Position numbers and translations under genes: made by a program. The notes beneath the pieces were generated by a model. The model was not told the DNA's origin and made no database searches. It was given only the letters and a program-made list of their open reading frames with translations. From Gordonia asplenii (lineage in GTDB: Bacteria; Actinomycetota; Actinomycetes; Mycobacteriales; Mycobacteriaceae), in assembly GCF_012933505.1 (NCBI RefSeq), contig NZ_JABBNB010000035.1:1-64000 (forward strand): a stretch of 64,000 bases of DNA, given 5' to 3'. Below, piece after piece: positions 1 through 64,000 of this stretch; positions within the stretch are counted from its first letter, which is position 1; each line of letters starts with the position of its first letter.

Positions 1-163
1 CGGCGTTGACGCACAAATCTGCACGTCAGAGCATCCCCGCCCGACGTTTCCGCTGATCAGCGACCCGAACTCCGGTTCACCTGCGCGCAACCTCGCCGAA
101 ACATTCGATGTGACGTGCATCACTCCTATGCCGAAAGTCGAGACGCTAGCGGAATTTCCCTGC

Positions 164-1375
164 TCAGACAGCCGCGTGCCCCGCACCGACGGCGCGCCCG
201 TGCGCGGCGACGAGTCCGACGATGTCGGCCGGGACGTCGTCGCGTCCGCTCAGCGCCTCCACCGCTCGGCTGACCACCGCGGCGTCGCGCGCGATGGGCA
301 AGTCCAACACCACACCCACCTGCTCCGGTGACATGACCGCGACCACCGGCGCCAGCGATCCCCACTGTCCGGCGGCGTCGGCCTGCCCGATCAGGTCGTC
401 GAGCAACTCGGTGTCGAGCCCGACGATGCGTCCGGCGAGAAATGTCCGCGGTTCGGTCGGCAGTTCGCCGGCGAGCGGCAGCAGGTCTAGCCACATGTCG
501 TCGGCCAGCGCGGCGTCCATGACCGCGGCGACGGTGTCCGGCGCCTGGACTGCGGGATTCGACGCGAAGACGCGCAGGCTCTCCACGGACATCAACCGCG
601 TGACCGGCAGCAGCGTGGCCCACGCCCCGGTTGAGTGCGCGGCGCCGATGAGATCAGCGAGTACCTCCGTATCAAGCTGTGCCGCCAGGTCTCCCATGGT
701 TCTGCGGTGCTCGTCGCCGATGGCGTCGAGCAATCCGAGCGCGTGACTCCACAGTCCCTCGTCTCCCGCGGCCGCCAGGATTCCGGGCAGCCGGTCCGAC
801 ACGACGTCGACGACGTAGTCGATATTGGCGCGATCCTCCAGCAGGAATGCGACGCGCAGCAGATCGGAGTCGTTGATCTCCCGGGCGGCGGTGCGCAGTG
901 CGTCGTCGGAGATCGCCCCGACGAACCTGCCGAGCGTGATGTGCTCGCCGTCGGCGACGAGTTGCGCCGCGACCTTGCCGGCGAGGCTCGCCGGGAGCGC
1001 GGAGAGGATCGGGCCGCAGCGTCGGGGATCGAGTTCGGCGGCGACGCGCGCGAGGAAGCCCACCCGCAGGTTGCCGGCGACCGCGATTCCGCGAGACACC
1101 TCGATCGAGCTCGCGATCGCCGCGGTCAGCAGTGGACCGAAAGCCACGGCGGCCGCCTTGGCGGCGATCGGGGCGGGCACCAGCTTGGCCGCGGCGGCGA
1201 TCCGCTTGAGTTTGTCGCCGTCGGCGTCGAACAGGCGGTCGCTGACCGACATCCGCACAGTCTTCAGCGAATCGGGCGACACCTCGGCGAGAAATGCCAG
1301 CCGCTCTTCCTCGACGCCGAGTGTGCGGGCCAGTTTGGTCAGTTCCGCGGCATGCGCGAGTTCGGTGGCGTTCAC
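164..1375 (-). CDS. Hypothetical alpha-helical protein, 403 aa
   Basis: I do not recognise this protein. The open frame extends far upstream, but the GTG at 1373-1375 overlaps the stop of the preceding small gene as GTGA, so that start is chosen. The product is rich in Ala and Leu, has no signal peptide or clear membrane segment, and looks all-helical. Several similar segments of roughly 40 residues (ADLIGAAHSTGAWATLLPV, DDLIGQADAAGQWGSLAPV and relatives) suggest a helical-repeat fold in the C-terminal half. It is translationally coupled to the 71-aa gene upstream and transcribed divergently from dusB. Function unknown; a scaffold or protein-interaction role would be inference only. Confidence 0.7.
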   Translation of the reverse strand: MNATELAHAAELTKLARTLGVEEERLAFLAEVSPDSLKTVRMSVSDRLFDADGDKLKRIAAAAKLVPAPIAAKAAAVAFGPLLTAAIASSIEVSRGIAVAGNLRVGFLARVAAELDPRRCGPILSALPASLAGKVAAQLVADGEHITLGRFVGAISDDALRTAAREINDSDLLRVAFLLEDRANIDYVVDVVSDRLPGILAAAGDEGLWSHALGLLDAIGDEHRRTMGDLAAQLDTEVLADLIGAAHSTGAWATLLPVTRLMSVESLRVFASNPAVQAPDTVAAVMDAALADDMWLDLLPLAGELPTEPRTFLAGRIVGLDTELLDDLIGQADAAGQWGSLAPVVAVMSPEQVGVVLDLPIARDAAVVSRAVEALSGRDDVPADIVGLVAAHGRAVGAGHAAV

Positions 1376-1587
1376 AGTCCCAATACTTTCTTGATCGCCG
1401 GTCGGGCGAGACGCGGCGCGTGATCCAGCGAGGCCTTGATGGCGCGGTCCATCGCGGTCGCGCGGTCGGCGAGCGCGGCGCGCAGCATCGCGTCGAGCGC
1501 GTTGAGATCTTCCGGTGGCAGCGCCGCGACGTCGTCGGGCAATGGGGCATTCAGCGTCTTCGACAAAGACGACGCAGCGGGAGACAT
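1372..1587 (-). CDS. Small hypothetical protein, 71 aa, coupled to the downstream helical protein
   Basis: The start ATG at 1587 is preceded by an AGGAGG ribosome binding site (about 7 nt away). An in-frame start further upstream would lose this site. The 71-aa product begins MSPAASSLSKTLNAPLPDDV and ends in a basic helical tail (RLARPAIKKVLGL). Its middle (PPEDLNALDAMLRAALADRA) is predicted helical. There are no cysteines, no signal peptide and no recognisable domain. The stop overlaps the GTG of the 403-aa gene, so the two are almost certainly co-translated and may act together. Divergent from dusB across about 170 bp. Confidence 0.65.
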   Translation of the reverse strand: MSPAASSLSKTLNAPLPDDVAALPPEDLNALDAMLRAALADRATAMDRAIKASLDHAPRLARPAIKKVLGL

Positions 1588-1756
1588 GCGGCTCCTCCTG
1601 AAATTCACTCACGTAACTTACCGATGGGTCAGAATGATTTGTAACACGTTTCATAGCTGGCGGGAAGCACTCGGGCTGCCAGAACACGACTCCGTTGCAC
1701 ACTTGCGCCCGACGACGATTTCGCCCGACGCGCCGGTCGATGGGAGAATCGTGCAG

Positions 1757-2905
1757 GTGAACACCTCTGCAGCACTGTCGACCGGTACCCGGATCGGGCC
1801 CTATCCGGTCGACCCGCCGGTCGTGCTCGCGCCGATGGCCGGCGTCACCAACCGGGCATTCCGCCGCCTCTGCCGCGAATACGGGAGCCCCGACGCCATC
1901 TACGTCTGCGAAATGATCACCGCGCGCGCCATCGTCGAGCGCAATGAGAAGACACTGCACATGATGTCGTTCGACGCCGACGAATCGCCGCGGTCGATGC
2001 AGCTCTACGGCGTCGACCCGCGAACTCTCGGCGAAGCGGTGCGCTTCATCGTCGGGGAAGGTCTCGCCGACCACATCGACCTCAACCTCGGCTGCCCGGT
2101 TCCGAAGGTGACCAAACTCGGCGGCGGCGCGGCCCTCCCCTACAAGCGTGGATTGTTCACGAAGATCGTCCAGTCGATGGTCGCCGCGGCCGAGCCCGCC
2201 GGAGTGCCGGTGACGTTCAAGTTCCGCATCGGCATCGACGACGACCATCTCACCTATCTCGACACCGGCCGCATCGCCGAAGACAACGGCGCGGCGGCCG
2301 TCGCCCTGCATGCCCGCACCGCCGCCCAGCGCTACTCCGGCACCGCCGATTGGTCGGCGATCGGCGAATTGAAGCAAGCTGTGACCACAATCCCAGTTTT
2401 CGGAAACGGCGACATCTTCGCGGCGTCGGACGCCGTGGAGATGATGGCGCAGACCGGCTGCGACGGCGTCGTGGTCGGGCGCGGATGCCTCGGCCGGCCG
2501 TGGCTGTTCGCCGAACTGTCGGCGGTCCTGCGCGGCGAGGCACCGCCGACGCCCCCGACGCTCGGCGAGGTCGGGACCATTCTCGCTCGCCACGCATTGC
2601 TGCTCGCCGAGCACCACGGCGAGGATCGCGGCCTTCGTGACCTGCGCAAACACATGACCTGGTACCTGATGGGGTTTCCCGTCGGATCCGATCTGCGACG
2701 CTCCTTCGCCCAGGTGTCGACGCTCGCCGAACTCGACGGTCTGATCGCCCAGCTCGACCCGACCGTCCCGTTCCCCGACGACGCCACCGGCCCACGCGGG
2801 CGTCAGGGGTCGCCGGGAAAGGTCTCGCTCCCGCACGGCTGGCTCGACGACCCAGACGACGCCACAGTCCCCGCGGGTGCAGATGTGATGCACAGTGGCG
2901 GATAG
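1757..2905 (+). CDS. dusB: tRNA-dihydrouridine synthase
   Basis: FMN-dependent enzyme that reduces uridine to dihydrouridine in tRNA. The TIM-barrel start PPVVLAPMAGVTNRAFRRLC and the segment LNLGCPVPKVTKLGGGAA, with the catalytic Cys at about residue 113, are diagnostic. NGDIFAASDAVEMM and GCDGVVVGRGCLGRPW form the phosphate-binding part of the FMN site, followed by the helical tRNA-binding domain. At 382 aa it matches family length. The start is GTG 1757; GTG 1751 is also possible. GGGAGA at 1742-1747 could be a ribosome binding site for either. Rv0823c has the same neighbourhood in M. tuberculosis. Confidence 0.93.
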   Translation: MNTSAALSTGTRIGPYPVDPPVVLAPMAGVTNRAFRRLCREYGSPDAIYVCEMITARAIVERNEKTLHMMSFDADESPRSMQLYGVDPRTLGEAVRFIVGEGLADHIDLNLGCPVPKVTKLGGGAALPYKRGLFTKIVQSMVAAAEPAGVPVTFKFRIGIDDDHLTYLDTGRIAEDNGAAAVALHARTAAQRYSGTADWSAIGELKQAVTTIPVFGNGDIFAASDAVEMMAQTGCDGVVVGRGCLGRPWLFAELSAVLRGEAPPTPPTLGEVGTILARHALLLAEHHGEDRGLRDLRKHMTWYLMGFPVGSDLRRSFAQVSTLAELDGLIAQLDPTVPFPDDATGPRGRQGSPGKVSLPHGWLDDPDDATVPAGADVMHSGG

Positions 2906-3048
2906 CGCGCGAAGCCGTCGTCGGCGCGGCTCCCTGAGCCCCATTCTCAGGTCAACCAATTAACATGGCACGAACCGCTGCGAATCGTCGCGGCGCTCAG
3001 TGGTGCGCTCGACAGCCCGACTGAGCATGAACACCAAGAGGAGCAACG

Positions 3049-5136
3049 TTGACTGACACGCCGTCGGGCTCGCAAGAGCCAGAACAGCCGTCTCAGCCAT
3101 CTCGACGCTCCGGTGCTCGTAGGGCGGGCAACCGAGCGTCGAATCCGAACGAGTTCACCCAGATGTTCGCCGATCGCACGCCGCCGACGACGTCGAATCG
3201 CAGCTCTGCACCGGCGACGCCCGACTCGTCGGCAGGCCCCCCGACCGACCGTCTGCGCGAACCGCGTAACCGTGACCGCTACGTCCGCAACCGCAACCGG
3301 GTAACCGTGCGCGACCTGATGGAACAGATGGATGCGACCGGACAGCTCCCCCGCGTCACCGACGAGCCGCGCGCGCAGCGCCCGCGCCCGGCCTACGATC
3401 CCGGACCCGTCTCCAACGACGTCACCACCAAGATCCCCCAGATCGTCACCGGCAGTCCGGTCGACCTGTCCGACGCCGCGACCGCGGCCCGCGTCATCGC
3501 CGAGTCCCGCGGCCAAGGACACGGCCGCCCACTTCAGCCGACGCCCGACCTACCCGACCCCATCGAATTGCGCTCGGCGGCTCTGCGCAAGCCCAAACGG
3601 ACGCGGCGCCAGATGTTCGTCCGCGACGCCACCATCGCCGGGCGCATCGTCGTCGCCATCGCCTGCATCGTCGCCCTCGGCGGCGCGGGGTACGTGTGGA
3701 ATTACAAACGTTCGTGGGACGGCAACTGGAATACCATCAGCGCCGTCAACCCCGACGACGCGAACATCCGCAACAAGGACGCGCAGTACGGCGACGAGAA
3801 CTATCTGATCGTCGGCACCGACACGCGCACCGGCAACAACTCCAGTGTCGGTGCGGGCACGGCCAGCGACGTCGAAGGTGCCCGCTCGGACACCGTCATC
3901 CTGGTCAACGTGCCGGCCAACCGTAGCCGCGTGGTCGCGGTGTCCTTCCCACGCGATCTCCAGGTAGACCGGCCGCAATGCCGCGACTGGGACAACAGCA
4001 GCGGCACCTATGGCCAGAGCATGCCCGCCGAGACCGACGTCAAACTGAACTCGGTGTACGCCGTGGGCGGACCGGAATGCCTGGTCAAACTGCTCACCGA
4101 GATGAGCGGGTTGAACATCAACCACTTCATCGGCATGGACTTCAGCGGCTTCCGCAAGATCGTCGACCAGGTCGGCGGCGTCGAGGTCTGTTCGCCCACG
4201 CCACTCTACGACTACGAGATCGGCACCGTTCTGAAGAAGGCGGGCAAGCAGAAGCTCAACGGTCGCACCGCGCTGCGGTATGTGCGCGCCCGGACCATCT
4301 CCACCGAAGGCAACGGCGACTACGGGCGCATCAAGCGGCAGCAGAAGTTCATGTCGTCGCTGCTGCGGGCCACGTTGTCGGGCAATGTGCTGTCCAATCC
4401 GAGCAAACTGAACGGCATCGTCAACACCTTCATTCAGAACAGCTTCGTCGACGGCGTCGACACGCAGTCGCTGCTCGACCTCGCTGACTCGATGCAGGGC
4501 ATCGAAGCCGGTCGCGTCACGTTCCTGACCATCCCGACGTCGGGTACGTCCACCGACGGTCAGAACAACGAGATCCCACGCACCGACGACATCAACAACA
4601 TCTTCAACGCCATCATCGACGACCAGCCGCTGCCCGGCGAGACGAAGAAGAAGGCGGCCAAGAACACCTCCGCGCCGTCGTCGGACCCGGCGCCGACCAC
4701 ATCCGCACCGAAGACCACCAAGCTGTCGGCGACCGCGATGTCCCCGGGCAATATCGGCGTGCGCGTGCTCAACGGCACGGGTAAGTCGGGGCTGGCCACC
4801 GAGGTCTCGGAGAAGCTGACCCCGCTCGGCTTCGACGTGCGCGGCGTCGCGGACGCCTCCGAGCAGCAGTCGACCACCGTCGTCCGCTACGGCACCGGCG
4901 AGGAAGACGCCGCGGCGACCCTGGCGAAGATGTTCCCGGGCGCGTCGATCCAGCCCGACCACACGGTGAAGTCCGGCGTCGAGGTGATTCTCGGCGGCGA
5001 TTACTCCGGGTCGTTGTCGTCGACGCCAGACGCGGGCACCAAGCTCACTGTCACTCAGCTGCCTGCGACGGTCGGATCGAGCGACCTTCCCAACGATCTC
5101 GCGGTCACCAACGCCGGCGACACGACCTGTCAATAG
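3049..5136 (+). CDS. LytR-CpsA-Psr (LCP) family cell-wall glycopolymer ligase with LytR_C domain
   Basis: The start is TTG 3049 with a strong AAGAGGAG ribosome binding site five bases upstream. Residues 1-190 are a long, charged, disordered cytoplasmic tail. A single membrane segment lies near residues 197-218 (VVAIACIVALGGAGYVW). The extracytoplasmic LCP domain spans about 250-475, with EGARSDTVILVNV, the FPRDL motif near residue 298 and KLNGRTALRYVRAR. A Thr/Pro/Ala-rich linker leads to a LytR_C domain at about 570-650 (GVRVLNGTGKSGLATEVSEK). LCP proteins transfer lipid-linked polymers such as arabinogalactan onto peptidoglycan. This is the positional equivalent of Rv0822c. The 190-residue cytoplasmic tail is long for the family. 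Confidence 0.9.
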   Translation: MTDTPSGSQEPEQPSQPSRRSGARRAGNRASNPNEFTQMFADRTPPTTSNRSSAPATPDSSAGPPTDRLREPRNRDRYVRNRNRVTVRDLMEQMDATGQLPRVTDEPRAQRPRPAYDPGPVSNDVTTKIPQIVTGSPVDLSDAATAARVIAESRGQGHGRPLQPTPDLPDPIELRSAALRKPKRTRRQMFVRDATIAGRIVVAIACIVALGGAGYVWNYKRSWDGNWNTISAVNPDDANIRNKDAQYGDENYLIVGTDTRTGNNSSVGAGTASDVEGARSDTVILVNVPANRSRVVAVSFPRDLQVDRPQCRDWDNSSGTYGQSMPAETDVKLNSVYAVGGPECLVKLLTEMSGLNINHFIGMDFSGFRKIVDQVGGVEVCSPTPLYDYEIGTVLKKAGKQKLNGRTALRYVRARTISTEGNGDYGRIKRQQKFMSSLLRATLSGNVLSNPSKLNGIVNTFIQNSFVDGVDTQSLLDLADSMQGIEAGRVTFLTIPTSGTSTDGQNNEIPRTDDINNIFNAIIDDQPLPGETKKKAAKNTSAPSSDPAPTTSAPKTTKLSATAMSPGNIGVRVLNGTGKSGLATEVSEKLTPLGFDVRGVADASEQQSTTVVRYGTGEEDAAATLAKMFPGASIQPDHTVKSGVEVILGGDYSGSLSSTPDAGTKLTVTQLPATVGSSDLPNDLAVTNAGDTTCQ

Positions 5137-5166
5137 CCGCAGGCATTAAGCCCGCCTTCATACCCC

Positions 5167-5188
5167 GTTTACCGTGCGGTGACCGGTG
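5167..5188 (+). promoter_or_regulatory. PHO-box-like direct repeat upstream of phoU
   Basis: Two adjacent 11-bp units, GTTTACCGTGC and GGTGACCGGTG, resemble the actinobacterial PHO-box unit GTTCACC-N4. The pair ends 17 bp before the -10 hexamer of phoU, so it covers the -35 region, as expected for an activator such as PhoP or RegX3. A similar array lies before pstS. Binding is inferred from pattern only. Confidence 0.5.
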
Positions 5189-5205
5189 CCGTCGGTCGCA
5201 GCACG

Positions 5206-5211
5206 TAGTGT
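5206..5211 (+). promoter_or_regulatory. Leaderless -10 promoter of phoU
   Basis: TAGTGT fits the actinobacterial -10 consensus TANNNT and ends six bases before the ATG of phoU. The transcript would therefore start at or next to the initiation codon, and no ribosome binding site is visible. This supports ATG 5218 as the start. Confidence 0.55.
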
Positions 5212-5217
5212 AGATAC

Positions 5218-5883
5218 ATGCGAACTGCGTATCAGGAGCAGATGGCTGCTCTCAATGCTGTCCTCGGTCAGATGTGCGAGTTGGCGGGGCAGGCGATGTC
5301 CAGCGCCACCCAGGCACTTCTGCAGGCCGATCTGGCGGTTGCCGAGCAAGTCATCTCCGACCACGACCGGATGACCGCACTGTCGGTGCGGGCCGAGGAA
5401 CAGGCATTCGCTCTGCTCGCACTGCAGGCTCCTGTCGCAGGCGACCTGCGCTCCATCGTCAGCGGATTTCAGATCGTCGCCGACGTCGACCGGATGGGCG
5501 CACTCGCGCTGCATGTCGCCAAGGTCGCTCGACGCCGCCACCCCGCGAAGGCGCTGCCCGAAGAAGTGAACGGTTACTTCGCCGAGATGGGCCGGCTCGC
5601 GGTGCAGTTGGCGCACAATGCACGTGAGGTGCTGACGTCGCAGGATCCGGAGGCTGCTCTGACCCTGCAGGAAGACGACGACGCGATGGACGATCTGCAT
5701 CGCCACCTGTTCACCGTGTTGATGGACCGCGACTGGACGCACGGCGTCGCCGCGGCCGTCGACGTTACGCTGCTCGGACGCTACTACGAGCGCTTCGCCG
5801 ACCACGCCGTCCTCATCGGGCGCCGCGTCGTCTTCCAGGCCACCGGCAAGACCCCGGAGCAACTCGCCGACGCCGAAGCCTAG
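5218..5883 (+). CDS. phoU: Phosphate transport/signalling regulator PhoU
   Basis: PhoU links the Pst transporter to the phosphate-sensing histidine kinase and keeps the Pho regulon off when phosphate is plentiful. The 221-aa product consists of two PhoU three-helix repeats, recognised by metal-binding signatures of the E-x-x-x-D type: [20 protein letters not shown] and [19 protein letters not shown] in the first half, and [20 protein letters not shown] near residue 190 in the second. Length is normal. It is divergent from the pst operon, matching phoY2 (Rv0821c) beside phoT in M. tuberculosis. It has its own PHO-box-like site and leaderless promoter. Confidence 0.95.
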
Positions 5884-6530
5884 GGGACGGTAACCCGAGC
5901 AGCATTGGCGCCGGTTGACGTCGCGCTGCGGTAACCGACGTCGCGCAGCGGTAGGCCGGAAAAACAGGAAAACTGCTGATGAGCAAGGGCAGAATGCCCT
6001 CGGCGACCCACTATTCGGACGATTTTCTCCCAGCCGACCCACACCACACCACACCAACCACCCCCGCCGCCGCTGAACAAAGCAGCTTCCACTCAACGCC
6101 GACCGCACATCAGCCCGGCAACGCCCACCACAATCTCAACACACAGATTCATAACACCTCAGATTCGCATCAGCGAACGGATCCGGCCGAGGCGGCACGA
6201 GACCCGACGACACCGTCGACCCCACCAGTCACAACGAACCGCCGCGGCCGCAGCTGCCGACACCGCACGTTCTGGAGGCGACACACCACTGATGGCGTGT
6301 CGCACTTAAAGAGTTGCATGACCGTTGCGGTCCTCTGCCGGTTGAGCGAGCGCAGCGAGTCGAAACCCCACCCGCCGGGCACTGACGAAACCCACAGCGT
6401 CACAGCGGTTTCGACTCGGCTTCGCCTCGCTCAACCAGCAGGACGCAGCGAAGCAGGATGCGCGCAAGACATCAATACCACTAGCCGCGACACACCACTA
6501 GTCCTGTCACCAGTCCGTGAACGACCTGCA
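5884..6530. repeat. Gene-free spacer with an inverted pair of the GGTTGAGC repeat
   Basis: No convincing gene lies between phoU and pstB, which converge. A 17-bp sequence, GACGTCGCGCTGCGGTA, is repeated with one change at 5917-5933 and 5937-5953. At 6340-6367 lies GGTTGAGCGAGCGCAGCGAG followed by TCGAAACC. Its inverted, slightly diverged copy lies at 6407-6436, separated by 39 bp. The arms could fold into a long hairpin. The same composite, with similar loop sequence, recurs at 52921-53014, so this is a dispersed repeat rather than a gene-specific signal. Confidence 0.75.
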
Positions 6531-6579
6531 CAAACACCTCGTCCCCAGCACCGAGACAGGTGCTGGGGACGAGTGTTTG
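6531..6579 (-). terminator. Terminator of the pst operon
   Basis: Near-perfect hairpin 15 bp beyond the pstB stop. The arm TCGTCCCCAGCACC pairs with GGTGCTGGGGACGA, and the stem continues through CAAACAC/GTGTTTG with one bulged C. The loop is about six bases. The long GC-rich stem directly after the last gene marks the end of the pstSCAB transcript. There is no strong U tract, which is usual in actinobacteria. Confidence 0.75.
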
Positions 6580-6593
6580 GCAGACGGCCGAGC

Positions 6594-7370
6594 CTAGCCG
6601 AAGCGGCCCGAGATGTAGTCCTCGGTTTCGCGCTTGAGCGGGTTGGAGAACATCACCTCGGTGTCGTTGATCTCGACGAGGTGCCCCGGCTGGCCGACGG
6701 CCTCGAGATTGAAGAACGCCGTCTGGTCGCTCACGCGGGCGGCCTGCTGCATGTTGTGAGTCACGATGACGATCGTGTACTCCTTCTTGAGCTCACCCAT
6801 CAGATCCTCGATGGCCAGAGTCGAGATCGGGTCGAGCGCCGAGCAGGGCTCGTCCATCAGCAGGACGTCGGGCGAGACGGCGATGGCGCGGGCGATGCAT
6901 AGCCGCTGCTGCTGGCCGCCCGACAGTCCGCCGCCCGGCTTGTCGAGCCGGTCCTTGACCTCGTTCCACAGGTTCGCGCCGCGCAGGCTGCGCTCGGCGA
7001 CGTCGTCGAGAGTGGACTTGTTGCGCACGCCTTGAAGTTTGAGCCCGGCCACGACGTTGTCGCGAATCGACATGGTGGGGAACGGGTTCGGCCGCTGGAA
7101 CACCATGCCGATGGTGGTGCGGACGCTGACCGGGTCGACACCCTTGCCGTAGACGTCCTCGCCGTCGAGCAGCACCTTGCCGGTGGCGTACGCGCCCGGG
7201 GTCACCTCGTGCATCCGGTTGAGGGTCCGCAGCACGGTCGACTTACCGCAGCCCGACGGACCGATGAAGGCTGTGATGCTGCGCGGCGGAACCTCCAGCG
7301 TCACCTCCTTCACCGCGTGGAACTTGCCGTAGTAGACGTTGAGGTCTTTGATGTCGAGGCGCTTGGCCAT
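6594..7370 (-). CDS. pstB: Phosphate ABC transporter ATP-binding protein
   Basis: ATPase that drives phosphate import through PstA/PstC. The 258-aa protein shows Walker [10 protein letters not shown] near residue 33, the Q-loop [15 protein letters not shown] typical of PstB, the ABC signature [14 protein letters not shown], Walker [14 protein letters not shown] and the switch His in [14 protein letters not shown]. It is full length and last in the pstS-pstC-pstA-pstB operon, 52 bp after pstA. A strong terminator follows. In M. tuberculosis the equivalent position holds only phoT (Rv0820); here the whole transporter is present. Confidence 0.97.
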
Positions 7371-7422
7371 GAGTCTTCAGTCCTTGAGAAGTGCGAGTGT
7401 TGTGGTCAGGAGGTCTGAGCGG

Positions 7423-8322
7423 TCAGGAGGTCTTCGGCGCGAAGAACTTCGCGATCCACTTGGCCCCGAAATACGCCAGGGCCACCAGAATGACCAGGGT
7501 CAGGGCAGCTCCCCACACCTTCTCGAAGGCGCCGGGACCGTTGTTGTACTGCTGCACCATCATCAGCGGCAGCGATTCCTGGTTGCCGTCGAACGGATTC
7601 CAGTTCATCGCCTTGGTCGAGCCGACGAGGATCAGCACCGGGGCCGACTCCCCCATCACGCGGCCGATGGCCAGCATCACGCCGGTAACGATGCCCGACA
7701 GCGCCGTCGGCAGAACGATGCGCGCGATCGTCTTCCACTTGGGCACGCCGAGCGCATAGGCCGCCTCGCGCAGATCCTGCGGGACGATCTTCAGCATCTC
7801 CTCGGTGGAGCGGACCACCAGCGGAACCATGAGCAACACCAGCGCGATCGCGACGAGGAAGCCCATCCGCGGCAGACCCAGCGTCGTGCGCCACACCGCG
7901 TAGACGAACAGTGCTGCCACGATCGACGGCACACCGGAGAGAATGTCGACCATGAACGTCGTGACGCGGGCCAACACCGAGCGCCCGTTGCTGTATTCCA
8001 CCAGGTAGATAGCCACGAAGATACCCAGCGGAATGGAGAGGACGGCGGCGAGGGCGGTCTGCAGCAGGGTGCCGACGATCGCGTTCAGCGCGCCGCCGTA
8101 CCGTTCGGCGTTCGTCCACCATCCGGCGTCGAGCAGCGGGGTGATGCCGTTGTAGATCAGCGTGCCGATCAGCCACAGCAGCGGAATGATCGCGATGACC
8201 ACGGCGACGACGACGGCGACGTGCGCCACACGGTCGGCGATCTTGCGTCGGCCGCTGATCGGCTGGAAGCCCGACGGCCGGGTCTTGACCGGGTCGGTGC
8301 CCGAGATGTCGAGGGTCGTCAT
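7423..8322 (-). CDS. pstA: Phosphate ABC transporter permease PstA
   Basis: Inner-membrane permease subunit of 299 aa. A short cytoplasmic N-terminus is followed by six predicted membrane segments; the first is VVAVVIAIIPLLWLIGTLIY. The BPD_transp_1 coupling loop is visible as EEMLKIVPQDLREAAYALGVPKWKT (residues about 170-195), where the EAA motif contacts PstB. The ATG follows the pstC stop by one base, so the two permeases are translationally coupled and made in equal amounts. Confidence 0.96.
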   Translation of the reverse strand: MTTLDISGTDPVKTRPSGFQPISGRRKIADRVAHVAVVVAVVIAIIPLLWLIGTLIYNGITPLLDAGWWTNAERYGGALNAIVGTLLQTALAAVLSIPLGIFVAIYLVEYSNGRSVLARVTTFMVDILSGVPSIVAALFVYAVWRTTLGLPRMGFLVAIALVLLMVPLVVRSTEEMLKIVPQDLREAAYALGVPKWKTIARIVLPTALSGIVTGVMLAIGRVMGESAPVLILVGSTKAMNWNPFDGNQESLPLMMVQQYNNGPGAFEKVWGAALTLVILVALAYFGAKWIAKFFAPKTS

Positions 8323-8323
8323 A

Positions 8324-9361
8324 TCACTTCTGCTTCCTGGCGACCACGGACCGCGCGGCCGCGTTGACGATGAACGTCAGAACGAACAGGGTCAGGCCGG
8401 CCGAGATGAAGGCACCGGTCTTGGTCGGTGAGTCGAATTCGGCGGCGTTGTTGGCGATCGTCGTCGCGAAGGTCTGGCCGCTCTCCATCAGATTGAAGTC
8501 GATCGGTCCGGTGTTGGAGATGATCAGGTAGAGGGCCATCGTCTCGCCGAGCGCGCGGCCGAGGCCGAGCATCGAGCCGCTGATGTAGCCGGAGAAACCG
8601 AACGGCAGCACAGCCAGCCGCACGACCTCCCATTTGGTGGCGCCGAGCGCCAACGCGGCTTCGCGATGCGACACGGGAGTCTGGATGAACACCTCGCGGG
8701 TGACCGCGGTGATGATCGGGAGAATCATCACCGCCAGCACGATGCCCGCGGTGAGCAGCGTGCCACCGGTGGACATGTTGGCGACGTTGGTCTGCGGGGT
8801 CTGGAAGAACGGCAACCAACCGAGGTTGGTGACGAGCCAGTTGTTCACCGGGACGAGCGCGGGTCCCAGAACCAGGATGCCCCACAGGCCGTAGACGATC
8901 GACGGCACCGCGGCGAGCAGGTCGACGAGGTAGGTGACCGGACCGACGAACCGCTTGGGCGCGTATTCGGTGAGAAAGATCGAGATGCCCAGGCCGATCG
9001 GCATCGCGATGATCAGGGCGATCACCGACACCAGCACCGTCGCGTAGAACAGTTTGGGGATACCGAACTGCAGCGAGCCGCCGTCGACGACCCAATCGCC
9101 TTGGAAGGTGAAGAAATTCGCTTGGTTGTCGGCGAGCGCGGGCGCGGCCTGAATGATCAGGAACAGCGCGATCAGCGCGATCACAATCGATACCAGCAGC
9201 CCCGACCCCACCGCGAGACGGCGGAAGATCGCATCGCCGAGTCGGCCGCGGGCAGACCCGGCCAGGTCCGACGGTGGCGGCGGCGGTGGCGGCGCGACGT
9301 CGGGCTCGACGCTGGCGTCGTCGGCGGCGTTGTCCCCCTGGCTCTTACTCAGTGAGGTCAT
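8324..9361 (-). CDS. pstC: Phosphate ABC transporter permease PstC
   Basis: Second permease subunit, 345 aa from the ATG at 9361, which has AAGGA just upstream; a start 30 bp earlier lacks a ribosome binding site. The N-terminal 45 residues are acidic and proline-rich (EPDVAPPPPPPPSD). Six membrane helices follow, starting with LLVSIVIALIALFLIIQAAP. The EAA loop is HREAALALGATKWEVVRLAVL. The strand LGRALGETMALYLIISN is characteristic of PstC. A strong intercistronic hairpin separates pstC from pstS. Confidence 0.95.
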   Translation of the reverse strand: MTSLSKSQGDNAADDASVEPDVAPPPPPPPSDLAGSARGRLGDAIFRRLAVGSGLLVSIVIALIALFLIIQAAPALADNQANFFTFQGDWVVDGGSLQFGIPKLFYATVLVSVIALIIAMPIGLGISIFLTEYAPKRFVGPVTYLVDLLAAVPSIVYGLWGILVLGPALVPVNNWLVTNLGWLPFFQTPQTNVANMSTGGTLLTAGIVLAVMILPIITAVTREVFIQTPVSHREAALALGATKWEVVRLAVLPFGFSGYISGSMLGLGRALGETMALYLIISNTGPIDFNLMESGQTFATTIANNAAEFDSPTKTGAFISAGLTLFVLTFIVNAAARSVVARKQK

Positions 9362-9486
9362 ACGTCCTTCTACGGATTCGGCTCTGGTCATGATTCGATT
9401 GGGTCCACGTCGCGCGCGCCGACGCCGGTCACCGGCGTGTTCGGCGCTCGGGTGGCTCCCGCAGCCTTCCCCAAGTGTGTCAAGTG

Positions 9487-9523
9487 CTGCCGTGGGACCG
9501 CAAACGCTGCGGCCCCACGGCAG
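9487..9523 (-). terminator. Intercistronic hairpin between pstS and pstC
   Basis: CTGCCGTGGG pairs with CCCACGGCAG, then after one mismatch CCGCA pairs with TGCGG around a five-base loop. It lies 24 bp after the pstS stop. It is likely a partial terminator or a 3-prime stabiliser that lets the binding protein accumulate above the permease and ATPase, a common arrangement in binding-protein operons. Confidence 0.65.
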
Positions 9524-9546
9524 TCGTGGTCAAACCGACGCACGCC

Positions 9547-10617
9547 CTATTTCAGTGCGTCGACGGTGCCCTGGACGGTCGTCTTGTAGGCGTCCGGCAG
9601 CGGCACGTAGCCGATCCCGCTCAGTCCGTCCTGGCCCTTGTTCAGGATGGTGGTGAATGCGCTCTTCAACGACGCCGCGGTGTCGGAGTTCGAGTATCCG
9701 GTGCTGCAGACGATCTCGTAGGTGGTGAGCAGCAGCGGGTAGGCGCCGGGGGTCTTCGAGGCGAACAACTTGTCCGAGTCGACGACCAGGTCCTTACTGC
9801 CCGGGGTCTTGAAAGTCACGGCGTCGAGTGCCTTACCGGCCGACGTCGCGTCGAGCTTGACCGGGCCCGCGCCGAAGTCGATCGCGGCGACGCCCAGCTT
9901 GTTCTCGGTCGCGAAGCCCCACTCGACGTACGCGATGGAGCCGGGGGTCTTCTTCACGGTGTCGCCGACGCCGGTCGACTTGGCCGCGGCCGAGCCGCCG
10001 TTGCCCTTGAATTCCTTGCTGTGCTCGTACGGCCACGCCGCCGGTGCTGCCTTGCTGAGGAAGGCCTGGAAGTTGTCGGTGGTGCCGGAGCTGTCGCTGC
10101 GGTGCACCGGGTTGATCTTGGTGGCCGGCAGCTTGGCACCCGGATTCAGTGCGGCGATCGCCGGGTCGTTCCAGGTGGTGATCTTCGAGTTGAAGATCTC
10201 CGCCAGCACGGTCGGGTTGAGGTTGAGGTTCGACACACCGTCGACGTTGTAAGCGATCGCGACCGGTCCGGCGACCAGCGGGATGTGCCATGCGTCGTTG
10301 CCGCCGCAGCGGGTCTTGGCCTTGATGACCTCGTCCGGCTTCAGCGCGGAGTCCGAGCCGGCGAAGTCGACGTCGCTGGCCAGGAACTTCTTGATGCCGT
10401 CGCCCGAACCGCTGCCGGTGTAGTCGAGGACCACGCCGCCGTTGTCGGTGAGCACCTGGCCGAAGTGCTCCATCGCCTTCTGCTGGGCGGTCGAGCCTTC
10501 ACCGGTGATGGTCTGCGAGCTCGAGCTCGAGCCACCGCCACATGCGGAGACAGCCATGATCGCCGCGGCGCCTGCTACTGCGGCGCCGACCCGGATGCCA
10601 TTGCGCTTGATATTCAC
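9547..10617 (-). CDS. pstS: Periplasmic phosphate-binding lipoprotein PstS
   Basis: High-affinity phosphate receptor. The N-terminus MNIKRNGIRVGAAVAGAAAI is a lipoprotein signal, and the lipobox VSAC places the modified Cys at about residue 26, followed by a Gly/Ser tether. The phosphate-site segments are visible: ITGEGSTAQQKAM near the start, FAGSDSALKPDEV, and HRSDSSGTTDNFQAFL (serines and threonines that bind phosphate). At 356 aa it is family length. The start is GTG. It is first in the operon, behind a PHO-box-like array on the minus strand at 10684-10727. Confidence 0.95.
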   Translation of the reverse strand: MNIKRNGIRVGAAVAGAAAIMAVSACGGGSSSSSQTITGEGSTAQQKAMEHFGQVLTDNGGVVLDYTGSGSGDGIKKFLASDVDFAGSDSALKPDEVIKAKTRCGGNDAWHIPLVAGPVAIAYNVDGVSNLNLNPTVLAEIFNSKITTWNDPAIAALNPGAKLPATKINPVHRSDSSGTTDNFQAFLSKAAPAAWPYEHSKEFKGNGGSAAAKSTGVGDTVKKTPGSIAYVEWGFATENKLGVAAIDFGAGPVKLDATSAGKALDAVTFKTPGSKDLVVDSDKLFASKTPGAYPLLLTTYEIVCSTGYSNSDTAASLKSAFTTILNKGQDGLSGIGYVPLPDAYKTTVQGTVDALK

Positions 10618-10683
10618 GTCCCAGACTCGCTTTCGCTCAAAACTCCAACACTTGAAGTCTTCTCGATCAGCGACGCTATGGGT

Positions 10684-10727
10684 CAGTGGTGGACGTTCGG
10701 ACTCGACAAGGTGAACGCAGAGTTAAC
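10684..10727 (-). promoter_or_regulatory. PHO-box-like array upstream of pstS
   Basis: Read on the minus strand, units with an 11-bp period are GTTAACTCTGC, GTTCACCTTGT, CGAGTCCGAAC and GTCCACCACTG. The second matches GTTCACC exactly and the first and fourth differ at one or two positions. The 11-bp phasing is that of actinobacterial PhoP/RegX3-type operators. The array lies about 70-110 bp before the pstS start. Together with the similar pair at phoU it suggests common phosphate-starvation control. Confidence 0.55.
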
Positions 10728-10788
10728 TGACGCGGTCCGGCGGGCGCAATGTGACCAATATCCCCCGTGGAAGCGACCTGCGGTGAAA

Positions 10789-11676
10789 CTATGCGCGGCC
10801 GTAAGCGACGTCGATGGCATACCGACCGAAGCCGAGTCGCTCATAAGTGTGCAGGGCTGCGGTGTTGTCGCCTTCGACGTACAGATTGCATTCGGCGACG
10901 AGCGGATCGAGGTAGTGCAGCCCGGCCAGCGTCAGGTAACGCCCGAGTCCGCGGCCCTGGGCGGCGGGGTCGACGCCGACGATGTACACCTCACCGAGGT
11001 CGGGTCCGTGGATCTTGGTCCAGTGGAAGCCGAGGAGGTGACCGGGTGCCGCTGCGTCGTAAGCGAGGAACAGTCCGGCCTCGTCGAACCAGTCGGAGCC
11101 GGTGCGCGCGGCGATGTCGTCGAGGGTCCATCCGCCCTGCTCGGGATGCCAGTCGAAGGCCGCGTTGTTGACGCGCAGGATCTCGGCGTCGTCCTCGGCC
11201 CCGGAATAGGTACGCACGATGATGTCGTCGCGCTGCGGCAACTCGGGGAGGTCGGCGCCGTCGAGGGGACGTCGGAGCTGCAGCAACGTGCGCGTCGCGG
11301 ACAATCCGTTCGACGCCGCGAGCGCCGCCGCGGCGGGCAGGTCGCCGTGTGCCCACAGCCGGACATCCGGAAATGCTTCGACGACGGCGGTAACCAGCGC
11401 CGACCCGACGCCCCGACGTCGACGATCCGGGTCCACCACTAGTTCGGCCATCGACGGCTCGTCGTCGCGGCCGGGCAGCACATTCGCGTAACCGGAAATC
11501 GAATCGTCGTCGGAGGCGAGGAAATGCTCGACGTCGGGTGCCCCGTGGGCGACGGCGAGTACCGCCTGCTCCGACAGCGCGGCCACCCCGTCCGCCTCTG
11601 CGGCGGCACCGAGAATCTGCGCGACGGCGTGCCGCTGCTGCGCGTCAAGGACCGACAGTCGTGCCACCTCGGTCAT
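10789..11676 (-). CDS. mshD: Mycothiol synthase
   Basis: Acetylates Cys-GlcN-Ins with acetyl-CoA, the last step of mycothiol synthesis. The 295-aa protein carries two tandem GNAT folds. The N-terminal one shows [17 protein letters not shown]. The active C-terminal one shows [20 protein letters not shown] with the acetyl-CoA pyrophosphate loop QGRGLG, then [20 protein letters not shown]. Its ATG overlaps the glnR stop by four bases, so glnR and mshD form an operon, as do Rv0818-Rv0819. Mycothiol from this pathway would serve the maleylpyruvate isomerase at 33194-33910. Confidence 0.95.
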
Positions 11677-12428
11677 TCGACCGCCTCCTCCACCAGATCA
11701 AAGTCGTCGGCGTCGCCGACATCCGCTGCGTCGGGACCGGATTCGTCGGACGCTCGGGATCGCCCGACCGGCCGTACCGCCTTGTAGCCGACGTTGCGTA
11801 CGGTGCCGATCAACGATTCGTGGTCGCCGCCGAGTTTCGCGCGCAGGCGTCGAACGTGGACGTCGACGGTGCGCGTGCCACCGAAGAAATCGTAGCCCCA
11901 GACTTCCTGGAGCAGTTGGGCACGGGTGAAGACGCGACCCGCGTTCTGCGCGAGATATTTGAGGAGTTCGAATTCCTTGTAGGTCAGGTCCATCGGTTTG
12001 CCGCGCAGCCGGGCGGTGTAGGTGTCTTCGTCGATGACGAGTTCACCGAGCGAGATGGTCGACCCCGACTCGGCGGCGTCGCCCGCCCGCGCCCGTACGG
12101 CGAGCAACCGTAGTCGAGCGTCGAGTTCGGCGGGACCGATGCCCGCCAGTAGGAAGTCGTCGAGGTCCCAGTCGGCGTTGACCGCCACCAGGCCGCCCTC
12201 GGTGAGCACCGCGACGACGGGGATCGACCCCGTGCTGCCCAGCAGCCGGCACAGGCCGCGCGCCGCGGCGAGGTCGGTGCGGGCGTCGACGATCACCGCT
12301 TCGGCAGAGCCGGTCGCCATCAGCGACGACACTTCGGCCGGTGCGACGCGCACACCGTGAGCCAGCAGGGACAGCGACGGCAGTACCGCGTCGGCATTGG
12401 CTTCGCTCGTCAGAATTACGAGATCCAC
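11673..12428 (-). CDS. glnR: OmpR-type nitrogen regulator GlnR
   Basis: Orphan response regulator of nitrogen metabolism in actinobacteria. The start is the second of two nearby GTG codons (12428), preceded by GGAG; it gives [19 protein letters not shown], which aligns with known GlnR N-termini. Residues 1-110 form an atypical receiver with the GlnR signature [20 protein letters not shown]. The C-terminal winged helix (about 130-225) has the recognition segment [18 protein letters not shown] and the wing [12 protein letters not shown] charged tail of about 25 residues follows. No cognate kinase lies nearby, consistent with phosphorylation-independent GlnR proteins. It is upstream of and coupled to mshD. 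Confidence 0.9.
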
Positions 12429-12544
12429 ACCCACTCCGATCGGAATAGCGGCCCATCACGGGCCTGAGTCATATCAACGCACAAAACTGAGTCGACGTTG
12501 ACTCGGCGGGGTTCACACAGTGTGTCGGTGTAAGAATAGCCCGG

Positions 12545-13486
12545 ATGCCGCCCGCCGAAAGCAACCCACCGACCCAAGCGCCGTCGACGACCCCGCGCGA
12601 CCAGCCTGAATCAGGCGCGCCGCGGCTGCGTCGGGCTTTCGTCATCATTGCGGCGGCGGTCGTAGTAGCCGTCGTCGCGGCGTTCGTCGTCGACACCGGG
12701 CTGGGCGCTCGCGGCGAGAGCCGACTGTCGCATTCGCTGCAGACCTCCCCACGACTGGAGTTCGCCCCCGAGGTCACCTTCGGCGGATTCCCGTTCGTCA
12801 CCCACGCCGCAGCCGGAGACTTCACCTCGCTCACCGTCACGGCGCGTGGCGTCGCTCTCCCGCGAGCCGGATCGGCCGCGTGCCGCGCCACCCAATGCTG
12901 GGCCGAACTCGGCGTCAACGCCACCGGCGTGCGAACCGGCGCCGACGCATGGTCGTTGTCCCCCGACGCGGCGCTGTCGCTCGACGCCGTGACCGCCTAC
13001 GCCAAGCTGGACTCGGTCAACCTGGGCCGAATGCTCGACCTCACCGACCTCTCGGTGAATACGCCTGCGCCACAAGGCAAGGCGGGCGGCGGGGGCCCAG
13101 GCGACGGACTCCTCGAGCGCACGTCGGGGGTGCTGCTGACCGGTACAGTCGCGCTGCCGCCCGACGCCGCCACCACATCGTCGGTGCCACCGTCGGCGTC
13201 GAAGTACACCGGCCCCAAGGTTCGGGTCAGCGTCACCGTCGATCTGTCCGTCCGCGCCGACTCCCTGATCCTCACGCCGACGGACTTCTACGACGGCCCC
13301 GAGGAACACGCGTCCGACGACGTCCCCACGCAGTACCGCGCCGCGGTACTGCGACGCTTCGGCGCCGCGGTGCCGATGCCACCACTGCCGTGGGGAGTGA
13401 ACCCGACCTCGGCAAACAGCGCGGGCAGCGATGTACTGATCAAGGGATCGGCGACCGCGCGCGTAGTTCGGGTGGATCAGTTCTAG
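12545..13486 (+). CDS. lmeA: LmeA family lipomannan elongation factor (DUF2993)
   Basis: Membrane-anchored envelope protein of 313 aa. A cytoplasmic N-terminus is followed by one signal-anchor helix at about residues 34-57 (FVIIAAAVVVAVVAAFVVDT). The DUF2993 domain then follows with EVTFGGFPFVTHAAAGDFTS and a Pro/Gly-rich insert. LmeA (Rv0817c) supports mannan elongation in lipomannan and lipoarabinomannan. The synteny (divergent from glnR-mshD, upstream of cysA2) matches Rv0817c exactly. Only the fold and synteny are visible here; the function is inferred from that family. Confidence 0.85.
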   Translation: MPPAESNPPTQAPSTTPRDQPESGAPRLRRAFVIIAAAVVVAVVAAFVVDTGLGARGESRLSHSLQTSPRLEFAPEVTFGGFPFVTHAAAGDFTSLTVTARGVALPRAGSAACRATQCWAELGVNATGVRTGADAWSLSPDAALSLDAVTAYAKLDSVNLGRMLDLTDLSVNTPAPQGKAGGGGPGDGLLERTSGVLLTGTVALPPDAATTSSVPPSASKYTGPKVRVSVTVDLSVRADSLILTPTDFYDGPEEHASDDVPTQYRAAVLRRFGAAVPMPPLPWGVNPTSANSAGSDVLIKGSATARVVRVDQF

Positions 13487-13930
13487 CCCGTTCTAGCCCC
13501 ACCCGCCGGTTGGGAGCCGGGACGAAGCGCTAGCGCAGACCCGCGTCGAAACCACGCACGACAAAGGCACCAACGCGACCAAACAGCCTGCACCAGTTGA
13601 TATTTCGCTACCGCGCTGTTGCACTCAGCTGGTCGCGGCCTGCTGGCAACGAATAGGTACACAGACCACGGAACATGAAGCGTCACGCTCCAGCATCGGA
13701 CGCCGCACTCGACGCCGCTCGACGATCATTCGGTGTCCCATCGAGGCCGATCCGCGCACCGCCGAGGAACATCACCCACGCCGTTGCGGCACGATTCGAC
13801 CCACGAGACCAAGAAAGTCGCGCCGCCGGGGCGATAGCGGAAGCCGTTGCCGCACAGGTTGTTTCAGGCCAGCTTCGACAGCAGGACGGCCAGTACCGCG
13901 CCCCGGCCGATTCAGATCACCGACCTGTTG
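13487..13930. other. Gene-free spacer after lmeA with a degenerate repeat
   Basis: I see no convincing gene here. A degenerate copy of the dispersed repeat lies at about 13500-13552 (CCGGTTGGGAGCC ... GAAGCGCTAGCG ... GTCGAAACC). It is followed by ACCACGCACGACAAAGGC, which recurs with one change near 33990 upstream of another palindromic repeat. A 96-codon frame in this stretch has no family resemblance. The thiX-like gene found here in M. tuberculosis is absent. Confidence 0.5.
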
Positions 13931-13936
13931 TATCCT
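13931..13936 (+). promoter_or_regulatory. Leaderless -10 promoter of the cysteine leader peptide
   Basis: TATCCT matches TANNNT and is followed by exactly seven bases and then the ATG at 13944. The transcript would begin at the A of the start codon. There is no ribosome binding site, as expected for leaderless translation. Confidence 0.65.
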
Positions 13937-13943
13937 TTCAGCC

Positions 13944-14024
13944 ATGCAACCGTGCCGTGAGTTGATGCTCACCCGCCGCCGCGCCATCGACTTCTGTCGT
14001 GTCGCCAACTGTTGCTGTCGGTAA
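13944..14024 (+). CDS. Polycysteine leader peptide, 26 aa (cysteine attenuator sORF)
   Basis: ATG 13944 to TAA 14022-14024 encodes MQPCRELMLTRRRAIDFCRV followed by ANCCCR. It contains five cysteines, three of them consecutive next to the stop. The leaderless TATCCT promoter lies seven bases upstream. Leaderless polycysteine sORFs ahead of sulfur-assimilation genes act as cysteine-responsive attenuators in mycobacteria: ribosomes stalling at Cys codons change the downstream RNA fold. The next gene, cysA2, starts 192 bp later. Overlapping hairpins follow the stop, so the same mechanism is the simplest reading. Confidence 0.75.
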   Translation: MQPCRELMLTRRRAIDFCRVANCCCR

Positions 14025-14029
14025 ACGAC

Positions 14030-14063
14030 GGTCGCCGCTACCGCGACCATCTTTGATGGCGGT
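14030..14063 (+). promoter_or_regulatory. Candidate attenuator hairpins downstream of the polycysteine sORF
   Basis: GGTCGC (14030-14035) can pair with GCGACC (14043-14048). Alternatively ACCG..CCATC (14040-14051) can pair with GATGGCGGT around a TTT loop. The two stems share bases and so exclude each other. They begin six bases after the sORF stop, so ribosome position on the Cys codons could choose between them. No energy calculation was done. Confidence 0.4.
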
Positions 14064-14216
14064 ACCGCACAAATCCTCCTGACAGGCATTTCTGCACGTC
14101 TTCTGCTGTGCGCGCCGTCCATCACACTCCCCAGATGATCCGTGCGGTCACCTCGACCGTCGTCATCTATCCCCGTATGACGGAAAATCCGAAACACCTT
14201 TCGAAAGGGAGCCATC

Positions 14217-15050
14217 ATGGCACGTTCCGACGTCCTGGTCAGCACCGAATGGGCTGAACAGAACCTCAACGCCGACAACACCGTGTTCGTCGAGGTCGAC
14301 GAAGACACCACCGCCTACGACGGCGGGCACATCGCCGGCGCCATCAAGCTCGACTGGAAGTCCGACCTGCAGGACCCGGTCCGCCGCGACTTCATCGACG
14401 CCGATCACTTCAGCAAGCTGCTCTCCGAGCGCGGCGTCGCCAACGACGACACCGTGATCCTCTACGGCGGCAACAACAACTGGTTCGCCGCGTACGCCTA
14501 CTGGTACTTCAAGCTGTACGGCCACAACGACGTCAAGCTCATCGACGGCGGCCGCAAGAAGTGGGAGCTCGACGGACGCCCGCTGAGCACCGAAACCGTC
14601 ACCCGCGCGGCCACTGAATACAAGGCGGCAGCCGCCGACAACAGCATCCGCGCATTCCGCGACGAGGTCGTCGCCGCAATCGGCAACAAGAACCTCGTCG
14701 ACGTGCGCAGCCCTGACGAGTTCTCCGGCAAGATCCTCGCGCCGGCCCACCTCCCGCAGGAGCAGAGCCAGCGCCCCGGTCACATCACCGGCGCCATCAA
14801 CGTGCCGTGGAGCAAGGCCGCCAACGAAGACGGCACTTTCCGCAGCGACGAAGAGCTCACCGAGCTCTACAAGGATGCCGGCCTCGACGGCGAGAAGGAG
14901 ACCATCGCCTACTGCCGCATCGGCGAGCGCTCGAGCCACACCTGGTTCGTGCTGCAGGAGATCCTCGGCCACCAGAACGTCAAGAACTACGACGGCAGCT
15001 GGACCGAATACGGTTCGCTGATCGGCGTGCCGATCGAGTTGGGAGAATAA
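14217..15050 (+). CDS. cysA2: Thiosulfate sulfurtransferase (CysA2-type rhodanese)
   Basis: Transfers sulfane sulfur from thiosulfate to thiol acceptors. The 277-aa protein has two rhodanese domains. The inactive N-terminal one contains GGHIAGAIKLDWKSDLQDP and YGGNNNWFAAYAYW. The catalytic one contains NLVDVRSPDEFSGKI and the active-site loop CRIGERSSHTW with nucleophile Cys233. Length and motif match CysA2/CysA3 of M. tuberculosis. GAAAGGGAG lies just upstream of the ATG. sseC starts six bases after the stop. Expression is probably controlled by the polycysteine leader upstream. Confidence 0.95.
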   Translation: MARSDVLVSTEWAEQNLNADNTVFVEVDEDTTAYDGGHIAGAIKLDWKSDLQDPVRRDFIDADHFSKLLSERGVANDDTVILYGGNNNWFAAYAYWYFKLYGHNDVKLIDGGRKKWELDGRPLSTETVTRAATEYKAAAADNSIRAFRDEVVAAIGNKNLVDVRSPDEFSGKILAPAHLPQEQSQRPGHITGAINVPWSKAANEDGTFRSDEELTELYKDAGLDGEKETIAYCRIGERSSHTWFVLQEILGHQNVKNYDGSWTEYGSLIGVPIELGE

Positions 15051-15056
15051 GAAATC

Positions 15057-15362
15057 ATGTGTGCTGCACCCAAGCAGGGACAGGCGTTGCCCGCGGGCGT
15101 TGACGTCGAGAAGGAAACCGTGCTGACCGGTCAGGTCACCGACGGCTCGGGTGCACCGGTCGCCGGTGCGTTCGTCCGGCTGCTCGACTCGACCGGCGAG
15201 TTCACCGCGGAGGTAGTCGCCAGCCCCACCGGAGACTTCCGGTTCTTCGCCGCCCCCGGCACCTGGACTCTGCGTGCACTGTCCTCGGTCGGCAACGGAG
15301 ACGTGACCGTCAGCCCCGAGGGCCCCGGAGTCCACCAGCACGACGTCATCGTCGCGAAGTGA
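15057..15362 (+). CDS. sseC: DUF1416 protein SseC
   Basis: Small 101-aa protein beginning MCAAPKQGQALPAGVDVEKE. The body is a single carboxypeptidase-regulatory or Cna-B-like beta-sandwich: VLTGQVTDGSGAPVAGAFVR, then LRALSSVGNGDVTVSPEG. DUF1416 proteins always follow cysA2-type rhodaneses in actinobacteria and are annotated sseC in mycobacteria. The conserved Cys2 next to the start may accept sulfur from the rhodanese (inference). It is co-transcribed with cysA2 (six-base gap). Confidence 0.88.
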   Translation: MCAAPKQGQALPAGVDVEKETVLTGQVTDGSGAPVAGAFVRLLDSTGEFTAEVVASPTGDFRFFAAPGTWTLRALSSVGNGDVTVSPEGPGVHQHDVIVAK

Positions 15363-15782
15363 TTCGCTGCGAATCGATTGCTGCCACCCAGGAGCGAATC
15401 ACGCGAGCGACAGACATGACCGTCGCGAAGTAGGCTCCGCGCGGAGCGATTCCGCACCCGACGACCCCGTCACGCGAACGCGTGGCGGGGTCGTCTTGAA
15501 TGACCGGCCGAAGTACTGATGACCTGCAATACCCCGCACCCACGCCGCTCCCCGAGTGCCGAAGCGAGCTCGCGAGCTTCGGTGTAACGAGGGGCCGGTG
15601 AGATAAAAGACCAACGCACACAACGCATCTCGACCAGCAAACGCGATGAACGCCGATTCCCCAGCACCGGCCCGTACTCGATGGCCGCGGGATTCCCGCC
15701 GCACGAGCCGCCCAGCGCGCCAAGACATCCCGCGCAGCGTATCCGTGCACGGATCGCACCCATCCCATCGCGGAATCCAGGC
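15363..15782. repeat. Spacer with a CCGAGTGCCGAAGC repeat
   Basis: No gene is supported between sseC and the ROK kinase, which converge. At 15552-15592 lies CCGAGTGCCGAAGCGAGCTC followed by GCGAGCTTCGGTGTAACGAGG, a palindromic unit in which CCGAAGC pairs with GCTTCGG. Almost the same unit recurs at about 47022-47063 and 62520-62567, in each case between genes. A terminator hairpin lies at 15460-15495. Confidence 0.7.
15460..15495. terminator. Terminator hairpin after cysA2-sseC
   Basis: GACGACCCCGTCACGCG and CGCGTGGCGGGGTCGTC form a 17-bp stem with one G-T type mismatch and a minimal AA centre, followed by TTGAAT. It probably ends the cysA2-sseC transcript and may also serve the converging ROK operon. 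Confidence 0.65.
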
Positions 15783-16667
15783 TCAACCACCAGCGTGCTC
15801 AACGCGGGGCAACACCAGCGCCGCCGCGCCGATCGCGCCGGCCAGGTTGCCGAGTGTTCCCGCTCGGATCGACGGATCCCAGGCGTAGTCGGCCGAACGC
15901 ATCAATCGGCGCAGCAGGGGCGCACGGTACAGGTCGAGATACTGGGCAACCGATCCGCCTATCACCACTTCGTCGGGATGGAAGGCGCTGATCAGTGTCT
16001 CGAGGCCTGCTCCGACATGTGTCCCATAGGTCTCGAACAGCCGTAGGGCTGCGGAGTCTCCGCTTCGCGCGGCTGCCGCGGCGTCGTCGCGCCGCCCGCC
16101 CGTCGACCCATCCAGGCTGGTTCTCGACGCCAACTGTTCCCAGCACGTGGGTAACCCGCAATAGCACGGCGCCGCAGGGCCGTCCACCGCGATGTGGCCG
16201 AGTTCCGGGTGCGCACCGTCGGCCGCACGAAACGGCGCGCCGTCGACGAGCATCGTCACCCCGACGCCGGTGCCGAGGGTGACCATCAGCATTGCGCGAC
16301 TTCCCGCGCCCGCACCGAACCGTTGCTCGCCGATGGCCGCGGTCGCCGCGTCGTTGTCGATCCGGCAGTCGACGCCGAATGCGTCGGCGATCAGACCGGT
16401 GATCTGCAGTTCGCTGTACGCGGGCAGCGTCGCGCGATTGTGGATGATCCCGTCGGAGTCCACCGGTCCGCTCGCACCGATGCCGACGCCGCCCACCGGT
16501 TCGTCACCCACCAGCGCGGCCAGCGAATCGATAAGTGCGGCAACGGCTTGCGTGCTGTCGTCGTGCCGAGTGGGTGCGGTGGTGTCACCGACGACCCGAC
16601 CCGCTCCGTCGAGTGCGACGATGCGGGTGCCGGTACCACCGAGGTCGACGCCGAGATACCGGCTCAT
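15783..16667 (-). CDS. ROK family sugar kinase
   Basis: ATP-dependent sugar or amino-sugar kinase of 294 aa. The N-terminal phosphate-binding loop is GVDLGGTGTRIVALDGAGRV. The sugar site is visible as NDAATAAIGEQRFG and TLGTGVG, and ELGH leads to the zinc motif CYCGLPTCWEQLAS. The ROK C-terminal helix includes HPDEVVIGGS. Last gene of an operon with an SIS protein (4-bp ATGA overlap), GMC oxidoreductase, DeoR regulator and APC permease. The substrate cannot be read from sequence; in this context a phosphorylated amino-sugar or glycated amine is the best guess. Confidence 0.85.
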   Translation of the reverse strand: MSRYLGVDLGGTGTRIVALDGAGRVVGDTTAPTRHDDSTQAVAALIDSLAALVGDEPVGGVGIGASGPVDSDGIIHNRATLPAYSELQITGLIADAFGVDCRIDNDAATAAIGEQRFGAGAGSRAMLMVTLGTGVGVTMLVDGAPFRAADGAHPELGHIAVDGPAAPCYCGLPTCWEQLASRTSLDGSTGGRRDDAAAAARSGDSAALRLFETYGTHVGAGLETLISAFHPDEVVIGGSVAQYLDLYRAPLLRRLMRSADYAWDPSIRAGTLGNLAGAIGAAALVLPRVEHAGG

Positions 16668-17653
16668 AGTGACGACGTCACCTTCGAGCCGTAGGCGAAG
16701 GCGCCCGGTGTGATGCCCCGCCCCCGTGCGACGGCGACCGTCAGATGCTGGGCGACCAGCGCGCCGTGCACGAGCTGCGCGAGAGGTGTCGACGGCCCGG
16801 AGATCCGGTGCGTAGCAGACTCGCCTGCGCCAACGGAGACGACCGTCGATCCGGTGGCCAGCAGGTCCTCGGCGAGCTGGCGCGCGGACGGGGTCACCGA
16901 CGCTCCGTCGAAGAGCACCGCGGTGAGTCCAGGACCGGCCAATTCCAGTGGGCCATGCCGAAATTGGCCCCCGGCGTAGCCGTCCGAGGGGATCTTTGCT
17001 CCCTCCTTGGTGATGAGCCCGGAGTACAACGACGTCGCGGCATGATCACCGAAACCGATGTACGCAAGTCGCGCACCCGGCACGGCGATGTCGGCGGCGA
17101 CGGCGCCCAGGAAGTCGGGCACCGTGAAATCGGCCACGGCCGCGAGCGCAGCGGTCGGGTCAGTCGCCGACGAGTTCGTTATCATATCGGCGATAACCTG
17201 TTGCGCAGCAAGGGTATTCAGGTAACTCTTGGTGCTCACGGTGGCTTCCGGTCCGCTGCACAGGTCGATCACGACGTCGCTGCGCCGACCCAGCGGGCTG
17301 TCGGCACCGTTGGTGACGCCGACGATCGCGGCCGGACTACAGTCGGCCAACAAGGCCACGACTTCGCCGCTCGCCCCGGACTGCGACGTCGCGATCAGCA
17401 GCGTGCCGGGCGTGACGAGTTCGGGGGCGTCGAGCAGTTGGCCGCTGTCGATCCACCACGCGGGACGGCCGGTGGCGACGATCCGTCGCCAGGTCCCGAT
17501 CGCGGCGAAGTGCGACGATCCCATGCCGGTCAACACGATTCGGTCGTACTGGCCCGTGAGAACGCTGCCGAGGCCCTCGGGGATCGGTGTCGCGACGAAA
17601 GTTGCGAGTGCCTCCGGTTGGGCGGCGATGTCGAGTTCGAAGGGGGTAGTCAT
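16664..17653 (-). CDS. SIS-domain sugar-phosphate isomerase/deglycase-like protein
   Basis: The 329-aa protein has two SIS domains. The first shows VLTGMGSSHFAAIGTWRRI and ATSQSGASGEV, the Ser/Thr-rich sugar-phosphate loop. The second shows YIGFGDHAATSLYSGLITKE and GGQFRHGPLELAG, which corresponds to the KHGP segment of GlmS-type isomerases. There is no glutaminase domain, so it is not GlmS itself. The family includes fructosamine-6-phosphate deglycases and AgaS deaminases. ATG 17653 is chosen because GAGGA lies eight bases upstream; an earlier GTG lacks one. It overlaps the ROK kinase gene. Confidence 0.82.
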   Translation of the reverse strand: MTTPFELDIAAQPEALATFVATPIPEGLGSVLTGQYDRIVLTGMGSSHFAAIGTWRRIVATGRPAWWIDSGQLLDAPELVTPGTLLIATSQSGASGEVVALLADCSPAAIVGVTNGADSPLGRRSDVVIDLCSGPEATVSTKSYLNTLAAQQVIADMITNSSATDPTAALAAVADFTVPDFLGAVAADIAVPGARLAYIGFGDHAATSLYSGLITKEGAKIPSDGYAGGQFRHGPLELAGPGLTAVLFDGASVTPSARQLAEDLLATGSTVVSVGAGESATHRISGPSTPLAQLVHGALVAQHLTVAVARGRGITPGAFAYGSKVTSSL

Positions 17654-17664
17654 CTGTTGGTTCC

Positions 17665-19188
17665 TCACTTCGCCGCGGCGCGGTAGCGGGCTACGGCCTC
17701 GGCCGGGCTCACCCCGGCGAGGCCTGCAGCCATTCGGGCGCCGATCATCGCGATCGGCAGATTGATGTTGCCGCGGGTGATGTCAGGCATCACCGATCCG
17801 TCGGCGACGTAAAGTCCCTCGACGCCGTGCACCGCGCCGGTGGCGTCGACCACGGCCAGCGGGTCGTCGGCGGGACCCATCTTGCAGGTGCCGGCGGGGT
17901 GGCAGTAGCTGGCCACACTGTTCAGGGGGTCTCGGTCGGAATTGGCCTGCGCACCGAGAATCGCGGCCAATTCTGGGACGACAGTCATCGATTTCAGCAG
18001 TTCGAGCGCCTCGCCTAGCACGGCGCGGTCGTGGCCGGCCGGATCGCTGGCATACCGGTGGTCGATGTGCAGTGCGGAGTCTGGCTCGGTACCGCTGATT
18101 CGCACCGCGCCCTGCGATTTCGCGCGCATCGCGCCGCCGTAGAGACTGATCGGCGGCAGTCCCGGGTGGCCGCTGTTGGCCCCGGCGACCATGAATACGT
18201 GAATGTCGTACGGCCCGTCGTCGCACTGACTGGACCGGGCCCGACCCAAGCTCTGCTCGTCGGGATTCCACTCGAGTTCGGCGAGTTCCTCGAGGAGTCC
18301 GTCCTTGCCGTGGAAGTCGAGCTGCACGCAGGCATGGTCGAGGAGGTTCTCGCCGACGCCGGGCAAGTCAACCGTCTGGTCGACTCCGGCGGCGCGTAGC
18401 ACGCTCGCTGCGCCGACGCCGGACCGCTGCAGGACGGCGGGCGAATGGTAAGCGCCACAGGCGATCACGACGCGGCCGGCGCGGATGGTCTGTCGCTCGC
18501 CGTCGGAGCCGACCACCTCCACTCCGATGGCGGTGGTGCCGTCGAACAACACCCGTCGCACTGGACTGTCACCGACGATCGTCAGATTGTCCAGATGCCG
18601 TACCGGGTCGAGGAATGCGAACGATGCGTTCCAACGCACGCCGTCGACGATGTTGACCGGCATCGGACCGATCCCTGGGCCCGCGGTCACGTCGTCGAGA
18701 TCATCGGCCCAAGGCAGGCCGACGCTCACGCCTGCATTCACGAACGCCTTCTGCGCGCTGGTCAGTTCCTCGGTGCGGTAGCGGCGGACCCGAAGGCTCT
18801 CGTGCACCCAGTCGAGCATCGGCTCGACCAGTTCAGCCTGCCAGCCGGGGTTGCCCGCCTCGGCCCACCCGTCGTAGTCCTCGCGCGCGCTGCGAGCGGC
18901 GGTACATCCGTTGTGCGCCGAGCAGCCGCCGATGATCCGGGCCCGCGGCAGATCGAGTTCGGTGCCGGCGTCGTCGGTCAGCTTCCAATCGTGAGACAGC
19001 GGAATCGCCTTGGCGCTGAGCATGTCCGCCGGCCAGTCACCGCTTTCGCGGGCGCCGTAGTCGGGTCCTGCTTCGACTAGCAGGACCGAACCGGCAGTGA
19101 GCGCTGCCAGCATGCCGGCGAATGCCGCTCCGCCGGTTCCACCGCCGACGACGACGGTGTCGACTTCGCTGGGCAGGTTGATGTTCAT
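17665..19188 (-). CDS. GMC family FAD oxidoreductase
   Basis: Glucose-methanol-choline type flavoenzyme of 507 aa. The dinucleotide-binding start is VDTVVVGGGTGGAAFAGMLA, and the family motif ARIIGGCSAHNGCTAARSA binds FAD. GVGENLLDHACVQLDF and the C-terminal SYCHPAGTCKMG and RGNINLPIAMIGARMA carry the catalytic His and Asn. The start ATG 19188 gives MNINLPSEVDTVVVGGG; the open frame upstream has no homology. It sits between the DeoR gene (13-bp gap) and the SIS gene (11-bp gap). It probably oxidises an alcohol or aldose of the operon's substrate; the acceptor is unknown. Confidence 0.88.
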   Translation of the reverse strand: MNINLPSEVDTVVVGGGTGGAAFAGMLAALTAGSVLLVEAGPDYGARESGDWPADMLSAKAIPLSHDWKLTDDAGTELDLPRARIIGGCSAHNGCTAARSAREDYDGWAEAGNPGWQAELVEPMLDWVHESLRVRRYRTEELTSAQKAFVNAGVSVGLPWADDLDDVTAGPGIGPMPVNIVDGVRWNASFAFLDPVRHLDNLTIVGDSPVRRVLFDGTTAIGVEVVGSDGERQTIRAGRVVIACGAYHSPAVLQRSGVGAASVLRAAGVDQTVDLPGVGENLLDHACVQLDFHGKDGLLEELAELEWNPDEQSLGRARSSQCDDGPYDIHVFMVAGANSGHPGLPPISLYGGAMRAKSQGAVRISGTEPDSALHIDHRYASDPAGHDRAVLGEALELLKSMTVVPELAAILGAQANSDRDPLNSVASYCHPAGTCKMGPADDPLAVVDATGAVHGVEGLYVADGSVMPDITRGNINLPIAMIGARMAAGLAGVSPAEAVARYRAAAK

Positions 19189-19201
19189 CGGTGAGTCCGT
19201 T

Positions 19202-19960
19202 CTATGAGATGTACGGGGCGATCCCCGCAGCAGTGAGGCTCTGCCGAACATCGGTCGGCAGGTGGGTGTCGGTGTGGATCTGGTCGGCGGCGTCGACCGC
19301 GGCGACCCGCGCGAATGCCGTCTGCCCGAATTTGGTCGAGTCGCAGGCGACGATGCACCGGGTCGAAGAGACGAGTGCGGCACGTTTGATCGCGGCGTCG
19401 GCCTCGTTCCACTCGGTCAGGCCGGCGGTCATGTCGACGGCGGACACCGTCATGACATAGCTGTCGAAGCGATAGTCCGCGAGGGTTCGTTCGGCCGCGG
19501 GACCGACGAACGATTGCTCGCCATGGCGAACCTCACCGCCGGGAACCATCACCCGTGTCGCAGGTGACGCCATCAGCACGTCGGCGACGCGGAGGTTCAA
19601 AGCGCAGACGGTCAGCTTGCGGCCGACGAGCTCTTCAGCGATCGCGACGCCGGTCGATCCGCCGTCGAGGACGACGGTCTCGCCGTCGGCGAGCTGCGCG
19701 ACGACGCTGACCGCGATGGCCCGCTTGCTCTCCGCGTTGAGGCGCGTCCGCAGGGCGTAGGGCGGTTCGAAGTTGCCGCTCTGGCTGCGTACCGCGCCAC
19801 CGTGGGTGCGCCGCAGCAGCCCTTCGGCTTCGAGTTGGGCGAGGTCGCGACGGATCGTCATGTCCGAGACCTCGAACCGCGCGCTCAACTCCGCGATAGC
19901 CAGTCGCCCGCGCAGGTCGAGCGTTTCGAGGATCTGCTGCTGACGTTCCGTTGCGTTCAT
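19202..19960 (-). CDS. DeoR/GlpR family transcriptional regulator
   Basis: Repressor of 252 aa. The N-terminal DeoR winged helix is MNATERQQQILETLDLRGRL with recognition helix SDMTIRRDLAQLEAEGLLRR. The C-terminal effector domain (DeoRC) shows VVLDGGSTGVAIAEEL and a sugar-phosphate pocket (SFVGPAAERTL, AVDMTAGLTEW). Such regulators usually sense a phosphorylated sugar made by the operon they control. It lies inside the operon, and four TGTTCGA repeats before the first gene are the likely operator. Confidence 0.9.
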   Translation of the reverse strand: MNATERQQQILETLDLRGRLAIAELSARFEVSDMTIRRDLAQLEAEGLLRRTHGGAVRSQSGNFEPPYALRTRLNAESKRAIAVSVVAQLADGETVVLDGGSTGVAIAEELVGRKLTVCALNLRVADVLMASPATRVMVPGGEVRHGEQSFVGPAAERTLADYRFDSYVMTVSAVDMTAGLTEWNEADAAIKRAALVSSTRCIVACDSTKFGQTAFARVAAVDAADQIHTDTHLPTDVRQSLTAAGIAPYIS

Positions 19961-20000
19961 GTACTCGCGCCTCTCGATAGGTTGGCTTGGGTGGTAGCGG

Positions 20001-21425
20001 TCAATTCACATCGGGGAGCTCTCCCGCATTGGCCATCCATTCTCGCCGACCAGGCCGCAGATTCCGGCCATACAGCACCGCCGCGCCCAGCGCCAGATAG
20101 CCGAGCGCGATGAACGGTGCGTACATCACCGGGGCATCGGGAAGCGGTACAAGGCTTTTGTAGCCGATGACCAGCATCGCGGCCGTCGAGATGAGCGGGC
20201 AGATCACGAACGGGAACAGGGCGAACTCTTCGGGGTGCACCCGACGGAAGTAGAGGAAGGCTGCAACGTTGGCCAGGATGAAGATCGGAATGTAGACGAA
20301 GGTGCCGGTGGTTCCGAGCATGTTGAACAAGTTGTACGGGCCCATCGGAATCCCGAGCACCACGGTGATCACGATCGCGACGGCAGAAGCGAGGTATACC
20401 GCGACTACCGGCGTGCCGTACGCTTTGCTCACCCTGGCGAGAGGTTGCGGCAGCGCCCCGGTGCGGGCCATGCCGAAGATGGTTCGGGTGGCACTGGTAG
20501 TGCAGGCGATGCAGACTCCCAGACCGGAGTTGACCAGCGCGATCAGGATGATGACCGACCCGCCCGCCCACAGTCGGTCGGCCAGCACGAATGCCGGAGC
20601 CGTCGGTGAATCAGCCAGTGCGGCAAGGTTATCGGTGCCCCAACCGATTTGCAGGCCCCATGCGCAGATCACGTAGAACAGGCCGATCAGTGCCAAGCTG
20701 CCACCGATCGCCTGCGGCACCAGACGCTTGGGATCCCGCGATTCTTCGCCGACGGCGGCCGCCGACTCGAACCCGGTGAAAGCGAAGATCGACAACACGA
20801 TGGCCAGGAAGAATCCGGAGCCGCCGCTGATGTGCGCGGGATTGAAGCCGGTGAAGTTGACACCTCCGGGACCCGGATCGAAGACGCCGGTGAGTGCCAG
20901 GCCGAGACCGACGGCGATCTCGAAGATGGTCATTACGACGAGGAACCGGATCGAAATCACAATTCCGCGGTACGCGCAGGCGAAACAGATGACCAAGATG
21001 GCCAGGGAGTACACCCACCAGGGAATGCCGATACCGTACTTCGAATCGAGCTCGTCGTGCAGCACCGCACCGGTGAACGCCGCGAGCGCCGCGGGCACGA
21101 CGGTGACCATGACGGCGTATAGCCAGCCGGTGATGAATCCCCAGCGCGGCCCGATGCCGTGCGAGATGTAGGTGTAGAAGCCCCCGGCCGACGGCAGGTG
21201 TCGGGCGAGCCCGGTGATCGGCACCGCGATGGTGGCGCACACCAGGAACGCCGCGAGATAGGTCAGCGGCGCAGAGATCCCGGCCTGGCTGGTCGCAAAC
21301 CCGATGGTGTAGAAGATTCCCAGGGTGGGCGAGATCTGCGCGATGGATTGCATCAGCACACCGGCAAGTCCGATCGAGCCCTTCCGCAGATCGGTGTGGA
21401 CGACCTTGACGTCCTCAGTTGTCAT
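20001..21425 (-). CDS. APC superfamily amino acid/amine permease
   Basis: Transporter of 474 aa with about 12-14 membrane helices. Hallmarks are LAGVLMQSIAQISPTLGIFY in helix 1, SAGGFYTYISHGIGPRWGF, and FAFTGFESAAAVGEESRDPK in helix 6, which lines the substrate site. ATG 21425 is chosen because AGAGGAG lies five bases upstream. It is the first gene of the permease-DeoR-GMC-SIS-ROK operon. APC carriers move amino acids or amines, and FrlA, an APC member, moves fructoselysine. This suggests an amino-linked sugar as substrate (inference). Confidence 0.88.
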   Translation of the reverse strand: MTTEDVKVVHTDLRKGSIGLAGVLMQSIAQISPTLGIFYTIGFATSQAGISAPLTYLAAFLVCATIAVPITGLARHLPSAGGFYTYISHGIGPRWGFITGWLYAVMVTVVPAALAAFTGAVLHDELDSKYGIGIPWWVYSLAILVICFACAYRGIVISIRFLVVMTIFEIAVGLGLALTGVFDPGPGGVNFTGFNPAHISGGSGFFLAIVLSIFAFTGFESAAAVGEESRDPKRLVPQAIGGSLALIGLFYVICAWGLQIGWGTDNLAALADSPTAPAFVLADRLWAGGSVIILIALVNSGLGVCIACTTSATRTIFGMARTGALPQPLARVSKAYGTPVVAVYLASAVAIVITVVLGIPMGPYNLFNMLGTTGTFVYIPIFILANVAAFLYFRRVHPEEFALFPFVICPLISTAAMLVIGYKSLVPLPDAPVMYAPFIALGYLALGAAVLYGRNLRPGRREWMANAGELPDVN

Positions 21426-21449
21426 CTGAACTCCTCTAGACAATCAATC

Positions 21450-21529
21450 TGTTCGATTGAACACTTGATGTGATCATCATCACCGGTTAGATGTTCGAAG
21501 TCAATAGATTTGTTCGATTTGATGTTCGA
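21450..21529. promoter_or_regulatory. Four TGTTCGA repeats, candidate DeoR operator
   Basis: TGTTCGA occurs at 21450, 21492, 21511 and 21523, all in the same orientation, within 80 bp upstream of the APC permease. The extended forms ATCTGTTCGATT and ATTTGTTCGATT share further bases. This resembles the half-site type bound by GlpR/DeoR repressors, and the operon encodes such a protein. The region is locally AT-rich compared with its surroundings. Confidence 0.6.
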
Positions 21530-21968
21530 TATAGTGCCTGATGCCCAGTCTCACTGCCCACGCAAGTGGCATCGCAGTCGGCAGTGCTGACCAAATCACC
21601 TGCTCAAGACCATGATTGCGAGTAGGATCCGCCCACCGGCACCTGTCCTACAAACGAACGTCTCTATGTTCATTTGGACGATCGCAGACTTCCCGACCAA
21701 CACCCCACCCGAGCTGGGCCGCATCGCGCACCGACGTGGCTTCGGCGAACGAAGGTACGTCGCCGACTGCGATGTCGGCGGGCGGGCGGAGGGGCCCCAA
21801 GTAATCAGTGCGCCTCGAAAGCCGGCTACCCGGCCAAGGGATGACGGGGATACCCGGGCAAATACCGGCGTTCGATGATGGCCCGTCGACTCGAACACGA
21901 GCGCCGCCGACCGATCTTCTCCAACGCCCCCGAGGACGACGCAGTCGACTCCCCACGGAGACAAAGCA
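21530..21968. other. Gene-free spacer between two accessory operons
   Basis: Short overlapping frames exist on both strands, but none has a ribosome binding site, a family signature or a plausible protein composition. I see no repeat of the dispersed families here. The stretch separates the divergent end of the permease promoter from the terminator of the heme dioxygenase operon. Confidence 0.4.
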
Positions 21969-22007
21969 ATCGCCGCGGTCCGGCCACCAAGGCCGGACCG
22001 CGGCGAT
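21969..22007 (-). terminator. Terminator of the dioxygenase-P450 operon
   Basis: A perfect 17-bp stem, ATCGCCGCGGTCCGGCC against its complement, with a five-base ACCAA loop, lies 34 bp beyond the dioxygenase stop. On the minus strand it is followed by TGCTTTGTCT. It is the clearest rho-independent terminator in this region. Confidence 0.8.
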
Positions 22008-22040
22008 CACCCGCACGACTCTCCTACTACTTCGATCCGA

Positions 22041-23846
22041 TCACCACGGCACGTACGACTTGACCGTATCGGCCAGTCGCACAATCGGATTCGGCTTACC
22101 GGGCACCGGTGCCCCGACCTTGGGCCACGGCGCGAAGACACGCTCGACATCGCCGATCACCGGAGCGAGCTCCGGATAGTGGCGCAGCAGAACGTCTTTC
22201 ATCGAGGTGTTGTTCACCCAGTCGAACCCGACCTTGGTGTACACCTCCGGCCGGAAGTCCGTGGTGAGGAACCGGTCGGACTTGATACGCCGCGACGCCA
22301 TCAGGATGAAGATGCGGAATGCGGTGTCGGAGAAGCCGAATCCCTTCGGCGGCTTCTCTGCCTGCATGCCGATCTGCAGGTCGACGCTGTCGACGTCGCC
22401 GCGATAGATGTCGGCGATCTCGCGGGCCCACTGGCGGTTCGGCGTGATCTCGTCGAATGTCTTGCGACGTGGCATGCGCAGCATCTCGCGGAAGTCGTTG
22501 TAGCGCGGGATTCCACGTTCGCGGTCACGGACGATGTCGAGGGTCGCGAGGTCGGTCACCTGGCCGTCGAGGCGCTCGAGGCTGCGCAGCGCGTTCGGGT
22601 AGTTGTGCAGGCAGACCGCACCCGCGCTGGCCAGGCCGAACGAGTACCACATGTCGCCGAACTCCAGCCGGTCCATGAAGTCGCGCGTGTGCTTGCCCTG
22701 CAGTTCGGTGAAGTACTTCGACTCCAGCTCGTCGCCGCTGGCCAGCGAGTAGAAGGTCCAGTCGTCGGGGATCAGCGGGTGCATGCGGTACACCGACACG
22801 AACTCCTCGGTCAGCGAGAACGGTGCGGCGTGGTGCGCCGTCGACGACCCGAGGACACCCGAGAGTGCCTCGCTGTCACCGAGCCGGCCGAAGGTGTCCT
22901 TGAACGTTTCGCCGAGTGCGCCATACCAGTTGGCGTTCATGCCGATCTGCAGCGCCGGGTGGCGCAGCACGCAGGTGGTCCATTCGACGGTGTGGATCTT
23001 CGCGATCAGCGCCGAAACGACGAGCCAGGCGATCTCGAAGAGCCGCTGATCCGACAGTTCCGGGTACGACTTCTTCAGCGCGTCGCAGACCGAGTTGTGC
23101 TCACGGGCGAATACCGTGTGCAGCAGTCCGACGCCCACCCACCAGTTCTCCTCGAAGCCGGTGGTGTCGATGCCGTTGATGGTGGCGTGCTTGGGCAGCC
23201 GACCGTCGTCGGTGACCTTGATCTTGCCGTCGACGAAGGTGCGGATCTCCTTCTGCTTATCCGCGCCGCTGCCGTAGATCTGCGACGCGTCCCACCAGTG
23301 GGTCTCCTGGTTGGCGTAAATCGGCGCGCGACTGGTCACCGGGCACTGGCCGGGCATCTCAGTGGATCGCCGGATGCGCATCGGGTTCTCCGGGAAGCTG
23401 TCGCCCTCCGTCAAGGGGATCTCGATCGCATTCTCCGCCACCCCGTTGCCGTGGAAGAACCAGTTGTGGTTCTCGAACTGCAACCACGCGGCACCGAGCG
23501 CGTTGAGAATGCCCGCGGGCTTGAATTCGTCTCGCGCCATGAGCTTTTCGCTGATCTCACGCGGGTGCGGGTCGAGCAGGCGGGTGGTGTCGGGCTTGGT
23601 CTTGTTCAGCGGCACGTTGCGACCGAAGCCGGTTCCGCGGGCACCCATGGCCGGGGTGGCCAGGTCGTTCCACGAACCGTCCGGGGTGCGGGCGCGCTTG
23701 ACCTCGTCGGTCGCCTCGCCGTAGTCCTTCGGCGGGCGCACGCCGTCGGCTTCGTACAGATTGTCGTCGCGCAGCTTGTCGCGCTCCTCCGACAGCGCCT
23801 TCAACTGAAGGGTCAACGCTGGGTATTCATACCATTCACGGCTCAT
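22041..23846 (-). CDS. Cyclooxygenase-like heme peroxidase / fatty acid dioxygenase
   Basis: Member of the animal heme peroxidase superfamily, 601 aa. WLQFENHNWFFHG carries the distal His (His127; the second His is 132). EWTTCVLRHPALQIGMNANW is the core helix. VYRMHPLIPD aligns with the cyclooxygenase segment that holds the radical Tyr and proximal heme His, here Tyr353 and His356. An intact Tyr argues for fatty-acid dioxygenase activity (alpha-dioxygenase or diol-synthase type) rather than simple peroxidase activity. There is no signal peptide. ATG 23846 has GGAAG eight bases upstream. It lies 64 bp after the P450 gene, its likely partner. Confidence 0.88.
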   Translation of the reverse strand: MSREWYEYPALTLQLKALSEERDKLRDDNLYEADGVRPPKDYGEATDEVKRARTPDGSWNDLATPAMGARGTGFGRNVPLNKTKPDTTRLLDPHPREISEKLMARDEFKPAGILNALGAAWLQFENHNWFFHGNGVAENAIEIPLTEGDSFPENPMRIRRSTEMPGQCPVTSRAPIYANQETHWWDASQIYGSGADKQKEIRTFVDGKIKVTDDGRLPKHATINGIDTTGFEENWWVGVGLLHTVFAREHNSVCDALKKSYPELSDQRLFEIAWLVVSALIAKIHTVEWTTCVLRHPALQIGMNANWYGALGETFKDTFGRLGDSEALSGVLGSSTAHHAAPFSLTEEFVSVYRMHPLIPDDWTFYSLASGDELESKYFTELQGKHTRDFMDRLEFGDMWYSFGLASAGAVCLHNYPNALRSLERLDGQVTDLATLDIVRDRERGIPRYNDFREMLRMPRRKTFDEITPNRQWAREIADIYRGDVDSVDLQIGMQAEKPPKGFGFSDTAFRIFILMASRRIKSDRFLTTDFRPEVYTKVGFDWVNNTSMKDVLLRHYPELAPVIGDVERVFAPWPKVGAPVPGKPNPIVRLADTVKSYVPW

Positions 23847-23910
23847 TGCGGGTTCTTCCAATCATGCTGTACGGCAAATGAATTCAAGGGACCGGTCGAC
23901 GCCGGGCGGG

Positions 23911-25230
23911 TCAGGCCGGCCGGAGGCCGACGGTGGCGGTGAAATAGTTCAAACCGAACGGCAGCGGCTCGGTGGGCCGGACGTCTGCGTTCTTACTGAC
24001 CAGCTCGCGGGTGCTGAGCAGGCGCGCCAGAAATGCCTGACCGAGGAACAGCGACAGGTGTAACCCCGGGCAGCCTTGTGGGCCGTTGCTGAAGAAGTTG
24101 AAACCCCAGTACGATCCGGCGTCGCCGGTCACCCAACGTTGCGGATCGAAGCTGTCGGCGTTCTCCACGAGATCGGCGTTGCGATGGTTGAAGATGTTGT
24201 GGATGAGGATGTCGGCGTCAGCGGGAACGCTTACGCCACTGGGGAAGTCGACGTCGCCGAGGGCGACGCGCCCGAGCATCGGGGTCGTCGGCCACAGCCG
24301 CATCGCTTCGTAGATCGCGCCGGCCAGCTCCGACAGCCCCACCACGTCCGACGCCGAGCTCAGGTCGGCGGCACCGATCTCGGCCTTGATGCCGGCCCGG
24401 ATCTCGTTGTGCGTGGCGAGCACCACCAGCGTGCGCAGCAGATTCGCGGGCAGGGTGTCCCCCATGGCGAACAGCCAGTGCACGATCTGCCCCTCGAGGG
24501 GGCCGTGCACGTCCTGCGGCGCCTCGGCGAAAAGCCCTGCGAGACAGTCAGATTCCGGTTCCGCGGTGTACCGCTTCAGGTAGTGCAGCAGGTCGGGGTA
24601 CTCCTCCCCGACCTTGCCGGGCGTTCCGTTGGCTTGTGCCATCAGTGTCGACAGGGTGTCGGTGAGCTGGGTGTCGCGAGCCGCCCGCTCGCCGAGCACC
24701 ACGCGACGGGTGAGCCGCTGGAACGCGGCATTGATTGCGGGCCAGGCGATTTCGTCCGCGTCAGCGAGCTGGTCGGCTTCATCGCGGGCGACGTCGAGGA
24801 ACGTCGCCGCCAAGCGGTGCAACGGTTTTCCGGTGTCGAGGACGGCCTCGGCGAATGCCCGGCGCCCTTCCCAATCACCCGAGCGTGACAGCGTCAACGC
24901 GTCGGGCTGAAAGACCATCATGCCCTGCTGCTTGGCCTTCGGATTGGACGCGAACAGCGCGGGCGAGCCGGCCAGCACGAACTCGATGTCGGACGGGTCG
25001 GTGACGAGCACGCTGTTGTTCCCGGCGACGCGCACGTAGAACGGCGCGGGACCGTATTTGCGGACCAAGCCCGCGATGGTGTCGTAGCCGCGCCGGTCGA
25101 CGTCGAGCAGCGACGCGACCTTGACGGCGCCTTCTTTGCGGCTGAACAGGCCGGTGACCATATTGGGTGCCGCGGCGGTCAGCGTGAATTCGAGGCCTTC
25201 GAGCACAGATGCTTGCTGCGGAGCTGACAT
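23911..25230 (-). CDS. Cytochrome P450 (possibly a hydroperoxide-metabolising type)
   Basis: The 439-aa protein shows the ExxR helix in AIYEAMRLWPTTPML and the heme loop FFSNGPQGCPGLHLS with thiolate Cys387. The I-helix segment reads LFAMGDTLPANLLRTLV rather than the usual A-G-x-D/E-T-T, so the acid-alcohol pair for O2 activation is not in standard form. P450s that rearrange fatty-acid hydroperoxides (allene oxide or diol synthases) also depart from this motif. It is transcribed between an unknown protein (25 bp upstream) and the heme dioxygenase. The joint job would be conversion of the dioxygenase product; this is inference from context. Confidence 0.85.
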   Translation of the reverse strand: MSAPQQASVLEGLEFTLTAAAPNMVTGLFSRKEGAVKVASLLDVDRRGYDTIAGLVRKYGPAPFYVRVAGNNSVLVTDPSDIEFVLAGSPALFASNPKAKQQGMMVFQPDALTLSRSGDWEGRRAFAEAVLDTGKPLHRLAATFLDVARDEADQLADADEIAWPAINAAFQRLTRRVVLGERAARDTQLTDTLSTLMAQANGTPGKVGEEYPDLLHYLKRYTAEPESDCLAGLFAEAPQDVHGPLEGQIVHWLFAMGDTLPANLLRTLVVLATHNEIRAGIKAEIGAADLSSASDVVGLSELAGAIYEAMRLWPTTPMLGRVALGDVDFPSGVSVPADADILIHNIFNHRNADLVENADSFDPQRWVTGDAGSYWGFNFFSNGPQGCPGLHLSLFLGQAFLARLLSTRELVSKNADVRPTEPLPFGLNYFTATVGLRPA

Positions 25231-25255
25231 CGAGGTGTTCTTCCCTTGTCTAGAA

Positions 25256-25921
25256 CTATTGCGTCCGGAGGGCGAAATACCCGATACGGTCGTAGCGGCC
25301 CTTGGTGCCCGGCAGACCGGGCAGTTTGAAGAAGATCTTCCCGAGGTAGGCCCCCGGCACCAGTTCCACCAGTTCGTCGCGGATGCTGCGGATCACCAGC
25401 GCCGGATTCTCCTTGACCGACGCGTAGTTGATGACGAGCACCGCAACGTCGGCGTCTTCGACGCCGCCCTCGGTGAAGGTGTCGAAGGTGAACGCCGCCT
25501 TGCCGTCGTCACCCGAGCGCATCGAGTACAGCGGCCACAGCAGCTTGCCGACGATGGCCGACGATTCGGTCATCCGGTTCTCGCCGCCGGAGTTCGCCGA
25601 GTCGAAGCTCTTGCCCCGCCACGGCATCCAATTCTCGGTCAGCGCCTTGGCCGCGCCGTCGAGCGCCCTGTTCGTCGTGGTCGTGACGAGCATCCCGTCG
25701 GTGGGTCCGTCGAGCGCGGTCGGCGTGGCGCCGAGCGCGAAGAGCTGATTGAGGTTGTCGATGGCGGCGTCACGCTCATCGCCGCCCGCGCGCACGCGCA
25801 GGCTGTCGATGAGCTGCCAGGCTTGATCTTGTGCTGCTGCGGCATCCACGGATGCCAGCGTTCGTAGTCGGGCGAGAAAGTCGGCCGTGTCAGCGGTACC
25901 GAGGGCAGATATGTCGGACAT
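25256..25921 (-). CDS. Unknown protein, first gene of the dioxygenase-P450 operon
   Basis: I do not recognise this 221-aa protein with certainty. The N-terminal third is helical (TADFLARLRTLASVDAAAAQ). The C-terminal part looks like a small beta-barrel: TENWMPWRGKSFDSA, then VAVLVINYASVKENPALVIR, then RDELVELVPGAYLGKIFFKL and GYFAL near the end. The W-x-GK-F and YLG-elements recall lipocalin-like GXWXG/DUF4334 proteins, but the match is weak. There is no signal peptide. GAGGA lies just before ATG 25921. As first gene it is adjacent to the operator pair and may bind the lipid substrate or product. Confidence 0.6.
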   Translation of the reverse strand: MSDISALGTADTADFLARLRTLASVDAAAAQDQAWQLIDSLRVRAGGDERDAAIDNLNQLFALGATPTALDGPTDGMLVTTTTNRALDGAAKALTENWMPWRGKSFDSANSGGENRMTESSAIVGKLLWPLYSMRSGDDGKAAFTFDTFTEGGVEDADVAVLVINYASVKENPALVIRSIRDELVELVPGAYLGKIFFKLPGLPGTKGRYDRIGYFALRTQ

Positions 25922-25967
25922 CGATCCTCAACTTCAGGCTGGGTGAAACGTCGGGGCTGTGACGCGC

Positions 25968-25986
25968 TTCACTTAACCAAAGTGAA
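25968..25986. promoter_or_regulatory. Palindromic operator copy 1 (TCACTT-N5-AAGTGA)
   Basis: TTCACTT-AACCA-AAGTGAA is a perfect palindrome 47 bp upstream of the dioxygenase-P450 operon start. The same core with the same five-base spacer recurs at 26062-26080, centred 94 bp away, about nine helical turns. The divergent PucR-type regulator is the obvious candidate binder. Confidence 0.65.
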
Positions 25987-26061
25987 TCTGGAGCGATACG
26001 AGATTCGAAAACGCGTGTTCTGCGGAACAACGAGCTGCCATCAGCAGTGTGACCGAGAACA

Positions 26062-26080
26062 ATCACTTCATCGAAGTGAA
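26062..26080. promoter_or_regulatory. Palindromic operator copy 2 (TCACTT-N5-AAGTGA)
   Basis: ATCACTT-CATCG-AAGTGAA lies 18 bp before the regulator ATG and probably overlaps its promoter, suggesting autoregulation. The core is identical to copy 1 while the spacer differs, which argues for a conserved binding site rather than a chance duplication. Confidence 0.65.
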
Positions 26081-26098
26081 GGTTTACGCTGACTTTCG

Positions 26099-27274
26099 AT
26101 GACGTACTCGGAACAAGAATTGCGGCGGCTCGGATCGTCGTTGGTGGAGACCGCGGGCGATCTCGGCGCGAAGGCTGCGGCCGCAATCTCCGAGTCCGTG
26201 CCGTTCTACCGCGACACGGCCTCGATCGGCGCCGACGATCTGCTGACCAGCTGCACGGAGAATCTGCGCTTCGTCTTCTCCGCGCTGGCCAGCGGCAAGA
26301 CCGCCGACACCACCGCGGCCAGTGAGACCGGGGTCCGCCGCGCGCGGGCGGCCGTCCCACTGCACGAAGTGATGACCGCCTATCGGGTCGGCTTTCGCAG
26401 CGTGTGGGAGCCGGTCATCATCGGTGGCCGCAATCGACCCGAGCTCAGCGCCCAGACGCTGCTGGAAGCGACGGCTCGCGTCGTCGCCGCCCAGGATTCC
26501 TTCACCGACGCGATGGCTATCGCCTATTCGCGCGAGCAGGCGTCGCTGGTGCGTGTCGAGTCCGAACGCCGATCGGCGCTGATCGCCGGCCTGCTGACCG
26601 GCAGCTTGGTTGGCGGGCGCACCCTGTGGGAGATCGCCGATACGCTCGGGCTGCCCAACTCCGGACCGTACGTGGTGGTGGCCGTGTCGTGCGCCGACGT
26701 CGGGCGGTCGCCGATGCCGACGGTTGCCGACGAACTGGGGCACCTCGCGATCCTGTCGGTGTGGCAGTTGATGCCCAACGCCTACGTCGGCGTGGTGCAC
26801 CTGCGCAATCGTTCCCGCCTCCCCCAGCTCATCACCGTCCTCGAACGCCTGGCGCGCACCAGCGTCGGCGTCTCCGGGGTGTACGACAATCTCGCCCAGA
26901 CCGGTGAAGCGCTGCGGCTGGCCCGGATCGCGAGTGCGGGCACACCGCGCGGGGTGCGGGTCACCGTGTTCGACGCCGCGCCGCTGGCCATCGCCGCGGG
27001 CACCGATCCACCGACGATGCGTGCGGTTGCGAGCGGAGTTTTCGCAGGTCTGCCCGACGACGAGCGGGACATGCTTCTCGACACCATTGAGGCGTGGTTC
27101 GAGTGCGCGGGCTCGGCGTCGGACGCGGCGGCACGCCTGTATTGCCACCCCAACACGGTTCGCCATCGCCTCCACCGGGTGGAGAAACACATCGCCAAGA
27201 GTTTCACCAATCCACGCCATGTGGCCGAGATGTGCGTGGCTCTGGAGGTGGCCCGCAGGTTCGGCCTCGACTGA
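26099..27274 (+). CDS. PucR/CdaR family transcriptional regulator
   Basis: The 391-aa protein has a helical N-terminal sensory region (residues 1-165, with VRRARAAVPLHEVMTAYRVGF, typical of RsbT co-antagonist-like domains). A GGDEF-like CdaR domain follows at about 170-310. The C-terminal helix-turn-helix is SASDAAARLYCHPNTVRHRL with HRVEKHIAKSFTNPRHVAEM. Family members activate divergent catabolic operons in response to substrate. It is divergent from the dioxygenase-P450 operon and shares a 177-bp promoter region carrying two identical palindrome cores. Confidence 0.9.
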   Translation: MTYSEQELRRLGSSLVETAGDLGAKAAAAISESVPFYRDTASIGADDLLTSCTENLRFVFSALASGKTADTTAASETGVRRARAAVPLHEVMTAYRVGFRSVWEPVIIGGRNRPELSAQTLLEATARVVAAQDSFTDAMAIAYSREQASLVRVESERRSALIAGLLTGSLVGGRTLWEIADTLGLPNSGPYVVVAVSCADVGRSPMPTVADELGHLAILSVWQLMPNAYVGVVHLRNRSRLPQLITVLERLARTSVGVSGVYDNLAQTGEALRLARIASAGTPRGVRVTVFDAAPLAIAAGTDPPTMRAVASGVFAGLPDDERDMLLDTIEAWFECAGSASDAAARLYCHPNTVRHRLHRVEKHIAKSFTNPRHVAEMCVALEVARRFGLD

Positions 27275-27331
27275 GCACGACTGTGCCAGTGAAATGAGCC
27301 ACCACGCTGCATCCGGGCGGGTCTGCCCGGT

Positions 27332-27337
27332 TACACT
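27332..27337 (+). promoter_or_regulatory. Leaderless -10 promoter of the 32-aa membrane protein
   Basis: TACACT fits TANNNT and is followed by seven bases and the GTG at 27345. No ribosome binding site is visible. This supports translation of the small ORF and places the nitrobindin gene in the same transcript. Confidence 0.6.
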
Positions 27338-27344
27338 CCTACCC

Positions 27345-27443
27345 GTGGTCCTTTTCTTTGAAATCTTGTTGGTGATCGCATCGGTGATGATCACCTGGTT
27401 CGGTCTGTACGCGCTCTACCGCCTGGTCAAAGACGAATCGTGA
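27345..27443 (+). CDS. Small single-span membrane protein, 32 aa
   Basis: GTG 27345 to TGA 27443 encodes [20 protein letters not shown] then [12 protein letters not shown]. It is one hydrophobic helix of about 24 residues with a basic, charged end. Three features argue that it is real: a leaderless TACACT promoter seven bases upstream, a strictly membrane-like composition, and a GTGA overlap with the following nitrobindin gene. No function is known to me; it may anchor or regulate a membrane partner. Confidence 0.6.
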
Positions 27444-28087
27444 CGTCGAGCGACGATAGCCGCCCGGAAGGATTGCGTTCCGGGAACGAGGCCATCGAAG
27501 CAGCCGAGGAACGAGCCAAGCACACGGGCGATCGAAACCTGCCCAAGTGGGGCGACCTCCCGGTCCCGCACGACACCGCAAACCTACGCCTGGGTGCCGA
27601 TCTGCATCCGGGCCTGCTCGGTTTGCTGCCGCTGGTCGGCATCTGGGTCGGCGAAGGCGAAGGCCACGACCCGATCACCGGCAACGATTACCCGTTCGGC
27701 CAGCAGATCATCGTCAGCCATACCGGCGAGAACTACCTGAACTGGTCCTCGCGCATCTGGCGGCTCGACGCCGACGGCAACGTCGACCGCGCCGACCTGC
27801 GCGAGAGCGGCTTCTGGCGGATCAGCGAAGACGACAACATCGAACTCCTCCTCGCCCATGCCGAGGGCTGGATCGAGTTGTTCTACGGCCGCCCGCTCAA
27901 CCAGACCTCCTGGAACATGACCACCGACGTGGTGATCCGCACCGAGACCGGCGCTCACGCCGGCGGAGCGAAACGCCTCTACGGGCTGGTGCCCGACGGC
28001 GACCTCGCCTACGTCGAAGAGCGCGTCGACGCCGACGGCGACCTGACCCCGCGCCTGTCCGCGAAGCTCAAGCGCTACGCGGGGTAG
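27440..28087 (+). CDS. Nitrobindin-like / FABP-like beta-barrel protein (Rv0813c family)
   Basis: The 215-aa protein begins with about 45 disordered residues and then forms a ten-strand barrel. The signature is [14 protein letters not shown] (GxWxGxG), then [17 protein letters not shown] and [18 protein letters not shown]. The family binds heme or fatty acids, and some members isomerise peroxynitrite. In heme-binding homologues as I remember them, the C-terminal strand reads PHLSA with the proximal His; here it reads [12 protein letters not shown], with Arg at that place, so heme binding is doubtful. The start GTG overlaps the 32-aa gene. Confidence 0.88.
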
Positions 28088-28803
28088 AACGTCGGGCTGA
28101 CCCGCGGAAATCTGTCAACCTTGATCCACCGATGGCACCCCGTCCGCTGGTTGAGCCGGTCCGAGCGCCGTGCTGCCGGTTGAGCCGGACGAGCGCCGTG
28201 CTGAGCGAGGCGCTAACCGAGTCGAAGTAGCGCTAGCCGAGGCCGTGTCGAAACCTCTCAGCCACAACGACTTTCGATGATGCGCGCCAATATCGGCGAC
28301 GTCACCCGGCAAGTGACGCATGTGCACCCGACGGGTGCACATGCCTCGATGTTCGATACCATCACAGTTCGACACGTGCTCGACCATCAAATGCATTGTG
28401 GTACAGGGGTTTCGACATGCTCGTCACTTCGACTCGGCTATCGCCTCGCTCAGTACGGCGCGCTTGCGCTCCTCGCGGCTCAACCAGCAGATGCAGTGCC
28501 CCGACCGGTGAAACCAGGCTCAACCAGGAGATGGAGTGCCCGCCGTCGGTGAAACCAGGCTCAACCGAGACTCAACCACCAGATGACGACTTTTTCAGGT
28601 CAAAGGAGCTAACGGTGTGCGGGCATCGTATGGCCGCGTGGAACTTCGGTCGATGCCGGCGTGTAGGGCCGCTCGGGCAGCGGCGCATATGCCGACACCA
28701 GAGTCCGGACCAAGCCAATCAATGCGCGATCTCAACTCGCCGGCTATTCGGCTTCAGTACCGTTAGTCACCGTTAGTCGCAACCACAAGATTGGAGCCGC
28801 GCA
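28088..28803. repeat. Repeat-rich spacer with 40-bp tandem units and a 12-bp palindrome
   Basis: No gene is supported. At 28140-28260 lie degenerate copies of the GGTTGAGCC / GTCGAA repeat. GCATGTGCACCC and GGGTGCACATGC (28318-28344) form a perfect 12-bp inverted repeat around GAC. At 28477-28590 a unit starting GGCTCAACCAGCAGATGCAG is repeated at 28517 and, truncated, at 28558 (period 40-41 bp), each ending in GGTGAAACCA. These are intergenic repeats rather than a promoter signature. Confidence 0.7.
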
Positions 28804-29787
28804 GTGCCCCTCGCCCCGGATGTTGCCCGCGATATCGCCCGTCAATATTACGGTGTCGACGCGGAGGTGTCACCACTCGCTGGCGAGCGCGACGACAACT
28901 TTCGGGTAGCCACGGAGGACTCCACGTGGATGCTGAAGATCGTGCACAGTGCGGAGCCGTGGACGGTTACCCGGTTTCAAAGCGAGATCCTCGCCCATCT
29001 CGCGGGCGGTCCGGTGTCGGCACCACGGCTCATAACGACCGTCGATGGCGAACCGCATGCGCGCCTCGACGACGGCCGCGCGATTCGCATGACATCATTC
29101 TCGCCCGGCGTGAAGATTCGAATGGCGAAGTCACAGAATCTATTTCGCCTCGGCGCTGCCATCGCCGACCTCGACGCCGCGCTAGCCGACCTTGATCCCG
29201 GGGACTACGGTCAGGACCTGGCGTGGGATCTTCAGCAGCCCGAACGCGCCTGTCGACTCCTTGACGACCTGCCGCAATTGGACTCGGACGGAACCTTGAG
29301 CGGCGCGTTCGAGCGCTTCGATGCCGACGTCGCGCCACGCCTGGCGATGCTTCCGTCGCAGCTCGTCCACAACGACGCCAACCCCGACAACATCCTCGTC
29401 GACGGCGATCGGTTCGAGTTCATCGACTTCGGAGACGCCGTGGTCGCACCGCGGGTCGTCGATCTCGCTGTCGCGGCGTCGTACTTCGTCGGTGCGCCGA
29501 GCGCGCTCGACGGCGACCCGGTACTGGGTGCGGCGACCGACGTGCTCGTCGGATACCACCGGCGAACTCCATTGAATGACAACGAGATCGGTCTCCTGCA
29601 CGAGCTCCTGATCGCGCGGGTGGTCACCGCGATCACGATTGCGTCGTGGAACGCCGAGCAGTCTCCAGGCAACCGAGACTATCTGCTGCGGCACACCGGC
29701 GCGGCGTGGCATCGGCTCGAGATCCTGAACTCAGCGGATCGTGACGGCGTCGCCCGAGACCTCGAAGAACGGTTGGCAGCCGAATGA
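28804..29787 (+). CDS. APH-family small-molecule kinase (hydroxylysine/homoserine kinase-like)
   Basis: The 327-aa protein has the aminoglycoside-phosphotransferase fold. The N-lobe shows LAGERDDNFRVATEDSTWML with the ATP lysine in MLKIVHSAE. The catalytic loop is LVHNDANPDNILVD (H-x-D...N) and the metal motif is FIDFGDAVVAPRVVDLA. GTG 28804 has GGAG seven bases upstream. The gene overlaps the downstream class III PLP enzyme by four bases. Kinases of this group paired with such PLP proteins phosphorylate hydroxylysine or ethanolamine before elimination of phosphate. Resistance to an antibiotic is unlikely in this context. Confidence 0.82.
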   Translation: MPLAPDVARDIARQYYGVDAEVSPLAGERDDNFRVATEDSTWMLKIVHSAEPWTVTRFQSEILAHLAGGPVSAPRLITTVDGEPHARLDDGRAIRMTSFSPGVKIRMAKSQNLFRLGAAIADLDAALADLDPGDYGQDLAWDLQQPERACRLLDDLPQLDSDGTLSGAFERFDADVAPRLAMLPSQLVHNDANPDNILVDGDRFEFIDFGDAVVAPRVVDLAVAASYFVGAPSALDGDPVLGAATDVLVGYHRRTPLNDNEIGLLHELLIARVVTAITIASWNAEQSPGNRDYLLRHTGAAWHRLEILNSADRDGVARDLEERLAAE

Positions 29788-31040
29788 CGTCGAACCCGGA
29801 ATCGTTGCAGTACAGACGCGCCCGCGCACTCGGGCCCGCTAGTCGACTGTTCTACCGCGAGCCGCTGCATATCGTCCGCGGCATCGGGACCAGCTTGTTC
29901 GACGCCGACGGGGTCGAGTACCTCGATGCCTATAACAACGTGCCGGTGGTGGGACATTGCCACCCGCGCGTGGTGGACGCACAGAATCGGCAGGCGGGCC
30001 TCCTCAACACGCACACTCGATACCTGAGCGACCACATCGTCGACTATGCCGAGCGCCTCCTCGCGACATTCCCCGCGGATCTGTCGAACATCATGTTCAC
30101 CTGCTCGGGCAGCGAAGCCGTCGACCTCGCGGTGCGGATCGCCCGGCATGGTCGGGCGGGGACCGGCATCATCGTGACCGAGAACGCCTATCACGGCACA
30201 ACCGCTGCGGTAGCGGCGATTTCACCATCGCTCGGGACTGGACAGCCACTTGGAGCCGATGTACGAGTCGTGCCATCGCCACATCGCCTCGATGATGTCG
30301 CGTCCGCCTTTCCCGCCGCTGTGCAGACTGCCGTCGACGACTTGAATCGGCACGGTCACGGAGTCGCGGCTTTCATCGCCGATTCGATCTTCTCATCCGA
30401 CGGCGTGGTTTCTGATCCAGTCGGATTCCTGTGCGGCGCAGCGGAAGTAGTGCGATCCGCTGGCGGACTGTATATCGCCGACGAGGTGCAACCGGGCTTC
30501 GGCAGGACCGGAGCGCACATGTGGGGATTCGATCGGCACCACGTGGTACCCGACATGGCGGTTCTCGGTAAGCCGATGGGGAACGGAATGCCGATCGCAG
30601 CCACGGTGCTGCGTCCCGATCTCGCCGAACAGTTCGGTTCGCAGATCCGGTATTTCAACACCTTTGCCGGAAATCCCGTCGCGATCGCGGCGGCCGACGC
30701 CGTACTCGACGTGATCGAAGACGAGGAACTGATCGGGAACGCACAGCGAGTGGGTGCGTACCTGAAAAGTCAGTTGCAACGCATGAGCAGCGATCTTCCC
30801 CGAATCAGCGAGATACGCGGTGCCGGACTGTTCTTGGGTGTCGACGTCGTCGACGACGACGGTCGACCAGACCGCGGAGAAGCCGATCGGCTGGTCAACG
30901 GCTATCGCGACGCCCGGGTGCTGATAGGATCTGCGGGACAAGGCAACTCGGTGTTGAAAATCCGGCCCCCGTTGCCGTTTTCGATGAACGATGCCGATCG
31001 CTTCCTGACCGTCACCGAACAGCTACTCGCATCTCGGTGA
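29784..31040 (+). CDS. Class III PLP-dependent aminotransferase/phospholyase (AGXT2L-like)
   Basis: The 418-aa protein has the class III features YNNVPVVGHCHPRVVDA near the N-terminus, MFTCSGSEAVDLAVRIAR at the cofactor phosphate site, ADEVQPGFGRTG with the PLP-pairing Asp, and the Schiff-base Lys in VLGKPMGNGMPIA. RYFNTFAGNPVAIAA and the C-terminal RGAGLFLGVDVVDDD complete the family pattern. Coupling to an APH kinase makes a phospho-lyase (5-phosphohydroxylysine or phosphoethanolamine) more likely than a plain transaminase. A strong terminator follows. Confidence 0.85.
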   Translation: MTSNPESLQYRRARALGPASRLFYREPLHIVRGIGTSLFDADGVEYLDAYNNVPVVGHCHPRVVDAQNRQAGLLNTHTRYLSDHIVDYAERLLATFPADLSNIMFTCSGSEAVDLAVRIARHGRAGTGIIVTENAYHGTTAAVAAISPSLGTGQPLGADVRVVPSPHRLDDVASAFPAAVQTAVDDLNRHGHGVAAFIADSIFSSDGVVSDPVGFLCGAAEVVRSAGGLYIADEVQPGFGRTGAHMWGFDRHHVVPDMAVLGKPMGNGMPIAATVLRPDLAEQFGSQIRYFNTFAGNPVAIAAADAVLDVIEDEELIGNAQRVGAYLKSQLQRMSSDLPRISEIRGAGLFLGVDVVDDDGRPDRGEADRLVNGYRDARVLIGSAGQGNSVLKIRPPLPFSMNDADRFLTVTEQLLASR

Positions 31041-31089
31041 CGGCGTGACTCACATGAAGTCGGCGGTGTAACCCCCACAGGAATGGCAC

Positions 31090-31142
31090 AACCCGAACGG
31101 AATTTCCGTTCGGGTTTGGCCTTATCGTTCGGGTTTGGCCTT
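31090..31142 (+). terminator. Terminator of the kinase-phospholyase operon with duplicated 3-prime arm
   Basis: AACCCGAACGGAA and TTCCGTTCGGGTT form a perfect 13-bp inverted repeat around one T, followed by TGGCCTT. The 3-prime arm plus tail, CGTTCGGGTTTGGCCTT, is then repeated at 31126-31142. It lies 50 bp after the phospholyase stop. The duplicated arm could pair with the same 5-prime arm, giving two alternative stems. Confidence 0.75.
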
Positions 31143-31167
31143 CGGGTGTGCTGGCGCACCCAATCAG

Positions 31168-31182
31168 TTCTGCACAACAGAA
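31168..31182. promoter_or_regulatory. Small inverted repeat upstream of the gentisate operon
   Basis: TTCTG-CACAA-CAGAA lies 42 bp before the gentisate dioxygenase ATG. Position and size fit an operator for an aromatic-catabolism regulator (IclR or MarR type), but no such regulator is encoded in the window. The arms are short, so it may be chance. Confidence 0.3.
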
Positions 31183-31223
31183 TCTCATGTTCTTCTCTGC
31201 GACGTTCGGGACATCCTTGAGAC

Positions 31224-32354
31224 ATGACCGACACCGACACCCCCGTACGGCTGCACGCCGTCGACGCACCGGGCCAACCCGTGGTGACTCCAGAATTGAC
31301 CGAGCTCTACCGCGGCTTCGAGTCCGAACTCCTCGTCCCGCTGTGGACCGAGATCGGCGACCTGATGCCGGCCCATCCTCACCCTACGGCGTTACCCCAC
31401 TTGTGGCGGTGGAAGAACTTGCGCGAGTTGGCTTCTCGCGCCGGTGAGATCGTGCCGGTCGGCCGCGGCGGCGAACGGCGGGCGATCGCCCTGGCCAACC
31501 CGGGCCTCGGCGGCCGTCCGTTCGTCACTCCGACGCTGTGGGCCGCGATCCAGTACTTGATGCCCGGCGAGGATGCACCCGAGCATCGCCACACGCAGCA
31601 CGCGTTCCGATTCGTCGTCGAGGGCGAAGGCGTGTGGACGGTCGTCGGCGGCGATCCGGTAGCGATGCGCCGCGGCGACTTCCTGCCGCAGGCCGGCTGG
31701 AATCTGCACGCCCACCACAATGCGACCCGCGAGCCGATGGCGTGGATCGACGGCCTCGACATCCCCCTGCAGTATCAGCTCAACGCGCAGTTCTTCGAGT
31801 TCGGCCGCGACGCACTTTCCGAGGGTGAGCGCACGACGCCGGAGCGCTCACGCTCCGAACGACTCTGGGGTCACCCCGGTCTGCGCCCGATCGGCGCGAC
31901 GTCGTCGGCGCCCGGCAGCCCGCTGCTCGCCTACCGCTGGGAGCACACCGACCGCGCCCTGACCGACCAACTCGACCTCTACGCCGAGGGATTCGCTTCC
32001 GGCACAATCGAACCCGGCCACGCCGCGGTCCGCTTCACCGACCCTCGCGACGGCTCCGACGTTCTGCCGACGATGCGCGCAGAAATGCATCGCGTCGTCC
32101 GCGGCACCGAGACCGAGCCGACTCGGCAGACCGGTTCGTCGGTCTATCAGGTCTTCGACGGTTCGGGAGTCGTCACCGTCGACGACCACACCTGGAGCGT
32201 CACTCGCGGCGATCTCTTCGTGGTGCCGTCCTGGTCGACGCTGTCGGTGCGTTCCGAAGCCTCCGCCGACGATTCCGACTCCGGCGCGCTCGACCTGTTC
32301 ACCTTCTCCGACGCCCCCGTCTTCGAAGCACTTCGCCTGCACCGCAAGGCCTGA
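31224..32354 (+). CDS. Gentisate 1,2-dioxygenase
   Basis: Cleaves gentisate to maleylpyruvate using Fe(II). The 376-aa bicupin has the N-terminal signature LVPLWTEIGDLMPAHPHP and the metal-binding cupin EHRHTQHAFRFVVEGEGVWT, whose histidines hold the iron. GDFLPQAGWNLHAHHN and WIDGLDIPL follow. The second cupin (SSVYQVFDGSGVVTVDD, VPSWSTLSVRS) lacks the His cluster. First gene of an operon with the hydrolase (30-bp gap) and isomerase that complete gentisate degradation to fumarate and pyruvate. Confidence 0.95.
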   Translation: MTDTDTPVRLHAVDAPGQPVVTPELTELYRGFESELLVPLWTEIGDLMPAHPHPTALPHLWRWKNLRELASRAGEIVPVGRGGERRAIALANPGLGGRPFVTPTLWAAIQYLMPGEDAPEHRHTQHAFRFVVEGEGVWTVVGGDPVAMRRGDFLPQAGWNLHAHHNATREPMAWIDGLDIPLQYQLNAQFFEFGRDALSEGERTTPERSRSERLWGHPGLRPIGATSSAPGSPLLAYRWEHTDRALTDQLDLYAEGFASGTIEPGHAAVRFTDPRDGSDVLPTMRAEMHRVVRGTETEPTRQTGSSVYQVFDGSGVVTVDDHTWSVTRGDLFVVPSWSTLSVRSEASADDSDSGALDLFTFSDAPVFEALRLHRKA

Positions 32355-32384
32355 CGGCCACCGACCTCCACCTAGGGACATCCA

Positions 32385-33233
32385 ATGAAACTCGCCACCA
32401 TCCGCACCGCCGCCGGTACCCGCGCGGTCAGCCTCGACGCCGCGTCGGGCAGTCTGGTCGATCTCGGCGTCTCCGACGTCGGAACGCTTCTCGCTCAACC
32501 TGATTGGCGTGCCGTCGTCGAGCAGGCCGACGGTGAGAAGTTCGACGCCGCGGCGGTGGACTTCGCGCCAGTCGTGCCCGCGCCGTCGAAGGTCGTCTGC
32601 GTCGGACACAACTACCGCAACCACATCCGGGAGATGGGCCGCGAGATGCCCTCCTACCCAACGCTGTTCACCAAGTTCGCCGACTGTCTGATCGGCGCGA
32701 ACGATACGATCGAAAAGCCGAAGGAGACCGACGCGCTGGACTGGGAGGTCGAGCTCACCATCGTCATCGGGCAGACCGTCCGTCGCGCCGACGAGGAATC
32801 GGCCGCCGCGGCCATCGCGGGATTCACCGTGATGAACGATATCTCGGTGCGCGACTGGCAGTTTCGCACCATCGAGTGGACGCAGGGCAAGATCTGGGGC
32901 GACTCGACACCCGTCGGCCCCTACCTGGTGACTCCCGACGAGCTGCCGGGTGGCGTGCGCCCCGAACTCGCGGTCAGCACCGTCGTCGATGGGCAGACAA
33001 TGCAGTCCGACAACACCGCGGACCTGCTCTTCGATCCGGTCCACCTGGTGCAATACATCTCGACGATCCTCCCGCTGCGTCCCGGTGACCTGATCGCCAC
33101 CGGCACCTCGGCCGGTGTCGGCCACGCCCGCGATCCGAAGATCTACCTCCAGCCCGGCCAAGAGGTGGTCGCGTCGATCGATAGTCTTGGGGAATGTCGG
33201 AACACCGTGGTGGAGCAGGCGTGCGAACGCTGA
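32385..33233 (+). CDS. Fumarylpyruvate hydrolase (FAH family)
   Basis: The 282-aa protein of the fumarylacetoacetate hydrolase family shows VVCVGHNYRNHIREMGRE, the metal ligands in ALDWEVELTIVIG, the motif GFTVMNDISVRDWQ, and TGTSAGVGHARDP near the C-terminus. Between gentisate dioxygenase and maleylpyruvate isomerase, the expected reaction is hydrolysis of fumarylpyruvate to fumarate and pyruvate. The 3-prime end overlaps the isomerase gene by 40 bp. A CCTAGGGA-like ribosome binding site precedes ATG 32385. Confidence 0.9.
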   Translation: MKLATIRTAAGTRAVSLDAASGSLVDLGVSDVGTLLAQPDWRAVVEQADGEKFDAAAVDFAPVVPAPSKVVCVGHNYRNHIREMGREMPSYPTLFTKFADCLIGANDTIEKPKETDALDWEVELTIVIGQTVRRADEESAAAAIAGFTVMNDISVRDWQFRTIEWTQGKIWGDSTPVGPYLVTPDELPGGVRPELAVSTVVDGQTMQSDNTADLLFDPVHLVQYISTILPLRPGDLIATGTSAGVGHARDPKIYLQPGQEVVASIDSLGECRNTVVEQACER

Positions 33234-33910
33234 CCGATTCGCTGCGCTGGGCGAGACTCGGGACGTCGGCCCTCGACGAGATAGTCAGTGGCACAGGAAT
33301 TTTCGGTGTCACCGACTGGGACGCCGACTGTGCCCTGCCGGGGTGGACGCATAGACATCTCGGTGCTCATCTCGCCGCGAACGCCGACGCGCTGGGCAAC
33401 CTGGTCCGCTGGGCCGCGACGGGTGAAGCCACTCCGATGTACTCCTCGCCTGAGCAACGCAACGCCGACATCGCGCTCGGATCCCAGCGGCCGGTCGCCG
33501 ACATCGTCGGGTGGTTCACCGCGTCGAGCGCCGCCCTGTTCGAGGCGATGGCTGCGCTGACTCCCGACCAGTGGCAGTCGCCGGTGGTCACGGCGCAGGG
33601 CCGCACCGTCCCGGCCACCGACATTCCGTGGATGCGCGCCCGCGAGGTCTGCATCCACGCGGTCGACATGGGCACGGGTTTCACGTTCGCCGACCTGCCC
33701 GACGACTTCTTGAGGGCATTGATCGACGACGTCGTGGCCAAGCGCGGCGCGCAGGAGTCCCGACCGGGCATCACGCTGTCGGCGGGCGAACAGTCGTGGA
33801 CGCTCGGCGACGGAGCCGTAGACGTGAAGGCGTTCCTGCCGGATCTGGCGGCCTACCTGACCGGACGCACGGAGCTGGCACAGGCACCGACGCTGGGAGC
33901 ATGGCTGTAA
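33194..33910 (+). CDS. Mycothiol-dependent maleylpyruvate isomerase
   Basis: Isomerises maleylpyruvate to fumarylpyruvate using mycothiol. The 238-aa protein has the DinB-like four-helix N-terminal domain with metal ligands in WTHRHLGAHLAANADAL and REVCIHAVDMGTGF (E and H), and a small C-terminal SCP2-like domain (TLSAGEQSWTLGDGAVDV). The metal triad is intact. ATG 33194 lies inside the 3-prime end of the hydrolase gene. A later in-frame GTG at 33221 would give VRTLTDSLRWARLGT and is an alternative. The required thiol is supplied by the mshD pathway in this window. Confidence 0.9.
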   Translation: MSEHRGGAGVRTLTDSLRWARLGTSALDEIVSGTGIFGVTDWDADCALPGWTHRHLGAHLAANADALGNLVRWAATGEATPMYSSPEQRNADIALGSQRPVADIVGWFTASSAALFEAMAALTPDQWQSPVVTAQGRTVPATDIPWMRAREVCIHAVDMGTGFTFADLPDDFLRALIDDVVAKRGAQESRPGITLSAGEQSWTLGDGAVDVKAFLPDLAAYLTGRTELAQAPTLGAWL

Positions 33911-34423
33911 CAGGCTATCCACTGCACGACCCGGACCCAACTCACCAACGCAACCACCGCACACACACCCAACACCAGCCTCGTGCCGACCACGTACGAC
34001 AAAGGCGCCCTTCGTACGCGGCTCGGGGAATCGAAAAATGGGATCGGGGCGCGCGGCTGAAACGAAGCGCTAGCGAAGTGCAAGACGCGCGGGGGTCCCC
34101 GTTCTGCCCATTTTCGAGTCCCCGAGCCGCGCACGACGGCCGCCGAAAAGTACCCACACCAAACGAAAGAACAAGACGTCGAACACGAGACGACCCCCGC
34201 ACCACTCCCGAAACGGGGAGCCGAAGGCGGCCTGACGGGGCCGCGGTACGGGGGTCGGGTGGTCACCTGGAATTCGCTAAAGCGACTGTGCGCGCAACGA
34301 ATTGCAGCTTGGACCGTTCTAGCGGATGACCACCTCACGTGTCGCTAAGTCATACAACTTCAGACCACCTCCTTCCTTGTGTACCGACGAACCTACGCCG
34401 CACCGCGACGGCCCGCAACGGAT
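33911..34423. repeat. Spacer with a long imperfect inverted repeat (34017-34131)
   Basis: No gene is supported between the isomerase and cydC. CGCGGCTCGGGGAATCGAAA plus AATGGG (from 34017) is complementary, with one mismatch and one indel, to CCCATTTTCGAGTCCCCGAG plus CCGCG (to 34131). Inside lies GAAGCGCTAGCG, a motif also seen near 13530. Just upstream, at about 33990-34019, CGTACGACAAAGG can fold against CCCTTCGTACG. ACCACGTACGACAAAGGC repeats ACCACGCACGACAAAGGC near 13548. This looks like another member of the dispersed palindromic repeats. Confidence 0.65.
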
Positions 34424-36115
34424 TTATCGAACGTCTCCGATCGCACCGTTTTCGGCGAGAGTGATGACTCGATCGGCACCGTGGTCGGGCGGCAGCCGGT
34501 GGGTGACCACGACGACGCTGCGCTGCGGTCCGAACAACTCGCGCCGCCCGAAGATGTCGCGCAACACGTCGTCGGCGTCGTCGGGGTCGAGGTGCTCGGT
34601 CGGTTCGTCGAGCAGGACGACCGGTGCTCGATGCAGCAGCGCGCGGGCCAGCAGCAGTCGCCGACGTTGCCCGCCACTGAGTGCCGCCGTCCCGCCGGCC
34701 AGCACGGTGCCGACGCCGTCGGGCAGGCCGTCGACCCAGCCGCCGAGACCCACCGCACCCAGAGCATCGACGATCTCCTCGTCGGTCGCGTCACCGCGCG
34801 CGACGCGCAGATTCTCTGCGACCGAGGTCGTGAACACGTGCGCATCGTCGGCGAAGTAGCACGTCGACGCCCCGAGATCGGTACCGAGCGAGGTGGTCAC
34901 CGCACCGGACCGCGGCTCCAGCAGACCCGCCATCGTCAGCAACAGCGCCGTCTTGCCGACGCCGCTCGCCCCGACGACGGCGACTCGTTGACCGGGTGAC
35001 AGGGTCATCGTCAGCGTCGATGCACTCTCCGACGTGGGCCAGCCCCATCGCAATCCGCGGCAGTCGAGACCGGTGACCCGGTCGTCGACCGTGACGTCGT
35101 CGGCGACCGCGAACTCGTCGATCTCCGCGGCGGTCAGCTCTGCCGACCCGGCGTCGTCGATCAGCGTCAGAATCCGACGCGCGGCCTGCCGACTGCGCTC
35201 GAGTTGCAGACCTGCCTCGGTCAGCGGTGCCGTCGCCTCGAATGCGGACAGCGGCAGCAGGATCAGTACGCCGAGAGTCATCGGGCTCACTCCGGGATCG
35301 CCCGCGAGGCCGATGCCGATCAGGCACGCCGCCACCAGCGAAACCCCGAGTGCCAGCGGCGTTGCCGCACTTCCCCACGACTGCAGTCGTTGTCCCCGGT
35401 CGGCCGCGTCCACCGCCAACCGCTGCGTTTCGTCGATGCCGGCGAGCACCGTGCCCCGACGTCGGGCCACCGCCAATTCGTCGGCGTGCCATAGTGCGAG
35501 TGTTACCGATTCGGCGAGATCCGCCCGCGCCCGCGCACTGCACTCGACGACGTCGGCGGCACCGCGCGCCGCGAGGGTCGGCGCCGCGACGCTGCTGATC
35601 AATAGTGCGACGGCCAGCACCCCGGCGGCCGGAACTGACACGAAGGCCATGATCACCACTGCCGCAACGTTGGTCACCGCCGCGATGCCGATCGGGATCA
35701 CTCCGCGGATCAATGCGTTGCCGATGTCGTCGAGGTCGGCGCCGGTGCGGGTCAACAGGTCGCCGCGCCCGAGCAGCACCGAGTACGACGGGTTGCCCGC
35801 CGCCAACGCGACGAAGATGCGCGAGCGCGCCGACGCCATCGCCCGCAGCGCGAGATCGTGGGTGGCGAGCCGTTCGAGGTAGCGAAATAGACCGCGCGAA
35901 ATACCCAGTGCCCGAACGGCTGTGATCGCGACCGAGAGGTAGAGGATCGGCGGCATCTGCCAGGCACGCGTGATGAGCCATGCGCTCAGTGCCGCGAGTC
36001 CCAGCGCGCTCAGCGCACCGCCGATACCCAGCAGGAGTGCTGCCAGGACCGGCCTCGGCCGCACGCCGAGGTAACCGAGGATCCGCCGCAACGATCGGTC
36101 ATCGGGCCGCGACAT
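34424..36115 (-). CDS. cydC: Cysteine/glutathione-type exporter subunit CydC
   Basis: Half of the heterodimeric ABC exporter CydDC needed to assemble cytochrome bd. The 563-aa protein has six membrane helices (LAALLLGIGGALSALGLAA, IPIGIAAVTNVAAVVIMAF and others). The ATPase has Walker A GASGVGKTALL, signature LSGGQRRRLLLARA and Walker B VVLLDEPTEHLDP. The switch segment is VTHRLPPDHGADRV. ATG 36115 has GGAGG five bases upstream; a GTG six bases earlier has none. It overlaps the end of cydD by 17 bp. Last gene of cydABDC. Confidence 0.92.
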   Translation of the reverse strand: MSRPDDRSLRRILGYLGVRPRPVLAALLLGIGGALSALGLAALSAWLITRAWQMPPILYLSVAITAVRALGISRGLFRYLERLATHDLALRAMASARSRIFVALAAGNPSYSVLLGRGDLLTRTGADLDDIGNALIRGVIPIGIAAVTNVAAVVIMAFVSVPAAGVLAVALLISSVAAPTLAARGAADVVECSARARADLAESVTLALWHADELAVARRRGTVLAGIDETQRLAVDAADRGQRLQSWGSAATPLALGVSLVAACLIGIGLAGDPGVSPMTLGVLILLPLSAFEATAPLTEAGLQLERSRQAARRILTLIDDAGSAELTAAEIDEFAVADDVTVDDRVTGLDCRGLRWGWPTSESASTLTMTLSPGQRVAVVGASGVGKTALLLTMAGLLEPRSGAVTTSLGTDLGASTCYFADDAHVFTTSVAENLRVARGDATDEEIVDALGAVGLGGWVDGLPDGVGTVLAGGTAALSGGQRRRLLLARALLHRAPVVLLDEPTEHLDPDDADDVLRDIFGRRELFGPQRSVVVVTHRLPPDHGADRVITLAENGAIGDVR

Positions 36116-37781
36116 GCGCACCTCCGACGTCGACGACGTGATCGGCCGCCGCCCACCATGATTCGCGGTGACTGATCACAATGGCGGTGCACCCGCGGGC
36201 GACTCGGGCGCGCACGGCGTCGATCACCGCATTCGACGCCTCGTCGTCGAGATGGGCGGTCGGTTCGTCGAGCAGGAGCAGCGGCGCCGACGCCGCCAAG
36301 GCGCGCGTCAAACCGAGCCGTTGGCGTTGTCCCGCCGACAGTCCCACGCCGCCGGCACCCAGCCGCGTCTGCAGACCGGCCGCCAGCGACTCGACGACCG
36401 CGCCGAAACCGGTAGCGGTCATGGCCGCGTCGAGGCCATCGGGGGTCACCTCGGCGAACAGGGCCAGATTCTCCGCGACGGTGGCGGGCGCAATGGCCGG
36501 ATGTTGTGGCAGCCAGGCGAGTTGGGAGCGCAGGTCCTCGACGTCGACGTCACGCAGCGACACGCCGCCGACGCGCACGTGCCCGGAATAGTCGCCGATC
36601 AGTCCGAGCAGGACGGCCAGTGCCGTCGACTTGCCCGCGCCGTTCGGTCCACGCCACACCGACAGTGTTCCCGGTGGAATCGACACCGATAATCCATTGG
36701 GCGCCATGCCGTCTCGGCCGTCGACGGAAAGGTCGTCGAACTCGATGGCCGCGTCACGAAGCGCAACCCGGTGTCCCGGCGCAGACTTCGGCCGGTCGTC
36801 GCCGATCAGTTCGAAGACGTCGTCGGCCGCGGCCAGTCCGTCTGCCGAATTGTGAAACTGTGCGCCCACCTGGCGCAGTGGGAGGTACGCCTCGGGCGCC
36901 AGAATCAGCGCGAAAACACCTGCGAACAACGACATTTCGCCGTAGACCAGCCGGACGCCGATGCTCACCGCGACCAAGGCCACGCACAGCGTCGCCAGCA
37001 GCTCGAGGACCGCGCCGGAGAGGAAGGCGACCCGCAGCGTCGCCATCGTCGAACGCCGCCACCGCTGCCCCAGTTGCTCGACCTGCTTGGCGGGGCGATG
37101 CACCCGGTGCAGCGCACGCAGTGTCGGAATTCCGGCGACCAGGTCCATCAGCTGGCTCGAGAGGCGGCTCGTCGCAGTGAGTTTCGCCGCGGTTCGGTCA
37201 CGCGTCATGAGTCCGATCAGCACCATGAACAACGGAATCAGTGGCATTGTGATGATGACGATCACCGCCGACGGCACGTCGACGACCGCCATCACCACGA
37301 TCATCGCCGGTGTGACGACGACCGAAAGCACCAGTGCCGGAACATATCCGGACAGATAGGGCGCAAGGTCGTCGAGCCCGCGGAGTACGACGGTCGCCGC
37401 ATGGTCGCGCACGGCGAGCAGTCGTCGCGGTGGGGTGCGCCGCGGATCGCTCAACGTGTCGACCGCCTGGCGTCGGAGATCCGCGATCACCAGATCCGCG
37501 GCACGCTGCGAATATCGTTCGCGCACATAGTGAACCGCGGTCCGCACCGCCACGGCGATGACCAACACGATCAGCTGGGTGCGCTGCGCCTCGAGCGAGC
37601 GCGCGCCGGCGTCGACGATGAGTTCGGACAGGATCGACGCGGTGGCGCCCGCGATGACGACGACGCACGTGGCCGTCGCGACCGCGAACAACACCGTCGC
37701 CGCGACATATCGTCGGGCTGCCGGCGAGCTGCGCAGCAGCCGGGGATCCAGCGGCGGTCGCCGCGTTGCCGCGCGGGTCAC
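36099..37781 (-). CDS. cydD: ABC exporter subunit CydD
   Basis: Partner of CydC. The GTG at 37781 overlaps the cydB stop as GTGA; the frame stays open far upstream, but that part is antisense-like and unrelated. The 560-aa product has membrane helices from VAATVLFAVATATCVVVIAG onward. The ATPase shows Walker A GPNGAGKSTALAVLLG, signature LSAGQRQRLGLTRAL and Walker B LLLLDEPTAHLDD, with switch ISHRESWWAAAD. The coupled order cydA-cydB-cydD-cydC is the usual actinobacterial operon for bd oxidase and its assembly transporter. Confidence 0.92.
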   Translation of the reverse strand: MTRAATRRPPLDPRLLRSSPAARRYVAATVLFAVATATCVVVIAGATASILSELIVDAGARSLEAQRTQLIVLVIAVAVRTAVHYVRERYSQRAADLVIADLRRQAVDTLSDPRRTPPRRLLAVRDHAATVVLRGLDDLAPYLSGYVPALVLSVVVTPAMIVVMAVVDVPSAVIVIITMPLIPLFMVLIGLMTRDRTAAKLTATSRLSSQLMDLVAGIPTLRALHRVHRPAKQVEQLGQRWRRSTMATLRVAFLSGAVLELLATLCVALVAVSIGVRLVYGEMSLFAGVFALILAPEAYLPLRQVGAQFHNSADGLAAADDVFELIGDDRPKSAPGHRVALRDAAIEFDDLSVDGRDGMAPNGLSVSIPPGTLSVWRGPNGAGKSTALAVLLGLIGDYSGHVRVGGVSLRDVDVEDLRSQLAWLPQHPAIAPATVAENLALFAEVTPDGLDAAMTATGFGAVVESLAAGLQTRLGAGGVGLSAGQRQRLGLTRALAASAPLLLLDEPTAHLDDEASNAVIDAVRARVARGCTAIVISHRESWWAAADHVVDVGGAHVAAR

Positions 37782-38812
37782 GCGCGCAGCGACGGCAGCC
37801 CGATCGACGGCGGGATCTGCTCGATCGAAATACGTTGGCGGAACACCCAATACGACCAACCCTGGTAGGCGATCACGACCGGCGTGATGAAGCATGCGGC
37901 CCAGGTCATGATGGTCAGCGTGTAGTGACTCGACGACGTGTTCTCGACGGTCAGGTTGTAGGCGGGATTCGTGGTGGACGGCAACACATTCGGGTACAGC
38001 GACCCGAACAGGGTGATCACGGTGCCGATGATCGCGATGGTCGTCGCCGCGAACGCCAGCCCTTCGGCACGACGCAGCGTCGCCGCCACCGCGCCGACGG
38101 CGGCCAGTGCCGCGATCACCACCGGACCCCACGTCCAATCCTTGCCGTAGGCAAGCTGCGTCCAGAGCAGGAACACCCCGGCGACGACGAGCATCGCCAT
38201 AGACAGCCGCACCGCGTAGCGGGCGGCGTCGTCGCGGATCACGCCGGTCGTCTTCAGTGCCAGAAACACCGCTCCGTGCGTCGCGAAGACCAGCAGCGTG
38301 GTCAGACCACCGAGCAGCGCATAGGGATTGAGCAGTGTGAAGAACGAGCCGGTGAACTGGTGCTCGGCGTCGATCGGCAGACCGCGCACCACGTTGGCGA
38401 AGGCGACACCCCACAGCAGCGCGGGAATCCATGACCCCAGACCGATCCCGACGTCGCACCACATGCGCCAGCGCGGATCGTTGATCTTGCCGCGCCATTC
38501 GATGGAGACCACCCGCACGATCAGACCCACCAGGATCAGCAGCAGCGGAAAGTACATGGCGCTGAACAGCGTTGCGTACCAACCGCCGAACGCAGCGAAC
38601 ATCGCTCCGCCGGCGGTCAGCAGCCACACTTCGTTGGCGTCCCACACCGGGCCGATGGTGTTGAGCAGCACCCGACGCCGGGTGTCGCCCGACTCGTGTC
38701 CCCGGCCGATGAACGGCATCAGCATGCCGACGCCGAAATCGAACCCTTCCAAGACGAAGTAGCCGCCGAACAGCACCGCGATGACGACGAACCAGAACTC
38801 TGGCAATCCCAT
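37778..38812 (-). CDS. cydB: Cytochrome bd oxidase subunit II
   Basis: Integral membrane protein of 344 aa with about nine helices, starting MGLPEFWFVVIAVLFGGYFV. The conserved segment EGFDFGVGMLMPFIGR is characteristic of CydB, as are GPVWDANEVWLLTAGGAMFA and VLFATHGAVFLALKT. It follows cydA by nine bases. Together with subunit I it forms the quinol-oxidising bd-type terminal oxidase used at low oxygen or under respiratory stress. Confidence 0.96.
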   Translation of the reverse strand: MGLPEFWFVVIAVLFGGYFVLEGFDFGVGMLMPFIGRGHESGDTRRRVLLNTIGPVWDANEVWLLTAGGAMFAAFGGWYATLFSAMYFPLLLILVGLIVRVVSIEWRGKINDPRWRMWCDVGIGLGSWIPALLWGVAFANVVRGLPIDAEHQFTGSFFTLLNPYALLGGLTTLLVFATHGAVFLALKTTGVIRDDAARYAVRLSMAMLVVAGVFLLWTQLAYGKDWTWGPVVIAALAAVGAVAATLRRAEGLAFAATTIAIIGTVITLFGSLYPNVLPSTTNPAYNLTVENTSSSHYTLTIMTWAACFITPVVIAYQGWSYWVFRQRISIEQIPPSIGLPSLRA

Positions 38813-38821
38813 GTCTGACTC

Positions 38822-40399
38822 CTAGTAGGCGAACGAGAGTTGTTCGGGGGCATCGGTATCGGCGTCGTCGCCGCTGGACGACGCGACGTCGGAGCGGGCG
38901 CTGGGCCCCTCGATGACGTAGCGGCGCTGCAGGCCGAACCAGATGAGTCCGAGGATGCCGTAGAGCAACGTGAGCGTGATCAGCGACACCCAGACCGTGC
39001 CGGCGGTGTGGCGCGAGACGCCGTTGTGGACGAACATGCTGATCCGCAGCGGATCGAGGTTGTCCACCCAGTTGGGTGCGACGACCCACGGCTGGCGGCC
39101 CATCTCGGTGAAGATCCAGCCGGAACTGTTCGCCAGGAACGGCGCGGGGAGCATCCACAGCGCGAACAGCCCGAATCGTCGTGAGGAGATGACTTGTTTA
39201 CGTCTGGTGAACCACAGCCCGGCGAAGGCCAGCAGCGCCGAACCGACGGCCCAGGTGATCATCGCGCGGAAACTCCAGTACGTGACGAACAGGTTGGGCG
39301 CGAAGTTCTGCTCCGGCTTGTTGAATTCCTTCGCGTACTGCGCCTGCAGTTCTTTGACGCCCTGCAGTCGGGTGTCGAAGCGGTGATCGGCCAGGAACGA
39401 CAGCATGCCGGGCGCGGTGATGACGTGGTCGATGTTGTCGCAGTTGTTCTGGCGGCCGATGGACAGCACCGAGAAGCCCGCCCCGGTTTCGCTCTCGCAC
39501 AACGACTCCGCCGCCGCCATCTTCATCGGCTGCTGCTTGAACATGATCTGCGCCTGGAAGTCGCCGGTGATGAACAGCGCCACCCCCGCGACAACGGTGA
39601 GCCACAACCCGAATCGGGCCACCGGACGCCACAGGGTGTGCGCATCGTCGCGCAACTGCTCAGGCGTCGCGTCGACGTGACTCGGCGACACGGCGTCGGG
39701 GACCGGTTCGGCGTCGATCGCAGCGTCGGCCGCGTCCTCCAATCGCTTGGCACGCCACATGTTTCGCGCCATCCACCAGCAGCCGATGCCTGCGACGAAG
39801 GTCGACGCGGTGAGCAGTGCGCCCGCGATCACGTGGGGGAACGCCGCGAGCGTCGTGTTGTTGGTGATGACCGCCCAGAAGTCGTCCATCGCCGGGCGCC
39901 CACGGACCGGATCCCAGTGCACGCCGACCGGATGCTGCATCCACGAATTGGCCGCGACGATGAAGTACGCGGATGCGTTCACGCCGATGGCGACGAGCCA
40001 GATCGCCGCCAGATGCAGGCGTTTGGGCAGCCGATCCCAACCGAAGATCCACAACCCGATGAAGGTCGACTCCAGGAAGAACGCCACCAGCCCCTCCAAC
40101 GCCAGCGGCGCGCCGAAGACGTCGGCGACGAACCGGCTGTACTCACTCCAGTTCATCCCGAACTGGAATTCCTGCACGATGCCGGTCGCGACGCCGAGCG
40201 CGAAGTTGATCAGGAACAACTTGCCGAAGAACTTGGTCGCGCGCAGCCACTGCTCGTTGCCGGTCACGTACCAGACCGTCTGCATCACCGCGATCATCGG
40301 CGCGAGTCCGATGGTCAGCGGGACCAGAATGAAGTGATAGACGGTTGTGATGCCGAACTGCCATCGCGAGACATCCACGACGTCCAGGGCCAGATTCAT
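38822..40399 (-). CDS. cydA: Cytochrome bd oxidase subunit I
   Basis: Carries hemes b558, b595 and d. The start ATG 40399 gives MNLALDVVDVSRWQFGITTV, which matches known CydA N-termini; earlier in-frame starts add an unrelated stretch. The ligand-bearing SRWQFGITTVYHFILVPLTI (His for heme b595/d), KLFLINFALGVATGIVQEFQ and FGMNWSEYSRFVGDVF-like region are intact. The periplasmic Q-loop, about 256-390, is of the short type, and GRQPW follows it. 525 aa. First gene of cydABDC. Confidence 0.95.
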   Translation of the reverse strand: MNLALDVVDVSRWQFGITTVYHFILVPLTIGLAPMIAVMQTVWYVTGNEQWLRATKFFGKLFLINFALGVATGIVQEFQFGMNWSEYSRFVADVFGAPLALEGLVAFFLESTFIGLWIFGWDRLPKRLHLAAIWLVAIGVNASAYFIVAANSWMQHPVGVHWDPVRGRPAMDDFWAVITNNTTLAAFPHVIAGALLTASTFVAGIGCWWMARNMWRAKRLEDAADAAIDAEPVPDAVSPSHVDATPEQLRDDAHTLWRPVARFGLWLTVVAGVALFITGDFQAQIMFKQQPMKMAAAESLCESETGAGFSVLSIGRQNNCDNIDHVITAPGMLSFLADHRFDTRLQGVKELQAQYAKEFNKPEQNFAPNLFVTYWSFRAMITWAVGSALLAFAGLWFTRRKQVISSRRFGLFALWMLPAPFLANSSGWIFTEMGRQPWVVAPNWVDNLDPLRISMFVHNGVSRHTAGTVWVSLITLTLLYGILGLIWFGLQRRYVIEGPSARSDVASSSGDDADTDAPEQLSFAY

Positions 40400-40699
40400 T
40401 GACACGGTGTCCACTTCGGGCATCCCATCGCGAGCAGTGTGAGTCGAGCTGTTGACTATCCACGCATCTACTACTGAACGTAGTAGAAGTGTCACCTACG
40501 CTACGCCCGCCCGCGGCCTCCAACAAGGGACTTCTGTCCTCCTACGAGCGTCCGTGGGATGAATTGTCCCGCACATCGCACCCGCGCCGCGTCGGAAAAC
40601 CGAAATCCCACGCCGCGCCGTCGACCTCTTTCCGCAGTTCGCGGGCCATCACCGCAGCACGGCGCGCCGACGCGGACGCATCGTGTTGAATCCGCGGCG
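40400..40699. other. Gene-free cyd promoter region
   Basis: About 300 bp with no supported gene. It must contain the cydABDC promoter on the minus strand. I could not identify a clear -10/-35 pair or a CRP- or redox-type palindrome. A short direct repeat, CTACTACTGAACGTAGTAG (about 40470-40488), is an imperfect palindrome and the only candidate operator seen. Confidence 0.35.
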
Positions 40700-40722
40700 T
40701 GACACTGCACACCCCCGTGTCA
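40700..40722 (-). terminator. Possible terminator overlapping the pabC stop
   Basis: TGACAC and GTGTCA form a six-base stem around an 11-base C-rich loop, with the pabC stop codon inside the 5-prime arm as read on the minus strand. It is short, and confidence is low. Confidence 0.3.
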
Positions 40723-41613
40723 GTCGGCCGCGATCGCCTCGTCGACCAACTTGCCGAGATCGATCGAGTCGATGCCCGGATGCTCGACGTCGAAGTCGTA
40801 GGAGTTGATTCGACGTATCCGCGCAGCCAGCGTCACACTCGAGACCATCCACACCGAGTCCGCCGCGATGAGGTCCTCGGTCCGCATCCGCTCGGTCGTG
40901 ACCTCCCACCCGTTGGCCTGCGCGTAGTCGAAGAGCGCCTGCTGGGTGGTTCCGGGCAGGATCCCGGTGTCGGTCGGCGGCGTCACCAGCGTCTTTCCGA
41001 CGACCGCGACGACGGTCGAGCGCGGCCCCTCGAGCACTATGCCCTCGCTGCTGAGATAGATCACGTCGTCGTAGCCGAGCCGCGCCGCGTGCCGTAGCGC
41101 GGCCATGTTCTCCGCGTAGCTGAGTGTCTTCGCGCCGAGCAGCGCCCACGGCGCGGCGGGCGCGAGATCCACCGAATAGCCGCGGTCCAGCGTGATCGCC
41201 GCGACGCCCTCGGTGCGAGCCGCGGCCGCACGAGCCGGCACCGCACCGACGGTGACGTAGGCGGTCGCCGCACCGGGCCGCTGTGCCGACGCCGGATCCG
41301 ATTCGCGCCCCCGGGAATACACGATCCTCAGCAGTCCCTCGACGTCGACGCCATGTCGTTGCGTCCACAGCCCGGCGGCCGTGTCGACGGCGGTGGCGAA
41401 CGCGTCACGGTCGGGAACCGGCAGGTCGACGATGGCGGCGCTGCGCGCGAGCCGATCCAGGTGCCGCCCGACGCCGCATGCGCGCCCGCCGCGGACGAGC
41501 AGGGTTTCAAAGATGCCGTCGCCGCGAACGGCGGCGAGGTCGTCGGCGTACAGAAGGGGCGCGCTCGCGTCGGTGGGACCGTCGGCGACGGTGACCAAGA
41601 TCAGATCTGCCAT
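40720..41613 (-). CDS. pabC: Aminodeoxychorismate lyase-like class IV aminotransferase
   Basis: PLP enzyme of fold type IV, 297 aa. LAAVRGDGIFETLLVRGG is the N-terminal signature. AKTLSYAENMAALRHAARLG carries the PLP Lys (AKTLSY), and DDVIYLSSEGIVLEGPRSTV and LPGTTQQALFDYA complete the cofactor pocket. PabC releases pyruvate from aminodeoxychorismate to give p-aminobenzoate for folate. It is the positional equivalent of Rv0812. A D-amino acid or branched-chain aminotransferase cannot be excluded. Divergent from ygfZ with only 36 bp between the starts; TAAGGT on the minus strand at 41622-41627 ends eight bases before the ATG. Confidence 0.85.
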   Translation of the reverse strand: MADLILVTVADGPTDASAPLLYADDLAAVRGDGIFETLLVRGGRACGVGRHLDRLARSAAIVDLPVPDRDAFATAVDTAAGLWTQRHGVDVEGLLRIVYSRGRESDPASAQRPGAATAYVTVGAVPARAAAARTEGVAAITLDRGYSVDLAPAAPWALLGAKTLSYAENMAALRHAARLGYDDVIYLSSEGIVLEGPRSTVVAVVGKTLVTPPTDTGILPGTTQQALFDYAQANGWEVTTERMRTEDLIAADSVWMVSSVTLAARIRRINSYDFDVEHPGIDSIDLGKLVDEAIAAD

Positions 41614-41621
41614 GGCTCAAC

Positions 41622-41643
41622 ACCTTAATTGCGCGGGTAGGAT
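41622..41643. promoter_or_regulatory. Back-to-back leaderless promoters of pabC and ygfZ
   Basis: On the minus strand TAAGGT (41622-41627) lies eight bases before the pabC ATG. On the plus strand TAGGAT (41638-41643) lies six bases before the ygfZ GTG. The two -10 boxes are ten bases apart, so the polymerase footprints must overlap and the promoters should compete. Confidence 0.5.
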
Positions 41644-41649
41644 CTGCCT

Positions 41650-42843
41650 GTGAGCGCGTCGCCGATTCTGACCAGTTTCTCCTCCGCGGGTGCCGTCGCA
41701 GCACCTCGGTCCGATGCCACCGAAGGCACCTCGGTCGCCTGGCATTTCGGTGACCCGTTCGGTGAGCAACGAGCGGCGACGACGACGTCGGCGATCATCG
41801 ACCGCGCCGACCGCGCGGTCCTCGAACTCGACGGCGACGAACGAATGTCCTGGCTGCACACCATCTCCAGTCAGTTCGTCGCCGACCTCGCCGACCGGCG
41901 CAGCGCCGAGAACCTGTCCCTCGACCTGCGCGGTCACGTCGAAGAACATTTCGTCCTCACCGACGTCGACGGCGTCACGTGGATCGACACCGAGGGGCCG
42001 CACGGTCCGGGCCTGCTCGACTTCCTCACGAAAATGGTGTTCTGGGCCAAGGTCACGCCGGTCGACCGCCCCGATATGACCGTGCTGACGGTGATCGGAC
42101 CCGACGTCCGCTCCGGCACCGTGGCCGAGCTGCTGGAGATCCCCGCCGACGCCGAGGTCTACGACGCGGGCGACCTTCCCGAACTGCATCATGACCAAGA
42201 GCCGTCGGGGTTCTGGCGGCTGATGCCGCCGATCGGCGAGGGTCGCACATTGCCCGTCGTCGACCTCGTGATTCCGCGGTCCGACGCCGCGTCCTGGTGG
42301 AAGGCCGTCGTCGACGCCGGAGCCACGATGTCGGGTACGTGGACCTACGAGGCGTTGCGGGCCGCGGCGGTACGCCCCCGCATCGACGTCGACACCGACG
42401 AGCGGACCATCCCGCACGAGGTCAACTGGATCGGCGGACCCGACGAGCACGGCGCGGTGCATGTGAACAAGGGCTGCTACCGCGGCCAGGAGACCGTCGC
42501 GCGGGTCCACAATCTGGGCAAGTCCCCTCGACAGCTGGTCCTGCTGCACCTCGACGGCAGCGACGATCACCGTCCGGCCACGGGCGACCCGATCCTCGCC
42601 GGCGGGCGCTCGATCGGTCGCGTCGGCACCGTCGTCGATCATTACGAATTCGGCCCCATCGCGCTGGCTCTCGTGAAGCGGGGTGTGCCCGTCGATACCG
42701 ACCTCGCGATCAGTTCCGAGGATGCGTCGGTGACGATCCCCGCCCGCATCGATCCCGACTCGATAGCCGCCGACGACCGGATTCAGGCCGGCCGGGCGGC
42801 TGTCGCGAAGTTGCGTGGCACACAATCCGATACCGCTCGGTAG
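41650..42843 (+). CDS. ygfZ: Folate-dependent Fe-S cluster maintenance protein YgfZ
   Basis: The 397-aa GcvT-like protein supports Fe-S enzymes with folate as cofactor. The GCV_T fold begins at RADRAVLELDGDERMSWLHT, and the diagnostic motif VNKGCYRGQETVARVHNLGK (K-G-C-Y-x-G-Q-E) lies near residue 277. The C-terminal barrel shows GRSIGRVGTVVDHYEFG. GTG 41650 is chosen from the leaderless promoter six bases upstream. Equivalent of Rv0811c. Its pairing with pabC (folate) makes functional sense. Confidence 0.9.
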   Translation: MSASPILTSFSSAGAVAAPRSDATEGTSVAWHFGDPFGEQRAATTTSAIIDRADRAVLELDGDERMSWLHTISSQFVADLADRRSAENLSLDLRGHVEEHFVLTDVDGVTWIDTEGPHGPGLLDFLTKMVFWAKVTPVDRPDMTVLTVIGPDVRSGTVAELLEIPADAEVYDAGDLPELHHDQEPSGFWRLMPPIGEGRTLPVVDLVIPRSDAASWWKAVVDAGATMSGTWTYEALRAAAVRPRIDVDTDERTIPHEVNWIGGPDEHGAVHVNKGCYRGQETVARVHNLGKSPRQLVLLHLDGSDDHRPATGDPILAGGRSIGRVGTVVDHYEFGPIALALVKRGVPVDTDLAISSEDASVTIPARIDPDSIAADDRIQAGRAAVAKLRGTQSDTAR

Positions 42844-43015
42844 CGCTCGGACTGGGACGATGGCCGACCGCCCGCCGGACTTTTCGCCACACCTGGGGTG
42901 TGAGTCCGCATTATCGTCGCGAGCGCGCTAGACTGTTCATCACGACAGAAATTCCTAACCTAGAACGGGGCCGCCACCAGTTTGGTCGCCCCGTCATTGT
43001 GCGAGGGGGTCCCAA

Positions 43016-43189
43016 ATGGGCCGCGGCCGGGCAAAGGCAAAGCAGACGAAAGTTGCTCGTCAGCTCAAGTACTCCACACCCAACACCGACTTCGACAGCT
43101 TGCAACGCGAGCTGTCCGGGTCCGGTGCACCGGAACGACACGATCCGGTGGACGATTGGGCTGAAGAAGACGAGTGGCGTCGCGCTTGA
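43016..43189 (+). CDS. DUF3073 small protein, 57 aa
   Basis: ATG 43016 to TGA 43187-43189 encodes MGRGRAKAKQTKVARQLKYS, then a Ser/Thr/Asp stretch and an acidic tail with DDWAEEDEWRRA. GAGGGGGT lies six bases upstream as ribosome binding site. The basic head and acidic tail define DUF3073, which sits beside ygfZ and purM throughout actinobacteria (Rv0810c). Function unknown; the basic N-terminus would suit nucleic-acid binding (inference). Confidence 0.88.
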   Translation: MGRGRAKAKQTKVARQLKYSTPNTDFDSLQRELSGSGAPERHDPVDDWAEEDEWRRA

Positions 43190-43250
43190 CGCGACTAACC
43201 ACCTTCCCCTCCTGAGGTAGTTCTCCGCCCTACGGGGGCGCAACCGCTAA

Positions 43251-43280
43251 TCACCCGACTTGTGCAAGCAAGTCGGGTGA
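43251..43280. terminator. Terminator after the DUF3073 gene
   Basis: TCACCCGACTTG and CAAGTCGGGTGA make a perfect 12-bp stem with a six-base TGCAAG loop, 61 bp after the DUF3073 stop. Together with the hairpin at 43433-43468 it insulates two converging genes. Confidence 0.75.
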
Positions 43281-43432
43281 ACGTGTGTTGCCTTCACGCG
43301 TGGCATTCGTGCCACGAAAGTCATCTCATGCTGAGTCGTACGTCGACTTCGGCGCATGCGGGTCCCTGTCGAAAACGCATGCCGCCGACGCCGTCGTTCG
43401 ATTCAGCGCACGTCCTTCCAGAAACGCAGCCG

Positions 43433-43468
43433 GCCGGCTCCGCGTGCATTTCAGCACGAGGAACCGGC
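43433..43468 (-). terminator. Terminator of purM
   Basis: GCCGGCTCCGCGTGC and GCACGAGGAACCGGC pair at 13 of 15 positions around ATTTCA, 21 bp beyond the purM stop on the minus strand. It is followed in that direction by CGGCTGCGTTTCT. Confidence 0.65.
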
Positions 43469-43489
43469 CTGTTGACCCTTACCGCGTGG

Positions 43490-44596
43490 TCAGAACCGCG
43501 AGTGTTCGCCCAGCAAGAGCGCCGACCCGGTCTTCGCGCCGTCGGTCGATTCGCCCGCGCGCTTGATCGAGCCCAGCACCCAGTTGTTCACGTGCTTGGC
43601 GGTCAGCACCGCCTGTGCGCGATCGGTGTCTTCGGGCGCGACGATGGCGACCATCCCGACACCCATGTTGAAGGTGCGCTCCATCTCTTCGCGTGCCACT
43701 CGTCCCCGCTGCGCGATCATCGAGAAGATCGGCGCGGGTGACCAGGTGCCGCGGTCGAGCTCGGCGACGAGTCCCGGCGGGAGGACGCGGCCCAAGTTGT
43801 CGGCCAACCCGCCGCCGGTGATGTGCGCGAAGGTGCGGACGTCGGTCTCGGCGGCGAGTGCGAGGCAATCACGCGCGTAGATGCGCGTCGGCTCCAGCAA
43901 CTCCTCGCCCAGGCTTCGGCCGAACTCCTCGACGTGCCCGTTGACGTCCATGTGTCCCCAGTCCAGCAACACCTTGCGGGCCAGCGAGTAGCCGTTGGAG
44001 TGCAGACCCGACGATCCCATCGCGATCACGACGTCGCCGGGGCGAACCTTCTCGGCGGACAGAATCGAATCCGCCTCGACCACACCGACGCCGGTCGCCG
44101 AGATGTCGTAGTGGCCGTCTTCCATCAGACCGGGGTGTTCGGCGGTCTCACCGCCGAGCAGTGCGCAGCCGGCGATGACGCAGCCGTCGGCGATGCCTTT
44201 GACGATGTCGGCGACTACCTCGGGCACGACCTTGCCGATGGCGATGTAGTCCTGCAGGAACAGCGGCTCGGCGCCGCAGACCACGAGGTCGTCGACGACC
44301 ATGGCGACCAGGTCGCGTCCGACGGTGTGGTGAACGCCCATCGCCTGCGCCACCGCGAGCTTGGTGCCGACACCGTCGCTCGACGCCGCGAGCACCGGCT
44401 CGCGATAGTCGCCCTTCAGTGCGAACAGCCCCGCGAATCCGCCGAGACCGCCCATCACCTCGGGTCGGGTCGCACGTTTGGCGTGCGGCTTGAACAATTC
44501 GACCGCGCGTTCACCTGCGTCGATGTCGACGCCGGCCGCTGCGTAGGAAGCTCCAGCCGAAGGTGCGTCGTAGTGACCGGCATCGCGATCGGACAT
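43490..44596 (-). CDS. purM: Phosphoribosylformylglycinamidine cyclo-ligase (AIR synthetase)
   Basis: Fifth step of purine synthesis, closing FGAM to AIR with ATP. The 368-aa protein shows the family signatures LKGDYREPVLAASSDGVGTK, VDDLVVCGAEPLFLQDYIAI, ALLGGETAEHPGLM and FAHITGGGLADNLGRVLP. AGPxxx-type glycine loops and length are normal. GCAGGAG precedes the ATG. It follows purF in the same direction across 129 bp, but a -10-like TAGCGT flanked by a 15-bp direct repeat suggests its own promoter. Confidence 0.96.
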   Translation of the reverse strand: MSDRDAGHYDAPSAGASYAAAGVDIDAGERAVELFKPHAKRATRPEVMGGLGGFAGLFALKGDYREPVLAASSDGVGTKLAVAQAMGVHHTVGRDLVAMVVDDLVVCGAEPLFLQDYIAIGKVVPEVVADIVKGIADGCVIAGCALLGGETAEHPGLMEDGHYDISATGVGVVEADSILSAEKVRPGDVVIAMGSSGLHSNGYSLARKVLLDWGHMDVNGHVEEFGRSLGEELLEPTRIYARDCLALAAETDVRTFAHITGGGLADNLGRVLPPGLVAELDRGTWSPAPIFSMIAQRGRVAREEMERTFNMGVGMVAIVAPEDTDRAQAVLTAKHVNNWVLGSIKRAGESTDGAKTGSALLLGEHSRF

Positions 44597-44634
44597 GGTG
44601 ATGGACTCCTGCGAGATCGAGTGAAAGAAGACCT

Positions 44635-44685
44635 GCCGCTCGGACAGACCGGCTTTACGCTACCCGACCGGCCGCTCGGACAGAC
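44635..44685 (-). promoter_or_regulatory. purM promoter flanked by a 15-bp direct repeat
   Basis: GCCGCTCGGACAGAC occurs identically at 44635-44649 and 44671-44685. Between the copies, on the minus strand, lies TAGCGT (44657-44662), a good -10. The repeat therefore brackets the likely polymerase site, as an operator pair would. No purine regulator is encoded nearby. Spacing is 36 bp. Confidence 0.45.
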
Positions 44686-44725
44686 AGTCACGTCGGCTCT
44701 CCTGTGCGGCGCGTCACGCGTTACA

Positions 44726-46294
44726 TCACGGACGCATGATCGCGCTGACATTGTCGTTGGCGGTGGTCAGCGGATCGACCTTCGGGCCGTCGCCGAGATC
44801 CTCGGCCGCGTTCTTCAGCATCGTCTCGAGCACCGCTTTGCCCATCGACGTCTCTCTCGGCAGCGGGATCGGATACTTCCCGTCGAAGCAGGCGGCGCAC
44901 AGCTTCGACGCCGGCTGGTGGGTCGCGTTGATCATCTCGTCCGCGCTGATGTAGCCGAGCGAGTCGGCGCCGATGGCCTGCCGGACACCGTCGACCATGC
45001 CCTCTTCGGACTCCATGCCGTTGGCGATCAGCTCCGCGGGTGACGCGAAGTCGATGCCGTAGAAGCAGGGCCAACGGACCGGCGACGACGCGATACGCAC
45101 GTGCACCTCGGCGGCGCCCGCCTCGCGCAACATCCGGATCAACGCCCGCTGCGTGTTTCCGCGGACGATCGAATCATCAACTACCACAAGGCGTTTACCG
45201 CGGATCACGTCTTTGAGCGGATTCAGCTTGAGGCGGATGCCCAGCTGCCGGATGGTCTGCGACGGCTGGATGAAGGTCCGTCCGACGTAAGCGTTCTTCA
45301 TCAGCCCCTGGCCGTAGGGAATGCCCGACTCCTGCGCGTAGCCGACCGCCGCGGGCGTCCCCGACTCCGGGACCGGAATCACCAGGTCGCCGTCGGCCGG
45401 GTGTTCCCGGGCAAGGCGGCGTCCGATGTCGACGCGGGTGGCGTGCACGCTGCGGCCGTTGATCACGCTGTCCGGTCGGGCGAGGTAGACGTATTCGAAC
45501 ACGCAGCCCTTCGGCGTCGGCTCGGCGAACCGCTTGGTGCGCACGCCGTCGGCATCGATGGCCAGGAGTTCACCGGGTTCGATGTCGCGGACGAAGGAGG
45601 CGCCGACGATGTCGAGGGCCGCGGTCTCCGAGGCGACCACCCAGCCGCGGTCGAGGCGGCCGAGTGACAGCGGACGCACCCCGTGCGGATCACGCGCCGC
45701 ATACAGCGTGTTCTCGTCCATGAAAGTGAGGCAGAAGGCGCCCTTGACCGTCGGCAGCAGTTCCATCGCGGCCTGCTCGATGGTGCGGTCGGCCGCGCCG
45801 TGCGCTAGCAATGCGCCCAGGACGTCAGAATCCGACGTCGCACCGCCGTTGCCGGTGAGCCCGAGCTCTCGGGCTCGGCTGGCGAGTTCAGCGGTGTTCA
45901 CGAGGTTGCCGTTGTGGCCGAGCGCAACGCCGGTACCTGCGGCGGTCGTACGGAAGATCGGTTGGGAGTTCTCCCAGGTGGTGGAACCGGTGGTCGAGTA
46001 GCGGCAGTGCCCGACGGCGACGTGACCGACCATCGCAGCCATGGTCTGCTCGTCGAAAACCTGACTGACCAGGCCTAGATCCTTGAAGACGATGACCTGC
46101 GAGCCGTCACCCACCGCGATGCCCGCCGCTTCCTGACCGCGGTGCTGCAGCGCGTACAGGCCGTAGTAGCTGAGCTTGGCGACGTCTTCGCCAGGTGCCC
46201 ACACTCCGAACACACCACACTCTTCGCGCGGCTCGTTCTCCGAAACATCTTCGGAGACAAGAAGATTCGGGGTGTTAACTGACATGTCTGCCAC
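44726..46294 (-). CDS. purF: Amidophosphoribosyltransferase (glutamine PRPP amidotransferase)
   Basis: Committing step of purine synthesis. GTG 46294 has GGGAG five bases upstream. The 24-residue prosequence ends before Cys in PREECGVFGVWAPGEDVAKL, where cleavage exposes the catalytic Cys. The glutaminase domain contains YGLYALQHRGQEAAGIAV and GHNGNLVN. The PRTase domain has the PRPP loop RLVVVDDSIVRGNTQRALIR. LCAACFDGKYPIPLP near the C-terminus carries Cys residues for the Fe-S cluster typical of the Bacillus-type enzyme. 522 aa. Confidence 0.96.
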   Translation of the reverse strand: MADMSVNTPNLLVSEDVSENEPREECGVFGVWAPGEDVAKLSYYGLYALQHRGQEAAGIAVGDGSQVIVFKDLGLVSQVFDEQTMAAMVGHVAVGHCRYSTTGSTTWENSQPIFRTTAAGTGVALGHNGNLVNTAELASRARELGLTGNGGATSDSDVLGALLAHGAADRTIEQAAMELLPTVKGAFCLTFMDENTLYAARDPHGVRPLSLGRLDRGWVVASETAALDIVGASFVRDIEPGELLAIDADGVRTKRFAEPTPKGCVFEYVYLARPDSVINGRSVHATRVDIGRRLAREHPADGDLVIPVPESGTPAAVGYAQESGIPYGQGLMKNAYVGRTFIQPSQTIRQLGIRLKLNPLKDVIRGKRLVVVDDSIVRGNTQRALIRMLREAGAAEVHVRIASSPVRWPCFYGIDFASPAELIANGMESEEGMVDGVRQAIGADSLGYISADEMINATHQPASKLCAACFDGKYPIPLPRETSMGKAVLETMLKNAAEDLGDGPKVDPLTTANDNVSAIMRP

Positions 46295-46397
46295 AAGGAC
46301 TCCCGGGTTGGGTGGGCTGGTGCGGGGAGGCGCAGGGCTCAGTCTACCGGCCGGTCAGCACCAACTCCGAATCTGACAACGCGGGAAACGGCCGATA

Positions 46398-46805
46398 TTA
46401 ATCCCCGACGCCGTGCCCTCGAACCCGGATCAGGGGCAGGTGATCGCCCACCTCACCGGCCCGCGACCCGGATGCGGAGACGTCGCCACGAGCCACCGCG
46501 TCGTCGAAATCGGCCAGCCCGGCGACCAGCGCGAGCCATGTTCGAGGCGTCGTCTCGACGACGTTGGGCGGCGTCCCACGTGTGTGCCGAGGTCCGGCGA
46601 TGCACTGCACCGCGACGAACGGCGGAACGCGGACCTCGACCGATGCGCCCGGAGCCAGCTGCGCGAGGGTCCGTGCCGACTGCCGCACGGCCGCCGCCAA
46701 CGTCGCTCGATCGGGCTGCTCGACGGTGTCGTCGGCAAGCCAGTCGACGGTCGCCAGCACGGCGGCGCGCATCTGCGCAGGATCAACTGTTTTCGGGCGA
46801 GTCAC
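46398..46805 (-). CDS. SCP2-like (sterol carrier) family protein, Rv0807 type
   Basis: The 135-aa protein from GTG 46805 begins [20 protein letters not shown]; this start matches the Rv0807-type N-terminus, whereas the upstream frame is repeat-derived. [20 protein letters not shown] followed by [20 protein letters not shown] are the family hallmarks, a small SCP2-like sandwich. It lies directly upstream of purF (103-bp gap) as in M. tuberculosis. Function unknown; lipid binding is implied only by the fold. The position suggests co-transcription with purF. Confidence 0.8.
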
Positions 46806-47193
46806 CCGTCTATGGTGCCCGACGCCCCCGACGGCGCCGGTGTGGCGAACAGCACACCGAAGCCACGGCCGCTCGCCCAGCACCACCCCTCCCGCTCACC
46901 GAGTGCCGCCCGCTCGCCCAGCACCACCCCTCCCGCTCACCGAGTGCCGCCCGCTCGCCGAGCACCCCCCTCCCGCTCACCGAGTGCCACCCCGCTCGCC
47001 CAGCACCGCCCCCTCCCGCTCACCGAGTGCCGAAGCGAGCTCGCGAGCTTCGGTGTATCGAGGTGCCGCAAGCCGACGTCGCAACGCTGCCACTGCTCGA
47101 CGGACGATCGGAAACGGCAACCCGGGCGTCGACGCCCACCCGATCACCCGATTTTCGCCACGAGTCGCCCCGTCGGTGTTGCACGATTATGCG
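46806..47193. repeat. Four 41-bp tandem repeats ending in a CCGAGTGCCGAAGC palindrome
   Basis: Units starting GCTCGCCCAGCACCACCCCT lie at 46871, 46912, 46953 and 46994, an exact 41-bp period. Each contains CTCCCGCTCACCGAGTGCC. The fourth unit runs into the complete palindromic repeat CCGAGTGCCGAAGCGAGCTC / GCGAGCTTCGGTGTATCGAGG. The array thus looks like repeated amplification of one edge of that dispersed element. No gene or clear promoter is visible. Confidence 0.8.
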
Positions 47194-48702
47194 ATGGGTA
47201 TCGATGTGGCGAAACGCACATTCACCGGCGACGACCGGGTCCAGTTCCGACGTCAGGTGTCACGCGGCACCGAGGCGATCGCTCGAATGCTCTCCGACGG
47301 GCTGTTCACCGACCACGGCAAGCCGCCCGAGCCGCTCCTCGGTATGGAGGTGGAGCTCAACCTGGTCGACGCCGAGATGGCGCCGGCGCTCGCCAACGCC
47401 GCCGTGCTCGACAGCATCGCCGACCCGGACTTTCAGACCGAGCTCGCCCAGTTCAACATCGAGATCAATGTCGCGCCGCGGCCGCTGACCGATGACGAGA
47501 CGCTCGCCCTCGAACAACAGTTGCGGGCCTCTCTGAACAACGCCGAGGCTCGTGCCGCGGCGATCGACACGCATCTCGTGATGACCGGCATGCTGCCGAC
47601 GCTGACCGCGGAGCACTTCTCCGATCAAGCCCTGTCGGCGAATCCCCGTTACGGACTGCTCAACGAGCAGATCTTCGCCGCGCGCGGCGAAGACATCGAG
47701 ATCGACATCACCGGCGTCGAGCTCGACTCCGACAGCAAGCCCGAACGGTTGCGGTTGACCACCGATTCGATCGTTCCAGAAGCCGCGTGCACGTCGTTGC
47801 AGTTGCATCTGCGCGTCGCCCCCGAAGACTTCGCCGACCATTGGAACGCGGCACAAGCCATCGCGGGAATTCAGGTCGCACTGTCGGGCAACTCGCCGTT
47901 CTTCGCCGGTTCGGCACTGTGGCACGAGAGTCGGATCGCCGTCTTCGAACAGGCGACCGACACACGGCCGTTGGAACTCAAGAACCAGGGCGTCCGCCCC
48001 CGCGTGTGGTTCGGCGAGCGGTGGATCACCACCATCTTCGACCTGTTCGAGGAGAACACCCGCTACTTCCCCGCCCTGCTGCCGGTCTCCACCGACATCA
48101 ACCCGCTCGACGTACTCGAGCACGGCGGCATCCCCAACCTCGATGAACTGCGCCTGCACAACGGAACCGTGTACCGGTGGAACCGTCCGGTCTACGACGT
48201 CGTCGACGGCCATGCGCACCTGCGCGTCGAGAACCGCGTACTGCCGGCCGGACCGACCGTCGTCGACACGATGGCCAACGCCGCCTTCTATTACGGACTG
48301 CTGCGCGGGCTCGTCGAGCAGGATCGGCCGGTCTGGTCGCAGATGTCGTTCGACGCCGCCGCCGAGAACCTGCACTCCGGCGCCCGCGAAGGCTTTGGCG
48401 CACAACTGTATTGGCCGAAGGTCGGCTGGGTACGCCCGGACGAGCTCACCCTGCGCAAGCTGCTGCCGATCGCCGACGCCGGGCTGCAGTCGTTCGGCGT
48501 CTCCGCCAAAGCCCGATCCCGGTACCTGTCGGTGATCGAAGGCCGATGCCTGTCACGCCAGACCGGCTCGGAGTGGCAGCGTCGTTCGGTCAGCGCGCGC
48601 GAGGCAGCGGGCGACGATCGGGCCACCGCGCTGGCGGGGATGCTCGCCGACTATGTCGCGCTCATGCATGAGGGAGAGCCGGCGCACACCTGGGCGTTGT
48701 GA
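47194..48702 (+). CDS. GCS2-family carboxylate-amine (glutamate-cysteine type) ligase
   Basis: ATP-grasp-like ligase of 502 aa. LLGMEVELNLVDAEM and LAQFNIEINVAPRPL supply the metal-binding Glu residues. LQLHLRVAPEDFADHWNAAQ and VENRVLPAGPTVVDTMANAA complete the core. ATG 47194 is preferred because the frame upstream is made of repeat sequence; GTG 47176 is possible. Mycothiol producers usually lack glutathione, so a different gamma-glutamyl or amide product is likely. It is not beside ergothioneine genes. No neighbours share an operon with it. Confidence 0.75.
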   Translation: MGIDVAKRTFTGDDRVQFRRQVSRGTEAIARMLSDGLFTDHGKPPEPLLGMEVELNLVDAEMAPALANAAVLDSIADPDFQTELAQFNIEINVAPRPLTDDETLALEQQLRASLNNAEARAAAIDTHLVMTGMLPTLTAEHFSDQALSANPRYGLLNEQIFAARGEDIEIDITGVELDSDSKPERLRLTTDSIVPEAACTSLQLHLRVAPEDFADHWNAAQAIAGIQVALSGNSPFFAGSALWHESRIAVFEQATDTRPLELKNQGVRPRVWFGERWITTIFDLFEENTRYFPALLPVSTDINPLDVLEHGGIPNLDELRLHNGTVYRWNRPVYDVVDGHAHLRVENRVLPAGPTVVDTMANAAFYYGLLRGLVEQDRPVWSQMSFDAAAENLHSGAREGFGAQLYWPKVGWVRPDELTLRKLLPIADAGLQSFGVSAKARSRYLSVIEGRCLSRQTGSEWQRRSVSAREAAGDDRATALAGMLADYVALMHEGEPAHTWAL

Positions 48703-48720
48703 CGGCCGCGCGGCGGGGTC

Positions 48721-49800
48721 TTACGCTCGCGCCACCAGTCCCCGCCCGGACACCATCGGAAGGTCGAGCGCCGTTACCAACCCCGGTGCGGCGGCGACCA
48801 CCGCCCCGACCGCGTTGATCAGGCGCTGAGCCGTCACGATCATGCCGGACACATTGTGGTCGCCGTTCTCACCGTGGTGGGTGAACTCGACTTCCATGTC
48901 GGGTTCGCCGCTGACGATGACGCGATAGCAGCCGTCGCCCTTGGCCGGTTTCGGCCACGTCGGACACTGATCGGGGTGCGTCCGGGTGTAGTGCTCCAAC
49001 ACGATTCGATCGACACCGCCCACCTGCCCGACCACCTCGAAGCGCAACGCGGCCATCGTGCCGGCTGCGACGTCCACCGAGACCGTCGAGTAATCCCGTT
49101 CTGCCGCAACGCGTTCCACCCGCTCGACGAGCGGCTCGTCGAGCGTCACGCCCAGCCCCGCGGCGAGTTGCCGAACCACACTGCCCCACGCCAGCGACAA
49201 CACCCCCGGATTGAGCAGCATCGGCGTGGTGTCCATCGGCTCGCCGAAGCCGAAGATCTGCTTCATCACGACCGGCTGGTAGTAGGTGGAGTAGTCGGCG
49301 ATCTCCTGACAGCGCACTTCGTCGATGCGCTGCGACAAGCTTGTCATGGCAAGTGGCAGAACATCATTCGCGAATCCAGGGTCGATGCCGTTGACGTGCA
49401 GGCTCGCCCCGCCGGCTCTACCCGCCTCGACGATCCTGTTCACCATCTGCTCGGGGATCACTCCCATCGGATACTGCAGGACAACCGGCCCGCTCGACAC
49501 GACGTTGATGCCGGCTTCCAGGAACGAAACCAGATCATCGATGGCCTCGATGATCCGATCGTCGGTCATCGCCGTATGCACGATCGCGTCGGGCTTCAAC
49601 GCGAACAGCGCCTCGCGATCATCGGTCGCGACGACGCCGAGTTCGCGCCCCAGGCCGGCGAGGTCGCCGGCGTCGCGTCCGACCTTGCCCGGATCCGACA
49701 CCCACACGCCGACCAGTTCAAGGTCTGGGTGCGCATCGATTCCCGCGATGGCGTGGCGTCCGACAGTTCCCGTCGACCATTCGACGATTCGCAGAGTCAT
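48721..49800 (-). CDS. DapB-like NAD(P)-dependent dehydrogenase (diaminopentanoate dehydrogenase-like)
   Basis: The 359-aa protein has an N-terminal Rossmann fold: MTLRIVEWSTGTVGRHAIAG, VGVWVSDPGKVGRDAG, and VVSSGPVVLQYP with the conserved VNGIDPGFANDVLP. The C-terminal half is an alpha/beta catalytic domain (CQEIADYSTYYQPVVMKQIF). The family, common in mycobacteria, is annotated dihydrodipicolinate reductase-like or amine dehydrogenase; substrates are mostly unknown. Convergent with the ligase gene (18-bp gap), so no operon partner. Confidence 0.8.
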   Translation of the reverse strand: MTLRIVEWSTGTVGRHAIAGIDAHPDLELVGVWVSDPGKVGRDAGDLAGLGRELGVVATDDREALFALKPDAIVHTAMTDDRIIEAIDDLVSFLEAGINVVSSGPVVLQYPMGVIPEQMVNRIVEAGRAGGASLHVNGIDPGFANDVLPLAMTSLSQRIDEVRCQEIADYSTYYQPVVMKQIFGFGEPMDTTPMLLNPGVLSLAWGSVVRQLAAGLGVTLDEPLVERVERVAAERDYSTVSVDVAAGTMAALRFEVVGQVGGVDRIVLEHYTRTHPDQCPTWPKPAKGDGCYRVIVSGEPDMEVEFTHHGENGDHNVSGMIVTAQRLINAVGAVVAAAPGLVTALDLPMVSGRGLVARA

Positions 49801-49834
49801 GCTTCGACAGTAGAGGACTCAAGTAGAACACGTT

Positions 49835-50617
49835 TCAGTTTGCCAGGATCCACTTCTTGGTCGACGGGGCGCACGCGAGAACCAGGGTGATGACGGGGAA
49901 TAGCAGAAAGCACAGCGCACCGACGACAGATCCGGCGGCATAACCGGCTTTCGTGTCCGACGACAGCCCCGTCCCGCCAATGACCGATCCCCACATCGCC
50001 CAGCTGACGATGTTTCCGATCAGCGATAGCGCGATGAATACGCTGCAACCCGCGGTAATCAACGTCCGGCCGGTCAATCGATGCCGCAAGATCTGTACAC
50101 CTCCCGCGGTGAGCAGCGCGCCGACGACGATCGCGACAACGATCTCGCCGATCATGATCGCCGTGAACCCACCGCCGAACTCGCTCAGGTTGAGTTGTGA
50201 ACCAGCAGCCATGGCGATACCGGCACCGACGAGAATCACCACCATGTGTACGACGCCCAGGAAGGCCAGCACCGCCGCGGTCGTGGCCGTCGCACCCGAC
50301 GGTTTGGGCTGATACGGGTAACCCCCGAGTCCCGGCTGTCCGTACTGCTGGCCGTATGCCGCATAGTCCGGCGTCGGCGCACCCGGATACTGCTGACCGT
50401 AAGGCTGCGGCTGACCATAGCCGGGTTGCTGACCGTAACCGGGTTGCTGACCGTAGCCGGGTTGCGTGCCAAAGCCGGGTTGCTGACCATAAGGCTGCTG
50501 ACCGTAAGGCTGCGGCTGACCGAATCCCGGCTGACCGAACTGCTGTCCGGTCGGCGGCTGCTGTTGTTGATAGGGCTGTTGTTGATCGGGCTGCCGACCG
50601 TACGGGTCATAACTCAT
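49835..50617 (-). CDS. Gln/Pro/Tyr/Gly-rich four-helix membrane protein
   Basis: ATG 50617 has GGAG five bases upstream and gives [20 protein letters not shown]. Residues 1-115 are low-complexity repeats of the PGYGQQ / QPYGQQ type. Four hydrophobic segments follow: [60 protein letters not shown] and [20 protein letters not shown]. Such proteins are common in Gordonia and Mycobacterium and have no known activity. The cytoplasmic tail resembles those of the two CD225 proteins at 51.5-52.5 kb, suggesting a shared partner or shared phase behaviour (inference). Confidence 0.8.
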
Positions 50618-50722
50618 CAGAACTCCAATGCTCGCATCCGCGGCGATCTTCAAATACCGGCGATTCTCGCCAGAATACCTGCGTCTGTGCTCGTCTGCCG
50701 CTACCGGCGTCGTCGCAGCGGT

Positions 50723-50728
50723 TAGCGT
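50723..50728 (+). promoter_or_regulatory. Leaderless -10 promoter of the ABM-domain gene
   Basis: TAGCGT followed by seven bases and ATG 50736. No ribosome binding site is seen. Confidence 0.5.
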
Positions 50729-50735
50729 GGTGGTC

Positions 50736-51038
50736 ATGATCGTCGAACACGTCGTCCTACCGGTTCGCCCGGGAACGGAAGTTGAATTCGAGACCGCTTT
50801 CGCTCAGGCCAGATCGATTATTTCGGCAATGCCGGGATTCTGCTCGCTGACATTGTCGCGTGGCATCGAATCACCATCGAATTATCTGCTTATCGTCGAA
50901 TGGGAATCACTGGAAGCGCACACCGTCGGCTTCCGGAAATCGTCGGACTATCACCGATGGCGCGAACTTCTCCATCATTTCTATGACCCATTCCCGGAAG
51001 TCGAACATTATCGGCCGATCGTCGCCGCCGACGCCTGA
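50736..51038 (+). CDS. Antibiotic biosynthesis monooxygenase (ABM) domain protein, 100 aa
   Basis: Small dimeric alpha-beta barrel: [20 protein letters not shown], then [38 protein letters not shown] and [23 protein letters not shown] proteins include quinone-forming and heme-degrading monooxygenases, but many are uncharacterised. No heme-ligand pattern of the IsdG/MhuD type is evident. ATG 50736 is chosen from the leaderless promoter; an earlier frame is unrelated. It lies divergent from the Gln-rich membrane protein. Confidence 0.82.
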
Positions 51039-51040
51039 AC

Positions 51041-51448
51041 TCACACTTTCAATACGCTGAACGGATATACCGGGATGTTGCGGATGACGAACCACACCCC
51101 GATCATGACCAGGAAGGTGACCGCCGCCCAGCGCTGATGCTGCCAGCTGCGAACTCGGCGCCCGCGCCACAATCCGATGCAGTATGCCCCAAAAGCCCAG
51201 AGCAGCAACGCCATGCAGACGACGCCGACAGCGTTGTACCGAATGGCCGCGCCCAGGTCACCGTGCAGCAGCGAATAGATCGCCCGCAACGATCCGCACC
51301 CCGGGCAGTCGATTCCGAACAGCAACTTCGTCGGGCACACCGGCGCAGGCCCGCCCGGCGTCGTCGGATCGGCGAACCAGATTCCCACGCAGCCGACTGT
51401 CGCCAGCCCCACGACGACAGCGGGCCCGGCGATCTTGTGATGACTCAC
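51041..51448 (-). CDS. DUF2752 membrane protein, 135 aa
   Basis: Two to three membrane helices with the DUF2752 signature CPTKLLFGIDCPGCGSLRAI followed by YSLLHGDLGAAIRYN. The CxxxxxxxxCPGCG arrangement recalls a metal or redox site near the membrane face. The family often accompanies TM2 or CD225 proteins, as here (the CD225 pair lies 81 bp upstream in the same direction). Function unknown. It converges with the ABM gene, the stops being two bases apart. Confidence 0.85.
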   Translation of the reverse strand: MSHHKIAGPAVVVGLATVGCVGIWFADPTTPGGPAPVCPTKLLFGIDCPGCGSLRAIYSLLHGDLGAAIRYNAVGVVCMALLLWAFGAYCIGLWRGRRVRSWQHQRWAAVTFLVMIGVWFVIRNIPVYPFSVLKV

Positions 51449-51529
51449 CTTGCTGACCGCACCGAGAACCCGGTCGGTGAACGGTACCGGCCGGGTTTGC
51501 GGAGAATCAGTTCGGGTCAGGGGTCTTCC

Positions 51530-51976
51530 TCAGTAACTCGGAGTCGTATAGGTGTAGGTATACGAGGGAGTGTAGTCGGGGACGGTGCTGGCGACACCCA
51601 CGAGAATAACGAAAAAGACGACATAGGCGATGATTGCGAGCACATAGACGACCACCGAAATGATCGCGCCCCACATCGCCCACTTCTTCGCCTCGTCGGC
51701 CGCACGCTGAGCACCCGCGTAATCTCCGGTCGCCCACAATTTGCTCACCGACGTCGATTTCACAATCGCGACGATGCCGAGCGGCAGACAGCACAGCACC
51801 GTGCACAGAATCGCCCACACGAGGTTGTTGTCGGGCTCCGGGCCCATCGGCATTCCGTATTGCGGTTGACCGTACTGCGGTTGACCGTATTGTGGCTGCC
51901 CGTATTGCGGTTGGCCGTATTGAGGCTGCTGGCCGTATGGGTCTTGCTGACCGTACGGATCATTGGGATAAGTCAT
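51530..51976 (-). CDS. CD225/dispanin (IFITM-like) membrane protein, copy 2
   Basis: The 148-aa protein has an N-terminal tail of repeated QPQYG units (residues 12-42). The CD225 domain follows: NNLVWAILCTVLCCLPLGIV as the intramembrane hairpin, the conserved loop KLWATGDYAGAQRAADEAKK, and WAMWGAIISVVVYVLAIIAY as the second helix, ending in a Tyr/Thr-rich tail. CD225 is the fold of interferon-induced transmembrane proteins; bacterial roles are not established. Its ATG shares one base with the stop of the upstream paralogue (TGATG), so the two are co-translated. Confidence 0.88.
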   Translation of the reverse strand: MTYPNDPYGQQDPYGQQPQYGQPQYGQPQYGQPQYGQPQYGMPMGPEPDNNLVWAILCTVLCCLPLGIVAIVKSTSVSKLWATGDYAGAQRAADEAKKWAMWGAIISVVVYVLAIIAYVVFFVILVGVASTVPDYTPSYTYTYTTPSY

Positions 51977-52461
51977 CAGCGGCTACTCGCAAACCAGATA
52001 CCGCCGTACGCGACGTTGATGATGATGGCGATGACGAAACCGATCACCCACGCGATGGCGCCCCAGATCGCCCACTTCTTCGCATCGTCGGCGGCAGCCT
52101 GCGCACCGGCGAAATCGCCTGCGGCCCAAAGCTTCTTCACCGACGTCGCCTTGACGATCGACACGATGCCGAACGGAAGCGGCAACCAGGCACAGCAGAT
52201 GACGCCCAGAACGGTGACGACGATCCCCCACACCAGGTTGTCCGCGGGAGGCGTCCCGCCGGGAGCGCCGAACTGCGGAGCCGCCCCGTAGGGCTGGGCC
52301 GGCTGCCCGTACTGCGGCTGTTGTCCATACTGCGGCGGCTGCCCATATTGCGGCTGCTGTCCGTACTGCGGTGGCTGCTGCCCGTACTGCGGCTGCTGCG
52401 GGTCGTGCGGCTGCTTGCTATACGGATCGTTGTTGTCGCCGCTGCCATATGGGCTGGTCAT
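51976..52461 (-). CDS. CD225/dispanin (IFITM-like) membrane protein, copy 1
   Basis: Paralogue of the adjacent gene, 161 aa. The tail is rich in PQYGQQ repeats up to residue 60. The CD225 domain is NLVWGIVVTVLGVICCAWLP, then the loop KLWAAGDFAGAQAAADDAKK and helix WAIWGAIAWVIGFVIAIIIN. The loop differs from copy 2 at only a few positions while the tails differ more, consistent with tandem duplication followed by drift. GCAGGACTC precedes the ATG. It is first in a likely operon with copy 2 and DUF2752. Confidence 0.88.
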   Translation of the reverse strand: MTSPYGSGDNNDPYSKQPHDPQQPQYGQQPPQYGQQPQYGQPPQYGQQPQYGQPAQPYGAAPQFGAPGGTPPADNLVWGIVVTVLGVICCAWLPLPFGIVSIVKATSVKKLWAAGDFAGAQAAADDAKKWAIWGAIAWVIGFVIAIIINVAYGGIWFASSR

Positions 52462-53062
52462 CGAAGAGTCCTGCCTTCGTCGGGATGCGCATGAACCTGA
52501 TCGAGGCTCCGATCAAACAGATCACAGCGATCGATCAGTGTGAGTGCGTCGAGAGTACTAAACCCGACGGATCTCCGCGAGAGGACCCGGTGGCGACCTC
52601 TGCCGTCCAAATGACGGAGGTATTCGAATAGGTGAGGCGCAACCGCCGCACTCCCGCCGGCTGAGAGAAACGAAGCCCCAGCCCCTCCCGCCGGCTGAGC
52701 GAAACGAAGCCCCTCCCGCCGGCTGAGCGAAACGAAGCCCCTCCCGCCGGCTGAGCGAAGCCCAGCCCCTCCCGCCGGTTGAGCCAAACGAAGCCCCCTC
52801 CCCGTCGGTTGAGCGAAACGAAGCCCCTCCCGCCGGCTGAGCGAAGCCCAGCCCCTCCCGCCGGTTGAGCCAAACGAAGCCCCCTCCCCGTCGGTTGAGC
52901 GAAACGAAGCCCCTCCCGCTGGTTGAGCGAGCGCAACGAGTCGAAACCACCCCAGCACTGACCGAAATCGATAGTGCCACCATGATTTCGACTCGCTGCA
53001 CTCCCTCAATCCACAGGCGACAACCCGCTGCGCCGATCGACGACCGGCGCAGCCGCGATACT
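52462..53062. repeat. Tandem array of GGTTGAGC-type repeats with an exact 86-bp duplication
   Basis: From about 52654 to 52920 the motif CTCCCGCCGGCTGAGCGAAA / CGAAGCCC recurs about eight times with period 28-36 bp. The stretch 52741-52826 is repeated exactly at 52827-52912. The array ends in the full element GGTTGAGCGAGCGCAACGAG / TCGAAACC, paired with an inverted arm near 52986-53014, the same composite as at 6340-6436. It separates the CD225 genes from purL, which converges on it. No gene is supported. Confidence 0.85.
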
Positions 53063-55348
53063 TCAGCCGAACAGAGCCGGCAGAGTCCGCTCGAACGTCT
53101 CGTGCAGTTCGGCCAGCGGAATCTCGAAATGATCTTGAACGCTGACCGCGTCGCTGCCCTGATCGACGACGCCGATCCGGGTCCACGGCATGCCGCGGGC
53201 ATCGAGCATCGCCGAAAAACGTGACTCCTCGGTCCGCGGAACCGCGACCAGCACGCGGCCCGCCGATTCGGAGAACAGGGTGACGAACGGATCCGCGCCC
53301 TCCGGCAGAATGACCCGACAACCGGTCTCACCGGCGAGTGCCGCCTCGATGACCGCCTGGATCAGTCCGCCTTCGGAGAGGTCGTGGGCGGCCGAGATCA
53401 GGCCGTCGCGAGACGCCGCTACCAGGATCTCACCGAGCAGCTGCTCGTGGGTGAGATCGACGATCGGTGGCACACCGCCGAGATGGTCGTGAACCACCTG
53501 CGACCAGATCGATCCGTCGAACTCATCGCGAGTCTCGCCGAGCAGGATCAGCGTCTCGCCGGGTTCGGTGCCAATACCGACGGGAGTACGGCGTCGCACG
53601 TCGTCGATCACACCCAGCACGCCGACGACCGGAGTCGGGAGAATCGGCGTCGAGCCGGTCTGGTTGTAGAAGCTGACGTTTCCGCCGGTCACCGGGATCC
53701 CGAGCTGTGCGCAGCCGTCGGCGAGGCCGCGGACCGCCTGCTGGAACTGCCACATCACGGCGGGGTCCTCGGGCGATCCGAAGTTGAGGCAGTTGGTCAC
53801 GGCCGACGGCGTCGCACCGGTCACCACGACATTGCGATACGCCTCGGCCAGCGCCAGTTGCGCACCGCGGTACGGATCGAGGAAGGTGTAGCGGCCCGAC
53901 GCGTCGGTGGCCAACGCGATGCCGCGACCGGTCTCTTCGTCGATGCGGATGACACCCGAGTCGGCGTTCTCGGCCAGGACAGTGTTGCCGCGGACGTAGC
54001 GGTCGTACTGCTCGGTGATGAACTTGCGGCTGCACAGCGCCGGGGAGGCGAGCAACTCCAGAGTCGTCGCGCGCAACTCATCCGACGTCGAGGGCCGGGC
54101 CAGGCCCGCTGTCGTCGACGCGATCACCTCGTCCTGCGACGCGGGCCGCTCGACGGGACGCTCATACACCGGGCCCTGGTGTGCGACGGTGCGCGGCGGA
54201 ACGTCGACGACGGTCTCGCCGTGCCAGTCGATGATCAGGCGCTCACCGTCGGTCACCTCACCGATCACCGTCGCCAGCACATCCCACTTGCGGCACACGT
54301 CCATGAAGCGCTCGACGTTCTCCGGCGCGACGACGGCGCACATGCGTTCCTGCGACTCGCTCGACAGCACCTCGGCCGGGGTCATGCCCACCGCGCGCAT
54401 CGGCACCAAGTCGAGGTCGATATGCATGCCGCCATCGCCGGCCGCAGCCAATTCCGAAGTGGCACAAGACAACCCGGCTCCACCGAGATCCTGGATCCCT
54501 ACCACGATGCCGGCCCGGTACAGGTCGAGACAGCACTCGATGAGCACCTTCTCGGTAAACGGGTCACCGACCTGCACACTCGGCAACTTCTTCCGGTTCG
54601 GCCCCGAATCGTCGCCGTCGTCGAACGTCTCCGACGCCAGCACCGACACACCGCCGATGCCGTCGAGTCCGGTGCGCGCACCGAACAGGATGATCTTGTT
54701 GCCCGCGCCGGAGGCGAAGGCCAGCTTGAGGTCCTCGGTGCGCAGCACGCCCGCGCACAGCGCGTTGACGAGCGGGTTGCCCTGGTAGCTCGGGTCGAAG
54801 ACGGTCTCGCCGCCGACGTTGGGCAGACCGAGCGAGTTGCCGTAGCCGGAGATGCCGCGGACCACGCCGTCGACGACCCGGCGAGTGTCGGGGTGATCGG
54901 CCGCGCCGAAGCGCAGCTGGTCCATCACCGCGATCGGGCGCGCGCCCATCGCCATGATGTCGCGGACGATTCCTCCGACACCGGTCGCCGCCCCCTGATA
55001 CGGCTCGACATACGACGGGTGATTGTGTGATTCGACCTTGAACGTCACCGCCCAGCCGTCGCCGATGTCGACGACGCCGGCGTTCTCCCCGATACCGGCC
55101 AACATGCGCGAACGCATCTCGTCGGTCGTGGTCTCGCCGAAGTACCGCAGGTGAACCTTCGACGACTTGTAGCTGCAGTGCTCAGACCACATGATCGAAT
55201 ACATCGCGAGCTCGGCGTCAGTGGGGCGACGACCGAGAATTTCCTTGATACGCGCGTACTCGTCGTCCTTGAGACCGAGTTCACGGTAGGGCTGGGGCAG
55301 ATCTGCGGAGGCCGCAGCGTCGGACACGGTATCGGGGTGTGCGCTCAC
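53063..55348 (-). CDS. purL: Phosphoribosylformylglycinamidine synthase, large subunit
   Basis: Fourth step of purine synthesis, converting FGAR to FGAM with PurQ and PurS. GTG 55348 is chosen because a leaderless TAAACT box lies seven bases upstream; it gives a 761-aa protein of the small-PurL type. Motifs: [16 protein letters not shown] near the N-terminus, the catalytic His in [40 protein letters not shown], and [17 protein letters not shown]. The second AIRS-like half contains [14 protein letters not shown] and [12 protein letters not shown]. purQ and purS are not in the window. Confidence 0.96.
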
Positions 55349-55355
55349 TCGGACC

Positions 55356-55361
55356 AGTTTA
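55356..55361 (-). promoter_or_regulatory. Leaderless -10 promoter of purL
   Basis: TAAACT on the minus strand followed by seven bases and GTG 55348; no ribosome binding site. It decides the purL start. Confidence 0.6.
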
Positions 55362-55644
55362 GGGGACGTCGTGGAGGTACCCCGACGCACGTGGGGCACG
55401 CCGACGACGTCGGCGCCGCGATCATCTCAGAGTCGGGTCGCGTCTGCTCGCCGTCACTTTCGCGCACGCTGGGTTCAATTCCCGACGGCGTACCGCGAGG
55501 TGGCGCAATGCCCTGCTCATTCGACGTACCCGCAGGTCGCGAGGATCGGCGTCCACGCCGGGGTGGCGTAATGACCGCAGGTGCGTCAAGGGTGTCTTCG
55601 ACGCCGCCCCGGCGCCTCGCCCAATGGCCCTACGCTGCCTATTC

Positions 55645-56409
55645 ATGCAGATCAGGACCGAAATCGGACGCGCTGACACACGCCGCGTCCGCGCTGACGA
55701 CGCCCGCGTCGTCAGCGACGTGCTGCGCCGCGGAATCGACCGGGGCGAGCACACCGGGTCATTGGACGAACGTGACCTGTCTGCGGAATTCGGCGTCTCC
55801 CGCAATGTGGTGCGCGATGCGCTGTCGATTCTCGCCGCGGAGGGGCTCATCGACCGTGCCCCGCGTGTCGGCACCCACGTCGTTCGACGCAAAGCCGAAC
55901 ACGGGCTCGACGCCCTGCGCGGATTGAAGGAGACACTCGTCAGTCACGGCGACGTCCGCAACGAGGTGCGGGTGGCGACACTGCTGCGGCCGCCTGCGGC
56001 GGTGGCCCGCCGGCTGCGCCTGGAGACCGGCGTCGAAGCCGTCTACATCGAACGGATCCGGCTCCTCAACGACGAACCGGTGAGCCTCGACCTGACCTAC
56101 CTCGTCCCCGACCTCGGCATCCCGCTGATCGCCCACGACATCGAGAACAACGATGTCTTCGCGCTGCTCGAACAGATCTCCGGACAGCGCCTGCACTCCG
56201 CGCAGCAAAGCGTCGAAGCCGCTAACGCCGACCCGCATTCGGCGGCCAACCTCGACGTTCCGCCCGGCACGGCCATCCTGCTGCTGGAGCGGCTCACTTC
56301 GCTCGGCCCGCACGCGCGGCCGGTCGACCTCGAATACATCCGTATGCGCAGCGATCGAATCTCGTTGCACGCCACAGCCTTCCGCGACACCATCAGATCA
56401 GGGGACTGA
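55645..56409 (+). CDS. GntR/HutC family transcriptional regulator (UTRA domain)
   Basis: The 254-aa protein has an N-terminal winged helix: LDERDLSAEFGVSRNVVRDA then LSILAAEGLIDRAPRVGTHV. The C-terminal UTRA ligand domain shows LRLETGVEAVYIERIRLLND and SLDLTYLVPDLGIPL. ATG 55645 is preceded by TACGCT eight bases upstream, a leaderless-type promoter; 21 bp of open frame before it is unlikely to be coding. Two bases separate it from the ferredoxin gene, so it is first in the operon and presumably controls the transport and redox genes behind it. Confidence 0.87.
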   Translation: MQIRTEIGRADTRRVRADDARVVSDVLRRGIDRGEHTGSLDERDLSAEFGVSRNVVRDALSILAAEGLIDRAPRVGTHVVRRKAEHGLDALRGLKETLVSHGDVRNEVRVATLLRPPAAVARRLRLETGVEAVYIERIRLLNDEPVSLDLTYLVPDLGIPLIAHDIENNDVFALLEQISGQRLHSAQQSVEAANADPHSAANLDVPPGTAILLLERLTSLGPHARPVDLEYIRMRSDRISLHATAFRDTIRSGD

Positions 56410-56411
56410 CC

Positions 56412-56639
56412 ATGACACTCATCAATACCCGCTCCGACGTTCCGGTCACCATCGACGAGTCACTGTGCATCGAGGGGTGCACATTGTGCGTGGAGGTGTG
56501 TCCCCTCGATTCGCTGGCCATCAACCCCGAGTCGGGCAAGGCGTTCATGCACGTCGACGAGTGCTGGTACTGCGGGCCGTGCGCCATTCGCTGCCCCACC
56601 GGCGCGGTCACCGTCAACATGCCCTACCTGCTGCGCTGA
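56412..56639 (+). CDS. AprB-like 2x[4Fe-4S] ferredoxin, 75 aa
   Basis: Two cluster motifs are visible: CIEGCTLCVEVCP (C-x3-C-x2-C-x3-CP) and CWYCGPCAIRCP (C-x2-C-x2-C-x3-CP). The order, the spacing segment LDSLAINPESGKAFMHVDE and the ending GAVTVNMPYLLR strongly recall the beta subunit of adenylylsulfate (APS) reductase, shortened at the C-terminus. It would pass electrons to or from the AprA-like flavoprotein at 59763-62495. The three ABC importer genes lie between the two redox subunits, which suggests one functional unit. Confidence 0.88.
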   Translation: MTLINTRSDVPVTIDESLCIEGCTLCVEVCPLDSLAINPESGKAFMHVDECWYCGPCAIRCPTGAVTVNMPYLLR

Positions 56640-56713
56640 TACCCGCCGAACATCACAGCACCACAACGTCTTTCACAGCCCGCTCAGCCCATCACAGCCC
56701 GTGAGGTTCCGCC

Positions 56714-58126
56714 ATGCCCAGAAACACTCCGCTCACTCGCCTCGCCCCGTTGTTCGCGTTGGTGACGGCGGCGACTCTCACCGTCGCCGGCTGCTCCCTG
56801 TCCGGCGACGACTCCGCCGACGCCACGCAGGTCGTGGTCGGGTACCAGTCCAAGACCATCAACACCGTCACGGCGGGCACGCTGCTGCGCGCCCGCGGTG
56901 ACCTGGAGAAACGTCTCGACGAAGTCACCGAGAAGACCGGCAAGCACTACAAGGTGCGCTGGGAGGACTACGACACCGGCGCACCCATCACCACCGGCAT
57001 GATCGCCGGAAAGATCGACATCGGCTCCATGGGGGATTATCCGTTGCTGATCAACGGGTCCCGTGCCGACGCCAACCCCGCCACGGCGACGTCGGTCCTG
57101 GCGGTCACCGGCTCGTCGCCCCGGGGATCGCTGAACATGGTTGTCGCCAAACCGGATTCGCCCATCACCTCGATCCGCGACCTCGCCGGCAAACGGGTGT
57201 CCGCGAGCGTCGGATCGGCTGGCCACGGCACCTTGCTCGCCGGCTTGAAGCAGGCAGGCATCGACGCCACCGACGTCGACATCACCAACCAGCAGCCACA
57301 GGTGGGGTCGTCCGCGCTGGAGGCGGGCAAGGTCGACGCGCTCGCCCAGTTCGTGGCATGGCCCGGCCTGCTGGTCTTCCAGAACAAGGCACGACTCGTC
57401 TACGACGGTGCGCAGCTGGGCGTTCCGACGCTGCACGGCACCATCGCGCGCAACGCGTTCACCAAAGGACACCCCGAGGTGATCGACGCGTTCCTCAAAG
57501 CGCAACTCGACGCCACCAAGGCACTGGCCGCGGACCCGCTCGCCGCCTCGCAGACCGTCGCCAAAGCCAGCGGCCTGCCCGCCGAGGTGGTCTACCTCTA
57601 CAACGGTCCAGGCGGCACCGACTTCAACCCGGCCCTCAAACCGTCGCTGATCGCCGCCCTCAACGGTGACAAGGCATACCTGAAATCCATTGGCTCCTTT
57701 CCCAATCCGGTCGATCTGTCCACCTTCGTCAACGACGGCCCGCTGCGCACGGCGGTGACCGAGACCGGCGGCGACTACACCGCACTCCTCAACCGAGCGG
57801 GCGGTCAGTCGGGGAGCGACTCCGTCAGCGGCGAGGCATCAGGCGAGGTCTGGTACACCGGCACCGAGACCAAGAAGGTTTCCGACGCCACCGCACTGCT
57901 CCGACTCGTACAGTCCGCCAGGGCATCCGGCGCCAAGATCACAGCGGCCTACATCACCGACCCCGTCCTGGGCACCCGCTGGTTCGCCGACCACTCCATC
58001 TGGCTGCACGACGGTGCGACTTACCAGGCGTTCACCACCGACGACAGCGCCCGAACCTACCAGCGGTCGCATCCGGGAGCCGTCGTGGTGAGCTACGACC
58101 AGGCGCTCACCGAGGTCAAGCAATGA
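56714..58126 (+). CDS. ABC transporter substrate-binding lipoprotein with C-terminal NosL-like domain
   Basis: The lipoprotein signal ends in VAGCSLSG (Cys near residue 27). Residues about 35-340 form an SsuA/TauA/NrtA-type binding domain: GYQSKTINTVTAGTLLRARG, IGSMGDYPLLINGSRAD, VSASVGSAGHGTLLAGL. After a linker, residues about 375-470 read AAYITDPVLGTRWFADHSIW, TYQAFTTDDSARTYQRSH and GAVVVSYDQALTEVKQ, which resembles NosL, a metallochaperone-like domain. At 470 aa it is about 130 residues longer than simple SsuA proteins. No family with this fusion is known to me. It overlaps the permease gene by four bases. Confidence 0.82.
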   Translation: MPRNTPLTRLAPLFALVTAATLTVAGCSLSGDDSADATQVVVGYQSKTINTVTAGTLLRARGDLEKRLDEVTEKTGKHYKVRWEDYDTGAPITTGMIAGKIDIGSMGDYPLLINGSRADANPATATSVLAVTGSSPRGSLNMVVAKPDSPITSIRDLAGKRVSASVGSAGHGTLLAGLKQAGIDATDVDITNQQPQVGSSALEAGKVDALAQFVAWPGLLVFQNKARLVYDGAQLGVPTLHGTIARNAFTKGHPEVIDAFLKAQLDATKALAADPLAASQTVAKASGLPAEVVYLYNGPGGTDFNPALKPSLIAALNGDKAYLKSIGSFPNPVDLSTFVNDGPLRTAVTETGGDYTALLNRAGGQSGSDSVSGEASGEVWYTGTETKKVSDATALLRLVQSARASGAKITAAYITDPVLGTRWFADHSIWLHDGATYQAFTTDDSARTYQRSHPGAVVVSYDQALTEVKQ

Positions 58127-59004
58127 CCGCCGGAACCTACCCGGACACGCTGCGCACGACCGGTCCGACGTCGTCCGCAGCGGCGCCGTCCGCAACCGCA
58201 GCGGCGACGACGCGCTCGGCGCGGGTGCCGCGCAGCTCGTGGCGCTGGCCGCTTCGGGTGGCGACAGTCGTTGCGGCACTTGCCCTGTGGCAGTGGCTCG
58301 CCACCGCCGACGTCGTACTGTGGCTGCACTTCGACACCATTCCGGCACCCACCGAGGTCGCGTCGGCGTGGTGGCGGCGGCTGCACGGCGGCGAGTACTA
58401 CCTCGATCTGGGGCAGTCGCTGATCCGCATCGGCGTCGGCTTCGCGCTGGCCACCGCGGTCGGGATTCCGCTCGGCATCGCGCTGGGCCGCTCGGCTCTC
58501 GCCGGCGACACCCTCGGCACGCTGACCGAGCTGGCCCGTCCCGTTCCCGCGATCGCGTTGGTACCCATCGCAATTCTGATCTTCCCGACCGACGAAGCGG
58601 GCATGGTGTTCATCACGTTCGTCGCGGCACTGTTCCCCATCGTCGTATCCACTCGGCACGCGGTGCGCGCGCTGCCCACGATTTGGGAGGAATCGGTCCG
58701 CACGATGGGCGGCACTCGACGCGACGTGGTGCTTCGGGTGATTCTTCCGGGCATCATGCCCGGTGTCTTCGGCGGGCTCTCGGTCGGCATGGGCGTGGCA
58801 TGGATCTGCTTGATCTCCGCGGAGATGATCTCCGGCCGCCTCGGCGTCGGGTACCGGACCTGGCAGTCGTACACCGTCGTCGATTACCCCGGCGTATTCG
58901 TCGGGATGTTCACCATCGCCGCCCTCGGTGTATTGACCTCGGGCGCAATCGAAATAGTCGGACGCCGCGTCACAGCGTGGCTGCCGCGCGGCGAGGAGCG
59001 CTGA
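58123..59004 (+). CDS. ABC transporter permease (SsuC/TauC/NrtB type)
   Basis: The 293-aa protein has a Thr/Ala-rich N-terminus and then six membrane helices from VATVVAALALWQWLATADVV. The EAA coupling motif reads WEESVRTMGGTRRDVVLRVI. SIGVGFALATAVGIPLGIALG-like helix 2 and LARPVPAIALVPIAILIFP follow the sulfonate/nitrate importer pattern. It overlaps the binding-protein gene (ATGA) and is followed by the ATPase after six bases. Confidence 0.92.
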   Translation: MTAGTYPDTLRTTGPTSSAAAPSATAAATTRSARVPRSSWRWPLRVATVVAALALWQWLATADVVLWLHFDTIPAPTEVASAWWRRLHGGEYYLDLGQSLIRIGVGFALATAVGIPLGIALGRSALAGDTLGTLTELARPVPAIALVPIAILIFPTDEAGMVFITFVAALFPIVVSTRHAVRALPTIWEESVRTMGGTRRDVVLRVILPGIMPGVFGGLSVGMGVAWICLISAEMISGRLGVGYRTWQSYTVVDYPGVFVGMFTIAALGVLTSGAIEIVGRRVTAWLPRGEER

Positions 59005-59010
59005 GGAAAC

Positions 59011-59766
59011 ATGAGCACCGACCTCACCCTGTCCGGCGTGACGCTGCGTCACGGTGCCCGCACCATCATCGACGATCTCCACCTCATCATTCCCAGCGGC
59101 GAGATCCTGGTGGTCACCGGGCCGTCCGGCTGCGGAAAGTCCACTCTGCTGCGGGCCATCGCGGGGCTGCGCCCGATCGACGCGGGATCCATTGCCGCCG
59201 ACGGCGATCCGGTCGTCGGAACCTCCCGCGACCGCGCGATGGTGTTCCAGGACGACGCCTTGCATCCGTGGCGTACCGTGCGCCGCAACATCGACCTCGC
59301 TCTCACCCTGCGCGGTGTTGCGCGCAAAGATCGCCGCGCCGAAGCCCATCGCTGGATCGCTGAGATCGGCCTCGACGGGTTCGCGGACCACCTTCCCCGG
59401 GAACTGTCGGGCGGGATGCGCCAGCGAGTCCAACTCGCGCGCGGCCTCGCCGGCGCGCCGCGCGCGGTGCTGATGGACGAACCGTTCGGCGCGCTCGACG
59501 CCCAGACGCGAACATCGATGCAGCAGTTACTGATTCGCACACTCGACGCCCATCCCGCCACCGTCGTCTTCGTCACGCACGACATCGATGAGGCGGTCCT
59601 CCTCGGCGACCGCGTCGTCGTTCTCGGCAACGCGGGCGAACCGGCGCGGGCGATCGTCCCGGTACCACACCCGCGCACGCCCGCCGCCGACAATTCGGCG
59701 GCGCGCGGCGCCGTCGCCGCCGCACTCACCGCCCCCGCCGGCACACACAGTAAGGCCATCGCATGA
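59011..59766 (+). CDS. ABC transporter ATP-binding protein (SsuB/TauB type)
   Basis: The 251-aa ATPase shows Walker [19 protein letters not shown]-loop FQDDALHPWRTVRRNI (typical of the nitrate/sulfonate/taurine group), signature LSGGMRQRVQLARGLAG, Walker B AVLMDEPFGALDAQT and switch FVTHDIDEAVLLGDRVVVLG. The ATG follows a GAGGAAAC ribosome binding site. Its stop overlaps the start of the AprA-like gene by four bases. Confidence 0.94.
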   Translation: MSTDLTLSGVTLRHGARTIIDDLHLIIPSGEILVVTGPSGCGKSTLLRAIAGLRPIDAGSIAADGDPVVGTSRDRAMVFQDDALHPWRTVRRNIDLALTLRGVARKDRRAEAHRWIAEIGLDGFADHLPRELSGGMRQRVQLARGLAGAPRAVLMDEPFGALDAQTRTSMQQLLIRTLDAHPATVVFVTHDIDEAVLLGDRVVVLGNAGEPARAIVPVPHPRTPAADNSAARGAVAAALTAPAGTHSKAIA

Positions 59767-62495
59767 GTTCACCTACCGAAAGCATTGCGCCGCAACCCTT
59801 CACGGCACCCGGCGTCGACGACGCGCAGCGCCTCGACTGCGATGTACTCGTCATCGGCGGCGGCACCGCCGGTTCGATGGCCGCGCTCACCGCAGCCGAG
59901 AACGGCGCGCGGGTGCTCCTTCTCGACAAGGCCCATGTCCGCCATTCCGGCGCACTGGCCATGGGCATGGACGGTGTCAACAACGCCGTCATCCCCGGGA
60001 AGGCCTCGCCGGAGGACTACGTCGCCGAAATCACCCGCGCCAACGACGGCATCGTCGATCAGCGCACCGTCTATCAAACGGCCACCAGAGGTTTCGCGAT
60101 GATCTCGCGGCTCGAACGCTACGGGGTGAAGTTCGAGAAGGACGAGTACGGCGAGTACGCGGTGCGCCGCGTGCATCGTTCCGGCTCGTACGTGTTGCCG
60201 ATGCCGGAGGGCAAAGACGTCAAGAAAGTTCTCTATCGGGTGTTGCGGCGCAAGGAGATGCGGGAGAAGATCACGATCGAGAACCGCCTGATGCCGGTCC
60301 GGGTACTGACCGAGAACGGTCGCGCGATCGGCGCCGTCGCGCTGCACACGCGCACCGGCGAGTTCTACGTCGTCGGCGCCAAGTCGGTCATCCTGGCGAC
60401 GGGCCCGTGCGGCCGGTTGGGACTGCCCGCATCCGGGTATCTGTATGGCACATACGAGAATCCGACCAACGCGGGCGACGGGTACTCGATGGCGTATCAC
60501 GCCGGTGCGGAACTGTCGGGTATCGAGTGCTTCCAGATCAATCCGCTCATCAAGGACTACAACGGCCCGGCGTGTGCCTACGTCGCCAATCCGTTCGGCG
60601 GCTACCAGGTCAACGCCGACGGCGATCGGTTCGTCGACTCCGACTACTGGTCCGGCGACATGATGAGTGAAGTGAAACACGAGATCGAATCCGCCCGCGG
60701 CCCGATCTATCTGAAGGTCTCACATCTGCCCGAGGAGACGGTCGACACCCTCGAGTCGATCCTGCATACCACCGAGCGGCCGACGCGCGGCACCTTCCAC
60801 GCCAACCGCGGCCACGACTACCGCACCCACGACATCGAGATGCACATCTCCGAAATCGGTTTGTGCAGTGGGCATTCGGCGTCGGGGGTGTGGGTCGACG
60901 AGAACGGCGCCACCACCGTCGACGGCCTGTACGCGGCCGGCGACCTGGCCTGCGTGCCGCACAATTACATGATCGGAGCATTCGTCTACGGCGAGCTCAC
61001 CGGCCAGCACGCGAGCGAGCGGGCCAAGCACGTCGACGCCCCGGCGACATTGCCCGCCGATCAGATCGCCGATGCGCACGAACTCATCTACCGCCCGCTG
61101 CGCAATCCCGACGGTCCGCCGCAGCCGCAGGTCGAATACAAACTTCGCCGCTTCGTCAACGACTACGTCGCGCCGCCGAAGGCATCGACGAAGCTCGGCA
61201 TCGCGATCGAGACCTTCGAGCGTATGCGCGGCGAAATCGCCGAGATGGGCGGGCGCACCCCGCATGAGCTGATGCGCTGCGCCGAAGTGAACTTCATCCG
61301 CGACTGCGCCGAACTCGCCGCGCGCAGTTCGCTGACCCGCACCGAAAGTCGTTGGGGCCTTTACCATCAGCGCGACGACATCACCGAACGCGACGACGCG
61401 AACTGGGGCTATCACCTCAATGTCCGCAAGAACTCGGCGGGCGAGATGGAGTTCCTCGGTCGCCCGGTCGCTCCCTATCTCGTCCCGGTCGAGGGCCTCA
61501 ATCATCTTCCACCGCAGGATCGTTCGGTCATCGACATCGAGCAACCCGAGGTGCGCAGCGGGCCGGCGGGTACGCCCGGCGTCGTCGACTCGTCGACGGC
61601 CCAGTCGGGAGTCGCCACCGAACCCGAGGCGCGCGAACCACTCTCGCCGTGCATCGTCGAACTGGTGTCGCTGGAGTCGCCGACGCTGGACGACCTCAGC
61701 GACTACCTGACCGACGCCGATGCGACCGTGCGGCGGACGGCGATCGCCACGCTGACCGAGTACACGCCGGAGGGGTTCGAGGGCGCGCTGGCGTCCGCGC
61801 TGGGTGATCCCGACGCTGGGGTGCGTCAACTAGCCGTCGACTCCCTGCGGGAACTCGTCGAGGTACTCGCCGGAAAGCCGCCGTTCGTCGAGGCGTTGCG
61901 CGACGCCGCTGGGTCGGATGACCATCTGGTGCGCGCCGGGGTTCTGGATCTGCTGCGCGCGCTCAAGGAAGGCGATCCGTTGTTCTTCGCCGGCTATCTC
62001 ACCGACGCGCATCACCGGGTGCGGATCGAGGCGATCCGCGGGCTCGTGTCCCTCGACGCCGCGACGCTGATCGCCGTCGCCGCCGACGACGTCAACCGCG
62101 AGGTGAGAGTCGTTGCGGCACAGGGGCTGGCGACCGTCGGCTCCGGTGTCGTCGCGATCCGCAAGCTGGCCGCCGACCCCGACCCGCTGGTTCGCGCCGC
62201 CGGACTCGCCGCCTTGGCGACCCTGGGTGAGGCCGACGTCGACGCGAAGCTGCTGCGAAAAGCGTTGCGCGACAATGCCTGGCAGGTGCGCAAGGGAGCC
62301 GCGACCGGGCTGGCCGTCGCGCCCGGGGCGGAGACGGTCACCGCCCTGGAGCCATTGGTGACCGACCCGCACGGCGACGTACGAAAGGCTGCGATCACGA
62401 CGCTGCGCCCCTGGGCAGATCAGCCCGGCGTCGAAGCATTGTTGGAACAAGCGCGGACCGATGAAGACGCGGATGTACGCGCGGTGGCGCGGTAA
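59763..62495 (+). CDS. AprA/fumarate-reductase-like flavoprotein fused to HEAT repeats
   Basis: The 910-aa protein has residues 1-600 as an FAD flavoprotein of the succinate dehydrogenase/APS reductase alpha class: DCDVLVIGGGTAGSMAALTA (FAD loop), HSGALAMGMDGVNNAVIPGK, SVILATGPCGRLGLPASGYL, and TTVDGLYAAGDLACVPHNYM. A linker (about 600-630) leads to about eight HEAT/PBS-lyase-like repeats of 30 residues up to the C-terminus (TVRRTAIATLTEY, GVRQLAVDSLREL, EVRVVAAQGLATV, LVRAAGLAALATL, QVRKGAATGLAVA, DVRKAAITTLRPW). AprA is normally about 620-660 aa without repeats. Coupled to the importer, with an AprB-like ferredoxin upstream. The substrate is unknown; a sulfur oxyanion or organosulfur compound is the leading idea. 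Confidence 0.88.
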   Translation: MSSPTESIAPQPFTAPGVDDAQRLDCDVLVIGGGTAGSMAALTAAENGARVLLLDKAHVRHSGALAMGMDGVNNAVIPGKASPEDYVAEITRANDGIVDQRTVYQTATRGFAMISRLERYGVKFEKDEYGEYAVRRVHRSGSYVLPMPEGKDVKKVLYRVLRRKEMREKITIENRLMPVRVLTENGRAIGAVALHTRTGEFYVVGAKSVILATGPCGRLGLPASGYLYGTYENPTNAGDGYSMAYHAGAELSGIECFQINPLIKDYNGPACAYVANPFGGYQVNADGDRFVDSDYWSGDMMSEVKHEIESARGPIYLKVSHLPEETVDTLESILHTTERPTRGTFHANRGHDYRTHDIEMHISEIGLCSGHSASGVWVDENGATTVDGLYAAGDLACVPHNYMIGAFVYGELTGQHASERAKHVDAPATLPADQIADAHELIYRPLRNPDGPPQPQVEYKLRRFVNDYVAPPKASTKLGIAIETFERMRGEIAEMGGRTPHELMRCAEVNFIRDCAELAARSSLTRTESRWGLYHQRDDITERDDANWGYHLNVRKNSAGEMEFLGRPVAPYLVPVEGLNHLPPQDRSVIDIEQPEVRSGPAGTPGVVDSSTAQSGVATEPEAREPLSPCIVELVSLESPTLDDLSDYLTDADATVRRTAIATLTEYTPEGFEGALASALGDPDAGVRQLAVDSLRELVEVLAGKPPFVEALRDAAGSDDHLVRAGVLDLLRALKEGDPLFFAGYLTDAHHRVRIEAIRGLVSLDAATLIAVAADDVNREVRVVAAQGLATVGSGVVAIRKLAADPDPLVRAAGLAALATLGEADVDAKLLRKALRDNAWQVRKGAATGLAVAPGAETVTALEPLVTDPHGDVRKAAITTLRPWADQPGVEALLEQARTDEDADVRAVAR

Positions 62496-62771
62496 AGCAG
62501 TCGCCCGCTCCCGAGTGCCCGCCCGCTCCCCGAGTGCCGAAGCGAGGAACGAGCTTCGGTGTAACCGCCGTGCTGAGTGACCGCGAGGAACGAGCGGTCG
62601 TATCGAAGTAGAGGGGTCTGGCGAGAGGAAAGACCAACCCGACCACCCCTCCCGCTGGTTGAGCCGCGGCCATCGTCAACGGTGCCGCGTCGAAAGCCCC
62701 GGCATGTTGAACTGGCGATAAAAGTAGTTGTAGAGCGCCGTCATGCCACGGCTGCACTCAGTACCCTGCGG
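62496..62771. repeat. Spacer with dispersed repeats after the AprA-like gene
   Basis: CCGAGTGCCGAAGCGAGGAA / CGAGCTTCGGTGTAAC (about 62520-62560) is a slightly shortened copy of the palindrome at 15552 and 47022. CTCCCGCTGGTTGAGCCGCG ... GTCGAAAG (about 62648-62698) is a GGTTGAGC-type unit. No gene or clear terminator is visible. Confidence 0.65.
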
Positions 62772-63040
62772 TCAGGCAAGACCAATACGCATGTCGGGGA
62801 CGAGCTGGTCGGCGATCGCGGTGTCGATCCGCTTGCCCTCCGACGACGATGGACGATAGACCATGTCCGACGGGATTGTCACAGCGTTGCCGTTAGCGAC
62901 AACACTGCGAACCGCTTCAATCGAACTCGTCTCAAAGAAACATCGGGCCGTAGATCCGGCCCCTAGTACGCCCTTGTTGTCTGCTCGGATTCGACAACCG
63001 TCAACGGTGCGTTTGGGTACTCAGCAACGTCCGAGAGTCG
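62772..63040 (-). pseudogene. Decayed LysR-type regulator fragment
   Basis: On the minus strand the frame ending at TGA 62774-62772 reads FFETSSIEAVRSVVANGNAV, TIPSDMVYRPSSSEGKRIDT and AIADQLVPDMRIGLA. This is the C-terminal effector domain of a LysR-family protein (compare the common DMVYRPWSLEGRRI). Upstream, in a different frame at about 63030-62985, AEYPNAPLTVVESE looks like the start of the same domain, so a deletion and frameshift have removed the middle. No DNA-binding helix remains; the fragment ends close to the 63062 inverted-repeat element. Confidence 0.6.
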
Positions 63041-63061
63041 CCGTGATCGCCAAGGGATCTG

Positions 63062-63278
63062 GGGCGTGTCTCCCAATTCTTCTGCGAGGCATCGCCGGGG
63101 CGAGCGCAGCGACGGGGCATTTCGTCGATGGCCGATCTGGCAAGGCGGAGGAGGGAGCGATAGCGGCAGCTATCGTGACCGACGACAACGCGGCCAGGCG
63201 GTCATTACTTCGACTCGCAAGCTCGCTCAGCACGGCGCGGGCCGCCGAGGACCGTAAAGGGAATTGGGAGACACGCCC
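63062..63278. mobile_element. 217-bp element with 18-bp perfect terminal inverted repeats (MITE-like)
   Basis: GGGCGTGTCTCCCAATTC at 63062-63079 is repeated in perfect inverse orientation at 63261-63278. The interior is non-coding and contains repeat-like stretches (GGCGAGCGCAGCGAC, CGACTCGCAAGCTCGCTCAG). The size and perfect ends suit a non-autonomous transposable element, but I find no obvious target-site duplication. It abuts a decayed regulator gene, consistent with insertion into degraded DNA. Confidence 0.45.
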
Positions 63279-63540
63279 GAGCTGCCGCCTGACGTGGCGA
63301 GCCTTGCGAGACTCATAGAGCAGCGATCCGGCCGCTCCGCGCGCACGTAGACCGGCGTCGATAGGGAGGATGACGGACGTGGCTACCACCCTGAGCAGAC
63401 CCGGCCGACACGACGCAATTGTCACGCGCGACGAGGCTTCCCGGATTGTGCGCGTTCTGCGGTCGGCCCGCACGCGGCCACGGCTAACATAATGTCCGGT
63501 ATTACCGAATATCTATACGGAACTCACGGACGCTCGCACG
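63279..63540. other. Spacer before the secreted protein gene
   Basis: No gene is supported in this stretch. It must hold the promoter of the exported protein at 63554; AT-richer sequence at about 63484-63520 (TAACATAATG, ATTACCGAATATC) is the likely site. No operator is recognised. Confidence 0.35.
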
Positions 63541-63553
63541 AGGGAGAGATGAC

Positions 63554-64000
63554 ATGAAGGTTCAGATCAAGGCTGCCGCAGCAGGATTCGCCGTCGCGGG
63601 GGCACTCGCCGCAACTATGGTCGGGGGTACCGGCGCAGCGTCGGCGGCACCGAGTGCCGCGTATCCGCTGGGCAACTGCCTGAACCTGAGCCCCAACGTC
63701 GTCGACCTGCCATATAATCCGACGCGGGTTATCGTCGCCGACTACGCCGGCAAGTCGTATCTGACCACCGAGTTCAGCAGCCTCTGGGGGTACCAGTCGC
63801 GCGTTCGACTCGACCTGCGCAACCAGGCAACCGGGCGGCACATCGTGAAGTTCTCCGATCGTCGCGTGTCGCCGCCGTATGTGGGTACGCACGTGTTCAC
63901 CTTCACGACGTCGCAAATCGGCAAGGGGCGTGTCACCGCCGTGCTGACGTCGGCGAACAGCAACCCGGTCTGGACCGTGCCGCCGAAGTCGTGCAGCGGC
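63554..64000 (+). CDS. Secreted hypothetical protein, cut by the window edge
   Basis: ATG 63554 has AGGGAG seven bases upstream, and the frame stays open for 149 codons to the end of the window without a stop. The N-terminus MKVQIKAAAAGFAVAGALAA then TMVGGTGAASAAPSA is a Sec signal peptide with cleavage expected at an ASA-A site near residue 32. The mature part begins SAAYPLGNCLNLSPN and has two cysteines in view (NCLNL and KSCSG), possibly a disulfide. The strand-rich middle suggests a small Ig-like domain. The family is unknown to me; small secreted proteins of this build are frequent in Gordonia. Confidence 0.75.
   Translation, partial: MKVQIKAAAAGFAVAGALAATMVGGTGAASAAPSAAYPLGNCLNLSPNVVDLPYNPTRVIVADYAGKSYLTTEFSSLWGYQSRVRLDLRNQATGRHIVKFSDRRVSPPYVGTHVFTFTTSQIGKGRVTAVLTSANSNPVWTVPPKSCSG

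Follow-up and report, generated by a model that had tools for sequence, protein, structure and literature searches.

The window, i.e. the whole stretch of 64,000 nucleotides of Gordonia asplenii DNA that was analysed (contig NZ_JABBNB010000035.1), has six genes on the + strand between positions 55645 and 62495. An earlier note, made from the sequence alone, had read these genes as one operon, and both this reading and the positions of the genes were confirmed. The genes, their domains and two copies of an upstream motif are:

55499-55510, + strand: upstream motif copy 1, GGTGGCGCAATG, candidate GntR operator
55562-55573, + strand: upstream motif copy 2, GGTGGCGTAATG, candidate GntR operator
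55645-56409, + strand: GntR/UTRA regulator (PF00392 1.6e-12, PF07702 2.3e-28; longest ORF from 55624)
56412-56639, + strand: ferredoxin of 75 amino acids with eight Cys, similar to AprB and to the beta subunit of PAPS reductase (PAPSR), without the AprB tail (PF12838, PF00037)
56714-58126, + strand: substrate-binding lipoprotein of the SsuA/TauA family with a C-terminal NosL-like domain at about 57827-58108 (TIGR01728 147.7 bits; 6ssy TauA)
58123-59004, + strand: ABC permease of the NtrB/SsuC/TauC type (PF00528 1.7e-18; NCBIfam models all below cut-offs)
59011-59766, + strand: ABC ATPase of the TauB/NtrCD type (PF00005 6.8e-30; PRK11248 214 bits, below cut-off)
59763-62495, + strand: AprA/PAPSR-like FAD protein fused to HEAT repeats (NF010374; PF00890, PF02910, PF13646)
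59826-61532, + strand: FAD part of the flavoprotein (residues about 22-590)
61650-62492, + strand: HEAT part of the flavoprotein (residues about 630-910; PF13646, PF02985)

The ATG at 55645 was found in all six aligned upstream regions. The genes follow each other at distances of +2, +74, -4, +6 and -4 bases; gaps of two bases or overlaps, as described before, apply to three of the five junctions but not to those of +74 and +6. Gene order was checked in relatives and is conserved: order and strand are kept in 78 of the 80 related actinobacterial loci retained from the scan, and the arrangement is thus not a product of chance. The two exceptions are L096, with a module cut by the contig end, and L105, which lacks the module's own transporter and has a different, divergent permease gene nearby. 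No further flanking partner is widespread in the actinobacteria (the next best neighbour is present at 15 of the 80 loci), and an Rfam search of the operon gave no match. As one part of the explanation that we tentatively favour, at somewhat below even chance, the operon would be a self-contained, GntR-controlled uptake-and-redox module.

The flavoprotein had been described as AprA-like, and this is on the whole supported. One PDB search found the PAPSR alpha subunit (8a8o_A) at 2.2e-57, and a search with the family profile ranked PAPSR alpha (8a8o, 7.3e-84) and Archaeoglobus AprA (1e-59) before E. coli SdhA (8.8e-38), which was closely followed by Desulfovibrio gigas AprA (3gyx, 2.3e-36); FrdA (about 1e-29) and NadB (about 1e-28) came lower. 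The protein stays below the cut-offs of the models for AprA (TIGR02061, 129.2 versus 641.75 bits, a cut-off that two APR-like control proteins miss too), SdhA/FrdA (TIGR01812, 147.8 of 567.3 bits) and nadB (115.5 of 452.75 bits). It does exceed the curated cut-offs of two single-gene catalogue entries named fumarate reductase: PRK13800 (NF010374; 1590.7 bits versus a cut-off of 1196, residues 15-910, HEAT included) and PRK08275 (NF006131). We found neither a tested function for PRK13800 or PRK08275 nor a catalogue entry for the whole module; the fusion of flavoprotein and HEAT repeats is already catalogued (NF010374). The tree of the family, a quick one like the other tree used here, places it apart from SdhA and near the APR-like proteins, with the APR-like pair, L027 and the family meeting at an unresolved fork (support 85), and carries a long-branch warning. 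On the basis of cut-offs, tree and pocket residues we reject an ordinary fumarate reductase, succinate dehydrogenase or aspartate oxidase, and "fumarate reductase" as NCBIfam name of PRK13800 is probably a misnomer.

According to an excerpt of PMC2211403, Asn74 and His398 of AprA contact the sulfate oxygens directly, Arg265 and Trp234 also touch the sulfate through a water, Arg265 contacts both sulfate and phosphate, and His446 contacts phosphate/ribose. We aligned these residues in 104 family members, a set that leaves out L001 and L014 (the window's own protein). The equivalents of Asn74, His398 and His446 are kept in all 104, and Arg265 is replaced by Leu and Trp234 by Tyr, again in every member; both APR-like controls keep Asn74, His398, Arg265 and Trp234. 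The His398 column was placed via 8a8o and the controls, as the Archaeoglobus alignment is gapped there. The Asn74 column is not specific, since 7 of 8 SdhA rows have Asn there too. Tyr95, Glu141 and Gln145 are replaced in the family but are not decisive, because they differ in the two controls too. The argument for an SO3 group is weakened by the fact that the two lost residues also contact sulfate, and the retention of His446 is hard to square with the idea that the family has simply lost the AMP side. APS chemistry is not supported by the alignment: the changes of Arg265 to Leu and of Trp234 to Tyr throughout the family argue against APS and PAPS. A genuine APS or PAPS reductase of assimilatory sulfate reduction is therefore very improbable, even though no solved structure is closer than those of PAPSR and Archaeoglobus AprA and His446 is kept; moreover, APS and PAPS are made intracellularly and an importer would be superfluous.

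The importer had been described as sulfonate-type, and this is supported by matches to the SsuA/TauA family (the TIGR01728 score of the binding protein is below the cut-off of 163.5 bits; the family profile matches TauA, 6ssy, at 8e-26) and by its residues. In TauA, sulfonate is coordinated by Gln30, Gly61, Gly79 and Thr132, and the amine is bound by Glu106 and Asp205 (excerpt of PMC6906117). Gln30 and Gly61 are matched in all 95 binding proteins; the Gly79 column has 85 Gly and 10 Ala, and the Thr132 column, where SsuA has Ser and where the main chain makes the contact, has 86 Ala and 9 Thr. The Gln30 column was placed by the taurine-type binding protein that adjoins the module in genome G435; the TauA fragment used starts after Gln30. 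All 95 proteins have Asn for Glu106 and His for Asp205, and we reject the idea that the module's own binding protein takes taurine; the taurine-type protein of G435 keeps both Glu and Asp. The weak Nostoc binding protein L117 is below the score filter and absent from these residue counts and from the Cys-pair counts below. Binding proteins of the SsuA/TauA kind also serve nitrate, bicarbonate or pyrimidines.

The sulfonate-coordinating residues also weigh against a sulfur-free substrate, i.e. a flavoprotein whose reducing action is on a C=C bond or some other group of an organic molecule brought in by the importer. Two further points against it are that the family stays apart from SdhA in the tree and that SdhA has Thr at the Arg265 column and Tyr at the His398 column (8/8 each). 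Such reductases are numerous in the superfamily, the NCBI name is fumarate reductase, and organic metabolites are often what GntR regulators of the UTRA type respond to; on balance we consider this reading unlikely.

A NosL-like C-terminal domain is a trait of the binding-protein family, to judge by 10 of the 20 aligned proteins, which match PF05573 (best E 1.2e-06); the window's own protein, for which the domain had been claimed, has no match to PF05573 even at E values up to 10. The Cys pair of the NosL-like tail is complete in 43 of 94 proteins and entirely absent from 51 in all; the window's protein lacks it. A copper site or copper role as a general feature of the tail is thus not supported. 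No nos genes were seen in the operon.

The reading of the ferredoxin as AprB-like is only partly borne out. For it speak the eight Cys and the Cys-Trp motif, present in all 98 family ferredoxins (L015 and L027 excluded), and PDB matches with 3gyx_B (3.8e-08) and 8a8o_C (1.4e-07) as the top small subunits. However, polyferredoxins and HdrA rank higher (1jnr_B lower), the NCBIfam aprB model TIGR02060 reaches 28.8 of 135.65 bits, and the C-terminal tail of AprB is missing. The search with alignment A2 leans to AprB, but A2 holds the APR-like beta subunit L015, and the single-sequence search has no such lean. A role of AprB Trp-B48, which is beside a cluster Cys, is described in the excerpt of PMC2211403.

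The HEAT repeats of the flavoprotein, described in the earlier note, are confirmed by matches to PF13646 and PF02985. HEAT is a separate gene in all 17 annotated non-actinobacterial neighbourhoods and also in the actinobacterium G354, placed by the quick tree below the clade that has the fusion, indicating that the fusion is derived. HEAT accompanies flavoprotein and ferredoxin even where no sulfonate-type transporter is adjacent; this makes docking of HEAT on the transporter, one of the roles suggested earlier, unlikely, and indicates that the HEAT part belongs to the redox pair. Genes of the DUF971 type or Mrp/NBP35 are near the module in 13 of the 17 non-actinobacterial neighbourhoods (domains checked for six) and could mean that the core of the module is a device for Fe-S assembly or protection, with HEAT, DUF971 and Mrp/NBP35 handling clusters and the flavoprotein as their reductase. 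We regard this as improbable: the window's operon has neither DUF971 nor Mrp/NBP35, and the commonest partner is the sulfonate-type importer (14/17 non-actinobacterial neighbourhoods, 78/80 actinobacterial loci).

Genes linked to sulfite or to electron supply adjoin some copies of the module. Three cyanobacteria have TauE/SafE and a YeiH-type exporter 3' of the module, Aquabacterium has TauE/SafE next to GntR, YeiH and a YeiE-like LysR gene adjoin the operon of G354, and TauE adjoins the module in G435, G434 and L105; G435 additionally has an adjoining taurine-type ABC set and a TauD-like gene, which could be the source of the sulfite. YeiE and YeiH are tied to sulfite in an excerpt of PMC12880088. 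The ten genomes examined for adjoining exporters, G354 and G435 among them, were picked and are not a random sample. Overall, a tblastn search with a set of seven reference proteins, from which divergent exporters may escape, showed sulfite-exporter genes near only 3 of the 80 loci in actinobacteria; among the 17 annotated non-actinobacterial neighbourhoods, 4 have them beside the module. FdxA adjoins the module together with a ferredoxin-NADP reductase in M. radiotolerans and with an FAD oxidoreductase in A. caldus and G354. Such neighbours occur in a minority of lineages; beside the window's operon there is no sulfite exporter, and no FdxA with oxidoreductase. From these few lineages we infer the direction of electron flow.

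The pair may also act on a sulfur compound with no reductive release, by oxidising sulfite or some intermediate related to it. It would then be a dehydrogenase that serves detoxification or is linked to energy metabolism, and the electrons would leave via the ferredoxin. The exporters and the YeiE-like regulator would suit the handling of sulfite stress, and AprAB runs in both directions (excerpt of PMC2211403). We nevertheless think this quite unlikely: Arg265, the contact to sulfate and phosphate, is lost, although His446 is kept, a dedicated importer would make poor sense for sulfite detoxification, and FdxA with reductases near some copies suits electron input.

Our preferred, still tentative explanation is that a ferredoxin-fed reductase frees sulfite from an imported SO3-bearing compound that is neither APS nor taurine; we put it a little short of an even chance. 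The binding protein would capture a non-taurine compound with an SO3 group; candidates that suit this role are sulfate esters, activated sulfonates and S-sulfo compounds. In the cytosol, electrons would pass from NAD(P)H via a ferredoxin reductase and a ferredoxin to the 8-Fe ferredoxin, and from there via its conserved Trp to the FAD. By analogy to APS reductase, N5 of the reduced FAD would attack the sulfur, kept in place by the conserved Asn and His; the rest of the compound would depart, and the N5 adduct would decay to sulfite, which could be assimilated or exported. HEAT, with DUF971 or Mrp/NBP35 in other phyla, would most likely serve cluster assembly or protection, or tether ferredoxin and flavoprotein. 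Genes for the ferredoxin reductase and ferredoxin of this chain adjoin the module in few relatives only.

Of the dedicated uptake-and-redox system for a sulfur or similar compound suggested in the earlier note, the sulfonate-type importer, the AprA/PAPSR-like flavoprotein and the conserved gene order are supported, and its AprAB-like reading has mostly withstood the refuting conditions that the note set. The PAPS reductase of Methanothermococcus thermolithotrophicus (8a8o, NF005331 group) has the same plan of an FAD alpha and a 2x[4Fe-4S] beta subunit and shares Asn, His, a Lys-Asp motif and the Trp adjacent to a cluster Cys; in contrast, the module has replaced the equivalents of Arg265 and Trp234 and has HEAT repeats and its own importer. 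Dissimilatory AprAB shares the two-subunit plan and Asn74, His398 and His446, but the module lacks Arg265 and Trp234, and its ferredoxin has no AprB tail and is far under the aprB model. With TauABC and SsuABC, the module has the families of binding protein, permease and ATPase and the sulfonate-coordinating Gln and Gly in common; it differs by Asn/His in place of Glu/Asp, by the NosL-like tail and by the absence of TauD and SsuD from the operon. Aerobic sulfonate use, as far as it is known, relies on oxygenases (SsuD, TauD). No functional study of the module was found in open-licence PMC papers; the analysis also drew on PMC10322725.

More doubtful is the view that AprAB-type enzymes include a third functional class, with members in Actinomycetota, Pseudomonadota and Cyanobacteriota. 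Driven by ferredoxin and with no nucleotide involved, it would reductively free sulfite from an organosulfur S(VI) compound taken up by the importer; HEAT and DUF971 or Mrp/NBP35 would form a device dedicated to Fe-S targeting, presumably reminiscent of the eukaryotic MMS19/HCF101 systems. If true, this would be a new, reductive and ferredoxin-fed mining of organic sulfur in soil actinomycetes, rhizobia, Burkholderia relatives and cyanobacteria, and proteins that many genomes list as fumarate reductase or succinate dehydrogenase would gain a function. Sharp predictions, open to test, follow from how strict the residue swaps are in both enzyme and binding protein.

Among 78 related loci of actinobacteria, 69 have the motif GTGGCGN(A/T)(A/T)T 5' of the GntR gene, as does one of nine other loci; elsewhere in the loci its background rate is 0.0046 per 290 bp. 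The motif is possibly bound by GntR. A simple palindrome search found no shared operator. A wider regulon is not clear, with the four other exact genome sites inside predicted longest ORFs. At least one of the four, C1:417502, lies at the 3' end of an ORF and near the possible start of an acyl-CoA-ligase-like gene, and may be a second target.

The six-gene operon recognised in the earlier note is real and conserved. It and the other features of the window are as follows:

55645-62495, forward strand: six packed genes, in order a GntR/UTRA regulator, a ferredoxin (75 aa, eight Cys), an SsuA-family binding lipoprotein, a permease, an ATPase and a flavoprotein (910 aa, HEAT repeats at the C-terminus)
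53063-55399, reverse strand: a gene divergent from the operon that we take to be purL-like
34424-40495, reverse strand: ORFs resembling a cytochrome bd cluster, presumably cydA, cydB and CydDC-type ABC genes
34185-34382, reverse strand: Ms_IGR-5, an actinobacterial sRNA (Rfam RF02471, 95.1 bits), just downstream of ABC genes that, we assume, are cydDC-like

The junctions of the operon measure, in order, +2, +74, -4, +6 and -4 bases, and it is single-copy in its own genome (6.64 Mb), whose closest named relatives are Gordonia. A scan of genome contigs gave at least 593 stretches, at least 578 of which encode a relative; among the best 80 loci of these, which were retained, 78 have the six genes in the same order and on the same strand. 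At one exception (L096) the locus ends with its contig, and the other (L105) lacks the module's own transporter. The L044 operon has an insert of a second ABC gene and another gene, presumably peptidase-like, and L046 and L062 carry, between permease and ATPase, inserted genes that we take to be TnpB-like transposon genes. Among the genes flanking the operon in these best 80 loci there is no other widely conserved neighbour. A match to the purL-like gene is also found near the operon in L037 and L038, thus these kin share the site.

The operon is an accessory unit. With the own genome counted each time, the flavoprotein exceeds the curated cut-off in 13 of 59 genomes at genus level, 24 of 121 at the level of the taxonomic family and 8 of 296 in a phylum sample; two further genomes of the genus have broken flavoprotein pieces. 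The gene is decayed and in pieces at L163 and L164 (genomes G288 and G452, both from the genus), which indicates ongoing loss of the operon in some places.

The earlier note had read flavoprotein and ferredoxin as an AprAB-like pair. For the flavoprotein this probably holds: the best PDB matches of the family profile are PAPS reductase (PAPSR) alpha (7e-84) and Archaeoglobus AprA (1e-59), followed by SdhA (9e-38), D. gigas AprA (2e-36), FrdA (about 1e-29) and NadB (about 1e-28), and the annotated name of the flavoprotein is probably wrong. The ferredoxin has eight Cys and a Cys-Trp motif in 98/98 sequences, but is only weakly AprB-like. In the tree, two APR-like control flavoproteins, the flavoprotein of L027 and the family arise at one unresolved fork (85), where, as the program warns, long branches meet.

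According to the available text of PMC2211403, Asn74 and His398 of AprA touch sulfate directly, and Arg265 and Trp234 do so via water; Arg265 additionally holds phosphate and ribose. Equivalent positions were counted by hand on alignments: all 104 family members have Asn, His and His at Asn74, His398 and His446, Leu and Tyr at Arg265 and Trp234, and Glu and Val at Tyr95 and Gln145, and none has Glu at Glu141. The controls keep Asn74, His398, Arg265 and Trp234 and differ at Tyr95, Glu141, Gln145 and His446, so that the family is set apart from them by Arg265 and Trp234 only. Thus, judged by alignment to the contacts that this text names, the direct sulfate contacts are retained in the family and the water-mediated ones are lost. 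The earlier reading of the operon was largely right, and a dedicated uptake and redox system for a sulfur or similar compound may be what it encodes, but the replacement of Arg265 and Trp234 in 104/104 makes an APS reductase system unlikely.

TauA is the best match of the binding-protein profile (8e-26), SsuA the next. In TauA, as the available part of PMC6906117 describes, a Gln and Gly61 coordinate the sulfonate and two acids hold the taurine amine; the Gln and Gly61 are matched in 95/95 binding proteins and the acids are replaced by Asn and His in all 95. Ala replaces Thr132 in 86 of them and Gly79 in 10. The NosL-like tail matches PF05573 in 10/20 aligned binding proteins. Its Cys pair (residues ~372-394) is complete in 43 and absent from 51 of 94 homologues, including the window protein, and never reduced to a single Cys; gained or lost only together, it looks like a disulfide and not a copper site. 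In G435, from the same genus, the GntR-ferredoxin-flavoprotein core adjoins a different, taurine-type ABC set, which scores below curated cut-offs, lies divergently with a TauD-like dioxygenase gene and has a binding protein that retains the taurine residues. Genome G434 has the same core without ABC genes between. At L105, L151 (G434), L150 and L162 (both G435) the core stays and the intervening ABC genes are gone, a transporter swap.

A plasmid search gave 55 records, most 55-60% identical, from Burkholderiales, rhizobia, Acinetobacter, Acidithiobacillus, cyanobacteria and two actinobacteria. We inspected 23 neighbourhoods: 17 annotated non-actinobacterial ones, one actinobacterial and five without annotation. 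In all 17, a separate HEAT gene accompanies flavoprotein and ferredoxin; 14 also encode an ABC set whose binding protein is similar in length. Near the module, Nostoc has a shorter binding protein and nothing else of an ABC set; the sets of A. caldus and Mesorhizobium pMLa do not adjoin the module. By annotation, with domains checked in three of each, a DUF971-type gene occurs in 9/17 and Mrp/NBP35 in 4/17. HEAT thus belongs with the redox pair. The similarity of the separate HEAT proteins from other phyla to the HEAT part in the window (2.6e-16 to 1.2e-05) is, for repeats, little proof. In G354, a relative in the same taxonomic family, GntR, flavoprotein, HEAT, ferredoxin, binding protein, permease and ATPase are all separate genes; its HEAT protein is 41% identical to the window HEAT and its flavoprotein branches below a clade of 13 fused proteins (99; quick tree). 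G354 therefore retains the older, unfused state, and the fusion is derived.

The surroundings suggest a link to sulfite. TauE/SafE and YeiH-type genes lie downstream of the module in three cyanobacterial plasmids, TauE/SafE lies upstream in Aquabacterium and, for G435, G434 and L105, next to the flavoprotein gene, the sole YeiH gene of G354 and a YeiE-like regulator adjoin its module, and YeiH is ~3 kb upstream in the Nocardia loci L076 and L094. Salmonella YeiE and YeiH confer sulfite resistance, as stated in the available text of PMC12880088. Ten picked genomes have 7 YeiH and 37 TauE genes in total, so adjacency by chance should be rare. The link is suggestive only, since a sulfite-exporter gene stands near 3/80 actinobacterial loci (best 80 of at least 578), 4/17 others and not beside the operon in the window. 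FdxA accompanies the module in M. radiotolerans (with ferredoxin-NADP reductase), A. caldus and G354 (in both cases with a FAD oxidoreductase) and Variovorax, which favours electron input. FdxA-like and FAD-oxidoreductase-like matches (35-45% identity) also occur close downstream of the flavoprotein gene in the actinobacterial loci L040 and L108.

Given the parts and residues found, we infer substrate and direction as follows: an SO3-bearing compound would be imported, the ferredoxin would reduce FAD, flavin N5 would attack the sulfur, the remainder of the substrate would be released and the N5 adduct would decay to sulfite. N5 attack on sulfur is described for APS and PAPS reductases in the available text of PMC10322725. 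Any role of HEAT here would be likewise conjectural. The earlier note knew of no described system of this composition; we found no functional study of the module in the open-licence literature, but it is not wholly uncatalogued.

A motif upstream of GntR, GTGGCGN(A/T)(A/T)T, is present in 69/78 related actinobacterial loci and 1/9 others, with two copies in the window. Its exact form GGTGGCGYAATR has six sites in the genome, two of them at the operon; the remaining four lie within predicted longest ORFs, one near a possible gene start. The motif is likely a dedicated operator. In a cyanobacterium, the module adjoins a gene (L125:6394-8427) whose product joins a LysR regulator to an NMT1-type binding domain and may sense the imported ligand directly.
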